Assembly (NCBI RefSeq): GCF_000003815.2
Contig: NC_049983.1
Span: 23,793,852-23,857,851 of the forward strand
Source of the DNA: Branchiostoma floridae
Lineage: Eukaryota > Chordata > Leptocardii > Amphioxiformes > Branchiostomatidae
Reading direction: 5' to 3'
DNA: 64,000 nucleotides
Below the pieces are notes generated by a model. It searched no databases. It worked only from the letters and a program-made list of their open reading frames with translations, and was not told where the DNA came from. The stretch's first letter is position 1. Each line of letters begins with the position of its first letter. The position numbers were made by a program, and so were the translations under genes. Of this stretch, positions 1-64,000 are shown in pieces.

Positions 1-1690
1 TAAATTGCAGTCACACTAACAGTACCGTCCTTGGTGCTAAATGACACTCACACTAACAGTGCCGTCCCTGGTGCTGAATTGCAGTCACACTTACAGTACC
101 GCTCCTGGTGCTGAATTGCAGTCACACTAACAGTACCGTCCCTGGTGCAGAACTACTGTAACACTAACAGCACCATTACTGGTGCTGAATTGCAGTCACA
201 CTAACAGTACCGTCCCCGGTTCTGAATTGCAGTCACACTAACAGTACCGTCCCTGGTGCAGAACTACTGTAACACTAACAGCACCGTCCCTGGTACTAAA
301 TTGCAGTCACACTAACAGTGCCGTCTCTGTTGCTGAATTGCAGTCACACTAACAGTATCGCCCCTGGTGCTAAATTGCACTCACACTAACAGTACTGTTC
401 CTAATGCTGACTACGGTCACACATACAGTACCGTCCCTGTTGCTGAATTGCAGTCACACTAACAGTACCGTCCCTGGTGCTGAATTGCAGTCACACTAAC
501 AGTTTCGTCATTGATGCTGAATTGCAGTCACACTAACTGTATTGTCCCTGGTGCTAAATTGCAGTCACACTAACAGTACCGTCCCTGGAGCTGAAGAGCA
601 ATCACACTAACAGTACCGTCCTCTGTGCTGAATTGCAGTCACACTAACAGTACCGTCCCTGGTGCAGAACTACTATAACACTAACAGCACCGTCCCTGGT
701 ACTAAATTGCAGTCACACTAACAGTGCCGTCCCTGTTGCTGAATTGCAGTCACACTAACAGTATCGCCCCTGGTGCTAAATTGCACTCACACTAACAGTA
801 CCGTCCCTGGTGCTGACTGCAGTCACACTAACAGTACCGTCCCTGGTGCTAAATTGCAGTCACACTAACAGTACCGTCCCTGTTGCTGAATTGCAGTCAC
901 ACTAACAGTATCGCCCCTGGTGTTGAATTGCAGTCACACTAACAGTGTCGTCCTTGATGCTGAATTGCAGTCACACTAACTGTATTGTCCCTAGTGCTAA
1001 AGTGCAGTCACACTAACAGTACCGTCCCTGGTGCTGAATTGCAGTCACACTAACAGTACCGTCCCCGGTGCAGAACTCCTGTAACACTAACAGCACCGTC
1101 CCTGGTACTAAATTGCAGTCACACTAACAGTGCCGTCCCTGTTGCTGAATTGCAGTCACACTAACAGTATCGCCCCTGGTGTTGAATTGCACTCATACTA
1201 ACAGTACCGTCCCTGGTGCTGAATTGCAGTCACACTGACAGTACCGCCCCTGGTGTTGAATTGCAGTCACACTAACAGTATTGTCCCTGGTGCCGACTGC
1301 AGTCACACTAACAGTACCGTCCCTGTTGCTGAATTGCAGTCACACTAACAGTACTGTCCCTGGTGCTGAATTGCAGTCACACTAACAGTACCGTCCCTGG
1401 TGCTGAATTGCAGTCACGCTAACAGTGTAGTCCTTGATGCTGTACTGCAGTCACTCTAACTGTATTGTCCCTGGTGCTAAATTGCCGCCACACTAACAGT
1501 ACCGTCCCTGGTGCTAAATTGCAGTCACACTAACAGAGTCGTCCCTTTTGCTGAATTGCAGTTACACTAACAGTACCGTCCCTGGCGCTGAATTGCAGTC
1601 ACACTAACAGTTCCGTCCCTGGTGCTGAATTGCAGTGACGTGGCACTAACCATCTTGCCCCAAGTGCTGAATTGCAGTAATACAATCACA
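1..1690. repeat. Minisatellite array 1 (37-bp unit)
   Basis: About 45 tandem copies of a 37-bp unit with core GCAGTCACACTAACAGTACC, followed by GTCCCTGGTGCT and similar variants. Copies differ by substitutions and a few small indels. The array runs off the left edge. The same unit in the same orientation forms a second array at 27843-29612, so paralog A sits between two sister arrays. No reading frame of note. Confidence 0.95.
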
Positions 1691-2160
1691 CCTATACATG
1701 ACACACTAGAGACGATATATAGCATTCCTCATTGAGCCTCATACACACATACTGACTAATATGTCATTCACCAACGCCGCTGAATGATTGCAACAATTGA
1801 GGTGCTCCTAGCTTATACATTTCCAACAAAACCTCCAATATTTCTTTTTGGTGGCCCCCGTTGGGAAATGCTACAAAGCCAGTCCTAGCTACTTATATTT
1901 TTATTCAACAGGTGCTAACAATTGATATGAAAGTCCACAAAAGTTTTCTGAAAGCAGTGCATGGACAGGTGCAGGCTAGGTGGGGATAACGTTAGTCGAC
2001 AGAAATAATACCAGTTTTATGAGCACAATTCTAGTTCTATCCTCACTTAACGTTACACTCAGTAGCTCAGACAGCTCAATGGCAGTACCAATCGTAACCG
2101 CAAGGCGGCAGTGCTTCCAAGAGCTCTCTACAAACATGTGGCCGTGGCTGGTGGTCTGAT
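1691..2160. other. Intergenic, nothing recognised
   Basis: No coding signal or known element seen. From about 2075 the sequence begins to match 35335 onward, which marks the left edge of the segmental duplication shared with the second locus. Confidence 0.5.
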
Positions 2161-2370
2161 CCACCCCTTGTCCTGAGTGGCACAGTCCGAAAGGTCAGAG
2201 TTTACAGGAGACAGAAACTTCACAAACGTTTGGCAGCCAGGTATTTTGAAGTTTATTATTCCGTTCTGTTTGAAGTTGTCGTTGATTTTTGGTGTAATAT
2301 TGAAACGTATGTTGAGGCTACCCATAGGTATGAAACTGGCATGACAGTGTATGAAGAATATATCCTATAA
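2161..2370 (+). CDS. Short conserved open frame ending YEEYIL, copy 1
   Basis: An open frame of 69 codons ends at TAA 2368-2370. The C-terminal part (LSGTVRKVRV ... ETYVEATH ... MTVYEEYIL) is matched in frame by 35403-35612; the two differ by several amino-acid substitutions and one 3-nt indel but keep the frame and the stop. That pattern hints at a real (or recently real) terminal exon of an unknown gene. I recognise no family. No start codon is visible in this copy, so it would be an exon or a decayed fragment. Confidence 0.35.
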   Translation, partial: PPLVLSGTVRKVRVYRRQKLHKRLAARYFEVYYSVLFEVVVDFWCNIETYVEATHRYETGMTVYEEYIL

Positions 2371-2911
2371 ATGTGTGCTTTACGCATGAGTTTTACACGT
2401 GGATGGGTGGGGGGCAGTTATTAGTTTTTAGAATTTTTTACCCAACCTACCAGTTCTTGACTAATAAATGCCACCAAGATGAGTCAAAATTGTCGCTGTA
2501 CTTTTATATCATTTGTTTGCAGTTACATCTAGTGTAACAAAACTTAAGTGATTGTGTTTTAGAACTCAGTCTAGAGATACATGGATTTAAACTGCTTGCA
2601 GATTTTTATATGAACGAGAGTTTGTGCACCCACAGAAAAAAAAAAATTAGGTGCATAGCTCCAATTTTGGGTGTACATGCACCCAGTATTTCGAGCCCTG
2701 TTGCACATGCATTCTAAACTCTGTGGAAGGTCTTATGATAAAGTTATATTTTATTAATATCAGCCCATTCATTCCAGTGCTCATGATGCACAGGTCAAAC
2801 TCAAAGGTAAAGGTCCTGACTTGTAAATAGTTGTTATCTCGTTGATACAGGTGGCCTCCGTCAGTCAGATTATATATACAACACGGTGTATTCTGTATCT
2901 CCCGAGTTTTT
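2371..2911. other. Non-coding spacer, duplicated at 35613-36180
   Basis: No gene seen. The sequence is clearly homologous to 35613-36180, so it belongs to the duplicated segment upstream of the gene family. Confidence 0.5.
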
Positions 2912-3062
2912 TGTGTGAGTGAGTGTGTGAGTGAGTGAGTGAGTGAGTGTGTGTGAGTGAGTGAGTGAGTGAGTGAGTGAGTGAGTGTGTGAGTGAGTGT
3001 TTGTGTGAGTGAGTGTGTGTGTGTGTGAGTGAGTGAGTGAGTGAGAGAGAGAGTGCAAGTGA
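2912..3062. repeat. (GTGA)n microsatellite
   Basis: Runs of GTGA/GTGT. On the other strand it reads as long SLTHSLTH-type frames, which are repeat artefacts. The second locus has unrelated sequence at the same place. Confidence 0.9.
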
Positions 3063-3353
3063 GTGCAAGTTACTAGTAGTGACTCAGTGTGTGAACGAGT
3101 GTCACGCAGTCCAGCATACTAGTAGATGACCAAACAAAATTCAACTTGATCTTAAAGGAATTTTTCTTCAACCTACTTTTTTCCTCAATTAATGCGTGAA
3201 GCTCAGATGTACTTGCAAATACCACCCAATCCGATTTGGAAGACACAGTCCCAGTATATATTACTTATTATATATGATAATTAGTACTGTACAAAATCTA
3301 CTTATAACTTAAACATAAAGGGTTTTGTTTGATATTTCTTCTCTCTTTTGCAG

Positions 3354-4306
3354 CACAACTGAATCTGTCCAATACCTTCAGTGTGTGTGTGTGAAGCTCA
3401 CACATAACATCACACAACCCAACATGGAGGATACAGAGCCCAGTACATTGATGACCAGAACTTCAGTAGTGCAGAGGAACACAGGCTTCACGGGGAGTGT
3501 GGCATCACCTGTCACCTCTCCTCTACAAACCGTTTCTCAGGAACATCGAATTCTTCCCGGAAGAGTTCAAGGTCCTCGAGATCAACAATGATGGGAATCT
3601 GGCATGTCCTCCGGAATGGATTCATGAGGGATGGGATCCAACTTAAAAAGTCACAGTGACTCAGATTCAGATTCAGCTTTATTCCTGGATGACTTGGCAT
3701 GTATATACACATGAAATACGTCATCAGTCACAGAATCAACTTTAAAACATTAATACATTTACAACATTTAAAATTAGACAGCAATCGGATTAAGAAAATA
3801 CACATGACAGAATCAACATTCTTTACCGATCATCTAGCACTTTCGTACAGCAATCTTACAGAACGAGGTGCAAATGACATCTCATGTCGCTTCGTTTTAC
3901 TTCTAGATGCCCTGTATCGGGCTTCCCGACGAAGACTGTACGAACTGTCCTGAGGTGAAGTAAAGAACTCCCTCAGCGGAGAGCTACTGTCCCGCAGTAT
4001 GTCTTGTAGAGTCTTCAGCGTCGCTGCGTCCCGTCTGTCTGATAGTGAGGGCAGAGAGTCAAATGGGATACCAATGATTCTAAGACAGCGCCTCTGCATG
4101 GCTTCTAGCTTGTCTGACAGGTGTTTCGGCAGTCCTCCCCACACCGGACTGGCATACTCCAGGAAGGGGCGTATGAAAGTTAGGTAAATCTGGAGCAAGA
4201 CATCAGTAGGGAGACCAGCCTTCTTTGCAGCTGCAAGGTAATACACACGTGGCCGGGACTTCGTCAACATGACTCTGAGTGCTTTATGTGCTGGCTGTAT
4301 TCAATG
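3354..4306 (+). pseudogene. Paralog A: disabled 5' coding exon, split by a LINE
   Basis: This is the counterpart of the intact exon at 37055-37432. It keeps the acceptor (TTTTGCAG), the start MEDTEPST at 3424 and the terminal donor (ATG then GTAAGT at 4307). A 2-nt gain soon after the start shifts the frame, an internal block is missing, and a 0.6-kb LINE fragment (3663-4269) separates the last 31 coding bases. It cannot encode the full exon, so paralog A most likely starts at the next ATG, 6536. Confidence 0.75.
3663..4269 (-). mobile_element. CR1/jockey-type LINE 3' fragment, minus strand
   Basis: The minus strand encodes the C-terminal end of a LINE reverse transcriptase (4270-3830: motifs FIRPFLEYASPVW and RRCLRIIG) followed by an AATAAA and a short GATTCA-type tail (3663-3690). 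The insertion is 5' truncated. A likely 6-bp target duplication TGACTC flanks it (3657-3662 and 4270-4275). The paralogous exon at 37390-37400 shows the empty site. Confidence 0.85.
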
Positions 4307-6533
4307 GTAAGTGGGCAATCTTAGATGCACCAACATGTGCATTCAACTAAGTTGTAGATTACATGTGACTTAGTGAAAAAAAGAAACTACTCTTACATAT
4401 CCATTGCTTTATTCATACCGACGTTCGGTGACTGTCTGTCATACTGACTGGTTCACTTTGTAATGCAGCTCTAGGTAAACTGCTTACAGTTACAGATGAG
4501 GTTCCTAAACGTCAAGTATTTTACTTTGTGTACAGTGAGTGCTTAATGCAATTTTTACCATGCGGTCCCAAACGTTTCTTTTCTAGCTTTATATTTGCAA
4601 GTTTTATCAGGCAGAAACCCCCTAGCCTCTATTCTGTCTTCCAACCAGCAGCATGCCGGTGTTTGTTTCTTGGGTGAACCCTGTGAGCCTTCATAAAATC
4701 TTTTCAAAGATAATCTTTGGCATTGGAATAGTCTAAGCTGTACAGAATTTGTCCCTGAACATGCAGGGGGGGAAATAGCATCCCAGGGGCTTCAGATTTC
4801 AACACATTTTCATGGGATCATGCCATCCCCTCCCCCAGTACAATAGTTAAGAATTTGGCTGATTGATAAGAACTTGGCAATGCCCTTTATGTCTCATTAA
4901 ATATTTTAGATTACATGATACATGGCTGTGAAAAAAACTAATGTAAACCCTGAATATCACGAACAAGTTAGAGCACAATCGATGTCTCAAAATAAAAGCT
5001 GTAACAGTCAAATCACAGGCACAAGGCAGTCATGAAGGCTACTAGTAGCTCTATGGTGGGTTCATTTGGTACATTGAGTGAGTGAGTGAGTGAGTGAGAG
5101 TGAGTGAGTGAGTGAGTGAGTGAGTGAGTGAGTGAGTGAGTGAGTGAGTGAGTGAGTGAGTGAGTGAGTGAAAGTGAGTGAGTGAGTGAGTGAGTGAGTG
5201 AGTGAGTGAGTGAGTGAGTGAGTGAGTGAGTGAAAGTGAAGAGTGAGTGAGAGAGTGTGAGTGAGTGAGTGAAAGTGAGTGAGTTAATAGTGAGGGACAC
5301 TGATCATGACAGTGAAAGTGAGTGAGTGTGAGCATTCATTGAGTTATTCTAATAGGCCATTAATAAGGCAGAAGTTTATTGTTAACTCCCAGGTGCCATG
5401 TCAGCTATATTCAAAACAAGTTTGAAGATCAATAGTTATACAAATATTCTGCCCTGAGTTGAAGTGGCTCCCATGTGGACTGTGAACCTACATCTGGTGA
5501 TGAAGGGTCAAAGTCCTAGGCCTGGTCTGCATGTTTGTTCCTGTTTGCTTGCTGATGTGGCAGTCAGGCTGCCATGTTGGAATTTTGGATTTTCCTGCCT
5601 TTTGAGCCAATATGGTGGACACCTGAACACCATCAGGGATCAAAAAGATAGTTGCCTGCTAACTAAGACTACAGTCCAGGTATGGTCTTTGATTGTATGA
5701 TATATACTTTACTAGGGGGAGGGCTGGTGCACTGGGGTGGAGGGTCATTAAATTTTTTTTAATGGGGGAGGGCCATTATAAAACTTTATGAGCTTGGGGA
5801 TGGCCATCCTTAGATTAGCTTAGCCAGCCAGCAAGATTTGCCCATCTAAATGTAGAAAGTGGCGTTCCAGAGGGTCAACCATTCTGAAATTGGAGTCCTG
5901 TCTGACTCTCTTGCGATGGCTCACATTTTTGGCACTCCAAGATTATTATGGTGGGGGGGAGGTTTGGTTGGGCATGCATATGCCACTCAAAAACTTGAAA
6001 CTTTTGTGTATTTTTAAATAGAAATAGTAAAGTAAGGTAACTTTACCTCAGTCTGCAGATAATGCATGAAACTAAGTATTTCAGTGGGCCGAGTTTGTCA
6101 CTGTTTGATCTTTATTTATTCATGAGAAGCTCAAATCAGCATGCAGGCTGCTAATTCATTGAGGTCATGATGGAGGTATTAAAGGGTCAGATAAAATATA
6201 ACAGAGGTACAGATTACATCGAGTCTTATGAAATCTATCAACATATATCATTACATGATATACATAGTACAAAAACATCGCTCCATTACTAGTAATTTAC
6301 AAAAGCTCCGGTTTCTCTAGTGATATTTGCTTAGTTATCAATCATTGAAGTATTCGTTGTTATTTTGTTCCTAAGTTGTCATTGTGCACTGGGTCGCATT
6401 ATTGAATAATTTTCATATCTATTCAATCTCTATTATTTTATGAGTTGTTGAATTGTATTTTGATTTATAAATCTTGATGGGAAGCCACATTTTTTTCTCC
6501 CCATTTTTTTTGTCCATTCTGTGCTGCCCCCAG
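4307..6533. other. Intron/upstream DNA of paralog A
   Basis: Homologous over its length to 37433-40419. It contains 4469-4534, the match to the possible small exon at 37871-37936, which here has an in-frame TAG as its second codon and is therefore dead. A GTGA microsatellite lies inside. Nothing else coding is seen. Confidence 0.6.
5075..5332. repeat. (GTGA)n microsatellite
   Basis: Long run of GTGA with a few GAAAGTGA interruptions. Its paralog at 38505-38910 is longer and more interrupted. The predicted SLTH-repeat proteins on the opposite strand are artefacts. Confidence 0.9.
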
Positions 6534-6646
6534 AGATGGACCTGGACACGTTCTTCAGGGCTGTAAGAGAAGGTGACGTGCAGACTGTGAGGAGGGGACT
6601 GGAGGCTGGGGTGGACGTCAACGCTAAGGGGCGCTCCTTTCCATGG
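6534..6646 (+). CDS. Paralog A exon 1: start exon, first ankyrin-like helices
   Basis: Acceptor CCCCCAG, then AG, then ATG at 6536; ends TGG before GTAAGG. Encodes MDLDTFFRAVREGDVQTVRR and on to GVDVNAKG, which looks like an ankyrin repeat cap (FFRAVREGDVQTVRRGLEAG). The AG before the ATG means that, if an upstream exon is spliced on, it must end in phase 1. Sister exons are at 40420 and 55273. Confidence 0.75.
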
Positions 6647-9600
6647 GTAAGGGTACTGATACTACATTGATCAAACTAAAGGTGGGAGTTCTTATGCATC
6701 AATATCAATTTATGTGATTAACGTTTTGATGGAATGGTGACAAGTCGTTCCTTCTTTTTTTATCTGAACAATATATTGTGTCAATACTATATTAGCTGTT
6801 GACCATTGATAGCCTGGCTTGATGATAATGAAAATTGTTAACTGCTGAAAAGGTATTCCAATGTACATTGTTATGAAATGTATTTTGAACCAAACTGCCA
6901 GCTATATTCAGCAGTGTAATAAATAATTACCTAATAAACTCGGCACAAAAAGTTTGGAATATTAACTTTGACTGATCATATTTCCGTTGTTTCTGCATCA
7001 ATTACATGTAGAATGTTTTATACATCAATAGAAAGCCTGTGTGATTTCCTTCCATATGGTATCAAGCTCCTTCTGATTATAAATTCTCAGAACGAGCACC
7101 AGGTCTACTTACGTCAGTGGGTCACAAAAAAAAAGTTTCAATTTTTGTGTTCAACTCTTTATCATCCTACTGATATGGGTGCGGTGTCAAGGATTCAATC
7201 TATCCTTTTTTACGTAATCTTTTGCATAAAGAACATTCAACTTTATCTTTAACATTTGATAATAGTATACGATTGTGCGCTTTTGGCTGTTGGGTGACCG
7301 AATCGAGGTGTGGAGGCGGCAAGGAGAATGTCACGCTGACTGTCGCACGGATAGAGCGTAACACGGCGTAGCGCTTGGTGTGGTGTATGTGTGTGTATTA
7401 ATCCTGCCACAGGAAACACAAGGTTCACTGTCATCCTAGACAAGACAACCTCAATGCTGTGAGATACAGGGACACCATTCCCCATTCAGTCGCAATGTCT
7501 TCCCCCTTCAATATGGGGTCGAATGACATTCTGTTAGATTACACCGCCCGTCCACGCACATAGTCTGCAATGGTCCTTATTTTGTGTGGACAGGGGTTGT
7601 AGTCTAACACTATGTCTTGCAGAATTGCATTTGGTCCCCCACAAAGGCTGGGGAGGTATGACATTGTGACTGCATGGAAAATGGTGTCCCTGTATCTCAC
7701 AGCATTGAGGGTGTCTTGTCTGGGATGAGGGTCAACCTTGTTTTTCCTGTGGCAGCCATAAATACACCTCACTATGACACTGCCTCCACCAAGCGCTACA
7801 CTGTGAGTCAGCGTGGCATCCGCACCTTGATTCAGTCATGCAACCGCCAAAAGGGCACATATACTATTCTAAAATGTTAAAGATAAACTTTGATTTTCTT
7901 TATACGAAAGATTACGTGAAAATAGGATAGATTGAATCCTTGACATCCACACCCATACCAGCAGGATGATACAGAGATGAACACAAAAATTGAAATTTTG
8001 GCACTTTTTTTGGTGTCCCACTGACGTGAGTAGCCCTGGTGCTCGTTTCATGAATTCATAATCATAAGAAATTTGATACCATATGAAAAGAAATCACACA
8101 GGCTTTCTATTGATATATAACACATTAAAATTGATACGGAAACAACGGAAATATGATCAGCCAAAGTTAGTATTCCAAACTTTTTGTGCCGAGTTAATGT
8201 AATTCTGACAGGAAACTGCAGACTTGTAAGATATGATATGATTTAGAGTGAGAGCATCTCTATGCAGAAATTTAATGTCAGCAAACAAAGCAGAAATTAT
8301 TTCAGACATACCCAAATGAGATTTACTGTGCCTGACACATGGTTAATCTGAAACCACCGTCAAGGTGTAAGGAATCCAAGACCAACATGAAAGTGAATGT
8401 GACATGGCACAACGCCACTGATATTTACATAAAACATTTTGTGACACTGATAGCATTCAGGCATGACTTCTACAGCAGGGTTAATTTTGTTAAAGGTCAC
8501 AATAATGGACATAACTTACATGTAGTTAAATTTTTCTGATACCTTTTGTATTGATACAAGATATGCACGCCTCATTAACAAGAAGAAACTTGAAGGTATA
8601 AATGAACCATTATTCAAAAATGTTTTGAAAATTATCTCTAACTTTTGAAATGAGAAACTAATTACTATTTGATGACACGTTTGTACTTTTTCATAGCATT
8701 TTATTACAGTATACTGACTGTCTGTGGGCAGACATCTTGTAATCCTAAGTTATTGTGACAGTCCCAACTTTTGTTCTATCAAGCCTAACCAGACATCCCT
8801 GCATGTAGCCAGCGAGTACGGGCAGACTGAGGTAGCAGAGCTTCTGATAAAAAATGGTGCTAACCTGGAGGGGAGGAACGGGGTAAGTAGCTATAACCCT
8901 GCTCTCATTTTTCCTGTGACAGTGTATACCGGGACAATGGTGACCATGATGATGTCACAACACTCACAACATTGATAGTCATCTACTAAATCAAATGATC
9001 CCTTCCAAGAAAAAGTCTGTTGTATATAAAGGCATTTTGTCACTAAGTTTTTTTTCATATTCTATAAATGAATGAATGAATGAATATTCCTTCTGTGGCT
9101 TCCCGACCAACACACATAGACTTACTACTTGAATGTGCATAATGTACATAATCATTCCCAAACATCGCAATATTGCAGAATAATAGTAAAAGCACCAGGT
9201 CCTGTTTCAAATGTTAAAAATGGACACACTTCTGCGTTTTTTGACTTTCACCTACTAGCCAGTTGTGCATGTGGATGTTATCCAAGTCAGTGTTGCAATA
9301 TATTATATAGTAAACGTAATACTAAGGCTACATGAATGACTATTCCATGATTTACTATCATCTACAATGTATGCACGCAGCGGTTGGTGCAGAAGATTGT
9401 GACCTTTTTATCATATGTTCTTTTCGCACTCCCCATGCGCTAACCTCTGCTGCATGCTTCAAAGGGCCACACTTAAAATGTTACACAGAAGAAAACAAAT
9501 ATTTTTACTAAGTTAAGTACTCTCTGCCATCTACCTTATTTTATCAAACCAATGATTAGAAATACTTTTGATATGATCTCTAACATTTGAAGTGATTCAA

Positions 9601-12600
9601 AATTATATTTGAATGTATTAATTTCAGTCCGCGTTTGCGCTTTTTCAGAGCATTTTATGACAGTATACTTGTCTCTTGGCAGTCATATTGTAACCGGTTA
9701 CTGTCCGAACTTTTGTTCTATCCAGCTTGACCGGACACCCCTGCATATGGCCAGCAAGTACGGGCAGACTGAGGTAGCAGAGCTTCTGATAAAAAATGGT
9801 GCTAACCTGGAGGCGAGGGACAGGGTAAGTAGCTATAACCCTGCTCTCATTTTTCCCGACTTTTAGCAGGACAAAGATGCCCATGATGGTACCCCTATCA
9901 CAATACTCACAACATTAATATCAATCTACTAATTATCCCTTCCAACAAGTCAGAGATAACCTTGACGCTATTGTTCTGGAGCAGGTGTAATTGACTTGCA
10001 ACAAGGCATTTTGTCACTGAGTTTCTTTTGTATGAGAGTCTTGTACCCAGTGCTCCAGGACTTCCCCTGGCACACACATTATAATGTTCACAACTGTATT
10101 ACAGTGTAGTAAAATGATCTGTTTTCAAATTGACAGTTTCAGTTGTACAAACATCCCCCATGAATTCACTGTTTCACTTTCACTTACCAAGTCGCGTGTG
10201 TAGATGTCACTCATCAAATCAAGTCAGTGTTGTAGCTAGTATTATATGCTACGTGAATGAGTCTTCCATATTTTATCACTAAAGGCATTACAGATTCTGA
10301 AGTGTTTTTTTATTTACATAATGGTTATCAAGTAACAAGAGTCTTTACAAGACCCGAAGGCCACTCCAAGGTTATGGGTTACATTTTGCAAACATTTGGT
10401 TAAGGTGTAAATTTTAACTCTCAATGTACTGTGTTGTTTTTTGTAACGTGTTTGTCTTATGACGCAAGGAAGACTAGCGATACATTGAATTTACTTAACT
10501 TGAAAGTTCATCTGTGTTGAGTAGAAGTCATTATTGAGTCAAACTGTAATATACAACACAAAATTGTACTCACCCAAATTTTCGACTGAACGGCACCATT
10601 CTTTTGTATTTACATTGTACTGACAAATGGAGATCCTTTGAATAAACAAATTAGCATATTTGCTTACAATGAAGACGTGCATACATGTAATTGGGTGTAA
10701 AGATGGGCATTGGTGTCATGTTATGACTAAAATATATCATTTACTACATCCTCTCTGTCATCTGTACATACAGTTCCAGTACACACCCCTCCATAACGCT
10801 GCTGCTGGGGGCCACACCAGGACTTGTGAGCTTCTGATTCGCCCTGGAGCTGATGTTATGGCCAAAGATAAGGTGATTTATATTTGTTTCAACAAACCTT
10901 TATCATATAATTTATTTTCTATGAATGGTACCAGTCCTCACCCTTGCATCTGGCTGCTGCATGGGCGTATGACGGGACGGCGTCATACTCGGGAATTGTG
11001 GGCGAAGTCTCGTGAGCACTACTGCGAGACGCCGCGAGATCTGAGAAGAAGCACAGCAGATCTCGAACAAACTGAGAAAGAGAAGGACGTGCTCCGAACT
11101 CTTCCGCTTACCACCGTCTTTTCCGCGCCATTTCGAACACCGCCGAACAACTTACCTCCTCGACTCCTCCTAAATTATCTCCCTACATCTTTACCCTTTT
11201 GACTCCCCCAAATTTCTCCCCCTCGTAAGAATGTTTGGTGCCGGCCGGAGAAAGATTCGCCCCCCAGCCCGTTTCGTCTCGTCACCGGCCGAGGACGCCG
11301 AGCTTGAGTGGCATTCCACGCCAGCAGAGCTGTCGAAAAGGCTGGAAGACGAGCTTTTGGATGTGACCCGCCAACTGGAGAAGATGAAAGCAGACCTCGG
11401 CGCCGATTTGGAGAGGGCCGGCAGAGTTCGCACCCCCCTCCCCACCACCACACCGGAAGACGCCGACGGAGGTCAAAGGTCTCCCATCCCAGAAATCCCA
11501 GCGCGAGTTAAAGATGGCCGCCCGGAAGTGCACACAAGGGCGCTGCGTGAGAGCCCAATCCTCCCGTGAGGCAGAACTTTCCGACTTTGCGGGAGGTTCG
11601 GGCCTTTCAGCAGCTACAGAGTGACCCTACAGAGTCTTCCCGGCACATTCCAAGATATACCAAAGCGGAACAGTGGGGCGCAGCGGGCATCGAGGGCCAC
11701 CCCCCTCCCCCCAAGTACAACACTCAGCAAGTCCAGGAAGGCCTCCCACCTTCACAGCAAGGTAAGAAACTTACAAGCGGCCTTGCCAGGAAAGCGCATG
11801 ATAGAGTTGTCAGAGAGGTTAGTTGGCCTCATGAATATGTTTTTTCGGCCACCACCACCGTCACTTATGACTCATTGACCTACGACCAGTTTGTTGCCGG
11901 AGAAATGTCCATTATTCTCAGTGCCCACACCCACCCGACAGAAAGCCGGAACAGGGGACACATCTTGAGGGGACTCATGCTGGACGTGCCCACTTATACC
12001 TTTAGGGGTGTTAAGAACTTTTTCAAGATTTTGCTCATACACGTTGAGCACGGCCTAGTGAACATCGACACTAACACCACACTAGCCGAAGTGTACAAAC
12101 TAAAAGAAGATCATCTGCGGCGGCCGTCGTCGGAGATGGAGCAGGGTCATGCACACGGCGGTCCCCAGCAAGCAGCATCCACCGAGAGAGCTCAGTCCAC
12201 GCAGCACATACTGCTACAGGTATCAGGCCAATACCTGCTCCTTTGCCACCAACCACATCTCAGCGTTAGGCACACTCCACGTACACGCTTGCAAGTTCTG
12301 TTCCAGGAATAGGCCAGAAGTGGATGCCAGCCACCCCGCTAAGTTCTGCCCATTCAACAGAGATAGGGGAAGACAGAGCGGACACTCAGCAAACCGTGAC
12401 AGTTCCTGACTAGACTCGGCTCACAGCAGGCATCGGACTTCCCCGGTAACGACCTTGACCGCAACTACAACCAAAGCGCAACAAGCAAGCCCAGTTTTAC
12501 GAGACTCCTCTTGCAAGCTATCAAGACCTGTCATGAGAGGTACCCACACCCACGACGCTGCTTCGAAGCCCTCACTCGTATCGACGGCGAGCAGCTATGA

Positions 12601-15600
12601 CAAACAGCGCGCTCTAAAGCCCTCACCAACTCAGACGGCGAGCCGCGCTCCCCCTCAAACCTCTCCAAGTAAGATGGCAGGCATGTACCATGCCCTACCC
12701 AAGCCCTACAGAGGCTCAGTACCGGCCTCGCACCCACGGTATCGACACAGGCGACACCCGCAGTGACTGACTCACAGCCTCATCAGCAAGGCGCCCCGTT
12801 CCTCCAAGCCCCCAGGGTCACTAAGCACACACACCTGCATGACGTCATTCACGCGTCAGGTCAGTACAACTTCCGTGGTTTGCGTATCCCGTTACAAACC
12901 CACCTCAACATTCCAGCGTGGCGAGCTTCCTTGGAACATTACGTTGATAACGGTATTGTGGAATTCCTTGAATTTGGTTGGCCCATTGGTTTTGACTCGC
13001 TGTACTTACCTGTGTCTTCCAGACGGAACCACAACTCGGCCAACACCTACAGCGCCGCGGTCGACCAGTACGTCAACAAGGAGGTGACACTCGGAGCCAC
13101 GCAGGGCCCATTCCGCTTACCGCCCTTCGGCAACGACTTTGTTGCATCTCCCCTCCAGACCGTACCGAAAGGCGACGAAGGTGATAGGCGGGTAGTCGTG
13201 GACTTGAGCTTCCCGCCAGGGTCATCGGTCAACGACGGCATACCAGCGAAACAGTACTTGGGTCATCCACTCCACTTCACCCTCCCCAGCCACGAGGCCT
13301 TCGAATCCTTGATCAGGCGCAAAGGCCCAGGCTGTCAGTTGTACAAGCGTGACCTGAGCAGGGCCTATCGCCAGATACCGGTAGACCCTTATGATTATCA
13401 TATGCTCGGATTTACCTGGCGGGATAGCTTTTATTTCGATATTGTATTTCCGTTCGGGCTGCGCTCGGCGGCCATGGCGTGCCAAAGGACCACCAACGCC
13501 ATCTCCTACATCCACGCAGCACAAGGCTACGAGTGTGTGAACTACATAGACGACTTCGGGGGCGCTGAGACTCCAGACGAGGCAGAGCAGGCCTTCCAGT
13601 CCTTGGGTTCGACTTTCCAACACCTCGGGCTCGAGGAGTCGGTAGAGAAGGCCACCCCGCCTTGTACGAACATGACTTTCTTAGGCATCGGTTACGACAC
13701 CTTAAAGATGACAAAAAGCGTGACCCAAGAGCGCTTAGCTGATACACTTCTTGAATTGGACGTCTGGCTAGGCAAAACGAGAGCAACCAAACAGGAGATA
13801 CAGGTACTCCTTGGGAAACTGGCATTTGTGGCAATATGCGTCCAGCCGGGCAGGGTCTTTCTGTCGCGCATTATCACCACATTGAAGGGCCTTCGCAGAC
13901 AGCATCATTGAACACGGCTCTCCAGCGACTTTAAGAAGGATGTGCGCTGGTGGCGTACCTTTCTGCCAGAGTTTAACGGGATCTCCTTGATTAAAGACCC
14001 GTCACGTCGCACTTTACCCGACACGCCGACCACGGATGCCTGTCTCACCGGTTGCGGCGGCACCTTCAATCGTCAGTACTTTCACTCAGCCTTCCCGACA
14101 GCGCTTGTGCAACAAAAGCATACGATTCATCGCCTGGAGATGTTAGCCATCATCGTGGCGTGTAAGGCCTGGGGCGAAGACTGGTCGGGTTGCACAGTGC
14201 GGATCGCTTGCGACAACGAACCGTCCGTGCAAGTAATCCTGACAGGCCGTTCCACGGATACGTTCATGCAGGCATGCGCCAGAGAATTGATTTACCTTCA
14301 AGCTCGTTACGACTTTGCACTCTCTGCCTACCACATTCCTGGTGAGACCAACAGACTAGCGGACGCCTTGAGCCGCTGGCACACAAGTCCGAGTTACCAG
14401 CGTCAATGGCAGACTGCAACTGCTGATGAGCTGTGGAACGAAACTTTAGTCCGCCAAGAGTGGTTCGACTTCACTCACGCGTGGTAGAATAGAAGCACGT
14501 TTTAGCACCTCTCACCTGCACCTGACCTTGTTTCCATTCTCACACCACAGGTGATGCCTGGACTCTACTTGAACATGACACCCTGCGCACCCAGCAGCAA
14601 GCTTTTGCTGCTTCCACGCGGGCGAACCATCAGACCCAGTTCCGAGCTTACATCGCATTCTGCAAGTTCTTTGGGAAGGTGCCCATTCCAGCGTCGGCCC
14701 ACCTCTTGTCATGCTACGCTCAGTTCTTGAGTCGCTCACTCAAGTCACCAGACACGATCGCACATTACCTCTCAGCCGTGAAGTTACTCCACCAACTTCA
14801 CGGCCACTACCAGTTCAGCCTCCAGCAATTTGAACTCCAGCAGACTCTCCGCGGCCTGAAGAAAATCCTACGGCACCGCCCCAAAGGGCGTCACCCCATC
14901 ACCCCAGAATTCCTCTTAAAAGCACGGGAGTTCCTCAACTTGAATACTTCAAAAGACGTTACCACCTGGACAGTCTTATTGATCGGTTTCTTTGCCTACC
15001 TACGAAGATCAAACCTGGTGCCCACGACCGCGAAAGCTTTCGATAACACCAAGCACCTTCAGCGACGAGACATCCTGTGCGTTAAGGAAGGCCTTCTCAT
15101 TCAGAACACTTGGTCTAAAACTATTCAAGCTAACGAGAGAGACCTCGTAGTTCCCATCCTGGCGATCCCAGGTTCTCCGCTGTGCCCCGTGGTAGCTTAC
15201 AACAACATGCTACAACTCTGCCCAGCGCCACCCGATGCGCCGGCCTTCCTCTTCCCACCAACCGCCCGGCGTCGGCACCGGCCAATGACTGCTTCTACTC
15301 TCACCAAAGAACTAGCTCGTTTAGTTAAGCAAGTCGATCTTCCGAAGGGCTACCACACGCTGCACGATCTACGCCGTGGCGGATACACCCTGGCTTTCGA
15401 GGCTGGCGTCCCTCGAGAGCTACGAAAGCAACACGGTGATTGGAGATCGGACGCTGACCTGCTCTACCTCCGTCCATCGGTTGAGCAACGTCTACGTGTA
15501 CCGGCAGCCATGCGGCATCTCATCCTGCAGCGCATGTAAGCAGCTCTCCACCAACCTCGGAGTCTTCTTGGCCCCTGCGGATTGGCCTGTGACATCCTGT

Positions 15601-18600
15601 GTTTGTACGATATTGTACACGAAACAGCTTACAAGACTGAGTAAAGATGTCACTCGCCCAATACGACTCCTGGTGATTGACTGAGTGTGAACAATTATGG
15701 GCGTATGACGGGACGGCGTCATACTCGGGAATTGTGGGCGAAGTCTCGTGAGCACTACTGCGAGACGCCGCGAGATCTGAGAAGAAGCACAGCAGATCTC
15801 GAACAAACTGCCAACCGCCACCCAACAACGTCCTTCAGAACTCTCGATCTCAGTAGTTCAGTTCCGTAGTTTTAAAATTCACAACTTAGTTTAGTCTCTG
15901 CACCACTTAGATATTAGCCTTCTTTTAGCCTTTTCCCCAAGTCTCTCGATTGTTTTGTATGACTAGCATAGCCCTTCATGTGCAGTCAGAGCTAGAAGTT
16001 GCACCTTGTCACAGCATTCAGCTCTGCTCAGGTCCCAGATTGACGGGCGAGAGAGATAAACTGTAGTTTTCCTCCAAACTGTCATCGTCATCGAGAGCCT
16101 ACCTGTTTTATAGCCATCTCGTGGCCTGTTATCGTTAGTGTTAAGGTCGCTCTGTACGTCGAGCAGTACCTCGTTTAGCGCTCAACTGTATTTTACCATG
16201 AATTGTACTATTTTAACGAGAGCCTCAACATTTTACGGCCACTTCCCGGGCCCTGTAATTGTCATTCGTTAAGTTCGTTATGTACGTCAAAGGCTACCTT
16301 TTCTGTACTAGTTCGTTTACGCCTAGCGTTCTAGGCTAGGCCTGTGACATCCTGTGTTTGTACGAGATTGTACACGAAACAGCATACAAGACTGAGTAAA
16401 GATGTCACTCGCCCAATACGACTCCTGGTGATTGACTGAGTGTGAACAATTTGGAGGGCACACTGAGTTGCTAATTTGTTCTGGAGCTGATGTTATGACG
16501 AAGGATGGAATAATTAGTTTAACTTATTTTTAAATGGACCTTATTAGATTCAGATATATGGATGTAATTGTCGTCTTCTGTAATGTTACATTGAAGTTTA
16601 CACAAGAAGAATGCATCATGTAACAATAACACTGACTCAAAAACAACATGGATAATCTAAACTCATTAACTCAATAAACTCTGAATAGTTGTTATCAAGT
16701 TGGGCATTGGCAATGTTATGTCATTAACAGGACTACTTACCATGTCCGTCCTGCACAGGACCAGTCCACTCCCCTGCATAAAGCTGCTGCTGGGGGCCAC
16801 ACCGGGACTTGTGAACTTCTGATTCGTTCTGGTGCAGATGTCAGAGCCACAGATGAGGTCACCGTGACATATATTTGTATAGAATAAACATGTTGATACA
16901 TATTATTTTACAGCGTAATTCGTGCAATTATCCGGGTGGAGCAACAATGCAAGTTATCCAGCTGGAGGCAACTATCAGGGATTTTAAGATTCCGTGCAAT
17001 TAACAGAAGTGTGCCTTAATCAAGCACCGCTGTGAGTCTATACTGGTTTCTTTAGCTGCCAAGTGGACACCAAAAATATAAAATTTACTGTGTAAGCCTT
17101 ATTTCTAGACAAACATCAAAGCTAGTCCAACTGTGAGGAAGAAATTTCAATTTGTAGATTAAAAATACTTACATTGAAGGGACTTTGTTTTAATTAGACA
17201 TTTTGAAAACCATTAAAGAAAAGACTCATAGACTCATTTATCAGCTCCATTTCAAATATGGACCCCACATTTAAACTCTATGGACCTAATATTTGTCTGC
17301 TGTGATTTTACAATGAAGCATACATGTAACAATCACACTCACTCAAAATCTACATGGATAATCTAAACTGAATAACTCAATAAAATGTAAATACATTATT
17401 AAGTTGGGCATTGGCAATGTTATGTCATTAACATTACTATATACTTCAAGTCTTACAATGTCCATCCACACCACACAGGACCAGTCCACACCCCTCCATT
17501 ATGCTGCTGCTAGGGGGAACACCGGGACTTGTGAAGTTCTGATTCGTGCTGGAGCCGATGTCACAGCCACAGATAAGGTGATATATATTTTTTTCAAACT
17601 AACACGTGAATACATGTTATCAAATGCAAAGTTGCAGTGTTGGTGAAGTTACGTTATCCGTTGATACATGGCGTAAATTACCATAAGGCTGATACGAGAG
17701 GGATGTTCGCCAGGCCTCCATCTGGGTGAATCACCAACACCAGACAGAATGGTTTGCACCGTTGCACACCGGGACATGCCCCTACTTTTTTTTTTCGAAA
17801 GGTGTGGTGGGCTCTTGCACGTGCGTGATGTGTGGCTCTTCTCAAATACGGGACATCCATTTAACGTCCTATCAGAGGGACAGCCCTAGCCAAAATTACT
17901 TATTATTACCTGAGTCAAGTCATGAAAGTCGTGAGCCCAATGCATCACAGATTACTCCACCCAATCACACATTTTTCACAAGATACATTGCTATAATTTT
18001 TGCTTACTTAAGTTTGTTTCTTGGCAAGCTGATTTGTTGCCTGCTCCAGTCTGGATAGACTATGTTTTGGTTTGTAACAGCAAGATATCAAATGCATCTT
18101 TCATGTTAACTTTACAGGAGGGGAAGACTCCATTGGATTATGCAAGGGATCCGGAGATTCTACGGCACTGGAAGGTAAACCACTTAGTAGCCCGAAACAC
18201 TTATCCATTGGTACAATGATTTGATGCCTCTATCTGGTGCACTCTGATTACTGACAGCAGGATAATAGTAGGTGTGGCTTAGTGTGCACAGGATGTTGCA
18301 TGTATTTACTACCAGCTACCCTGTTGCTTTTTGGGAAGACTGTGATATGCTATTCATGATAAAACATTATTTCTGTTCTCTCAGAACCTGGACAAACAGG
18401 TGAAACAAGAGAAGTCTTACCACGAGCTGCTGCAGATGTCAGGGGGAGTGAAGGTCAACAGGTTTAAGGTGTTTGTGGGAGGGAATGAGACAAATGGGAA
18501 GTCTACTCTGAAACAAAGTCTCACAAAGGCACGTTACATATTCTTTATCATGATTGTTCAAATCCTATAATTAAAGAGAAACACATGCCATATTCTATCA

Positions 18601-21600
18601 TTAACAGTTTAACAGTTACTGTTGCTCTGAACTATAACTTGTTGATTTATTGATTTATTTAGTAATATTCATTTTTATGATAATATTCATACTTGTCTTA
18701 TCATTTTCATACCAATTGTATATACCAATAATTACGACCTTATTTTAACACACTAGGGCCTGCTGTCTGCAGTGATGCAAAGACTCTCCCTAAGGTCGGG
18801 GGACGCACCTTACAATCGTACCCCAGGGGTGGATATTGGAACATTCCAAGTACCGGGGGTGGGGGAGGTCAGCGTGTGGGACTTCGCTGGGCAGGCGGAG
18901 TACGCGGTGACCCACAATATGTTCATGGATTCAGAAAACACCGTCTTCATTGTGCTGTACAACATCAAGGACGACAAAAAAAACCAACAAAATCAGGTTC
19001 AGATATACTTTTTTTTTGTATGAAATGGGACTGGGACATTTTCATATTATTTATCTGTTGTGTGGCAGCTGTATCTGTTCAGCATCAGAATTGGTCAATT
19101 ATTGGCCTACCGATGACACAAGCCTGCTAATTAAGGGTTAATGACCCACCCCAAGGTGTATATCGTGTCATAACGCCTGGTCCTTTGCTATAACCACTGA
19201 ATAAAACCACCTCGTTCGAAAATTTGGTGGTTATAGCAAAGGACCTGGCGTTATGACACCATGTACACCGAGGAACAGGTGGGTCATTAATGTTATTATC
19301 ATATAGCCTACCCAAACTTGCAAACTCCTGTATGATGCATAGATCCCTTTGTACGATACGTGTAAATGCCTTTGTCGAATTTCTGAAAATTCAAATTAAA
19401 TTTTGTTCTTTGGTACATACATTTGTAAGGAGATTACAGATTGCATTTTTAAACCAAAATATCCACAGAAAATATTCGAATCGAAACATTACAGTCTTTG
19501 GCTGTTTAGAAAAACAAAACCCATTAGCCATTTCCTCTGCAGTCTGTACTTATTCCCTCTGCTCTGGCATATGTTTCGCTTCTTTTGATTGGCCATATAC
19601 CTTACTTTCTTGTGTGTGTCGGTGCCGGTGCCGGTGTTGATGCAAATCGACACCGGCGCCAGTGTCGATTCATTCTGACCAATCAGAGGAGCGATACACA
19701 TCAGCCTGGCCAGAATCTATGTTTTACGGCGTCATAACCAACATGGAACGGGGCCTACTGATTGTCCGCGGCGCCTGGCTATATGATAATGTAGCTGACA
19801 TATCGACAAATGATATGCTAGATGTAGGCCATGTGTAATGAAGGAATGTGGAACTGGTGTCGAAAATGATCACAGACGCACAAGATCTGCCGTGGCCGAG
19901 AACCGATCTTTATTCTTCACTGTCACATCCTCTCTCTCTGTCCCAACTCTCTGAACTGAACCTCTCATCCCTGGTGTTCCTTCTTTTTATCTCTTAGCTG
20001 GGTGCTGACGTAAACAAAACAAATTCTTCCCACATGTACTTGACAGGTCATTAATTAACTGTGATCGCCCCTTTGTTCTTCCTTATCTGATCTACTGGTC
20101 AGCTAAAATACAAGATGTTTATCTGTTTCTGTTAATTTCTGAGAAACCTTCCCAAGAATCATTTTAAACAGATGTTGTCAATATGGGCTCTATTACACAT
20201 GCATGCACTTCTAGCACTCAGTGTCTTATGTTTTTTGCAAGCCATTATTGTCAGCCCTATTTGACCTCCCTCTGCTATTTGCAAAATATCTTACAAGGAA
20301 AGGCACAGAAATAGATGATATTTATTTCTAGTTTAAATGGTCTAGATATTACAACATATTCTGACCCATTAATCTTAATCCTGCTGCACAGGTTCACTGG
20401 TGGTTGTGTTTCATCAAGTCCTGCAACCCGAACCGGCAGCCTGACGTCATCTTGGTAGCTAGCCATGCGGACAAGGTTGAGCCAGCCACAGGTAAGAATA
20501 GCAGAACAGAGTAGTTGTTAACTATTTATTCAACATGACAAAATACATATTGTAAATCTTACAGTATGAGTATAGAGATATTTGCAGTGCTTACTTTCTC
20601 CTCTGAAGTCTTAATTTCTATCATAAGACCTCAGATGCACTTGACCACTTTGACTTGAATGTAATTTGTTATGACTGACGTGTATACTTCTTACTATTAC
20701 TTGTCAATGAAACATTCACTCTGATACGTTTGTGAAGATTATACATCCAGGAATATAATGAATAGATGAAAGTTGAATCTCTACTTCTGGATAAATCAAA
20801 TTTAATTCAGACGTTTCAAACGACCTCCGTCGTTCTTCTTCAGTGAAATAAAAATAAAAGTTTACAACTCTGCGGAATAAGGAATACTTCTTACGTTCTA
20901 AATAAACAAAAAAGGTAACGGCTAAGGTGTTCTAAAGTAAACATGGTAGGTAACTACAGAGGTGTTCTAAACAGTGTTCTAAATAAACAAAAAGGTAACT
21001 GACAAAGGTTCTGTGATACATTCTAGCAAAATAAGAAAGGCTAACAAGTGATATAACGTACATTCGTTTTCTTTAGATAACACAGACATTTTAGACAGAG
21101 AACCACGTTGGTTTGAAAGGGGGGTTAAGGAAGCCATTTACGAGCGCATTTATCGTCCATCTCTCAATCGAAAGGGGGGGCTGAGAACTGACCTTTCCAG
21201 TGCTTGGAATGATGTTTTAAAGTAAATGATGGTTTTATTGATATATAGACACTTATTATCATTATATCCCTTGTTAGCCTTTCTTATTTTGCTAGAATGT
21301 ATCACAGAACCTTTGTCAGTTACCTTTTTGTTTATTTAGAACACTGTTTAGAACACCTCTGTAGTTACCTACCATGTTTACTTTAGAACACCTTAGCCGT
21401 TACCTTTTTTGTTTATTTAGAACGTAAGAAGTATTCCTTATTCCGCAGAGTTGTAAACTTTTATTTTTATTTCACTGAAGAAGAACGACGGAGGTCGTTT
21501 GAAACGTCTGAATTAAATTTGATTTATCCAGAAGTAGAGATTCAACTTTCATCTATTCATTCACTCTGATATACAGGACACCTCCAAGCGGCCCTTGTTG

Positions 21601-24600
21601 TTCAGACGATGAAAGCAGAGTTCAAAGACCACCTCCGTATCGCAGATGAAGTGATCCTGATGGACTGTAGGAAGACTTGGACACCTGAGATGGACCAACT
21701 CAAAACTCTTCTGGTCAAGATAGGAGAGGAAATGCTGCAAGTGAGGATAGAAAGTTGCAACTTATATTGTATTGTGCGTTACAGTAAGTGATGGTCTAAT
21801 GAACAAAACAAGGGAAATTCTTTGGCCGTAAGAACTGTGGGAGCAAGATATCACTTAATATTTTAATATTTTGATACAGCAGTGTGCTGTATCATCCCTC
21901 AGTCTGCCTGTCTCTGTCTATCTCGCTGTTTTTCTGTTTTTATCTTGAAGTTCCTAAAGACTAATGCAACTCTAACTGACATGCCCTTCCCCAGATTTGA
22001 ACCATTTTATTCCAACACGTATTCCAACATGAAAGAAACGTTTTCAAAATCTAATACCCACTAATAGTAGTTTTGTAACAAAGTTTTACTATCTTTTAAA
22101 CATAATTTGTTCTTTCATGATAGAATTATTTGTTACATTTTGGGTCAGTGGGCTGGAAAAATAGCATTTCACACGTAAATTGTGTACAGGGACACATGCA
22201 TGGCCGTCGTGCATTGCTAGCTGAGCACAAAAGAGCTGCCAGTGTCTAGGAGTGTTGATATCTGGAGTATACAGAAGCAGACAGGTGGGCCAGATGGCAT
22301 ACTTTTATGGGGGCAATAACCCAAATGTACCAGCTGGAAAATGTTGCAACATTTTGTAAATTCCAATATAGTGAAAGAATCACATTGTACCCACCATGGC
22401 TGACCTCGTGCCCAAAAGTTGCCATTTCTTTTAAATATTCAGTTAAAAATTAGTACAAATATCATCTAAAACAACTTGAAGTGGACACTACCCTTGTCAT
22501 GTACCACTTGCTGTTCACAAAACAATAGCACCAACGCGACATGCCCCGGCTATGTGCAAAGATCATGGAGCACCTACCAAAGTGGTGTAAGAAGACTAGT
22601 CCGAAGTTCCCCGTGATGATGTGGCCTGACTACGTGAGAGAAGCCAGGAAGCTTGACAGACTTGTGACTGAAGACTTTCTCAAGAAATCTTCAAGATTCT
22701 TGCACCATCTGGCAGAGGTGAAATATTTAATATCAAATACAATTCAATGACCAACATTTTAAACCCCATCATAACTAGGGATTGGTACCGGTACAGAAAA
22801 TCCAGGTCCAGAGGAACAGGTCTAGCCTCTGTCAGGCTTCGCGGATCGATGGCCTGATAATGAAATTGGACATGATAAAGAGTCAATAGTATGGGCGGCC
22901 GGCCAGAGTAGTTATTTCCTCACCCCTGATCCGTGGAGCCTGGTAGAGGCTAGAGCCGGACGTGAACCTGGAGCTGATTTTTTTGTGAAAACTCGTGAAT
23001 GAGTGATACTCAAAACAATAGTCAATTTTGCTACAAAGGATTCTGTTTGATTGCGTACCCAAAATCTACGGAAATTTTAAAATGACTTAATTTTCGCTGT
23101 TATCTTAAACCTGTTTGACTGTAGAAATTTGGTAAAAACCTGTGATTATCTCGCTCTTGCTGTTTTCTTGGACTGGTAAGCCCAAAACACGTGAAAATCC
23201 CTGCTGGTATAATATATTCATTTTTTCAAATCGGTCGAAAATCCCATTCAAAAACAGTTTTGTACCGGTGCCCACCCCTAATCATTAATTGTAATTATTT
23301 TTATATAATTAATTATTAATTATACCCTTCATTTAGGCAGTGTACTAACTTAGTTTTAGGTAAATGTAAGTTATAGATAAATAAATATCAGCGCATCAGG
23401 TAATGCTAACTTTGTAGGGTAACTGTAAACTCAACCATTTTATCTACATGTAGTACCAAACATGAAAAGAAGCACCATAACATAATTGCATTAGACAGTC
23501 CATTTATTCTCAACGCAGGTTCTGTTAATCAGTCTGGCAACCTCTGACCCCATCATTGTCCTGAAGCCCAACTGGCTTGGCACAGACGTCTTCGGCAAAG
23601 TCATGGCACCTGACTTCTTTGACAAACACCTAAACAGAACAAGTGAAGACTACGTCACCAAGGCTGAGATCGAGCGTGTGTTCCAAGATGTTGCTGACGT
23701 CGATCTTGTGATCGCCCTGCTGCAAGAGTTCCAGCTCTGCCACACCTTTGACGAAGAGACCTACATCATCCCAGGGCTGCTGAAACAAAACATGCCCGAC
23801 AAGGTGTGGAAACCGACGACAGAACAAAAGGTGGTCTACTTCGGGAAGCAAGTCCAGTGTGCGGACAAAACCGATATGTTCTCATCTGGGTTCTTCCCCC
23901 AAGTGCAGACCCGCCTGATGAGGCAGCTGAAGTATCGCCCGTCGCTCTGGAGAGATGGCGCCAAGTGTGTGGACAGGGATGTGGAAGGTCTGATCAAACT
24001 CTCTCCGGACGGCCGTGCAGTCAGCATCTGTGTGCGGAGTGTGCAGGGTGACAAGGTGCAGTGTGGCAAGATGCTGCAGAAGCTGAAGAACATCATCGCT
24101 GATGTGCTCTATGAGTGCAGCCCAGGAACAGGAACAGTAGAGAGGGTGCTCAGTGCTCGTGCACTAAAAGAGCACAGGGAGGAATTCTACTCCTATGGCA
24201 TGGAGGAGATCAGCGAGGCAATAGCAAAAGGCGTTCCAGTTGCCCATCCAATACTTAAGTTCACAGAAGAGGTCAGCAAACTGTTGAGTAGGGATGAGGA
24301 TCCAGAGCTTGAGGGCTCAGGTATGTCTTATTCAATTGTTAAAATAAATGTAACGATACTCACAGTTTTACGTGCAAGAAGATATTGATGATCAGCACAC
24401 GAGGTATAATTGTGCATTTTGGCATCTGTTTTTTGTCCCCTAGGTGCAGCAGCACCGCCCAGCGGAGGTGGAGAGCAAGACAGTCATTCAAAGTCACAGA
24501 CCTCTCATCAGATTACCACAGCTCCACATGGAAGCAGAACCAAAGCTCCTATGAGTCTTCAAGGTAATCATATGGATGTATGACTAATGACGTACATGTA

Positions 24601-26126
24601 TCTATAGCAGATGGCAGAACAGTTATATGAGGGAAATAAGTATACTGTCGACATAAACTGTTTTAATATCTTCTTTGTACTTTTCCTTAAAATTTACAGT
24701 GTTTGAAACCAGTAAATTATTAGGGTGTGATCAGTCAACAGACACTGTGTATTAATGTAAGTTCAGATTTCTACAGATAGCCAACATCTGTTCATTACTA
24801 TCTGTAAGCATTTATATACATATCTCCAAGTACATGTATGTATGTCTTTAATTTTCTCGCAGAATAATAAAATTCTTTGTTATCAGTCTTTGTTTTCACC
24901 TTCCTTCAGGTCTTAAAGTACCGATAGTGTTGCTGATCAACGACGAGTATGGGACCTCCAAGGGGGGGATTTCTACTATCAACTGTCAGGTAGGCCAAAT
25001 GCTGTTCGAAGCAAACGCAGTCGTGTACTGCACAGCCCTGCTTGTGCCGAAACAAGACCAGGAGGCAGCCGATAGAGACGGTGTTCAGCTGATTGGGCCA
25101 GATCTTATGGGTAAGACCGAGCCAACTTTAGATTGGCTGACCTTCTACCACAGTGTCCACTTTCCAGACCTCCCCAAAGACGTCACCTGCATCATCGGCC
25201 ACGCAGACATCACAGATACGGCGGCACGAAACATCTGGGATCAACGGTACCCACAGGCAGACCTTGTGACGATCAACCACGTCCTACCCGAGGATACAGA
25301 TTACTACAAGGGAGGTCGGAAGGCCATGAAGGCTGGAGAGAAAGTGGCGGACATGCTGGATAAGTCTAATAATGCAAAGGCAGCTTTCTCAGTGGGTAAA
25401 CGGATTTACGATGACTTTGACACCAAGTACAAAGGAGAGAAGAAACCACAGAGCCACCACATCTTCCTCCCAAAGCCATCCAAGATGTTCCTGGCCATCG
25501 ATGTGAAACCCGAAGGAGAGCAGAAAGTTGTCCTGTCCATCGGCAGAGTGCGGAAGGTGGAGAAGCTGAAAGGTCATGACCTCATAGCTCTGACCATGAG
25601 AGAAGTGGTGAAGGTGATCAAGAACGCCCGGTGGTGCGTGCGCGGCATCAACGAAGGTGACTTCGAGGCGATCAAGAAGATCCTAGAGAAAAGTGGCTAC
25701 CTGAATCCAATCCTCCGGCCGTACGGGACACAGGAGGACATTAGGAGCGACATGATTAAAGCCCATCTGGTCCTGATGCCGTCCCGCTCTGAACCGTTTG
25801 GGCTGGTCGGCCTGGAGGCCATCGCGGCGGGCATCCCCGTCCTCATTTCCGACAAGACCGGCCTGGCAGAGATGATCCTCGACCTGATCGAACAAGGGAA
25901 GCTCCACCCGGACCACAAACGTGTCATCGTCGAGACAAATGTAAACGACACCGATCCAGCGGGAGACGTAAGTAGGTGGGCAGACAGGATCGTGGACATC
26001 CTCAAGAACACTGACTCGGAGTTCGAGAAAGCTGCCCAGTTCAAGCGGGAGCTGGTGGAGTCCAGGTACTGGGAGGAATCCCAACGCACCTTCCTGCAGG
26101 CCTGTGGCATCCCGGCAGAGCAGTAG
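6536..26126 (+). CDS. Paralog A: ankyrin-Roc-COR-glycosyltransferase gene
   Basis: Sixteen exons join in frame: 6536-6646, 8784-8882, 9726-9824, 10774-10872, 16759-16857, 17479-17577, 18118-18174, 18385-18528, 18757-18996, 20392-20491, 21577-21740, 22529-22717, 23519-24320, 24444-24563, 24910-26126 (stop TAG). Total 3639 nt, 1212 aa. (Fifteen coding intervals plus the 2-nt leader of the first exon.) Order of domains: N-terminal helix-pair, five full ankyrin repeats, a half repeat, Roc GTPase (P-loop GNETNGKST, DFAGQ, SHAD), COR, a polar linker, and a GT4-like glycosyltransferase. Ankyrin-Roc-COR order is known from DAPK1; a glycosyltransferase after COR is not an architecture I recognise. All exon phases agree and every key motif is present, so it looks functional. 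Whether it is expressed is unknown. The start at 6536 is chosen because the upstream exons are broken in this copy. Confidence 0.8.
6938..8195. mobile_element. 1.26-kb palindromic Tc1/mariner-like element
   Basis: The two halves are inverted copies of each other around a centre near 7565. The outer ends read CTCGGCACAAAAAGTTTGGA and its complement. The minus strand at 7772-7539 encodes a decayed Tc1-type transposase stretch (YRDTIF, GPNAILQD, CPHKIRTIADYV), including the region of the second catalytic aspartate. It is inserted where paralogs B (45744) and C (55665) have uninterrupted sequence. An element of two joined inverted ends without an intact transposase gene would be non-autonomous. 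Confidence 0.8.
8784..8882 (+). CDS. Paralog A exon 2: ankyrin repeat, type I
   Basis: A 99-nt exon, phase 0 at both ends, encoding exactly one 33-aa repeat: PNQTSLHVASEYGQTEVAEL then LIKNGANLEGRNG. The TSLHVA and GQTEVAELLIKNGA motifs are classic ankyrin. The acceptor is CAAG instead of the CCAG in sister exons but keeps AG; donor GTAAGT. Confidence 0.85.
9726..9824 (+). CDS. Paralog A exon 3: ankyrin repeat, type I
   Basis: A 99-nt phase 0-0 exon, one repeat (LDRTPLHMASKYGQTEVAEL then LIKNGANLEARDR). Acceptor TATCCAG, donor GTAAGT. The flanking intron is closely similar to those of the type I exons in blocks B and C, so these exons arose by copying of exon plus intron. Confidence 0.87.
10774..10872 (+). 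CDS. Paralog A exon 4: ankyrin repeat, type II
   Basis: A 99-nt phase 0-0 exon, one repeat (FQYTPLHNAAAGGHTRTCEL then LIRPGADVMAKDK). Donor GTGATT, which marks the type II exons. It is followed after about 55 bp by a relic ankyrin exon, as in block B. Confidence 0.86.
10961..11074 (+). repeat. Ngaro split direct repeat A1
   Basis: Identical over 114 bp, as far as I can see by eye, to A2 at 15697-15810. It forms the left end of the element and begins ATGGGCGTATGACGGGACGG. Confidence 0.92.
11231..12409 (+). pseudogene. Ngaro-like element: Gag-like ORF, frame-broken
   Basis: Starts at ATG 11231 (MFGAGRRKIRPP) with a short charged helix (KRLEDELLDVTRQLEKMKAD). The frame changes near 11566 and again near 12150. 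The last part holds a Cys/His cluster (CYRYQANTC ... HVHACKFC ... HPAKFC), which fits the zinc-binding end of DIRS/Ngaro Gag proteins. Either two frameshifts or unrecognised introns break it. It would package the element's RNA. Confidence 0.7.
12763..14487 (+). pseudogene. Ngaro-like element: reverse transcriptase-RNase H with one in-frame stop
   Basis: One frame with a single TGA at 13909-13911. The first part is a reverse transcriptase: RRVVVDLSFP, LYKRDLSRAYRQIPV, FGLRSAAMACQ, and the catalytic box NYIDDFGG. The second part is RNase H with the acidic residues in TTDACLTGCGG, HRLEMLAII, CDNEPSVQ and NRLADALSR. The family normally makes this as one protein, so the TGA probably inactivates this copy. 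Confidence 0.88.
14552..15539 (+). CDS. Ngaro-like element: tyrosine recombinase
   Basis: Open from about 14552 (DAWTLLEHDTLR) to TAA 15537-15539. The catalytic set R-HxxR-H-Y is visible: FAYLRRSNL, YHTLHDLRRGG, KQHGDWRS and LLYLRPS. It would integrate a circular DNA copy. It is in a different frame from the RNase H; the sequence just before it (TCTCACACCACAG) looks like a splice acceptor, so it may be reached by splicing. No SGNH hydrolase domain, which some Ngaro elements carry, is seen. Confidence 0.85.
15584..15810 (+). repeat. Ngaro split direct repeats B1 (15584-15696) and A2 (15697-15810)
   Basis: B1 and A2 abut exactly. B1 matches B2 (16339-16451) apart from about two substitutions; A2 matches A1. 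This junction is the internal template for rebuilding the element's ends in the circular intermediate. Confidence 0.92.
16339..16451 (+). repeat. Ngaro split direct repeat B2 (right end)
   Basis: 113 bp, ends TGAGTGTGAACAATT directly against the relic ankyrin exon. Between A2 and B2 lie 528 bp without an open frame. Confidence 0.9.
16759..16857 (+). CDS. Paralog A exon 5: ankyrin repeat, type II
   Basis: A 99-nt phase 0-0 exon (DQSTPLHKAAAGGHTGTCEL then LIRSGADVRATDE). Acceptor CTGCACAG. The donor reads GAG then GTCACC, weaker than the usual GTGATT, so this exon may be spliced inefficiently; skipping it would leave the frame intact. Confidence 0.78.
17479..17577 (+). CDS. Paralog A exon 6: ankyrin repeat, type II
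   Basis: A 99-nt phase 0-0 exon (DQSTPLHYAAARGNTGTCEV then LIRAGADVTATDK), acceptor CACACAG, donor GTGATA. Corresponds in position to C exon 59031-59132. Confidence 0.85.
17700..17975 (-). mobile_element. SINE-like repeat, copy 1
   Basis: Related to 59500-59830 (same intron of paralog C) and to 32290-32610. In the C copy the minus strand begins with a tRNA-like region with A-box (TGGGTAGCGTAAT) and B-box (GGGTTTGATTCC) patterns. Being in the same intron of A and C, it was inserted before those copies split. Confidence 0.55.
18118..18174 (+). CDS. Paralog A exon 7: terminal half ankyrin repeat
   Basis: A 57-nt phase 0-0 exon encoding EGKTPLDYARDPEILRHWK, the capping half repeat (GKTPLDYA). 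The match in C is 59959-60015. Confidence 0.83.
18385..18528 (+). CDS. Paralog A exon 8: start of Roc GTPase, P-loop
   Basis: A 144-nt phase 0-0 exon. After a short helix (QEKSYHELLQ) the strand VNRFKVFVGG leads into the P-loop GNETNGKST (G1, phosphate binding) and helix LKQSLTK. The intron that follows starts with GC (GCACGT), as it does in paralog C (GCAAGC), so a GC-AG intron is conserved here. Joining to exon 9 gives an unbroken SLTKGLLSAV helix. Confidence 0.87.
18757..18996 (+). CDS. Paralog A exon 9: Roc GTPase, switch regions
   Basis: A 240-nt phase 0-0 exon. Contains the G2-like TPGVDIGTF and G3 VWDFAGQAEY (DxxGQ), then the strand ENTVFIVLYNI. The glutamine after DFAG is typical of Roc/Rab-like GTPases. 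Acceptor CACTAG, donor GTTCAG. Confidence 0.88.
19138..19290. mobile_element. 153-bp foldback (MITE-like)
   Basis: Two arms of about 60 bp (TTAATGACCCACC ... CTTTGCTATAACCA and its inverse) around a short loop. It could form a long hairpin in the RNA of the intron between exons 9 and 10. Absent from the same intron of paralog C. Confidence 0.7.
19295..19790. mobile_element. Possible non-autonomous element with 14-bp inverted ends
   Basis: ATTATCATATAGCC (19295-19308) is inverted at 19777-19790. Inside is a GC-rich hairpin near 19615-19670 (GGTGCCGGTGCCGGTG / CACCGGCGCC). No open frame recognised. Weakly supported. Confidence 0.35.
19834..20197 (-). mobile_element. Solo LTR, 364 bp, minus strand
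   Basis: Begins TGTAATG and ends CTATTACA, i.e. TG...CA with inverted TGTAAT ends. It is flanked by a 4-bp target duplication CATG (19830-19833 and 20198-20201). The minus strand has AATAAAGATCGG in the position of a polyadenylation signal, so the LTR lies antisense to the host gene. No internal region remains. Confidence 0.8.
20392..20491 (+). CDS. Paralog A exon 10: Roc GTPase, G4 region
   Basis: A 100-nt exon, phase 0 in and 1 out. Encodes VHWWLCFIKSCNPNRQPDVI then LVASHADKVEP; SHAD stands where Roc domains have a T/S-H-x-D guanine-specificity motif. In paralog C the same place reads SNAD. Donor GTAAGA. Confidence 0.86.
20727..21557 (+). mobile_element. Penelope-like element with inverted arms
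   Basis: Arms of about 290 bp (roughly 20757-21050 and 21267-21557) are inverted copies. Between them 21076-21225 encodes the last 50 codons of a Penelope-type GIY-YIG endonuclease (EPRWFERGVKEAIYER, PSLNRKGG, stop TAA). Each arm holds a hammerhead-like core (right arm 21475-21508). A 14-bp target duplication CATTCACTCTGATA lies at 20713-20726 and 21558-21571. The right copy ends only 5 bp before the exon 11 boundary, so the element supplies most of the sequence upstream of that acceptor. Confidence 0.83.
21577..21740 (+). CDS. Paralog A exon 11: end of Roc / Roc-COR linker
   Basis: A 164-nt exon, phase 1 in and 0 out. Encodes AALVVQTMKAEFKDHLRIAD then EVILMDCRKTWTPEMDQLKT. ILMDCRK fits the last strand of Roc. 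Acceptor ATATACAG lies in the right target duplication of the Penelope-like element; donor GTGAGG. Confidence 0.85.
22529..22717 (+). CDS. Paralog A exon 12: start of COR
   Basis: A 189-nt phase 0-0 exon. Encodes HQRDMPRLCAKIMEHLPKWC ... VMMWPDYVREARKLDR ... SRFLHHLAE. The WPDYV and FLHHLAE stretches match the start of COR domains (helices before the winged-helix part). The C version has one more codon. Confidence 0.85.
22776..23280. mobile_element. hAT-like non-autonomous element, 505 bp
   Basis: Ends are inverted: TAGGGATTGGTACCGGTAC on the left and GTACCGGTGCCCACCCCTA on the right. Flanks ATCATAAC (22768-22775) and ATCATTAA (23281-23288) look like an 8-bp target duplication with two changes. 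No transposase frame. Confidence 0.75.
23519..24320 (+). CDS. Paralog A exon 13: COR domain
   Basis: An 802-nt exon, phase 0 in and 1 out, 267 codons. Contains the COR hallmark LKPNWLGTDVFGKVMAP, then VADVDLVIALLQEFQLCHTF (winged helix) and IIPGLLKQNMP, and the beta-rich C-terminal half (SICVRSVQG). COR mediates dimerisation and couples to Roc in LRRK-type proteins. Ends in an acidic stretch (SRDEDPELEG). Acceptor AACGCAG, donor GTATGT. Confidence 0.9.
24444..24563 (+). CDS. Paralog A exon 14: polar linker
   Basis: A 120-nt exon, phase 1-1, rich in Ser, Gln, His and Pro (APPSGGGEQDSHSKSQTSHQ). Likely disordered connector between COR and the glycosyltransferase. In paralog C the linker is encoded differently, as a continuation of the COR exon. 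Confidence 0.75.
24910..26126 (+). CDS. Paralog A exon 15: GT4-like glycosyltransferase domain, stop
   Basis: A 1217-nt exon, phase 1 in, encodes about 404 aa and the stop. N-terminal half: VPIVLLINDEYGTSKGGIST, the glycine-rich acceptor-side loop of GT-B enzymes. C-terminal half: LSIGRVRKVEKLKGHDL (G-R...K-G), LVLMPSRSEPFGLVGLEA with the E-x7-E donor-binding motif, AAGIPVLISDKTGLAE, and ESRYWEES. All usual GT4 landmarks are present, so an active sugar-nucleotide transferase is likely. Acceptor and donor substrates cannot be told. It is the C-terminal effector of the ankyrin-Roc-COR protein. Confidence 0.9.
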
Positions 26127-26137
26127 AGGTGTACCAA

Positions 26138-26809
26138 AGTCCTCCAAGATATTCCTGGTCACCAATGTGAGACCTAGGGTATAGCAGAGGGTCGTCCTGT
26201 CCATCGACAGGGTAAGGAAGGTGTCAAAGCTGAAAGTTCATGACCTCGCCGCACAGGCCATGGGGGAAGTAGGAGAGAGGATCAAGTACGTCCGGCTGCG
26301 CGTGCGCGGCATCAGTGAAGATGATGTCGAGACAAGCAAGAAGATCCTGGAAGACAACCTGAACAGCGACAAGCTCAACCCCACCCTTCTACCTTACGGA
26401 ACACAGGAGGAGGTAAGGAAAGACATGATGACAGCCCACCTGGTCCTGATGCCGTCCCGCTTTGAGCCGTTCGGACTGGTCGGCCTGGAGGCCATTGCCG
26501 CTGGCATCCCCGTCCTCATCTCTGACAAGACCGGCCTTGCAGAGTTGATCCTCGACCTGATCAAAAATGGGGATCTCAGCGCAGAGCACAGGAACGTCAT
26601 CGTGGAGACGAACGTGAATGACTCCGATCTTGCGGGAGACGTAAGGAGATGGGCAAGCAAGATCGTGGACATCCTCGAGAACAGTGACTCGGAGTTCGAG
26701 AAAGCTGCCCGGCTCAAGCGGGAGCTGGTGGAGTCCCGGTACTGGGAGGAATCCCACCTCACTTTCCTGCAGGCCTGCGGCATCCCGGCCGGAGCAACAG
26801 GTCAGTAAG
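26138..26809 (+). pseudogene. Partial tandem copy of the glycosyltransferase C-terminal half
   Basis: Matches 25466-26126 from PKSSKIF through GRVRKV to the terminal CGIPA. One in-frame TAG near its start separates it from any upstream frame; from about 26190 to the stop at 26807-26809 it is open for over 200 codons, and the E-x7-E motif (FEPFGLVGLEA) is kept. Most differences are silent or conservative. A possible acceptor (TATAGCAG before AGGGTC) would allow use as an alternative last exon, but it lacks the N-terminal half. Either a recent dead copy or an alternative 3' exon. Confidence 0.7.
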
Positions 26810-26884
26810 GTCAAGGGGCAACGGTGGCTGCGCTGAACAAAGAAATGGCCATGAAAAATTTCAGTTGAATTGACCATTTTGTAC

Positions 26885-26890
26885 AATAAA
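26885..26890 (+). terminator. Candidate polyadenylation signal AATAAA
   Basis: First AATAAA after the partial glycosyltransferase copy, about 760 bp behind the paralog A stop. A second lies at 27783-27788. Which is used cannot be told. Confidence 0.45.
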
Positions 26891-27842
26891 GGATTGTTTT
26901 TGTCAGGACAATTTTTAAATTTCTCTCATTCCCTTACTTTCTGCTCAAATGTGAAAAATCGAGATTGTAAGGTTTGGATTTATATCATTTACTTGTATCA
27001 AACTGGTGGCCAGTGTGTAAATGCGGCAACTCTAAAGTTGCTACTGTGTCATATGGTGGTAACTTGCAAGTATATAAGTCTACAGATGCAGTGACTCTAA
27101 AGTTGCTACTCCAGCTTTGTAGGCAGATAGGCTTATCTTAGGTCTCCTGTAATGATAGGACACAGTCATTGTCTTATAGACATAAGATGTGAACAATTTT
27201 ACAAGTAATTTTGGATTGCATGCCTCCTTAACATGCAAAAGAAGATGATTATAAGTGAGCTCAATGGGCATAGCAAAGCACATGTAAATGATACAGTTGT
27301 ATGATGCTAAATTATCTGCTGTTTTGTACATAGTGAAGGACTGCTGATAGTTGACATCTTTATTCAATCATCTGTATGTAAATGCTTTTTGCATTTTATA
27401 ACGTTAAATATTTTTGTAGATAGAAAATGATTGTTAATAGTTAAAGTGATCTTTATCTGTGCCATGTGAATATGTATATAAGTTGTGTAGAATCTGATGT
27501 ACTACTAGTAGTTCTCCCAAAGACAGAGATGTAATGGCCAATTGATTTTGGTATTGTTCACAGAAGCCTGTAACAGTTTGTTTTCATTATTCACGCTAAC
27601 GATTCGTACCAGTGCAAAGATAATGAATGGTTGTTCACCATAATTTCTAGATATGATTTAAATGTAATGTTCCAGTGCTACTGCAATATTATTATGGTTT
27701 TTGCTATCTGAAAGAAGCACATTAGACAAAGGGGTAGCGTGTCACATTTCTGTCCGTTCTTGCAATGAAGGAGAACTGTTTCAATAAACATCAGAACTGA
27801 AACTTTGGCTTGGTCTGTGATCACTGTAAAATACACAGCCAT
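26891..27842. other. 3' flank of paralog A
   Basis: AT-rich, no open frame of note, AATAAA at 27783-27788. Probably 3' untranslated or intergenic DNA up to the second minisatellite. Confidence 0.5.
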
Positions 27843-29612
27843 CAGTCTGAGTTACAGTCACACTAACAGTACCTCCCCTAGTGCTGAATTGCAGTCACAC
27901 TGACAGTGCTGTCCCTAGTGCTGAATTGCAGTATCACTATCGTCACTGGTGCTGAACTGCAGTCACACCAACAGCACCGTCCCTGGTGCTGAATTGCAGT
28001 CACAATAACAGCACCGTCCCTGATGCTGAATTGCAGTCACACCAACAGTACCGTCCATGGTGCTGAATTACAGTCACAATAACAGCACCGTCCATGGTGC
28101 TGAATTGCAGTCACACTAACAGTACCGTCCCTGATGCTGAATTGCAGTCACACCAACAGTACCGTCCATGGTGCAGAATCGCAGTCATACTAACAGTACC
28201 GTCCATGGTGCTGAATTGCAGTCACACTAACAGCACCGTCCCTGGTGCTGAATTGCAGTCACACTAACAGTACCGTCCCTCGTGCTAAATTACAGTCACA
28301 TTAACAGTACCGTCCCTGATGCTGAATTGCAGTCCCACTAACAGTGCCGTCCTAGGTGCAGAATTGCAGTCACACAAAAAGTACCGACCCTGCTGCTGAA
28401 TTGCAGTTACAGTAACGGTACCGTCCCTGGTGCAGAATTGCAGTGACGCTAACAATACCGTCCCTGGTGCTAAATTACAGTCACACTAACAGTACGATCC
28501 ATGGTGCTGAATTGCATACACACTAACAATACCGTCCCCCGTGCTGAATTGCAGTCACGCTAACAGTACCGTCCCTGGTGCTGAATTGCAGTTACACTAA
28601 CAGTACCGTCCGTGGTGCTGAATTGCACTCACACTAACAGTACCGTCCCTGGTGCTGAATTGCAGTCACACTAACAATACTGTCCCTGGTGCTGAATTGT
28701 GGTCACACTAACAGTACCGGTCCTGGTGCTGAATTACAGTCACACTAACAGTACCGTCCCTAGTGCTGAATTGCAGTCACACGAACAGTACCACACCTGG
28801 TGCTGAATTGCAGTTACACTATCAGTACCGTCCCTGGTGCTGAATTGCAGTCACACTAACAGTACCGTGCCTGGTGCTGAATTGCAGTCACACTAACAGT
28901 ACTGTCCCTGGTGCGCAGTACCGTCCCTGGTGCTGAATTGCAGTCACAATAACAGTACCGTACCTGGTGTTGAATTGCAGTCACACTAACAGTACCGTCC
29001 CTGGTGCTGAATTGCAGTCACACTAACAGTACCGTCCCTGGTGCTGAATTGCAGTCACACTAACAGTACCGTCCCTGGTGCTAAATTGTAGTCACAAAAA
29101 TAGTACTGTCCCTGGTGCTGAATTGCAGTCACACTAACGGTACCGTCCCTGGTGCTGAATTGCAGTCACATTAACAGTACCGTCCCTGGTGTTGACTTGC
29201 AGTCACACTAACAGTACCGTCCCTGGTGCTGGATTGCATTCACACTAACAGTACCGTCCCTGGTGCGGAATTGCAGTCACACTAACAGTACCGTCCCTGG
29301 TGCTGAATTGCAGTCACACTAACAGTACCGTCCCTGGTGTTGAATTGCAGTCACACTAACAGTACCATCCCTGGTGCTGGATTGCAGTCACACTAACAGT
29401 ACCGTCCCTGGTGTTGAATTGCAGTCACACTAAGAGAACTGTCCCTGGTGCGGAATTGCAGTCACACTAACAGTACCGTCCCTGGTGTTGAATTGCAGTC
29501 ACACTAAGTACCGTCCCTGGTGCTGAATTGCAGTCACACTAACAGTACCGTCCCTGATGCTGAATTGCAGTCACACTAACACTGCCGTCCCTGATGCTGA
29601 ATTGCAGTAACA
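27843..29612. repeat. Minisatellite array 2 (37-bp unit)
   Basis: About 47 copies of the same 37-bp unit as array 1, same orientation. It appears more homogeneous than array 1, with long runs of near-identical copies at 28960-29600. One local rearrangement near 28910 truncates a unit. Confidence 0.95.
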
Positions 29613-30493
29613 AATTACAAACATATAGAGTACGGTCTAGGGGAATATCCAGCACCCTTCTATCATACAGGATAAGACACATCATGGGCATTTGTATATA
29701 TATTTGACAACCAGACAATGGGGGTCATCATGCATCTTTATAAAGAAACGCTACTTATAACCAGTAATCTAGATATTTTCACATCGATTTTTACTTCTCA
29801 CAGCGATATGTATGACAGACTGTATACTGGAAGTCAAACTTCACTTGCTGCAACTCATAGAGGATGACAAATGATCAGATGATGATAGATATTTTCAGGG
29901 GACACTACATTTCACCTACACAGTACGCCAATCCAAAAGGTTGATTGATTTACGTACAGTTTACAGTAAATGTTATGGTGAGTCAAATTTTATTCTGCAC
30001 ATCATTACATTTTTTATTAAAGAAAATGCAAAATACACACACAGTGATACCGTACTCAAGCTAAAATCTTATGTTAACGCCTAATGGCACCGCTAACAAA
30101 ATACAATCAATAATACACACAAGAATATTATAATAACAGAATATCTATTGATTATGAAACGCGTTTCGTTACCAACAAATACAAATAGTTATATGTAATA
30201 CCTGAGCATTAGTTGTAGAGTAAAGGTGAACCCTAATCAACAAATGTATTGTAGCTGTTTCTGATAAGGCATTTATATCAAGAGTTGAGATATTCAATTT
30301 TTTGAGTCTGTCAAATAGAAGTTAACGTCGGCTAGTATAGTTTGGGCAGTGCAATAGTAAGTGGGAAATGCTTTCGCTTTTATCATTACATTGTTAATCC
30401 TAAACAAATAATTGAAACCAAAAGTCAAGTTTGATCGTGATTCTCCCATGGCGTATTCTCTGCCTTCTTTTCGCAGTCACTGGCAGACAACCA
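29613..30493. other. Likely 3' region of the minus-strand gene
   Basis: AT-rich, no coding signal. Lies downstream (in minus sense) of the stop at 30494. Confidence 0.4.
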
Positions 30494-33400
30494 TCAGCAG
30501 TTCCCTGTACGCGCACGGTTGGCTGCAATCAAAGAGTAAGCTTATAAATAAATTTGCATGGTAGAGGTTATTTGCTTTGATTTTATTTCACAAAAATCTG
30601 CAAAAAACATGACATTGAGATATAGGACCTTTACTGTATATATCTATGAACATTATATGTATTCACTGTTACTGGCTGGAATTAAACAATATATTAAGAA
30701 TTTATTTGATATTTATGTCATTTTTACCCAGGGTGGCCCACTTAGTGAGTGATTTACACTACTTTGCAATGGGCCCCGCATTACATAGATTGAAATGAAA
30801 CATGCACATATGGTGACATACAAACAGAAAATTAACGTACAATAAATTGCTCATGCATTTGTGATGACTGTGACCTTACACACTTGCAAATCAAAATATC
30901 CATTTAGAAGAGCTCACCTTTTTTCTTGCGATGCCAATTTGACGTAGTCACAACAACAACAATAATAACGACAATGACACCACTCAGACCTCCTATAATC
31001 CCTCCGATTTGCGCGCCTGAAGGTCCTACAAATAAACGGAAAATAGAGTTTCAAAAACATAGAACACGTGACTCAGTGAGCAGTGGATCATAGGTTCCAG
31101 GAAGTCACCGAGTCACGTGTTCTATCTGTTTAACGTGACATCACGACAGCAGTGGATTGTTCATTCTTTGACAAAGACAGATGCTGTGCCGTCGAAAATT
31201 TGGGTGAGTGCAATTTTTGTGTTGGAAATTACAGTTCAACTATTCCGAGAATGATTTCTACCAACACAGATGAACTTTCAAGTTAAGTTGATTTCATGTT
31301 AGTAATTTACCTGGTGAGTGGTGACCCTATATACCTCTGATACATATAGAATACAACACGTATTCCGTATTACCCAATTGCAAGGTGATACGCCTTTCGA
31401 ACCTGTGCGATACGGAAGTTATGGCCCGGTCCGGAACACCCGTATTGAACTATTGAACGTTCTCGCGTCACCGGTATGACATAAATGACAATATGGTTGT
31501 AGGTTGATAAGAGTATTCAATCTTCATACATTTGATAGCAATATCAGCAAACAACATCAGCTAATTTGTGCAGATAGTTTCAATAGTTTGAAATAAAATA
31601 AAAGCCGAATTCTTTAAATTTGTGTCTGGGTCAGGATAGAAACGTTCAACACTCTTACCCACCTGAACTTGGAGGAGCAGTCGACACAGGAGGTGGTGTT
31701 GTTGTACCGTTAGGAGCTGGAATAGATATGTTTAACAGCGTTATCGTATTTATAATAATTGCTTGATTAAGTATCTATATCTATATAGCCGATATAGCCG
31801 CCTTTCGGCGTAACACATCAGCTTCGCCCTTCGCTGAGTAAGATTGATTATCATACTGGTGTTGTTGTACCGTTTGGAGCTGGAATAGATATGTTTAACA
31901 GCGTTATCGTATTATAATAATTGCTTGATATTAAGCATCTGTATCTATATCTATATAGCCGATATAACCGCCCTTCGGCGTAACACACCAGCTTCGCCCT
32001 TCGCTGAGAAAGATTGATTATCATACTGGTGTTGTTGTACCATTAGGAGCTGGAATAGATATGCTTAACAGCGTTATAATGATTCTAATGATTGCTTACA
32101 AAACGTCAGACAAAAAAGTAAGATTGATTCTCATACTGGAACAATGTAATACCTGAAAACATCGTCTAAAATACAAATTAATCATTACTTTGGTTTTGGT
32201 TTGGTTTTGTTTGATACAGATCTCCATTAGTGACTAATATGTCACTTATTAATTCTTCCTTGGAGTCATTGGGATTTTTAGAGAATCACCAACTCTAGAA
32301 GGAATGATTTGCACCATCGCACACCGCACCATCGCATGTGTGGTGGGTTCTTTAACGTGCATGGGGTGTGTCTGCTCTCCAAACACGGGACCTCCATTTA
32401 ACGTCCTATCCGAGGGACAGCCCTAGCCGAAGCTAGGTACTCATTTTAACCTGAGTAATATCAATCTAAATCAAATACTTAACAAAATCCTCTGTGAGGG
32501 TCAAGTAAGGAAAGCCGTGTAAAGTGCCTTTTCCAAGGGCGCAAGATCGGCGACACGGCAAGATTCGAATTCGAGACCTCTCGGTCCCGAGCCAAACAAA
32601 TTTGCGTAATGCAGAACAAAAGATACGCCCCAATGCCCTGAGAGAATCGCCTCGGTTCCATTACGACCTAGAGGTCGTGTGCCCGTATTCTTTCTGTCTC
32701 TACTTTCTTGTGTTTCTTACACAGTTCCATGACTATAATCTCACCTGTTCCTGATGTAAAAGACGTTGCATACTTGTATAAACACTAGATTATATTGCAT
32801 TGTTTGCAGTCTCGATTAATTAAGAAATAAACACTAAATACGATTACTAATATGTCATCAACCTGGCTTCCAAGTCTTTAACTTCTATGGTATTCAAATC
32901 CCCACACCTGGAAATAGCACAGATGGCTTTCGGATACCTTTGAGGTGACAAAAAAAAGGTTGGCTGTCAACGGAAGCTTCGTTTAAATCAGAGCTTCAAT
33001 TGATCACGTTATGACATGAGTGATTCCTACGTTTGTTTGGACCTTTGTTTTGTTTTTTCATGAGAGCTCAAATCGGCCTGCAGGCCGCTTTTCATTGAGG
33101 TCATACGTTATACGTTAATTCAACTTCGTCATCTTCGTCGATCGTGACATTTTTTCTCTCCTGCGATTTTCACAAACGCCAACACTTGTACAGAACCGAG
33201 TGTACTTTACGGCAATCTTCTCTTTCCGCCACAAGAAAATGTAATTTGAGTTGTACGAGTGTAACAGCGGGCGGTTAAGTACCGCCTACCGTCCTTGCCA
33301 AGGAGCTCTGAGCTTTTGTGGCGACATCGGTAGCGTGCTTGATTTGTAATGTTTAATTTGGCAATGTTTGTTTCTTTCTTTTCCTCCTCGCTCCTCTGAA

Positions 33401-33510
33401 TTTCTACACGACCTCGCCCAGAGTACCTTTCATATGCTGCCGCAAAGTTATCGTACCGTACTACGAAGACTAAACTCACCGATAGTCATAGAGAACGCCA
33501 GCTGCAGCAT
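30494..33510 (-). CDS. Predicted small single-pass membrane protein, 73 aa
   Basis: Four minus-strand exons join in phase, 222 nt: 33510-33480 (start, MLQLAFSMTI, signal-like), 31716-31663 (Pro/Thr stalk, PNGTTTPPPVSTAPPSS with an N-G-T glycosylation site), 31025-30918 (GAQIGGIIGGLSGVIVVIIV and on, a membrane span followed by basic NWHRKK), and 30522-30494 (short tail, stop TGA). Each boundary has AG/GT. All introns are phase 1, the usual phase for extracellular modules, so further exons (for example an Ig or lectin module) could exist between the start and stalk exons. Family not recognised; the layout resembles the membrane-proximal end of a type I receptor or mucin-like protein. Confidence 0.5.
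31059..31125. repeat. 21-bp inverted repeat hairpin
   Basis: ATAGAACACGTGACTCAGTGA (31059-31079) is inverted at 31105-31125 with one mismatch. Lies in the intron between the membrane and stalk exons of the minus-strand gene; includes the palindrome CACGTG. Confidence 0.6.
31680..32060 (-). repeat. Tandem repeats carrying copies of the stalk exon's acceptor end
   Basis: A unit of about 177 bp is repeated: stalk exon 5' end (31680-31716), then 31857-31893 and 32033-32065 repeat GGTGTTGTTGTACC and the adjacent acceptor. The two extra copies lose the donor side and so are pseudo-exons. The unit also contains ATATAGCCGATATAGCCG and TTCGGCGTAACAC, which match the tail of the CR1-like insertion at 42850-42900. 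Confidence 0.6.
32290..32610 (-). mobile_element. SINE-like repeat, copy 2
   Basis: Matches the repeats at 17700 and 59500 (TTTGCACCATCGCACACC, TTTAACGTCCTATC, GGGACAGCCCTAGCC). Its right part reads GATTCGAATTCGAGACC, the inverse of a B-box-like sequence. Confidence 0.55.
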
Positions 33511-33529
33511 CAGCACCAATTCATAACTG

Positions 33530-33890
33530 CTGTCACAAGAAGTGGGTGGGTGGAACGACACGCGGCGGCCATTTTTGCTCGTCTTCTCGGAGTCAGTAGT
33601 CCTGTTTGTCAGCAAACTCGGTCGGTAGTTCCTTCAGCTGTGCGTGGATTCACCTGGCAGTATCCGGATGGCCTGGAAGAGTTTGCGCGGTTCTTATATA
33701 ACCACGGCAAGCACGACCGGTAGGACGTTTACACTCAAAAACACCACGCCCATGAGTCAACAAGCCACGCCCCCGTTCGTCTAAACGTGCACTTTGACGG
33801 GCGGTTGCCATGGCGACGCGTCTCATCCTACCGTTCTGTGACAGGTTGTTTCCATAACGACGCGCGGATCGTGTTTCGCCAAACACCCAA
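33530..33890 (-). promoter_or_regulatory. CpG-rich region upstream of the minus-strand gene
   Basis: GC- and CpG-rich stretch (CACGCGGCGGCC, GCGACGCGTCTC, GACGCGCGGATCG) directly upstream of the start at 33510, in otherwise AT-rich DNA. Plausible promoter; no TATA box chosen. Confidence 0.4.
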
Positions 33891-34276
33891 ATATGTCTAC
33901 TTCATATAGGATTGTCTTGAATCATTATTTGCGTCCTTACTTTAAGGGATAATGAAGAAGATACCATTCTTCCGTTTGATAGATTTTTTTTAACAATTCA
34001 TTTAAAGTTAAGGTCTCATTCGTGTATTGCTCGAAATAGATCCGAGCCAAAAAATAAACGGCTGCATGGACGCGTGATTTTAGCGGTGAGAAAGTCCGGG
34101 ATCCCTTTCAGCCAGCCGAACTGATCTCAAAAGTTAGATTGGTGAAAGTTTGTATAGAAATTAGTAGGCAAAGTTTGGCAGCTGCGATCTAGGTCGGATT
34201 TCCCAAGGGTTTTATCAAGATAAAACCGCATTGAGTTAATTTAGATTAAATGTGCTCAACATTGCTAGAAGCAAAA
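33891..34276. other. Spacer, nothing recognised
   Basis: No open frame or known element seen between the CpG-rich region and the hairpin-array element. Confidence 0.4.
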
Positions 34277-35262
34277 CTACGAAAACCTCGCCCTCCTTTT
34301 TCAGCACTGGAACCCAGTGCTGAAGATGGCGTTCAGCACTGGATTTCCAGTGCTGACGAATATTCAGCACTGGAAACCGAGTGCTGAGAGATCGGGATAC
34401 TCCGAGATATACAGTTATTTGGAATTACGATACGTCCTTTGCTCTACTACTAAAACTTAAGACATTGCAGGATTATAAACGTCACCTATCGTTATATTCT
34501 GCTCTATAACGCCTCTATAATAGTGTGCACAGTGTTCAATTGTCGATTACCTTCGGGGATAATGGAATACTCGCGATCGGCGTGACGCTTTCTTTACGTG
34601 GGTGGACAAAAGGTTAAAGTGTAACTTACATCATTGGACCCTTATACAGTATACATATATTCAATTACCATTTTTTAACGAATGGATAGCACAACTACAA
34701 TTTTTTTTTGCACGAAATAACTTATTTTTCCTTCGAATTTACGTCTTGTACCCCTCTCAGCACTGGGAGATTCCAGTGCTGGAAGGACGTCAGCACTGGT
34801 TCGTACACCATTCCAATCCTTAAAAGACGTCAGCACTCGTTTTCCAGTGCTGAAGATTTCATAGCACTGGTTTTCCAGTGCTGAAGTGTTCTCGAGCACT
34901 GGTAAATCCAGTGCGGAAGGCGAGGTTTTTGTATATCAGCACTCGGTTCCAGTGCTGACGGCAGTTTCAGCACTGGGTAACCAGTGCTGAATTAATTTTG
35001 ACCTGACCCGGCCCCGATATCCCCGGATTTCAGCACTGGTAACCGAGTGCTGGCGGCAAATCAGCACTGGAAAACGAGTGCTGAAAGAAATTCAGCACTG
35101 GAAAACCAGTGCTGAGGGAGTTTCAGCACTCGAACAAGGCCGATCAACACTGGAAAACGAGTGCTGAAAGAATTTCAGCACTGGAAAACCAGTGCTGAGG
35201 CCGTTCAGACAATTGAATCAGCACTGGAACACCAGTGCGGAAGGCGAGGTTTTCGTAGACTT
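34277..35262. mobile_element. Hairpin-array element with 20-bp inverted ends
   Basis: Ends are inverted copies: CTACGAAAACCTCGCCCTCC at the left and GGAAGGCGAGGTTTTCGTAG at the right. Inside are about 16 copies of one hairpin, TCAGCACTGG - 2 to 6 nt - CCAGTGCTGA, three at 34301-34387 and the rest at 34757-35241, separated by short non-repeated spacers. Several have paired changes to CACTCG / CGAGTG. No open frame. Probably a non-autonomous DNA transposon with an unusual subterminal repeat system; I do not recognise the family. Confidence 0.75.
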
Positions 35263-35402
35263 GCAACATAGAATGGAAAATCTGCTGACATTTCATGTAG
35301 CGGCCATGTAAAACACGTATTAAAAAAAAACTATAGCTCAATGCTAGTACCTGTAGTAATCGCTAGGCGGCAGTGCTTCTCAAAGCCCCCAAAAATGTGG
35401 CA

Positions 35403-35612
35403 ATGATCTACCCCTCACTGAGTGGTACAGTCCGAAAGGTCAGAGTTCATTGCAGACGGAAACTTCACAAAGTTTTGACTAGGTATGTTGAAGTTTATTA
35501 TTCCGTTATGTTTGAAGTTGCCGTTAATTTCCGATGTGATATTGAAACTTATGTTGAGGCTACCCATAGTTATGAAACTGGCATGACAGTGTATGAAGAA
35601 TATATCCTATAA
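35403..35612 (+). CDS. Short conserved open frame ending YEEYIL, copy 2
   Basis: From ATG 35403 to TAA 35610-35612: MIYPSLSGTVRKVRV ... LFEVAV-like core (YYSVMFEVAVNF) ... ETYVEATHSYETGM and the terminal YEEYIL. Frame and stop are kept relative to 2161-2370 despite a 3-nt deletion. Unknown family. Confidence 0.4.
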   Translation: MIYPSLSGTVRKVRVHCRRKLHKVLTRYVEVYYSVMFEVAVNFRCDIETYVEATHSYETGMTVYEEYIL

Positions 35613-37054
35613 CGTTAAATGCTTAACTTTTTACGCATGAGTTTCCACGTGGGTGGGTGTGGGGCAAAGGAATTTTTCACCCAATTCACCAGTTCTTGAT
35701 ATAGATGCCACCAAGATGAGTCAAAATTGGCGCTATACTTCTATATCATTTGTTTGCAGTTACCGGTAAATCTTGAGTAACAAAACTAGTGATTGAATTT
35801 TAGAAATGAAATGAAATTAACTCAGTCTAGAGATACTAAGTACAGATTAATTAGGAATTAATTAATTGCTTGCAGATTTTGATAGGATAGAGATTATGTG
35901 TACCCACAGAAAAAAATTGGTTGAATAGGTCCAATTTTGGGTGTCTGAGTATTTTGAGCCCTGCCGCACATGCATTCTGATCTCTGTGATTGTAAAAAGG
36001 GCTTAATATACATGTATTTATAAGCTCATTCATGAGTCCAAGTACACATGCACAGGTCAAACTCAAAGGAGAAGGTCCTGACTTGTAAACAGTTGTCGTC
36101 CCAACGATACAGGTGGCCTCCGTCAGTCAGATTATATATATTACAACACAGTAGTCACTGTGTATTCTGTATCTCCCAAGTTACCAGCCTGACCACGGGT
36201 AGGAGGCTGGAAGGCGATCCAACCTCTGCAGGAGGGCTGGGACCGAGGGTGATGCAGAATACATCGTGCTGAAATTGTTATTTACGTCATACCCATTGGA
36301 GAAAATACATATCTCAATGCAAAATGGCCTGGAACTAAAAATAGCAGCTTAATTCCAATGTCTGAATCTGGTTTGCAAATCTTTGACAGGCAGCCGCACT
36401 TGGAGCACAATTGGATGGTGTTTGATATGTTCTATGAAATCCCATGTGATACAAGTAGAACCCCATGTGATAAGGTAGCCTCCTTCACCGGCCTCTCTGG
36501 GAAGCTTGGCAATTTTTTTTTGGGGGGGGGGGGGGGGTAGGTCGATTTGCGATTTTTAACCGGGAATATGCCGGGAAAGGAATATATGCCGGGAAAGGAA
36601 TATACACCGGAAAGCTTGTACGGGCTAGGCGAAATTGGCTTCCCAGTAGGCCTGCTACTCTTCGGTATCTACAAAGCCCTATTAAAAAACACTTGTCACC
36701 ATTACATAGAATTAAATAATCCATTTTTGCTTCATAAACAACTTACCAACATTTACTTTGAATTAGAGTGGGCTGGCTACAATCAACAGCGAAATTGAAT
36801 AGCTTTAATAGTATTATGTTTCATGAATAGACCATGTACAGACCCTCACATATGGTTTGATTGGATGCACTTTCGCATTGATTTTTGGTAGACTATGTAA
36901 AAAAAGTGTTTTGCATGTATCGGTACAGTCATTTTTTTGTACACTACGTTAAGCTTGTTTGCTACATATTTGAAATACGGTGGCCTTACAGTTCTATTAG
37001 CCAAAAAGAAACCTTACAATGTCTTATGAGATTCTCTTTTTCCCTGTTTTGCAG
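35613..37054. other. Spacer upstream of the second locus
   Basis: Homologous to 2371-2880 at first, then locus-specific. Includes a run of about 18 G at 36520-36538 preceded by T, and short direct repeats ATATGCCGGGAAAGGA at 36567-36600. No gene seen. Confidence 0.5.
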
Positions 37055-37108
37055 CTCCATAATCAGTCAAGAAGTGTGAAGCTCAGACAAGACATCACAC
37101 GACCCAAG

Positions 37109-37432
37109 ATGGAGGACACAGAGCCCAGTACAGACGACCAGGACTTCAGTACTGTAGAGGAGCACAGGCTCCACAGGGAGTGTGGCATCACCTCTCCTCT
37201 CACCTACCGCTCCACGGGGAGTGTGGCATCACCTGTCACCTCTCACCAATCATTCCGCGGGAACATCAAAATCTTCATGGAAGACTGCAATGTCATCAAG
37301 ATGGACAATGACAGGAATCAAGTTGACAATGACAGGAGTCAAGTGTGTCTTCTGGAATGGATGGATGGGAATCATGGGATCCAACTTAAAAAGCGTGACT
37401 CTGAGTGCTTTATGTGCTGGCTGTATTCAATG
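37109..37432 (+). CDS. Block B 5' coding exon, intact
   Basis: Acceptor TGTTTTGCAG before 37055, ATG 37109, open for 108 codons to donor GTAAGT at 37433 (phase 0). Starts MEDTEPSTDDQDFSTVEEHR. Contains a 21-nt internal duplication (DNDRNQV / DNDRSQV) and ends LKKRDSECFMCWLYSM. No known domain. Its copy in paralog A is destroyed. It does not splice in frame directly to the exon at 40420 (phase 0 to 1), so another exon or an alternative start is needed. Confidence 0.6.
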
Positions 37433-37870
37433 GTAAGTGGGCAATCTTAGATGCACTAACATGTGTTGTGATATCAGTATAAAAATAGTATAGAAAAAAC
37501 ACCCCTTTTACTCCAATGTACACAGCCCAACATCTGAATATTAAGTAACCCAAGACCTCAAATAAGAGGCACCTGACTTTGACTTCCTCTTTGCACCACG
37601 ACCCGAGCATTGAGCAGACGGGCCACCATCGACTCTCTGTACATTACTAACACTTCACCCGAATAGACGTAGGAGCAACAGTTGAGTGTCTGTGATTGAA
37701 TTCATCTCAAAGGCTGAAAAGCACAACAACATGTGCTTTCAACTAAGTTGTAGATTACATGTGACTTAGTGAAAAAAAGAAACCATTCTTACATGTACAT
37801 ATCCATTGCTTTATTCACACCGACGTTCGGTGACTGTCTGTCATACTGACTGGTTCACTTTGTAATGCAG

Positions 37871-37936
37871 CTCTACGTAAACTGCTTACAGACGCAGATG
37901 AGGTTCCTAGACGTAAAGTATTTTACTTTGTGTACA
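37871..37936 (+). CDS. Possible small exon
   Basis: After acceptor TTTGTAATGCAG a 66-nt open stretch (LYVNCLQTQMRFLDVKYFTL and CT) ends at a good donor, ACA then GTGAGT. An earlier donor GTAAAG at 37913 is also possible. Phase 0-0. Conserved in paralog A (4469-4534) except for a TAG there. Purely a splice-site argument. Confidence 0.25.
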
Positions 37937-38504
37937 GTGAGTGCTTACGAGTAATGCAATTTTTACCATGCGGGTCCCAAATGTTTCTTTTCTAGCTCTA
38001 GCATATTTGCAAGTTAAGTTTTATCAGGCAGAAACCCCCTAGCCTCTACATGCTGTCTTCCAACCAGCAGCATGACGGTGTTTGTTTCTTGGGTGAACCC
38101 TGTGAGCCTTTATAAAATCTTTTCAAAGATAATCTTTGGCATTGGAATAGTCTAAGCTGTACAGAATTTGTCCCTGAACATGCAGGGGGGAAATAGCATC
38201 CCAGGGGCTTCAAATTTTAACATATTTTCATGGGATCATGTCGTCCCCTCCCCCAGTACAATAGTTAAGAACTTGGCTGATTGATAAGAACTTGGCAATG
38301 CCCTCTATGTCTGATATTTTAAATTACATGTATGCTGTGAAAAAAACTAATGTAAACCCTGAATATCACGAACAAGTTAGAGCACAATCGATGTCTCAAA
38401 ATAAAAGCACAAAATCAAATCACAGGCCAAAGGCAGTCATGAAGGCTATACTAGTAGCCCTATGGTGGGTTCATTTGGTACATTGGGATTTACAAGCACT
38501 GAGA

Positions 38505-38910
38505 TGAGTGAGAGTGAAAGTTGAGTGAGGAAAAGCTGAGTGAGTGAGTGAGTGAAAGTGAAGAGTGAGTGAGAGTGAGTGAGTGAGTGAGTGAGTGAGT
38601 GAGTGAGTGAGTGAGTGAGTGAGTGAAAGTGAAGAGTGAGTGAGAGAGAGTGAGTGAAAGTGAAGAGTGAGTGAGAGTGAGTGAGTGAGTGAGTGAGTGA
38701 AAGTGAAGAGTGAGTGAGAGTGAGTGAGTGAAAGTGAAGAGTGAGTGAGAGTGAGTGAGTGAGTGAAAGTGAAGAGTGAGTGAGAGAGAGTGAGTGAGTG
38801 AGTGAGTGAGTGAGTGAAAGTGAAGAGTGAGTGAGAGAGAGTGAGTGAGTGAGTGAAAGTGAGTGAGTTAATAGTGAGTGACACTGATCATGACAGTGAA
38901 AGTGAGTGAG
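38505..38910. repeat. (GTGA)n microsatellite with GAAAGTGAAGA interruptions
   Basis: Paralog of 5075-5332, expanded by higher-order repeats of the block GTGAGTGAAAGTGAAGA. The opposite-strand SLTH frames are artefacts. Confidence 0.9.
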
Positions 38911-40419
38911 TGTGAGCATTCATTGAGTTATTCTAATAGGCCATTAATAAGGCAGAAGTTTATTGTTAACTCCCAGGCACCATGTCAGCATATTCAAAAC
39001 AGTTTTGAAGATCAATAGTTATACAAATATTCACCCCTGAGCAGAGGCGGCTCCCATATTGACTATAACCATGCATCTGGTGATGAAGGGTCAAAGTCCT
39101 AGGCCTGGTCTGCATGTTTGTACAGTACCTGTTTGCTTGCTGATGTGGCAGTCAGGCCACCATGTTGGAATTTTGGATTGTCCTGTGTTTTGAGCCACTA
39201 TGACAGACACTTGAACTATATCAGGGATCCAAGAAATAGTTCTCCGCTCTACTAAGATTACTGTCCAGGTATGGTCTTAGGGATTTTACGATATTGACCA
39301 GGGTGAGGGCTGGTGCACTGGGGGGAGGGCCATTGAATTTTTTTTTATGTCGGAGGCGGGACATTGAAAAACTTTTTGAGCTGGGGATAATCCTTAGATT
39401 AGCTTAGCCAGCCAGCAAGATTTGCCCATCTAAATGTAGAAAGTGGCATTTCAGAGAGTCAACATTTCAAAATTGGAGTCCTGTCTGACTCTCTTGCGAT
39501 GCCTCACATTTTTGGCACTCCAAGATTATTACTGTTGGGGGTATTTGGTTGAGCATGCTTTTGTGTATTTTAAAATAGAAAGTAAATTTACCTCAGTCTG
39601 CAGATAATGCAGGAAACTAAGTATTTCAGTGGGCCGAGTTTGATCTTTATTTATTCTTGAGAAGCTCAAATCAGCGTGCAGGCTGCTAATTTATTGAGGT
39701 CATGATGGAGGTATTAAAGGGTCAGATAAAATATAACAGAGGTACAGATTACATCGAGTCTTAATAATATGAAATCTATCAACATATATCATTACATGAT
39801 ATACATAGTACAAAAACATCGCTCCACCACTAGTAATTTACAAAAGCTCCGGTTTCTCTAGCGATATTTGCTTAGTTATCAATCATTGAAGTATTGTTAT
39901 TTCGTTCCTAAGTTGTCATTTTGTTAATTGGTATTCTGCACTGGGTCGCATTATTGTTTAATAATTTTCATATCTATTCAATCTTTATTTAACTTTATGA
40001 GTTGTTGAATTCTATTTTGATTTGTAAATCTTGATGAGAAGAGCTTGTACAAGCCACATAGCTTTTTTTCTCCCCCTCCTGCACGTTTTCTTCCTTTGAT
40101 TTCCACTATGTTGGCTTTTTAGAAATGTGCAAAATCAATAAGTCCATATATACATGTCTGTTCATTTTTGGTCATTTCTTTTATTTCAAGAGTCTCTTAA
40201 AGGAGGTCAGATTTGGAGTCGTACACGTGTCTAGCAACAGTTTGATCGTCTCATTTTCTGGAGTTACACAATTACACAGTGGCATCAGTAACTGTTACTA
40301 ACAACATTGTCAGTAGCAATTTTTTTCAAGTATATTTTACTAATCTAGATCTGTTTTTTTTTAAAAAGCAAACAAGACACCCTTTGATTCACATGTTGTC
40401 CATTCTGTGTTGCCCCCAG
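38911..40419. other. Intron-like DNA homologous to 5333-6533
   Basis: No coding signal; continues the A/B segmental duplication up to the start exon. Confidence 0.5.
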
Positions 40420-40529
40420 AGATGGACCTGGTCACGTTCTTCACGGCTGTGCAGAAAGGTGATGTGCAGACTGTGAGGAGGGGACTGGAGACTGGGGTGG
40501 ACGTTAATGCCAAGAGACTCTGGCTATGG
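40420..40529 (+). CDS. Block B start exon
   Basis: CCCCCAG, AG, ATG at 40422; 36 codons (MDLVTFFTAVQKGDVQTVRR ... GVDVNAKR) before GTAAGG. Same structure as 6534 and 55273. Confidence 0.75.
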
Positions 40530-43500
40530 GTAAGGATGCTGATTTTCATTGATCAAACTAAAGGTGGGAGTTCTGAAATATCAATATTGATTTATGTGAT
40601 TAACATTTTGATGGAATGAAACGTAACTAGCAGCAAGAAGTTATTTTGGCTTTTTTATCTGCACAATATATTGTGGTGCATGCTGTTCTCGATAATGACC
40701 ATTGATAGCCTGGCTTGATGATATGTCAGCTGCTGAAAGAATGTACCTTTAATTTGTTACAAAAAAAACAGTAATTTGAGCCAAACTGCCAACTATATTC
40801 AGCAGTGAATGAATGAATGACTGGTTTATTAGGGCCAAACAAGTGCGTATATACATGTACTGTACATACTGCAGCCATACAAGGCTGAATTGGTGTATGA
40901 TACATATCACATTTGTTAAAAACTTCATTAAGATTCATTCAACAATGATACAATAAAAGGTAGTGTGCTATTTTTGAATTGGGATGATTTGCATTTAAAC
41001 TGTGTGTAGTTGTCCTTTGTACGTAGTTCTCTCCCATGAACACTTCCCCGTTTCGGGGGGAACCAGCCAGAGAATAGTGGAAACTTAGACACAGACAGGG
41101 CAAATTTCAAACAAAGACTACGACGTCTCAGGTACAGGGAAGTAAATGACAGCTGTTCTAAGGCTCTGTCGTAGCCAGCATAGCGCCTACCTTAAGAGTT
41201 ATTCTGTACGCCCTCTTTTGTACAGATTCAATGCACTTAGACTGGAGAGCAGTGAGGCCTGGATAGCAGTGAGGCCTGGATGCCACACTGGGCAAGCATA
41301 CTCTAACAAAGGTCTTACAAACCCACAGAAAACAAGGGTTAAGTCATTGTCACCAAGTCCATGTTTCTTTAGGACACGTACTAGGTATAGCCTACGGTTG
41401 GCCTTACTGACTATAGCGGACCACTTGAGATCGGCTTGCATGATTATGCCGAGAACTCTAGCAAACTGAACTTCTTCCAATACTGATGGTCCTACTTACA
41501 ACTGTGGCGCTCTCTGGCGATCGGAGATAAGGGATTTAAGGTGTGGGGTGATCCATGGTTTGTCCTTCACATGCAAACGTACAACCTTGGTTGGGAAGAA
41601 CATGTCAATGGCATCACTGAGTGTTGTATAGAAAGCTGTACACTTGGCTTCTGCGTCTGATGCTGCTGCAGAATTCGAACCTCATCCCAGGAGTGGGTGG
41701 TAATCTAGGAGCCGAAGGCTCGGATGTCCGAGTCGCACATCGGCCCGACTACTTTCTTACGGCAACTATTGATCGGTTGTCTCTGTTCGTCACTCTGTAT
41801 GACACGCAGTTATGGTCATTTCATCCCACAGGGGGCACTATAGTAGGAGACTTGTAGAATTTACCAAGGTTTGTAAGGATCTGGTCAAGCACCGCATTAC
41901 CACGAGTAGGAGTCTGTACAACTTGTAGTAAAGTGTGGTCGAGACAGGGAGTACTGGTGTCGAGGTGATTCAGATCGCCCATCACGAGCAGACCGATGTC
42001 CGGGTAGGAGTTCTTCAGCACGTCTTGCTCCTAAGTGGAGGTGTTGAGATCAACCCAGGGCCTAGACCACCTAAACGTCCCTCTGGGAGCTGTAACAAAG
42101 CAGTACAGAATAAGCATGCTGCTATTTGTTGTGATGACTGCGATGCGTGGTATCATAAGGACTGTATTGAGCTTTGCTCTCAGGTATACACTGTTATTAG
42201 AAACCCACCGATCATACTCATGGATATGCTGTGACTGCGGCGTACCAAACTTTGCATCAGGCATGTTCGACATCATTGATGACAGCTTTCATTCGGTAAA
42301 TTCAATTGATACGCTGAACTCCAGCACAAGTTTTCCAGGTGACACACCAACGTCCACATCCACTCCACTTAGATCAAAGCAGGGGAAAACCCACACTAGA
42401 AAAGATAAACTTGAAAGGTTACAGAACCAAGCTGCCAGATTCTGCACAAACAACTACAACAGGGATGCTAGTGTTACCAAAATGAAAACAGATCTGCAGT
42501 GGACATCATTTGAAGACAGAAGGAAAATGTCCAGATTTTGCATGATGTACAAAATGACGAATAAGCTGGTGGACGTACCGACTGATAAGTTACCAGCTCA
42601 AAAAAGAACAAGAAACAGTCATGACTTCAAGTACCAGAGTTACCAAATGAAGCTAGGATTGATGTGTTCAAAAATTTTTATTTTCAGAGAATTATCGTAG
42701 AGTGGAATTTGTTATCACCAAGCACAGTAGGGGCATCTTCTCTGGATAGTTTTAAAGAATGCTTGCAGATAGATGTGCAAAAGTTAGGTGTGACGGATCG
42801 TTCAGTGTAATGTAACCAGCTGCTTGCGCGCCGCGTGCCTGCGAAGCTGGTGTGTTACGCCGAAGGGCGGTTATACCGGCTATATAGATACAGATACAGA
42901 TACAGACTCTTGCAGGTGGCCCAGCAATGCAGTTTCGTTACATGAAGCTGGGGGGTTATACACACCACACAGGGCAATGGACGATACCTCCCGTGGAAGC
43001 CAGTGAGGGCGCAGGTGCACCCACACACATTCCAAGTCCGATGGAACAAGTACTATGTCCAGGGCCTTAGCCGAAATGGTTGCTTTGGTGTACACTGCTA
43101 CACCTCCTCCACATTTGTCAGGTCGACATTTAGAGAACGTGTTAAAGTTTTGCACATCTGTAGCTGAATTCGGGAGGCAGGGAGTGAACCAGGTCTTGGT
43201 TACTACTGTATTCCCAATCTAGAACACGTACTGCTTAACTACTGTAAGATATTGATTAGTGTTCCTAGAAGTTCTGTCAATGCTGCTGTATTGGGCGAGC
43301 TAGGTATGTTTCCACTGTATATAGACACCCAGACACAACTCATTACTCTGTGACACTGGAGGGTAACCTCCAGTAACAGAGTATTGTAATCACTTTGTGC
43401 GTTGAGTGTTCGCACCTATATCTCTATGTTCTGTATGCCGCAATCGCATGTGGGTTGGCATGTCGTCTGTACTCGGTTGGGAAATGATGCACGTTATTTT

Positions 43501-46500
43501 TTTTTCGCCATAGCTGTTTTTATTATGGATGTAATAATTTCAGTTTTCACCCCTACGCCATCTGGTTTAGTGGTTTAGGTCCTCCTTATGATTGCGCCTT
43601 AAGCCTTGTAGTAATTTGATACCGTCAAGCAGATGTTGTCCTCGTCGCAATATGCCATCTCGTTCGGGCTTTGCGTTTCCAATATTGAGGTTGGTTTGAC
43701 ATAGCATACTGTTAACATTTTGCGCGGTTGATAGTCATATGCATTTTATGGTTAGAACGTGTTTGATCCTTGGGATTTTTTTTTTCCCGGTAGCTCTTTT
43801 CATTATCGATGTAATAATTTGAGAAATCACCCCTATTTCCCTGGCATTGTGGAACAGCTGGTCTATAGACGATGGGGTTTAGCAATTGCTTATCTCCAAG
43901 CAGATATGGGGTTATGGTATGTCCACAGCTGTCATTGACCCACTTTTTGGTGTGTGTCTGAGATATCCATTGTGAAGCTGTGTTGTTGTTTTCATTTGGT
44001 GTCGTTCGATTGAGACGCTGATTTCGCTGATAATGCTTACAGGACTGTGTTTTAAATTTGACAGTGCTAGGTATGTTAGCTTTTAAGTAAGTTTTTGGTA
44101 TAAGCTGAGTGAGTGAGTAGTGGGGCAGAGACTTGGACTCTCACTGCTGCCCAGGAACGTCGACTCGACGCCTTTGATACTAAGTGCCAAAGGAGAATCC
44201 TGGGAATCAGGTGGCACGACTACGTATCCAATGCCACCCTGCGTGAGACCACCAGTCAACCCCAACTGTCCAACAAGGTGCGTCAGGCCCGTCTTCGGCT
44301 GTTTGGTCACATTGCCAGGACGGAGCCACCTCTGGAAACAGCTGCCCTTCTGAGGGAACCGCCCCCACCCAATTGGTCCCGCCCCAGGGGCCGTCCCAGG
44401 CATACCTGGCAAGAACAACTGAGGGACGACCTGAGGGCTGCCGGCCTCAACCTTACCACCGCCTGGGTGCTGGCCCTCAACAGACCTACGTGGAGATCCA
44501 TGTGTGCAGGCGCTACGCTCCATCCCGGAGCATGCGGACCTGAGTGAGTGAGAGTGAGTGAGTGAGTGAGTGAGTGATGTGATGTGTTCTGTATGCGATA
44601 TAAACACCGAGTCATACACCACAGAAAACATCACAACCGACATAAACCATAATGAGGTCACAGAGTATGTTACACAATATGTCTGATGATAGAATTGTTG
44701 AAAAAGCATACGACACTGCTGTTATACAAGAACATGAATGGATCACACATGTACAAGATATACTATGCAGGCACGGTTTCCAAAATATTTGGCTAAACCC
44801 TAAAGTCGATGCCAAATATTTTGGAAACATGTTCAAGGAACGCCTAAAGGACACATTTCTTTCGAACTGGAGGCAAAAGATAAGAAACTTTATTAACTAG
44901 CAACATATTCGAAAATTAAGACAACCTTCGCTCTAGAAAACTATCTTTTATCAATTCAAAACAGGTCATTCACTAATAGCATAACAAAACTAAGGATTGA
45001 AGCACATTGTTTAGAAATTGAAAAGAGTCGTCACAAAAATGTACCAGCTGAAAAGAGAATGTGTTCCATATGCAAAGACAGTATTGAAGATGAATATCAT
45101 TTCCTGATGATATGCCCTTATTATAATGAAGAAATGAAAAAATTATTGACCATATGTAACAACAGAACAACATTACCTAAAACAAACAGAGAAATATTCA
45201 ATGTACCTTTATCATGTCCCGACTCCATATCTGTCCACCTAGGCCAATATATATATAATGCTATGCAAAAGAGAAGTAGACTAAATGTTCTAACAATGTG
45301 AAATACACTATGCCGCAATATTTTTTCTGTTATGTTAGATTAGTATACTGTTGTATACTGTTGTAGATAGTTTGAAGTTTGCCATACATTGTACCTGTTA
45401 CAATCGTTGTGCAATAAACTTGACTTGACTTGACTATAAACTGTGATCTCAATAGATGAGGTGGTCAAAACTTCTTCAAATTCATCAATCTTATTCACTA
45501 GCAATCTAGCATTTGACAGATTTTGAAGTATTCGAGGCATGTGTCTTTGTTGACTTGATGACTTCACTTGTTGATCGATTTGGATTGGACGCAGCTGTGC
45601 GATACGGTCTACACATTGTTGCATCTCCAGACCTGATTTGCATGTAAATGTTGGGGAGGGCCGGGGACAGTGGCCGACAATCGTAGTGATTTTGCGTAGT
45701 ACTACGTTATTCCTTCCGGCCTTTTTGCCAGGAGGTCTGCGTGTAATAAATAATTATGTAATTCTGACAGGAAACTGCAGACTTGTAAGATTATTATAAT
45801 ATGATTTAGAGTGAGAGCATCTCTATGCAGAAATTTAATGTCAACAAAGCAGAAATTATTTCAGACATACCCAAAGATGAGATTTACCGTGCCTGACACA
45901 TAATTTATCTCAAAACACCATCAAGGTGTAAGGAATTCAAGATCAATGTGAAAGTGAATGTGACATGACACAATGCCACTGATATTCACATAACATTTTA
46001 CACACTCATAGCATTCAGGTATGACTTTTACAGCGGGGTTAAACTTGTCACAATGATGGACTTAGCTTACTTAAATACCTTAAAAGTTGGTATTGCTACC
46101 ACAAAATATGCCCTCCTCATTCACAAAAAGAAAGGTGTGAATGAACCATTATTCAAAAACGCTTTATTAATTAAAAGTTATCTCTAAGTTTTAAAATGAT
46201 AATCCGTCACATTTCGTCTATTGATTTGGTTGCACGCTGGCCCTTATTCTTAGCATCCTATCGTTTGTCTTTGTACAGTCATGTTGTAACCGGTTACTGT
46301 CCCAACTGCTGTTCTATCCAGCGTGACCAGACATCCCTGCATGTGGCCAGCCAGTACGGGCAGACTGAGGTAGCAGAGCTTCTGATAAAAAACGGGGCTG
46401 ATCTGGAGGCGAGGGACAGGGTAAGTAGCTATAACCCTGCTCTCATTTCTCCTGTCCTGTACCTGGACAATGGTGCCCCTGGTACCCCTGTCATAACACT

Positions 46501-49500
46501 CACAACATTAATAGTCATCTACTAAATGATCCCTTCCAAGAAAAAAGTCTCATTCAGAGATAGATTGACGCTATTGTTCTGGAGTAAGGTAAGTTTAAAT
46601 AACTTGTATATAAAGGCATTTTGTCTCTGAGTTTTTTTTCATATTCTGTAAATAAATTAATAAATATTCCTTCTGTGGCTTCCCAACCAACACACATAGA
46701 TTTACTACTTGAATGTGCAAAATGTGCATAATCATTCCCAAACGTCGCTATATTGCAGAATAATAGTAAAAGCACCTGTTTCAAATGTTAAAAATGGACA
46801 CACTTTCTTCAGACATGAACCTGCGGTTTTTGACTTTCACCTACTAGCCAGTCGTGCATGTGGATGTCATCCGAGTCAGTGTTGCAACATAGTAAACGTA
46901 ATACTAACTTAGGCTACATGAATGACTATTCCATGATTTACTATCATCTACAATGTATGCAAGCAGCGGTTGGTGCAGAAGATTTAGAACCTGTTTATCA
47001 TATGTTCTTTTCGCACTCCCCATGCGCTAACCTCTGCTGCTTGCTTCAAAGGGCCACACTTAAAATTTTACACAGAAGAAAACAAATAGTTGATCAAAGA
47101 TATTTCTTTTTGATTCTAAAGTACTCTCTGTCATCAACCTTATTTTATCAAACCAATAATTAGAAATACTTTTGATATGATCTATAACATTTGAAGTGAT
47201 AAAAAAATTATATTTGTATTCATTTCAGTCCACGTTTGCGCTTTTTCATAGCATTTTCTGACAGTATACTTGTCTCTTGGCAGTCATGTTGTAATCGGTT
47301 ACTGTCCCAACTGTTGTTCTATCCAGCATGACCAGACATCCCTGCATGTGGCCAGTGTGTACGGGCAGACTGAGGTAGCAGAGCTTTTGATAAAAAATGG
47401 GGCTGACCTGGAGGCGAGGAATGGAGTAAGTAGCTATAACCCTGCCCTCCTTTCTACCGACCTGTACCTGGACAATGGTCAGTCTTGAATGTGAATGTCA
47501 TCCATGTCACATGTTGCTATATAGTAAACGTAATACTAAGGCTACATGAATGACTATTCCATGATTTACTATCATCTACAATGTATGCAAGCAGCGGTTG
47601 GTGCAGAAGATTTAGAACCTGTTTATCATATGTTCTTTTCGCACTCCCCATGCGCTAACCTCTGCTGCATGCTTCAAAGGGCCACACTTAAAATTTTACA
47701 CAGAAGAAAACAAATAGTTGATCAAAGATATTTCTTTTTGATTCTAAAGTACTCTCTGTCATCAACCTTATTTTATCAAACCAATAATTAGAAATACTTT
47801 TGATATGATCTATAACATTTGAAGTGATAAAAAAATTATATTTGTATTCATTTCAGTCCACGTTTGCGCTTTTTCATAGCATTTTATGACAGTATACTTG
47901 TCTCTTGGCAGTCATGTTGTATTCAGTTACTGTCCAAACTGTTGTTCTATCCAGATTGACCGGACATCCCTGCATGTGGCCAGCGAGTACGGGCAGACTG
48001 AGGTATCAGAGCTTCTGATAAAAAATGGGGCTAGCCTGGAGGCAAGGGACATGGTAAGTAGCTATAACCCTGCCCTCCTTTCTACCGACCTGTACCTGGA
48101 CAATGGTGCCCATGGTACCCCTGTCATAACACTCTCAACGTTATTAGTTACAAGTATCTACTTATTGTCCCTTCCAACAAACATAGTTATCTCTAACTAA
48201 GTTTTAAAATGATAATCCGTCACATTTCGTCTATTGATTTGGTTGCACGTTGGCCCTTATTCTTAGCATCCTATCATAATTTTGTTTGTCTGTGGACCGT
48301 CATTTTGTAACCGGTTACTGTCCCAACTTTTGTTCTATCCAGCTTGACCAGACATCCCTGCATGTGGCCAGTAAGTACGGGCGGACTGAGGTAGCAGAGC
48401 TTCTGATAAAAAATGGGGCTGATCTGGAGGCGAGGGACTATGTAAGTAGCTACAAAAATGTATAACCCAGCTCTCATTTTTCCTGTCCTGTACCTGGACA
48501 ATGGTGCCCATGGTACCCCTGTCACAACACTCACAACTTAATAGTCATGTACTAATGATCCCTTCCTACAGACAAGTCTCATTCAGAGATAACCTTGACG
48601 CTATTGTTCTGAAGCAGGTGTAAATGACTTGTAAAAAGGCATTTTGTCACTGAGTTTCTTTTGTATGAGAGTCTTGTACCCTGCTCCGTGACTTCCCCCT
48701 GGCACACACATATCCGCTTTATGTAGAATAAGGATAAGTGCTCATTCACAAGAAATAGAGAGGGGCAGGTACAAAAAAACTGCCCGTTAACGAGAGAACA
48801 ATAATCACATGTAAATACTGTTCAGGGAAAGCAGTGGAAGATGAACTACATTTCATTTGTCAATGTTCACATTACATTTCCGAAAGAAACAAACTTTTTC
48901 TTAAAATCTGCAAAACTTTTCCAAGCTTTTATCACCTTACCGACCAACAAAAATCAATCTTCTTGCTTAAGTCGTCCAACCCCTTTATGAAAATGTTAGA
49001 CAATTCATCTCCTACAGCATATTATATGGAAAAGAAGTCAAACCCATCAAATAGCTTATTAAAGTAGAAATAGATTTAGATTAGACGTTATTCCCTTTTG
49101 ATTTATCTATGATTGTCATTTACCTTCTTTGTTAAGTATCATAATGTATACCACTACTGCTTTTACTTTGTATGCGATTAGCCCTCGGGCATGAATTTGC
49201 AATAAAGGTTATTATTATAATGTTCACAACTGTATTACAGAGTAGTAAAATGATCTATTTTCAAATTGAGAGTTTCAGTTGTACAAACTTCCCCCGTGAA
49301 TTCACTGTAACAGTTTTACTTTTACTTACCAAGTCGCCTGTGTAGATGTCACCCATTACATCAAGTCAGTGTGGTAGATATATGCTACATGAATGAGTCT
49401 TCCATATTTTACCACTAAAGGCATTACAGATTCTGAAGTGTTTTTTTTTATTTACATAATGGTTATCAAGTAAAAAGAGTCTTTACAAGACCCAAAGGCC

Positions 49501-52500
49501 ACTCCAATGTTATGGGTTACATATTGCAAACAATTGGTTAAGGTGGAAATAGTCTCAATGTGCTGTGTTGTTTTATGTAACGTTTATGTCTTATGACCCA
49601 AGGAAGACTAGCGATACATTGAATTTACTTATCTTGAAAGTTCATCTGTGTTGGTAGAAGTCATTATTGAGCTAGTTAAACTGTAATATCCAGCACAAAA
49701 ATTGGACTCGCCCCAAATTTTCGACTGAACGGCACCTGGTCTTTTGTATTTACATTGTACTGACAAATGGAGATCGTTTGCATAAACAAATAAACAAATT
49801 CTTTACTGTGTGATATCTATTTTTTCCTCTCTTTACAGTGATGACACAATTTTGACAAAATACAACAATACAAACACCATTACCACCAGGTCGACCTCTT
49901 CATGAATGAGTCTGAACAGGGAGAGACATTTCGTGTTACACAGACCACCTTTATCACTTTTCTCTGTACAGCGCCTGGAGTCCACACCTTTGCATCTGGC
50001 TGCTGCTGGGGGCCACACCGGGACCTGTGAGCTTCTGATTCATTCTGGAGCTGACGTTACGACCAAAAATAAGGTGATTTATATTTGTTTCAACTGACCT
50101 TCATCATACATTTTTTCTATGAATAGTACCAGTCCTCACCCTTGCATCTGGCTGCTGCTGGAGGGCACACTGAGCTACTGATTTGTTCTGGAGCTGATGT
50201 TATGACGCAGGATGGAATAAAACATTCTTTAACTTAAATGGACTTTATTAGATTCAGATTCAGATGTAATTGTCATATTCTGTAATGTTACATTGAAGTT
50301 TACACAATAAAATGCATCATGTAACAATAACACTGACTCAAAAACAACATGGATAATCTAAACTCATTAACTCAATGAACTCTGAATACATGTTATCAAG
50401 TTGGGCATTGGCAATGTTATGTCATTAACATGACTTAACTTACCATGTCCATCCTCCCTGTACATTACCAGTCCACTCCCCTCCATGAAGCTGCTGCTGG
50501 GGGCCACACCGGGACTTGTGAGCTTCTGATTCGCTCTGGGGCTGACGTTATGACCAAAGATAAGGTTTATGTTTGTTTCAACTAACCTTTATCATATATT
50601 TTTTCTATGAATAGTACCAGTCCTCACCCTGCATTTGGCTGCTGCTGGAGGGCACACTGAGCTGCTGATTTGTTCTGGAGCAGATATTATGACACAGGAT
50701 GCAATAAAACATAGTTTAACTTATTTTGAAATGGACCTTATTAGATTCATATATGGATGTAATTGTCTTCTGTAATGTTACATTGAAGTTTACACACGTC
50801 AGGAAGAATGCATCATGTAACAATAACACTGACTCAAAAACAACATGGATAATCTAAACTCATTAACTCAATAACCTCTGAATACGTGTTATTAAGTTGG
50901 TCGTTGGTGACGTTATATCATTAACATAACTACTGAACATGTCTGTCCTCTCCGTACAGGACAAGTCCACTCCCCTCCATAAAGCTGCTGCTGGGGGCCA
51001 CGACCGGACTTGTGAGCTTCTGATTCGTTCTGGAGCAGACTTCAACTTCACCATAAACACGGTGATGTACATTAATTTTGCTTAACATGAATATGTGAAT
51101 AAATGAATTGGACGTTGTTGATGTTATGTTGTACTATAACACACCTAACTACTAATGCTGTCCGTCCTCCCTGTACAGGACCAGGACACACTCCTGCATC
51201 GTTCGGCTGGAAGGGGTGACACCGAGACCTGTGAGCTTCTGATCAGTTTGGGAGCTGATGTTATGGTCCAGAATAAGGTAAAACAAACTTGTTTGAAGTA
51301 GACTTATCAAGACCTCAAGTGTATGTAATCTTCTTCTATAGTAACTTTAAATCTAACAGTACACAAGAACATAGCATCATATAACAATCAAAACCGACAT
51401 AATCTCTATATTGTATATGTAACTTTTCTTTACTGTAACGTTATGATAAAAATGTTCAAACTCATTACCTATCTGTGTCACATAACTATTAATAATAACT
51501 GAACATGTCTGTCCTCTCTGTACAGGACAAGTCCACTCCCCTGCATAAAGCTGCTGCTGGAGGTCACACCAGGACTTGTGAGCTCCTGATTCGTTCTGGA
51601 GCTGACGTTACGACCAAAGATAAGGTGATTTATATTTGTTTCAACTAACCTTTATCATATATTTTTTCTATGATTTGTACCAATCCTCACCCTTGCATCT
51701 GGCTGCTGCTGGAGGGCACACAGAGCTACTGATTTGTTCTGGAGCTGATGTTATGACACAGGATGCAATAAAACTTAGTTTACGCCAGTATGGTCAAGGA
51801 TCGCTATAAGGGAACGACTCTTGGGCACACGATGCAACTTATATCGAGGTGCTTTATTCCAACATGGCGATACAGTAGGAGTCGGTGGTCGGACTAACTC
51901 TAGGACCGAACCAACATAACATAGGGGTGTTATTCTAACTAAATACAACATAAACCAACATGGGTGGCGTTAACTTATTTTTAAATGGACCTTTAAGTTA
52001 TTGGATTCAGATATGGATGTAATTGTCTTCTGTAATGTTACATTGAAGTCTACACAAGAACAATGCATCATGTACAATAACACTGACTCAAAAACAACAT
52101 GCCTTTGGATAATCTAAACTCATTAACTCAATAAACTCTGAATACATGTTATCAAGTTGGGCATTGGCAATGTTATGACATTAAAGTGACTATACTTACC
52201 ATGTCCGTCCTCCCTGTACAGGACCAGTCCACTCCCCTCCATAAAGCTGCTGCTGGGGGCCACACCAGGACTTGTGAGCTCCTGATTCGTTCTGGAGCTG
52301 ACGTTACGACTAAAGATAAGGTGATTTATATTTGTTTCAACTAACCTTTATTATATATTTTTTCTATGAATAGTACCACTCCTCACCTCTGCATCTGGCT
52401 GCTGCTGGAGGGCACACTGAGCTGCTGATTTGTTCTGGAGCTGATGTTATGATGTAGGATGCAATAAAACATAGTTTAACTTATTTTGAAATGGACCTTA

Positions 52501-55500
52501 TTAGATTCATATATGGATGTAATTGTCTTCTGTAATGTTACATTGAAGTTTACACAAGAACAATGCATCATGCAAGAATAACACTGACTCAAGTTCAGTT
52601 CAGTTGACTCAAAAACAACATTAACTCAATAAACTCTGAATACATGTTATCAAGTTGGGCATTGGCAATGTTATATCATTAACATTAACACACCATGTCT
52701 GTCCTCCCTGTACAGGACCAGGCCACTCCCCTTCATAAAGCTGCTGCTCGGGACCACAACGGGACTTGTGAGCTGCTGATTCGTTCTGGAGCAGATGTTA
52801 ACACAGCCATAGATAGGGTGATATACATTTGCATTAAAGGAACATTTGAATACTTCAGGAAATTAAAGTATAATTTAAATCAAGAACGAAGTCTTAGTAC
52901 ATACTTAGTTCACTGTCACTGTGTTCCTTTAACAACTAAGTCTTCAATGTGTAATGTATCTCTTCTCATCATGAAACTAAGATTAAATTTAAAAGGACCT
53001 GGTCCTTTTCCTTATATTTGATCAAATATTCCTGTCTAGTTGCTATCCCATGTTACCTGCAATCTCCAGATGATGCTTATGGAGTTAAGATGCCAATGTC
53101 ATAGACTAAATCAGTTACTTTTCTTCTAATGTTCATTTCCTTTTGCCAGCATTATGAGAAAGATGCGGATGACCTTCGTTCCACACTAAGGAAACCTGCT
53201 CTCAAGAAGGAAGGTAAGCCTTTTCGTCACCTAAAAAGCACCATGACTCTTGTACTTGTACAATGAACAAGACACCCGTTATACCTGCTCTACCAACCTA
53301 TTTCAAAAGCTCAACACATCTACTTTGCCTGCGCCAGTTGATCATAATAGCCGGGCGGCCTGCTTGAAGAGGTGGTTGCTTCAGCAGGATGCTATGTTTT
53401 ACCCACTGTGTCTTTCGCCCACAATTCCTGCATATGACGCAGGCCTCGTCATATGCCCATATCTGTTTATAGAAAATCCCATCATATACAAAATAGGTGC
53501 AGTTAAGGCATACTGATCAGCCAACTGTTCTGGTTTCAGTTTGGTGTGTTCAGTTTTGATCCACTGCTTGCTGAGTCACAATTGTTCTACTGTGTATCTG
53601 CATAACGTGACGTCATGACAGCAGTGGATTTTAATGTTCATTCCTTGACAAAAACTGTTGCTGTTCAGTCGAAAATTTGGGTGATTCCAATTTTTGTGTT
53701 GGAAATTACTGCAACAGTTTAACTATTTCAATAATGACCAAGTTGCACATAGATGAACTTGAAAGTTAAGGTCTTTGAAACAGTTTATTAGAATCTGATT
53801 CCAGATCAAAAGTCAAGATTCCTTCCATAGTGAGTGCAAAATCAGAACTTTCACACAAAAAGCAGGTTGCAAAATTATGCACCCCCATAAGTTTCAGTCT
53901 TTAGCACTTGGTGCAGCACCTTTTAGCTACAATAACCTGCTGCAGTAGCTTGTCGCAAGGCATCTAGGAATATCCGGTCAAGAGCGATGGTATTTGTGAT
54001 ATTTTGAAAAATATTACTCAAAAATAGATTTTTTTTAAATATTGCAATTTGAAACAATTGTCAATATGATATCCCTCACAGAATGTCCTAAAACAATTGA
54101 ATTAGCAGGTTACATACCCTTCGGATAGATGTCCAGACAGGGAAATGGGGCGGAAAACCCTGTCCACTGTCTGAAAAGAGGGTTAGGGTTATCACAAATA
54201 CCATCGCTCTTGACCGGATATTCCTAGATGCCTTGCGACAAGCTACTGCAGCAGGTTATTGTAGCTAAAAGGTGCTGCACCAAGTGCTAAAGACTGAAAC
54301 TTATGGAGGTGCATAATTTTACATGTAGGGGTTCCTGACAATACTTAAAGGGACATAATGTAGAAACATGGCGCCAAAATTTCAAATGTTCTGAACTTGA
54401 AAATCTCCATTCAGATTGACATTTGCAACTTATTTCTAACTTATCTGCGTCATTTTATCACATTTCTAGTGCTAATTAACAACGTCAAAGTAAGCCGCGA
54501 CCAAATTCACTTACTTCCGGGTAGCCTACCGGAAGTAAGCCGACCGTAGATTTCCGAATCGACCGTTGCGGTCGCAGATCCTCGGAGCGGAGCGGGACTT
54601 TCAACAAACTTCAGTAATGATTCGAGCGAACCATCGAACGCGTTCTAAAGCGCACTTTGGCTCGCCGGCGAGTTGAATAAAATGGCGGACAACTCAAGCG
54701 GCGGAGGGAAGTGCGCATATTTCAAGACATCCTCACGGCTCAACAAAGTCGTATCCATACGTTGTAAATATTGCTGTGCAGACTGTAATAAGGTAGACTC
54801 AACTCAATATGTAGAGAAATGACCGAAAACAGTGACTTTAATTTTACATTATGTCCCTTTAAAGCAAGATTCAGACAGTGCTTAACACTAAACTGATGCA
54901 CATTACTATAGAATTGGCAGCCATTATTTCTTGGCCCTTTCTCCTCTAACAACCAGCCCATTATCATACAGTCCCAATTAAAGTTACTTACATCTTGTGG
55001 TATTCGCATATCGCTGCCATCATACACCTGGACAAACCAAACTACTAATTTAAAATTTTTATCAAATAATTTCCCCAATTGCCCTGATTGTTAAACAGCA
55101 ATTCAATCATAAGTTATTTGATTACTAGTAGTTACACAATTGGAGAGCAGCATCTGTAAACTTACAGTATTGTCAATAGCATTTTTCAAGTGTTAGCTAT
55201 TTATGAAAAAAAGCAAATGAGATCTAGACACCCTGTGACCCTGACATGTTGTCTATTCTGTGCTGCCTGCAGAGATGGACCTGGACATGTTCTTCATGGC
55301 TGTTGAGAAAGGTGACATGCAGACTGTGCGGAAGGGACTGGAGGCTGGGGTGGACGTCAACACCAAGATCAAGAGAAAATATCATGTAAGGATACTGATA
55401 ACAGTGATGTTTGCTTGAATCAAACTGAAAGCAGGAGTTCTGATACATCATTGTGATTAGCAGATTGACAGAATGGTAACAAACAAACCAGCAGTTTTTT

Positions 55501-58500
55501 ATCTGCACATCATATATTGTGTTGCATACTGTTCTCAATAAAGACCATTGATAGCCTGACTTGATGATATGTCAACTGCTGAAAAGGTACATGTATTTCA
55601 ATGTACCATGTTACAAAAAAACAGTAATTTGAGCCAAACTGCCAACTAAATTCAGCAGTGTAATAAATAATTATGTAATTCTGACAGGAAACTGCAGACT
55701 TGTAAGATAATTTATGATATGATTTAGAGTGAGAGCATCTCTATGCAGAAATATAACATCAACAAACAAAGCAGAAATTACCCCGTAAATAGTCTCATCA
55801 GGTTGGTATAATATCAATCGAACAAAGTCTTCATTCTGTACTGAATCACAGATGAAGACAACAGAAAGTCGCCGAAACGTCTACTGTAACAGAAGAATTA
55901 AAAGAAGGTTGTGAAATGAAGAAGACTTTGTTCGAAAGCAGAAATTATTTTAGACATACCCAAAGATGAGATTTACCGTGCCTGACACATAATTAATCTC
56001 AGAAACCACCGTCAAGGTGTAAGGATTCCAAGACCAACATGAAAGTGAATGTGACATGGCACAACGCCACTGATATTCACATAAAACATTTTACATACTG
56101 ATAGCATTCAGGCATGACATTTACAGCGGGGTTAAATTTGTTAGAGGTCACAATGATGGACATAATTCAGTTGAATTTTTCTAAATACCTTTTGTCTTGA
56201 TATAACAAGATATGCACTCCTCATTAACAAGAATGAACCATTATTCTAAGACATTTTGAAAATTATCTCTAACTTTTGAAATGAGAAACTAAGTACTATT
56301 TGATGACACGTTTGTACTTTTTCATAGCATTTTATTACAGTATACTGACTGTGGGCAGACATCTTGAGTTATTGTGACAGTCCCAACTTTTGTTTTATCC
56401 AGGGAAACCAGACATCCCTGCATGTGGCCAGTGAGTACGGGCAGACTGAGGTAGCAGAGCTTCTGATAAAAAATGGGGCTGACCTGGAGGCGAGGAACAG
56501 CTGGGTAAGTAGCTGTAACCCTGCTCTCATTTTTCCTGCCCTGTACCGGAACAATGGTGACCATGATGACTCACAACATTGATAGTCATCTACTAATTAA
56601 AAATTAAATGATCCCTTCCAAGAAAAAGTCTCATTCAGAGATAGATTGATGCTATTGTTCTGGAGTAAGGTAAGTTTAAATAACTTGTATATAAAGGCAT
56701 TTTGTCACTGAGTTTTTTTTTTCATATTCTATAAATAAATGAATAAATATTCCTTCTGTGGCTTCCAGACCAACACACATAGACTTACTACTTGAATGTG
56801 CATAATGTACATAATCATTCCCAAACGTCGCTATATTGCAGAATAATAGTAAAAGCACCTGTTTCAAATGTTAAAAATGGACACACTTTCTTCAGACATG
56901 AACCTGCGGTTTTTGACTTTCACCTACTAGCCAGTTGTGCATGTGGATGTGATCCAAGTCAGTGTTGCAATATAGTAAACATATTACTAACTTAGGCTAC
57001 ATGAATGACTATTCCATGATTTACTATCATCTACAATGTATGCAAGCAGCGGTTGGTGCAGAAGATTGTGACCTTTTTATCATAATTGTCCCATTTTCTT
57101 TCCGCACTGAGTGCACCAACCTCTGCTGCTTCAAAGGGCCACACTTAAAATTTTACACAGAAGAAAACAAATAGTTGATCAAAGATTTTTCTTTTTGATT
57201 CTAAAGTACTCTCTGTCATCAACCTTATTTTATCAAACCAATAATTAGAAATACTTTTGATATGATCTGTGATCTCTAACATTTGAAGTGATAAAAAAAA
57301 TTATATTTGTTCATTTCAGTCCACGTTTGCGCTTTTTCATAGCATTTTATGACAATATACTTGTCTCTTGGCAGTCATGTTGTAACTGGTTACTGTCCCA
57401 ACTGTTGTTCTATCCAGCATAACCAGACATCCCTGCATGTGGCCAGCAACAATGGGCAGACTGAGGTAGCAGAGCTTTTGATGAAAAATGGGGCTGACCT
57501 GGAGGCAAGGGATGGAGTAAGTAGCTATAACCCTGCTCTTATTTTCCCTGACCTGTACCTGGACAATGGTGCCCATGGTACCCCTGTCATAACACTCTCA
57601 ACGTTATTAGTTACAAGTATCTACTAATTATCCCTTCCAACAAACAAGTCTCATTCAGAGATAACCTTGATGCTATTGTTCTGGAGCAGGTGTAAATGAC
57701 TTGTAAAAAAGCATTTTGTCACTGAGTTTCTTTTGTATGAGAGTCTTGTACCCTGCTCCGTGACTTCCCCCTGGCACACACATATCCGCTTTATGTAGAA
57801 TAAGGATAAGTGCTCATTCACAAGAAATAGAGAGGGGCAGGTACAAAAAAACTGCCCGTTAACGAGAGAACAATAATCACATGTAAATACTGTTCAGGGA
57901 AAGCAGTGGAAGATGAACTACATTTCATTTGTCAATGTTCACATTACATTTCCGAAAGAAACAAACTTTTTCTTAAAATCTGCAAAACTTTCCCAAGCTT
58001 TTATCACCTTACCGACCAATAAAAATCAATCTTCTTGCTTAAGTTGTCCAACCCCTTTATATATGAAAATGTTAGACAATTCATCTGCTACAGCATATGG
58101 AAAAGAAGTCAAACACATCAAATAGCTTAAGTAGAAATAGATTTAGATTAGACGTTATTCCCTTTTGATTTATCCATGATTGTCATTTTCCTTCTTTGTT
58201 AAGTATGATCATTATGTATACCACTACTTCTTTACTTTGTATGCGATTAGCCCTCGGGCATGAATTTGCAATAAGGTTATTATTATTAGGTTCACAACTG
58301 TATTACAGAGTAGTAAAATGATCAATTTCAAATTGACAGTTTCAGTTGTACAAACTTCCCTCATGAATTCACTGTTTTACTTTCACTTACCAAGTGGCGT
58401 GTGTAGATGTCACCCATCAAATCAAGTCAGTGTGGTAGATAGTATTATATGCTACGTGTATGAGTCTTCCATATTTTACCACTAAAGGCATTACAGATTC

Positions 58501-61500
58501 TGAAGTGTTTTTTATATTTACATAATGGTTATCAAGTAACAAGAGTCTTTACAAGACCCGAAGGCCACTTCAAGGTTATGGGTTACATATTGCAAACAAT
58601 TGGTTAAGGTGTAAATAGTCTCAATGTACTGTGTTGTTTTATGTAAAGTGCTTGTCTTATGACTGCAGAAAGACTAGCGATACATTGAATTAACTTAACT
58701 TGAAAGTTCATTTGTGTTGGTAGAAGTCATTATTGAGCTAGTTAAACTGTAATATCCAACAATTGGACTCACCCAAATTTTCGACTGAACGGCACCAGTC
58801 TTTTGTATTTACATTGTTCTGACAAATGGAGATCGTTTGCATAAACAAATAAACAAATTCTTTACTGTGTGATATCTATTTTTTCCTCTCTTTACAGTGA
58901 TGACACAATTTTGACAAAATACAACAATACAAACACCATTACCACCAGGTCGACCTCTTCATGAATGAGCCTGAACAGGGAGAGACATTTCGTGTTACAC
59001 AGACCACCTTTATCACTTTTCTCTGTACAGCTCCTGAAGTCCACACCTTTGCATCTGGCTGCTGCTGGGGGCCACACCGGGACCTGTGAGCTTCTGATTC
59101 GTTCTGGAGCCGATGTCACAGTCAAAGATCAGGTGATATATATTTTTTTCAAACGGCCATGGGAATACATGTTATCAAATGCAAAGTTGCAGTGTTGGTC
59201 GTTGAAGAGATTCATCAGTCACCGTATGTAAACAGTTAATAGATTTTTTCATCAAACAGTGACTAGTTTTGACAGGTAAGCAAACATACCTCCAAATTTT
59301 CGAATAGTTTTCGCAACTCTTGCGAGAACTAGGTCACTCCGTGATCATGATGGACTGACAGTCATCGAAAATTTGGAGGTATGTTTGCTTACATGTCAAA
59401 ACTAGTCACTGTTTGATGAAAAATTCTATTAACTGCAGTGTTGGTGAAGTTACGTTATCCGTTGATGCCTGACGTAAATTGCCATAAGGCTGATACGAGA
59501 GGAATGTTCACCAGGCCTCCATCCGGGTAAATCACTCCAGGCAGAATGGTTTGCACCATTGCACACCAGGGCATGCTCCTACTCTTTTTTCGAAAGGTGT
59601 GGTGGGCTCTTAAACGTGCACGTTACGTGGGGTGTGTCTTTCCTCAAACACGACACCTCCATTTAATGTCCTATATGAGAGAAGGTGCTAACCAAACCTA
59701 GGTTCTCATTTTCATCTGAGTGAAGTGAAGAAAGGTCGTGACTTTCCCAATGGCATGGCAGGAATCAAACCCGGTATTTTTGCCTGAGCCCAGTACACTT
59801 CCGATTACGCTACCCAATCACACACCTTTCACGAGATACATACCCTGCAGTTATTTTGACTTACTGAAGTTTGTTGGTTGGCAAGCTGTTTTTTGCCTCC
59901 TTCGGTCTGATTAGTAACAGCAAGATATTAAACACATCTTTCATGCTTTTCACTACAGGAGGGAAAGACTCCATTGAATTACACAAGGGATTCGAAGACT
60001 CGACTGCATTTGAAGGTAAATGAACAAACTGCCAACAAAACTTTCCGTAATTGATCCATTTTCATAGTGTACATTTCTTGACTTCTGATCAACAGCTTTT
60101 AGAATAGTAGACACTGAACAGGACTACTTTTTAAGAGGTAGAAAGTCGGTCATATACATCAGGGTAGTCCAGCCATCATTGAACAGAGCCGGTGGGCGTT
60201 ATAAACTTTCTGGCACGTTCGCCAATGGCTGACGTCACGTATCCGCGATTTTACGTTCTGAAGTGACTGGTCATCAGTATTGATCCTGAAGAAGGCAACA
60301 GTGGTCGTTGAAAATTTGATCTGCGTGTACTTTTGTGTAGGAAGAAAGTTTAGCTTTGTACTATTGATAATAGCCTTTTGAATAGTATCACCAGGTATCC
60401 TGTACAAATATCGAATGCATTGAATGTTTGTTCTGTGACAATTTCGGAAACATAGTACGTCATGATCATTGATATTCATACATTTGTCATTTCAGAATAT
60501 CGACGAAAAGCTGAAGCAAGAAAAATCCTACCACGAGCTGCTGCAGCAGTCAGGCGGAGTGAGGGTCAACAGGTTTAAGGTGTTCATAGGAGGGAATGAG
60601 ACAACTGGGAAGTCTACTCTGAAACAAAGTCTCACAAAGGCAAGCTACATTTACTTTATCCATGATCGGTCAAATCCTATTTAACTCTACTTCATAGAGA
60701 AACACATTTTTTTATTCTTACTTTACAAAAATGTTGCACACCAGGGCCTACTGTCTGCACTGATCCAAGGACTCTCCCGACGGCCATTGAGCCAACCTCA
60801 CGACCCCACCCCAGGTGTGGATATTGGAACGTTCCATGTTCCAGGAGTGGGGGAGGTCAGCGTGTGGGATTTTGCTGGGCAGGCGGAGTACGCGGTGACC
60901 CACAGTATGTTCATGGATGCAGAGAACACCGTCTTCGTCGTACTGTACAACATCATGTACGATAAAAAGACCCAAGAACAACAGGTACAAATATATGGTC
61001 TTTACCGCAAAACTGGACCCGAATTTTTATGTACAGATTGAAGTATGGCGCAACATGCAATGATTGCTACCTAAAATGGTACAATGGTCTAGTGGGCAGA
61101 TTGTCCCTTTGCATTCTGTAGGTCACAGTGGCCACTGCTTTCTACTTCTCTGCTTAGCACTCAGTCTTTGGAAAAGATAGGAGTTAAACATACACTACTA
61201 CCATGTACATGTAAATCTACATCGTTGTGTGGCCTAGGGATAAGCAATTGGCCCACCCTTACACCATGGATGGTGTGCGAAGGACTTGATTAACTGGCGT
61301 ACATTGTCACAAACAGAAGGTCATGTATCACCAAATGGAATGCACAATGTGGCCGTGCACTTTTAGCACTTGCCGTAGTGCGATCAATTATTTCCCTTCT
61401 GAAAGGCAAAATATCTGAGAATGTAATGCACAAGATGATGTATTTTCTTTTAGATGTTGCAAGATGTGCTGATCTGACATAACTTGTCAAACCGTGTTAC

Positions 61501-64000
61501 CATAGGTTAGGTGGTGGTTGTGTTTCATCAAGGCCTGCAACCCAAACCGGCAGCCTGACGTCATCTTGGTCGCCAGTAATGCGGATCAGGTGGATCCCAC
61601 AATAGGTAATGAAAAAGTTTGTAAACCTCATCCATGACATATTTAGATCTTTCGTGAACTCAATGTAATTACCCAAAGACCAACTTTGAATACACGATTA
61701 TGCTAGTGACACAAGCTCTGAATATTTTTATACCTACTAGTACATGAAATATTTAGAGCTTTTGTATGCAAATAAGGCTGTCACTAGCATAAAAAAGGTC
61801 TTCAAACTTATCTTCTAATTGCACTGGCATCAGTTGCTATAGCTGGCGATATATATCTAGAATAGTTTCAATTTTCATCTTGCGACCACAGATGCACTCA
61901 AGATGTTTGACTCAAATACATGTACTTATCACTCAAAGACATGTAATGTACTTATTGCATTTGGTTTCTATAATTATGGCACAATCAGGACAGGACCGAG
62001 CGGCCCTTGTTGTTCAGACGATGCAAACAGAGTTCAAAGAACACCTCCGTATCTCAGAGGAAGTGATCCTGATGGACTGTAGGAGGACCCGGACGCCTGA
62101 GATGGACCGACTCAAGTCCCTTCTTGTCAGGATAGGAGCGGCATTGATTAAAGTGAGGCTCTAACTACCCGATATGTCGCCAATCTTACTGTGTATAATT
62201 GCCTTTACCATTAGATAATTTAAAAACATGTTTTTAGTTCAATCACAAACATTGAGTGACGTAGACCGATTACAATACTCTGTCTATGGAGGTTACCCTC
62301 CAGTCACAGAGTGACAAACTAAATAAAATAAAGTATGCAATCTTCAGGAAGCCCATTTTTTTTAAACTACATGAAATTGTTTCTGGATAAATAGCAGAAC
62401 AAAACAAACACATTATGTGAAGAACACAGAACTCCTTAACATGTACAGCTTGCTATTCTCAAACCAACAGCATCAACGCGACATGCCCAAGCTGTGCGCA
62501 AAGATCACGGAGCATCTACCAAAGTGGTGCAAAAGGAAAACCAGCACTAAGCGACCAGTGATGATGTGGCCTGACTACGTGAGTGAAGTCAAGAAGCTTG
62601 ACAGATTTGTGACCGAGGACTTCCTCAAAAAATCTTCAAGATTCTTGCACCATCTGGCAGAGGTATGAAAATGCCTTATACTTAGCAATAATTTAATGAT
62701 ATCTGGAGGCATCACACACAAGTGATCTGCAATCTCATAGTTTCACATGTATGTATTATGCTGTTATCAGATAATGCTTATTCATGTATATCTTGGTAGT
62801 TTGCATCACGTGCTACGTACATACGAATGTGTAAAGATTTATGGTGTTAATTTTAGGCATTTTAGCATTTGTTTGATAATGTTATGACTGAAACTGCGAC
62901 TAAGTAAATGTACAGTCCAGATGTGCACTGATAATGATGCCGATTTATATCTTTATTTATAACTTTATTTCTAATGCAGATCCTGTTCATCACTCCGGCT
63001 ACTTCTGACCCCATCATTATCCTGAAGCCCAACTGGCTCGGTACGGACGTTTTCGGTCGAGTCATGGCACCGGACTACTTTGACAACCACCTGAACAGGA
63101 CAAGCGAAGATTACGTCACCAGGGAGGAGTTGCAGCGCGTCTTCCAGGACGTTGCTGACGTAGATCTCGTGATCGCCCTTTTGCAAGAGTTCCAGCTGTG
63201 CCACACCTTTGACGAAGAGACCTACATCATCCCAGGGTTGCTGAAACAAAACATGCCCGACAAGGTGTGGAAATCAACGACGGAACCAAAGGTGGTCTAC
63301 TTTGGGAAGCAATTCCATTGTGCCGACTTAACTGATATGTTTTCCTCCGCGTTCTTTCCTCAAGTGCAGACCTGCCTGATGAGGGAGCTGGAGATTTTCC
63401 CGTCGCTGTGGAGAGATGGCGCCAAGTGTGCGGACAGGAATGTGGAAAGTCTGATCAAACTCTCTCCGGACGGCCGTGCAGTCAACATCTGTGTTCGGAG
63501 TGTGCAGGGTGACAGGGTGCAGTGTGACAAGATGCTGCAGCAGCTGGAGAACATCATTGGTGATGTGCTCTACGAATGCAGTCCAGGGACAGGCACAGAA
63601 GAGAACGTACTTAGCGCTCGGGCACTGAAGGAACACAGGGAGGAATTCTACTCCTACAGCAAGGACGAGATCAGCAAGGCAGCAGCAAAGGACGGTACAG
63701 TCGTCCATCAAACACTTAAGTTCACTGAACAGATCAATGACCTGCTGTGTTCAGAGGATGAAGACCCAAGCACCAAGGAAACAAAGGTTTTCCAGCCATT
63801 GCCATCTGAAGTTGACCCCCGTGAACCATCACGACTGACCGATGAGCTACAAGATAGGGAGGGCTCAGCCACGAGGAACTTCCCTGATCTGGTCCAGGCT
63901 CGTGCTCTACATGCCGAGGAGACAAAAGTGTTCCAGGCAGTCCAAAGTGAAGATGACTCTTGCGAACAAGAAATGACGATGCCATCACAGCTGACCAATG
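40422..64000 (+). CDS. Second locus (blocks B and C): ankyrin-rich Roc-COR gene(s), cut by window end
   Basis: Block B: start exon 40420, type I ankyrin exons 46322, 47327, 47955, 48343, type II exons 49972, 50472, 50960, 51179, 51526, 52222, 52716, and an odd exon 53150-53213. Block C: start exon 55273, ankyrin exons 56403, 57418, 59031, half repeat 59959, Roc 60496, 60745, 61506, 61989, COR 62471 and 62980 onward. Block B lacks Roc-COR. Its last exon ends in phase 1 and the C start exon needs phase 1 (64+113 = 177 nt), so B and C can be read as one protein with about 14 repeats; alternatively C is a separate gene starting at ATG 55275 and B a truncated neighbour. Confidence 0.65.
42028..42907 (+). 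mobile_element. Second CR1-like LINE nested in the first, with 2A-like motif
   Basis: Flanked by target duplication TCTTG (42023-42027, 42908-42912), it interrupts the endonuclease frame of the minus-strand LINE. Plus strand: GGVEINPGP (42037-42063), a 2A ribosome-skipping-like sequence, then a PHD-type zinc finger (CCDDCDAWYHKDC, then after a frameshift near 42205 WICCDCG), a large internal deletion, and the end of a reverse transcriptase (LERLQNQAARFC, FCMMYKM). The tail is GATACA repeats (42885-42907). Confidence 0.82.
43200..44105. other. Unassigned DNA inside the LINE nest
   Basis: No open frame recognised. Two stretches (43490-43580 and 43770-43850) share GATGTAATAATTT and a following CACCCCTA, suggesting an old direct repeat. 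A short inverted repeat near 43340-43390 (CTCTGT...TGGAGGGTAACCTCCA...ACAGAG) recurs at 62275-62320. Confidence 0.4.
44106..44577 (+). mobile_element. RTE-like LINE 3' fragment with GTGA tail
   Basis: Plus strand 44113-44547 encodes the C-terminal end of a LINE protein (AETWTLTAAQERRLDAFDTK, RRILGIRWHDYVSN, RLRLFGHIAR, RPRGRPRHTW). It is bracketed by GAGTGAGTGA on the left and a GTGA tail at 44540-44577, which suggests how GTGA microsatellites in this window may be seeded. Confidence 0.75.
44645..45435 (+). mobile_element. LINE 3' fragment with TTGAC tail
   Basis: Plus-strand pieces include EHEWITHVQDILCRHGFQNI and a zinc-knuckle-like CSICKDSIEDEYHFLMICPY. Ends with CAATAAACTTGACTTGACTTGAC at 45411-45433. 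Frames are broken. The C-x2-C...H-x4-C stretch is related to the one in 48834-48900. Confidence 0.7.
46322..46420 (+). CDS. Block B ankyrin exon 1, type I
   Basis: A 99-nt phase 0-0 exon (RDQTSLHVASQYGQTEVAEL then LIKNGADLEARDR); acceptor TATCCAG, donor GTAAGT. Confidence 0.86.
47327..47425 (+). CDS. Block B ankyrin exon 2, type I
   Basis: A 99-nt phase 0-0 exon (HDQTSLHVASVYGQTEVAEL then LIKNGADLEARNG). The preceding intron (46896-47262) is repeated almost unchanged at 47527-47892, so this exon unit was copied very recently. Confidence 0.86.
47955..48053 (+). CDS. Block B ankyrin exon 3, type I
   Basis: A 99-nt phase 0-0 exon (IDRTSLHVASEYGQTEVSEL then LIKNGASLEARDM). Confidence 0.86.
48343..48441 (+). 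CDS. Block B ankyrin exon 4, type I
   Basis: A 99-nt phase 0-0 exon (LDQTSLHVASKYGRTEVAEL then LIKNGADLEARDY), donor GTAAGT. Confidence 0.86.
48711..49217 (+). mobile_element. LINE 3' fragment, copy in block B
   Basis: Encodes a decayed zinc-knuckle-like end (ELHFICQCSHYISERN) and ends CAATAAAGGTTATTATTAT. The same insertion is present at 57783-58290 in block C but absent at 10069-10090 in paralog A (GGCACACACATTATAATG). Confidence 0.78.
49972..50073 (+). CDS. Block B ankyrin exon 5, type II, 34 codons
   Basis: A 102-nt phase 0-0 exon (RLESTPLHLAAAGGHTGTCE then LLIHSGADVTTKNK), one codon longer at its start. Matches C exon 59031. Confidence 0.84.
50127..50216 (+). pseudogene. Relic ankyrin exon, block B no. 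1
   Basis: Thirty codons remain open (YQSSPLHLAAAGGHTELLIC then SGADVMTQDG), with a 9-nt deletion relative to live exons and GAATAG as a possible acceptor, but no donor follows (GGATGGAATAAAAC). Hence not spliceable as an internal exon. Confidence 0.75.
50472..50564 (+). CDS. Block B ankyrin exon 6, shifted acceptor
   Basis: The usual acceptor TACAGGACCAG has become TACATTACCAG. The next AG lies 6 nt downstream, which would start the exon at STPLHEAAAGGHTGTCELLI and keep the frame (93 nt). The donor is a weak GTTTAT. The exon may be rarely used or dead. Confidence 0.5.
50615..50703 (+). pseudogene. Relic ankyrin exon, block B no. 2
   Basis: Same 9-nt deletion as the other relics plus loss of one base (CACCCTGCAT), so also frameshifted. 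No donor. Confidence 0.75.
50960..51061 (+). CDS. Block B ankyrin exon 7, type II, 34 codons
   Basis: A 102-nt phase 0-0 exon (DKSTPLHKAAAGGHDRTCEL then LIRSGADFNFTINT). The loop end FNFTINT departs from the usual VTTKDK. Confidence 0.83.
51179..51277 (+). CDS. Block B ankyrin exon 8, divergent type II
   Basis: A 99-nt phase 0-0 exon (DQDTLLHRSAGRGDTETCEL then LISLGADVMVQNK). The most divergent repeat of the array, so probably older or under different selection. Donor GTAAAA. Confidence 0.83.
51526..51624 (+). CDS. Block B ankyrin exon 9, type II
   Basis: A 99-nt phase 0-0 exon (DKSTPLHKAAAGGHTRTCEL then LIRSGADVTTKDK). Confidence 0.86.
51678..51767 (+). pseudogene. Relic ankyrin exon, block B no. 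3
   Basis: Ninety nt with the shared 9-nt deletion; the acceptor AG is also lost (TTTGTACC) and there is no donor. Confidence 0.75.
51783..51969. mobile_element. 187-bp MITE-like insertion
   Basis: Ends CGCCAGTATGG and CATGGGTGGCG share an inverted CGCCA core; TTA is doubled (51780-51782, 51970-51972). The sister units (50705, 52465) show the empty site AGTTTAACTTATTTT. Confidence 0.65.
52222..52320 (+). CDS. Block B ankyrin exon 10, type II
   Basis: A 99-nt phase 0-0 exon (DQSTPLHKAAAGGHTRTCEL then LIRSGADVTTKDK), protein-identical to exon 9 except for the second residue. Confidence 0.86.
52374..52463 (+). pseudogene. Relic ankyrin exon, block B no. 4
   Basis: Ninety nt with the shared 9-nt deletion, an in-frame TAG (ATGATGTAGGAT) and no donor. 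Confidence 0.75.
52716..52817 (+). CDS. Block B ankyrin exon 11, type II, 34 codons
   Basis: A 102-nt phase 0-0 exon (DQATPLHKAAARDHNGTCEL then LIRSGADVNTAIDR), donor GTGATA. Confidence 0.84.
53150..53213 (+). CDS. Block B last exon, charged, phase 1 out
   Basis: Acceptor CTTTTGCCAG, 64 nt, HYEKDADDLRSTLRKPALKK then E, donor GTAAGC. Polar/helical, no known domain, no copy in paralog A. It ends one base into a codon, which fits the AG-ATG lead of the block C start exon at 55273 and gives ...KKEEMDLD.... If the donor is not used, the frame stops after about 16 further codons. Confidence 0.6.
53868..54331. mobile_element. Foldback element with ~125-bp inverted arms
   Basis: Arms 53878-54005 and 54191-54323 are nearly perfect inverted copies (for example GGCATCTAGGAATATCCGG and its inverse). 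Outer ends AAAATTATGCACC / GGTGCATAATTTT. No transposase frame. Lies between blocks B and C. Confidence 0.8.
54349..54858. mobile_element. piggyBac-like MITE, 510 bp
   Basis: Flanked on both sides by TTAA (54345-54348, 54859-54862), with inverted ends AGGGACATAATGTA / TACATTATGTCCCT. Contains the internal hairpin CTTACTTCCGG-TAGCCTA-CCGGAAGTAAG (54508-54539) and a CpG-rich core. TTAA duplication is the piggyBac signature. Confidence 0.78.
54863..55272. other. Upstream of block C start exon
   Basis: An open minus-strand frame (55078-54863 part) has no recognised match. From about 55130 the sequence matches B 40255-40419, the region just before the B start exon. Confidence 0.4.
55273..55385 (+). 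CDS. Block C start exon
   Basis: CTGCAG, AG, ATG at 55275; 37 codons (MDLDMFFMAVEKGDMQTVRK ... GVDVNTKIKRKYH), donor GTAAGG. Confidence 0.75.
55781..55934 (+). mobile_element. 154-bp retroposon with hammerhead-like core
   Basis: Flanked by the 13-bp duplication AAAGCAGAAATTA (55768-55780, 55935-55947); paralogs A (about 8292) and B (about 45848) have a single copy. Inside are inverted CGAACAAAGTCTTCATT / AATGAAGAAGACTTTGTTCG and a segment GATGAAGAC...GTCGCCGAAACGTC (55851-55882) that resembles a degenerate hammerhead, as in Penelope-derived repeats. Confidence 0.72.
56403..56504 (+). CDS. Block C ankyrin exon 1, type I, 34 codons
   Basis: A 102-nt phase 0-0 exon (GNQTSLHVASEYGQTEVAEL then LIKNGADLEARNSW). 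One extra codon at the end. Sister of paralog A exon 8784. Confidence 0.85.
57418..57516 (+). CDS. Block C ankyrin exon 2, type I
   Basis: A 99-nt phase 0-0 exon (HNQTSLHVASNNGQTEVAEL then LMKNGADLEARDG). Confidence 0.86.
57783..58290 (+). mobile_element. LINE 3' fragment, copy in block C
   Basis: Same insertion at the same intron position as 48711-49217, with few differences, including one short deletion. It was carried along when the exon-intron block was duplicated. Confidence 0.78.
59031..59132 (+). CDS. Block C ankyrin exon 3, type II, 34 codons
   Basis: A 102-nt phase 0-0 exon (LLKSTPLHLAAAGGHTGTCE then LLIRSGADVTVKDQ). Intron before it is almost the same as that before B exon 49972. 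Confidence 0.85.
59200..59433. mobile_element. 234-bp foldback insertion
   Basis: Target duplication TGCAGTGTTGGT (59188-59199, 59434-59445). Arms of about 70 bp (59232-59305 and 59362-59433) are inverted copies. Paralog A shows the empty site near 17632. Confidence 0.8.
59500..59830 (-). mobile_element. SINE-like repeat, copy 3
   Basis: Same intron as copy 1 in paralog A. Minus strand starts with a tRNA-like part: TGGGTAGCGTAAT (A-box-like) and GGGTTTGATTCC (B-box-like). Confidence 0.6.
59959..60015 (+). CDS. Block C exon: terminal half ankyrin repeat
   Basis: A 57-nt phase 0-0 exon, EGKTPLNYTRDSKTRLHLK. Confidence 0.83.
60496..60639 (+). CDS. Block C exon: Roc GTPase, P-loop
   Basis: A 144-nt phase 0-0 exon with P-loop GNETTGKST after NRFKVFIGG. 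The following intron begins GCAAGC, a GC-AG intron as in paralog A. Confidence 0.88.
60745..60984 (+). CDS. Block C exon: Roc GTPase, switch regions
   Basis: A 240-nt phase 0-0 exon with TPGVDIGTF and VWDFAGQAEY, then ENTVFVVLYNI. Confidence 0.88.
61506..61605 (+). CDS. Block C exon: Roc GTPase, G4 region
   Basis: A 100-nt exon, phase 0 in, 1 out (VRWWLCFIKACNPNRQPDVI then LVASNADQVDPTI). SNAD replaces the SHAD of paralog A. Confidence 0.85.
61989..62152 (+). CDS. Block C exon: end of Roc
   Basis: A 164-nt exon, phase 1 in, 0 out (AALVVQTMQTEFKEHLRISE, EVILMDCRRTRTPEMDRL). Donor GTGAGG. Confidence 0.86.
62471..62662 (+). CDS. Block C exon: start of COR
   Basis: A 192-nt phase 0-0 exon (HQRDMPKLCAKITEHLPKWC, VMMWPDYVSEVKKLDR, SRFLHHLAE). 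Confidence 0.86.
62980..64000 (+). CDS. Block C exon: COR and long linker, runs off the window
   Basis: Open from acceptor CTAATGCAG to the window end, 340 codons. Starts ILFITPATSDPIIILKPNWL, then GTDVFGRVMAPDYF, VADVDLVIALLQEFQLCHTF and IIPGLLKQNMP. Where paralog A has a donor after the acidic DEDP stretch, this copy reads on (SEDEDPSTKETKVFQPLPSE) with a second ETKVFQ motif near 63920. The linker is thus longer and part of the COR exon. A glycosyltransferase exon is expected beyond the edge but is not seen. Confidence 0.87.
   Translation, partial: MLFITPATSDPIIILKPNWLGTDVFGRVMAPDYFDNHLNRTSEDYVTREELQRVFQDVADVDLVIALLQEFQLCHTFDEETYIIPGLLKQNMPDKVWKSTTEPKVVYFGKQFHCADLTDMFSSAFFPQVQTCLMRELEIFPSLWRDGAKCADRNVESLIKLSPDGRAVNICVRSVQGDRVQCDKMLQQLENIIGDVLYECSPGTGTEENVLSARALKEHREEFYSYSKDEISKAAAKDGTVVHQTLKFTEQINDLLCSEDEDPSTKETKVFQPLPSEVDPREPSRLTDELQDREGSATRNFPDLVQARALHAEETKVFQAVQSEDDSCEQEMTMPSQLTN

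Follow-up and report, generated by a model that had tools for sequence, protein, structure and literature searches.

An ankyrin-Roc-COR protein of a lancelet with a GT4 glycosyltransferase in the output position, in a gene array whose sister genes carry CARDs

By rebuilding a gene from the genome of Branchiostoma floridae, we find an ankyrin-Roc-COR protein that ends in a complete GT4 glycosyltransferase and lies in an array where neighbouring sister genes carry CARDs in the place of GT4. This replacement suggests an immune-type receptor with exchangeable outputs. A ROCO receptor with a GT4-conflict output, in an array with exchangeable outputs, is the explanation that, taken as a whole, we favour by a modest degree. 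The window, that is, the whole stretch of 64,000 nucleotides analysed here, corresponds to C5:23793852-23857851, and the genome searched holds 513,431,437 bases in 431 contigs.

Gene 1, its neighbours and its domains

Gene 1 (6536-26126, + strand), as rebuilt from the window sequence, has 15 exons whose 3639 nt form a single open frame encoding 1212 aa, in the order ankyrin repeats (five full), Roc, COR, linker and complete GT4 glycosyltransferase. The fifteen coding intervals of the initial annotation are thus borne out as one reading frame, with AG at all acceptors, 13 GT donors and one GC donor. GT-AG borders are found in 13 of the 14 introns; intron 8, inside the Roc domain (donor after 18528), is GC-AG. 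Exons 2-6 measure 99 nt each, are in phase 0 and encode one 33-aa ankyrin repeat apiece, and the repeats in exons 1 and 7 are partial. The start methionine (6536) aligns to residue 1 of the relatives P0010, P0023 and P0028. The features of gene 1, followed by two further features of the array, are:

6536..6646, +: exon 1, start Met and first ankyrin-like unit (MDLDTFFRAVREGDVQTVRRGLEAGVDVNAKG...); P0010, P0023 and P0028 align from residue 1; absent from the NCBI model P0001
8784..8882, +: exon 2, ankyrin repeat, 33 aa (gene model, Pfam)
9726..9824, +: exon 3, ankyrin repeat, 33 aa (gene model, Pfam)
10774..10872, +: exon 4, ankyrin repeat, 33 aa (gene model)
16759..16857, +: exon 5, ankyrin repeat, 33 aa (gene model, Pfam)
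17479..17577, +: exon 6, ankyrin repeat, 33 aa (gene model; NCBI P0001 starts at 17458, just upstream)
18118..18174, +: exon 7, half ankyrin repeat and connector (gene model)
18385..18528, +: exon 8, Roc, P-loop GNETNGKST at 18481-18507, then the GC donor (gene model, PDB match)
18757..18996, +: exon 9, Roc, DFAGQ at 18880-18894 (Roc match 5e-8, gene model)
20392..20491, +: exon 10, Roc with SHAD, which we take to be its G4-like motif (gene model)
21577..21740, +: exon 11, end of Roc (gene model; identical in P0001)
22529..22717, +: exon 12, start of COR-A (gene model, Pfam)
23519..24320, +: exon 13, COR-A/COR-B (Pfam, genome COR matches)
24444..24563, +: exon 14, 40-aa linker, phase 1 at both ends (gene model)
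24910..26126, +: exon 15, complete GT4 (GT-B), phase-1 entry, stop TAG (gene model, Pfam, predicted fold); codons for R at 25545, K at 25569, E at 25791 and 25815
26131..26808, +: extra C-terminal half of a GT4 in another frame, TAG at 26182-26184 (GT4 matches)
46175..63798, +: gene 2, tandem ankyrin-Roc-COR, Roc matches at 60490-62152, COR matches at 62468-63798 (domain matches)

The first in-frame ATG of exon 15 does not come before residue 31, so that an internal start would remove the glycine-rich loop. Because of this cost and of the single frame running through 15 exons, a separate gene for GT4 was thought less likely. The transcript of gene 1 is itself predicted; that gene 1 and its ankyrin-Roc-COR-GT4 architecture are real we hold with high confidence.

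In the 1212-aa model, Pfam recognises the ankyrin repeats (E 4e-44), Roc (PF08477, E 3.5e-10, 40.6 bits against a cut-off of 27) and GT4-conflict (PF20706, E 8e-67, 226 bits against a cut-off of 26, positions 1-383 of 385). COR-A (E 4e-7, 30.4 bits) falls under the Pfam cut-off of 35.3, as does COR-B (E 0.0024) under its own. The arrangement of a ROCO protein is found, with a Roc bearing a P-loop and DxxG (GNETNGKST, DFAGQ) and a COR directly after it, the latter recognised by E-value and place and not by the Pfam cut-off. In a PDB search the Roc part resembled the solved Roc of LRRK2 (6ojf, 7e-8) and the COR part resembled 3dpu ('Rab family protein', 3e-6), which we take to be the Chlorobium Roco protein. 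Every element that the initial annotation had read from the letters (ankyrin repeats, Roc P-loop, DFAGQ, COR, and GT4 with G-R...K-G and E-x7-E) is present, COR staying under the Pfam cut-offs. Within 21387-21788, a viral movement protein family matched weakly (E 0.008), which we ascribe to chance.

DAPK, LRRK and MASL1 are ROCO proteins of animals. Gene 1 shares ankyrin repeats and Roc-COR with DAPK, and its Roc matches LRRK2. The kinase of DAPK and LRRK, in contrast, has no counterpart in gene 1, which has GT4 instead: Pfam found no kinase family, the mark of the DAPK family, in the 1212-aa model (E up to 0.01) or in P0001 (E up to 0.001). The protein is nevertheless named 'death-associated protein kinase dapk-1-like' in the database, which shows that a database name can mask a kinase-less protein. 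A Pfam scan of the 1212-aa model gave no CARD match either.

Gene 1 is one of three genes of the C5 array (genes 1, 2 and 3) in which COR and GT4 lie 0.6-1.1 kb apart. Gene 2 runs off the window, its GT4 exon (L039) lying just past the edge at C5:23858730-23859953, and has an EAPHGG repeat linker; the COR-GT4 of gene 3 is at C5:23883643-23886332. These neighbours bear on the NCBI model P0001 (B. floridae), which starts just before exon 6 and is without exons 1-5. P0001 is 100% identical to exons 6-14 of gene 1, and its GT4 is the exon at C5:23885124, 66 kb downstream, at 100% over 405 aa, against 96% for the window's GT4 exon; its join from exon 14 passes over that exon and a whole gene. Two readings follow: P0001 combines genes 1 and 3 in a chimera, or splicing uses a GT4 exon other than the window's. 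Should the NCBI join be right, the exon at 24910 would be an unused copy, as the identities of P0001 and the out-of-frame half copy directly after that exon might suggest, but we regard this as improbable. We judge P0001 to be probably a chimera, since the window contains an intact GT4 exon with an acceptor of its own, in the right phase and 346 intron bases after exon 14, and since gene 3 possesses a separate COR and linker next to C5:23885124. The skipping of a whole gene also speaks against the NCBI join, as does P0002, from another assembly, in which the exon-14 linker (95%) is joined to a GT4. P0002 aligns to residues 2-1212 of the gene 1 protein at 81% identity, which speaks for the ankyrin exons and GT4 together. 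P0001 was dropped as plain support for the window's GT4 exon, since it uses C5:23885124 instead. The architecture of the protein holds under either splice choice, as even a correct NCBI join would yield ankyrin-Roc-COR-GT4.

Exchange of outputs and the GT4 domain

Three sister COR exons of the array, at C5:23790756 (which lies 2.3 kb ahead of the window), 23691634 and 24031946, share 77-78% identity with the COR exon of the window, and each is continued by a single open frame through two CARDs to a stop. The initial annotation had placed a glycosyltransferase at the output of a GTP switch; the domain order supports this placement, and the array sisters with two CARDs there strengthen it. In a tree of Roc-COR (74 rows), presence versus absence of GT4 requires 8 changes, and the window's Roc-COR adjoins that of P0015, a CARD protein, with starred support. 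When 70 GT4 domains are placed on a tree, the label ankyrin-Roc-COR has to change 4 times (3 of them forced by starred branches) and the label LRR-Roc-COR 6 times (5 of them forced); both trees are quick ones supported by SH-aLRT only, in which cut models or near-copies of one gene may add changes. P0075, whose body is LRR-Roc-COR, is 77% identical to gene 1 in GT4 and 24% in Roc. GT4 is a single terminal exon, and the best acceptor before it under a fixed scoring rule is in phase 1 in 30 of 31 copies, the exception being L010, where a phase-2 site scored slightly higher. With one terminal phase-1 exon, distant Roc-COR bodies and CARDs on three sister COR exons, GT4 behaves as an exchangeable output cassette. 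The combination expected of a receptor family of this kind, repeat sensor, Roc-COR and exchangeable effector in many copies, is what the lancelet genome contains.

Relatives were sought among the 7993 candidates sharing most words, which were scored; 244 were found and the best 120 of these are listed, all named Branchiostoma. Roc (PF08477) and GT4-conflict (PF20706) occur together in 28 of the 120 in precomputed Pfam assignments, all from Branchiostoma; when the domains of the window served as queries, 26 of the 120 combine a Roc or COR match with GT4, 14 of them having both Roc and COR. These numbers of fusions, like the counted changes, could be inflated by relatives that are wrongly joined or cut models. 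P0002, P0008, P0009 and P0010 cover 100% of query residues 230-1212. Among the listed relatives, the Roc/GT4 builds come with ankyrin repeats, ankyrin and CARD, LRRs, ZU5, OTU, or FIIND and Death, and the order LRR-Roc-COR-GT4 was confirmed for P0075. P0013, P0014 and P0019 have a GT4 match at either end, and Pfam assigns Roc and COR-A to them as well; in P0013 and P0014 the Roc match lies between the two GT4s. It had been stated that Roc-COR proteins of animals end in a kinase, a death domain or nothing. The range is wider than that: among the listed lancelet proteins, Roc-COR comes with CARD, Death, caspase or GT4, and GT4 already figures as a predicted effector in PMC8195603.

The genome itself holds at least 107 GT4 matches. 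At least 71 of these are open over 345 or more of the 404 residues and were kept; 36 that were shorter or had stops were left out. For at least 23 of the 71 GT4 exons, the 10 kb upstream contain a COR match on the same strand without another GT4 in between. The controls at that distance, among the matches listed, gave 4 downstream on the same strand and 0 and 0 on the opposite strand. Within 20 kb the numbers, again among the matches listed, are 28 upstream and 14 downstream on the same strand and 1 and 0 on the opposite strand, the 14 downstream matches probably reflecting tandem arrays. These neighbourhood counts use COR alone, with all 84 + 61 rows. For 43 of the 71 GT4 exons no COR match lies within 20 kb upstream among the matches listed, so GT4 is not tied to the Roc-COR switch.

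The motif G-R...K-G with E-x7-E is, we assume, the catalytic motif of GT4, with R, K, E and E as the catalytic residues. Over 90 animal GT4 rows (one from the window, 59 taken from listed relatives and 30 copies of the same genome, hence partly redundant), R is kept in 87, K in 90, the first E in 89 and the second E in 88, and the histidine of the N-domain in 89; each of the four is kept in 30 of 30 bacterial rows. The dN/dS of GT4 is 0.22-0.38 over 15 pairs of six copies. With both the full-length PF20706 profile and the catalytic motif in the window, enzyme activity is predicted. An alternative is that the GT4 of gene 1 is no longer an effector enzyme and serves as a sensor of glycans or sugar nucleotides, or as a scaffold, the output passing through partner proteins as in the CARD sisters. 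CARD and GT4 do occur together in one protein in the Pfam lists of the paralogs P0005-P0008, P0011 and P0012, in which CARD could be the output and GT4 an extra input, and lectin-like sensors are part of such conflict systems as described in PMC8195603. We consider this unlikely, however. A pure binding domain need not retain both glutamates, and here R, K, E and E persist in 87-90 of 90 animal rows under the dN/dS given above; moreover, the gene 1 protein has no CARD match.

An AlphaFold2 model of GT4 adopts a GT-B fold (pLDDT 83.6, pTM 0.85), with pLDDT below 50 at residues 18-21, 128-137 and 213-219, the first and last of which are active-site loops. The top solved structures are GlgM, sucrose-phosphate synthase, glycogen synthase, MshA and BshA, with TM-scores mostly of 0.6-0.7 at 13-17% identity (two MshA chains reach only 0.41-0.43). 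The closeness of GlgM, sucrose-phosphate synthase and BshA, all metabolic enzymes, could mean that GT4 is an ordinary metabolic glycosyltransferase, joined to Roc-COR by chance or by a wrong gene model and devoid of a defence role. We consider this very unlikely. GT4-conflict is by far the best family, the genes form arrays, the listed relatives join the domain repeatedly to Roc-COR, Death, FIIND, OTU, CARD and caspase, and the GT4 tree demands the repeated changes reported above (4, with 3 forced, for ankyrin-Roc-COR; 6, with 5 forced, for LRR-Roc-COR).

Proposed mechanism and known systems

In the receptor that we favour, the ankyrin repeats would be the likely sensor, the Roc GTPase with COR the switch, and the GT-B GT4-conflict glycosyltransferase, held by a flexible linker, the output. 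A ligand on the ankyrin repeats would move a Roc-COR dimer between its GDP and GTP states; this shift would bring the GT4 domain into place or free it; GT4 would then move a sugar from a nucleotide sugar onto a molecule of the invader or the host, and the molecule so modified would be blocked or marked. We infer GTP control, sugar donor, target and defence role from the domains, and give this defence mechanism of the gene 1 protein roughly even weight. As a wider and decidedly tentative proposal, lancelets may possess a ROCO system built on one ankyrin-Roc-COR sensor-switch, to which the shuffling of a phase-1 terminal exon adds either death-type adaptors or a glycosyltransferase, the latter providing GTP-switched sugar transfer against invaders inside the cell. 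We know of no well-studied animal in which intracellular sugar transfer is an output of innate immunity. If the proposal is true, a bacterial logic of one switch and many exchangeable effectors would operate in a chordate, and a concrete set of proteins would be at hand for GTP-controlled glycosylation as an immune output.

That logic has been set out for prokaryotes. In its accessible text, Kaur et al. (2021; PMC8195603) treat GT4 as a predicted effector of conflict systems in animals and bacteria, and report prokaryotic GT4 behind AP-GTPase (Roc)-COR, at least 24 different domains occurring in that place. The same text describes a GT4-TRADD-N fusion in cephalochordates, hemichordates and cnidarians and more than 500 GT4 in Acropora digitifera. 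An accessible part of an article from the same group (PMC7159879, 2020) has AP-GTPases strictly with COR in such systems. To judge from the names, the GT4 of PMC8195603 is the GT4-conflict of Pfam. As far as that text goes, the prokaryotic and lancelet proteins share a repeat sensor, Roc, COR and an exchangeable C-terminal effector that can be GT4, with several copies bearing different effectors per genome; the prokaryotic sensor is an LRR, whereas the lancelet gene belongs to an animal and has ankyrin repeats, introns and CARD as the alternative in the same array. The metazoan GT4 expansions described there involve, by name, the same family, in multi-domain proteins of marine animals. That accessible text, figure 6A and the source data aside, does not name Roc-COR as a partner of animal GT4. 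Brown algal LRR-ROCO proteins are candidate immune receptors diversified by exon shuffling, according to the accessible text of PMC11378527; there the sensor repeats are shuffled, whereas in the lancelet it is the output exon. As whole words, ROC, COR and DAPK are absent from the main text of PMC2575513, which dealt in 2008 with the shuffling of domains in the lancelet immune system. Within the literature searched, figures and supplements aside, no text described an animal Roc-COR-GT4.

Our own bacterial searches recovered no Roc-COR-GT4. At 79 bacterial GT4 loci, no ORF of at least 150 aa matched the window's Roc-COR (phmmer, E 1e-3), a single query that may miss distant Roc-COR. In the phylum of G001, 14 of 296 genomes had COR-A, as did 1 of 4 and 1 of 16 genomes in two further sets, and the 21 bacterial COR loci L120-L140 (flanks of about 1.5 kb; L141 left out) had GT4 in 0 of 21. 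Nine bacterial GT4 proteins that were scanned carried AAA, TPR, TIR with NB-ARC, or no named partner (L041 was left out for its length). The link to bacteria consequently rests on what PMC8195603 reports in its accessible text. Each part is known, and databases already list the combination, though under a name that misleads. Within the literature searched, it appears not to have been described that GT4 and CARD replace each other on the same body inside one array, and comparing these neighbours may show how receptors switch output.

Further copies and repeats

The half copy at 26131-26808 resembles the GT4 at C5:23925554 (91% identity) more closely than the neighbouring GT4 (74%). It was rejected as a part of the protein because of its other frame and a stop, and is probably 3' untranslated or a relic. 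Partial GT4 copies also follow the GT4 exons at C5:23858730, 23885124, 23720756, 23755236 and 23643642. A further COR-GT4 pair of the array, at C5:23753616-23756273, has broken frames (COR split at 23754206; GT4 frame only from residue 58) and is probably a decayed copy.

Intron 4 of gene 1 contains a retroelement (window 10950-16450, bounds set by eye) with a reverse transcriptase at 12673-13908 (RVT_1, 9e-8), an RNase H-like match below the cut-off at 13912-14484 and a further frame at 14526-15536 that has no Pfam match and looks to us like a tyrosine recombinase. Beside it, near 16450-16520, is an apparent damaged ankyrin exon. Long runs of a simple repeat of the THSLTHSL type occupy 2647-3118, 5013-5335 and 38446-38919 (-).
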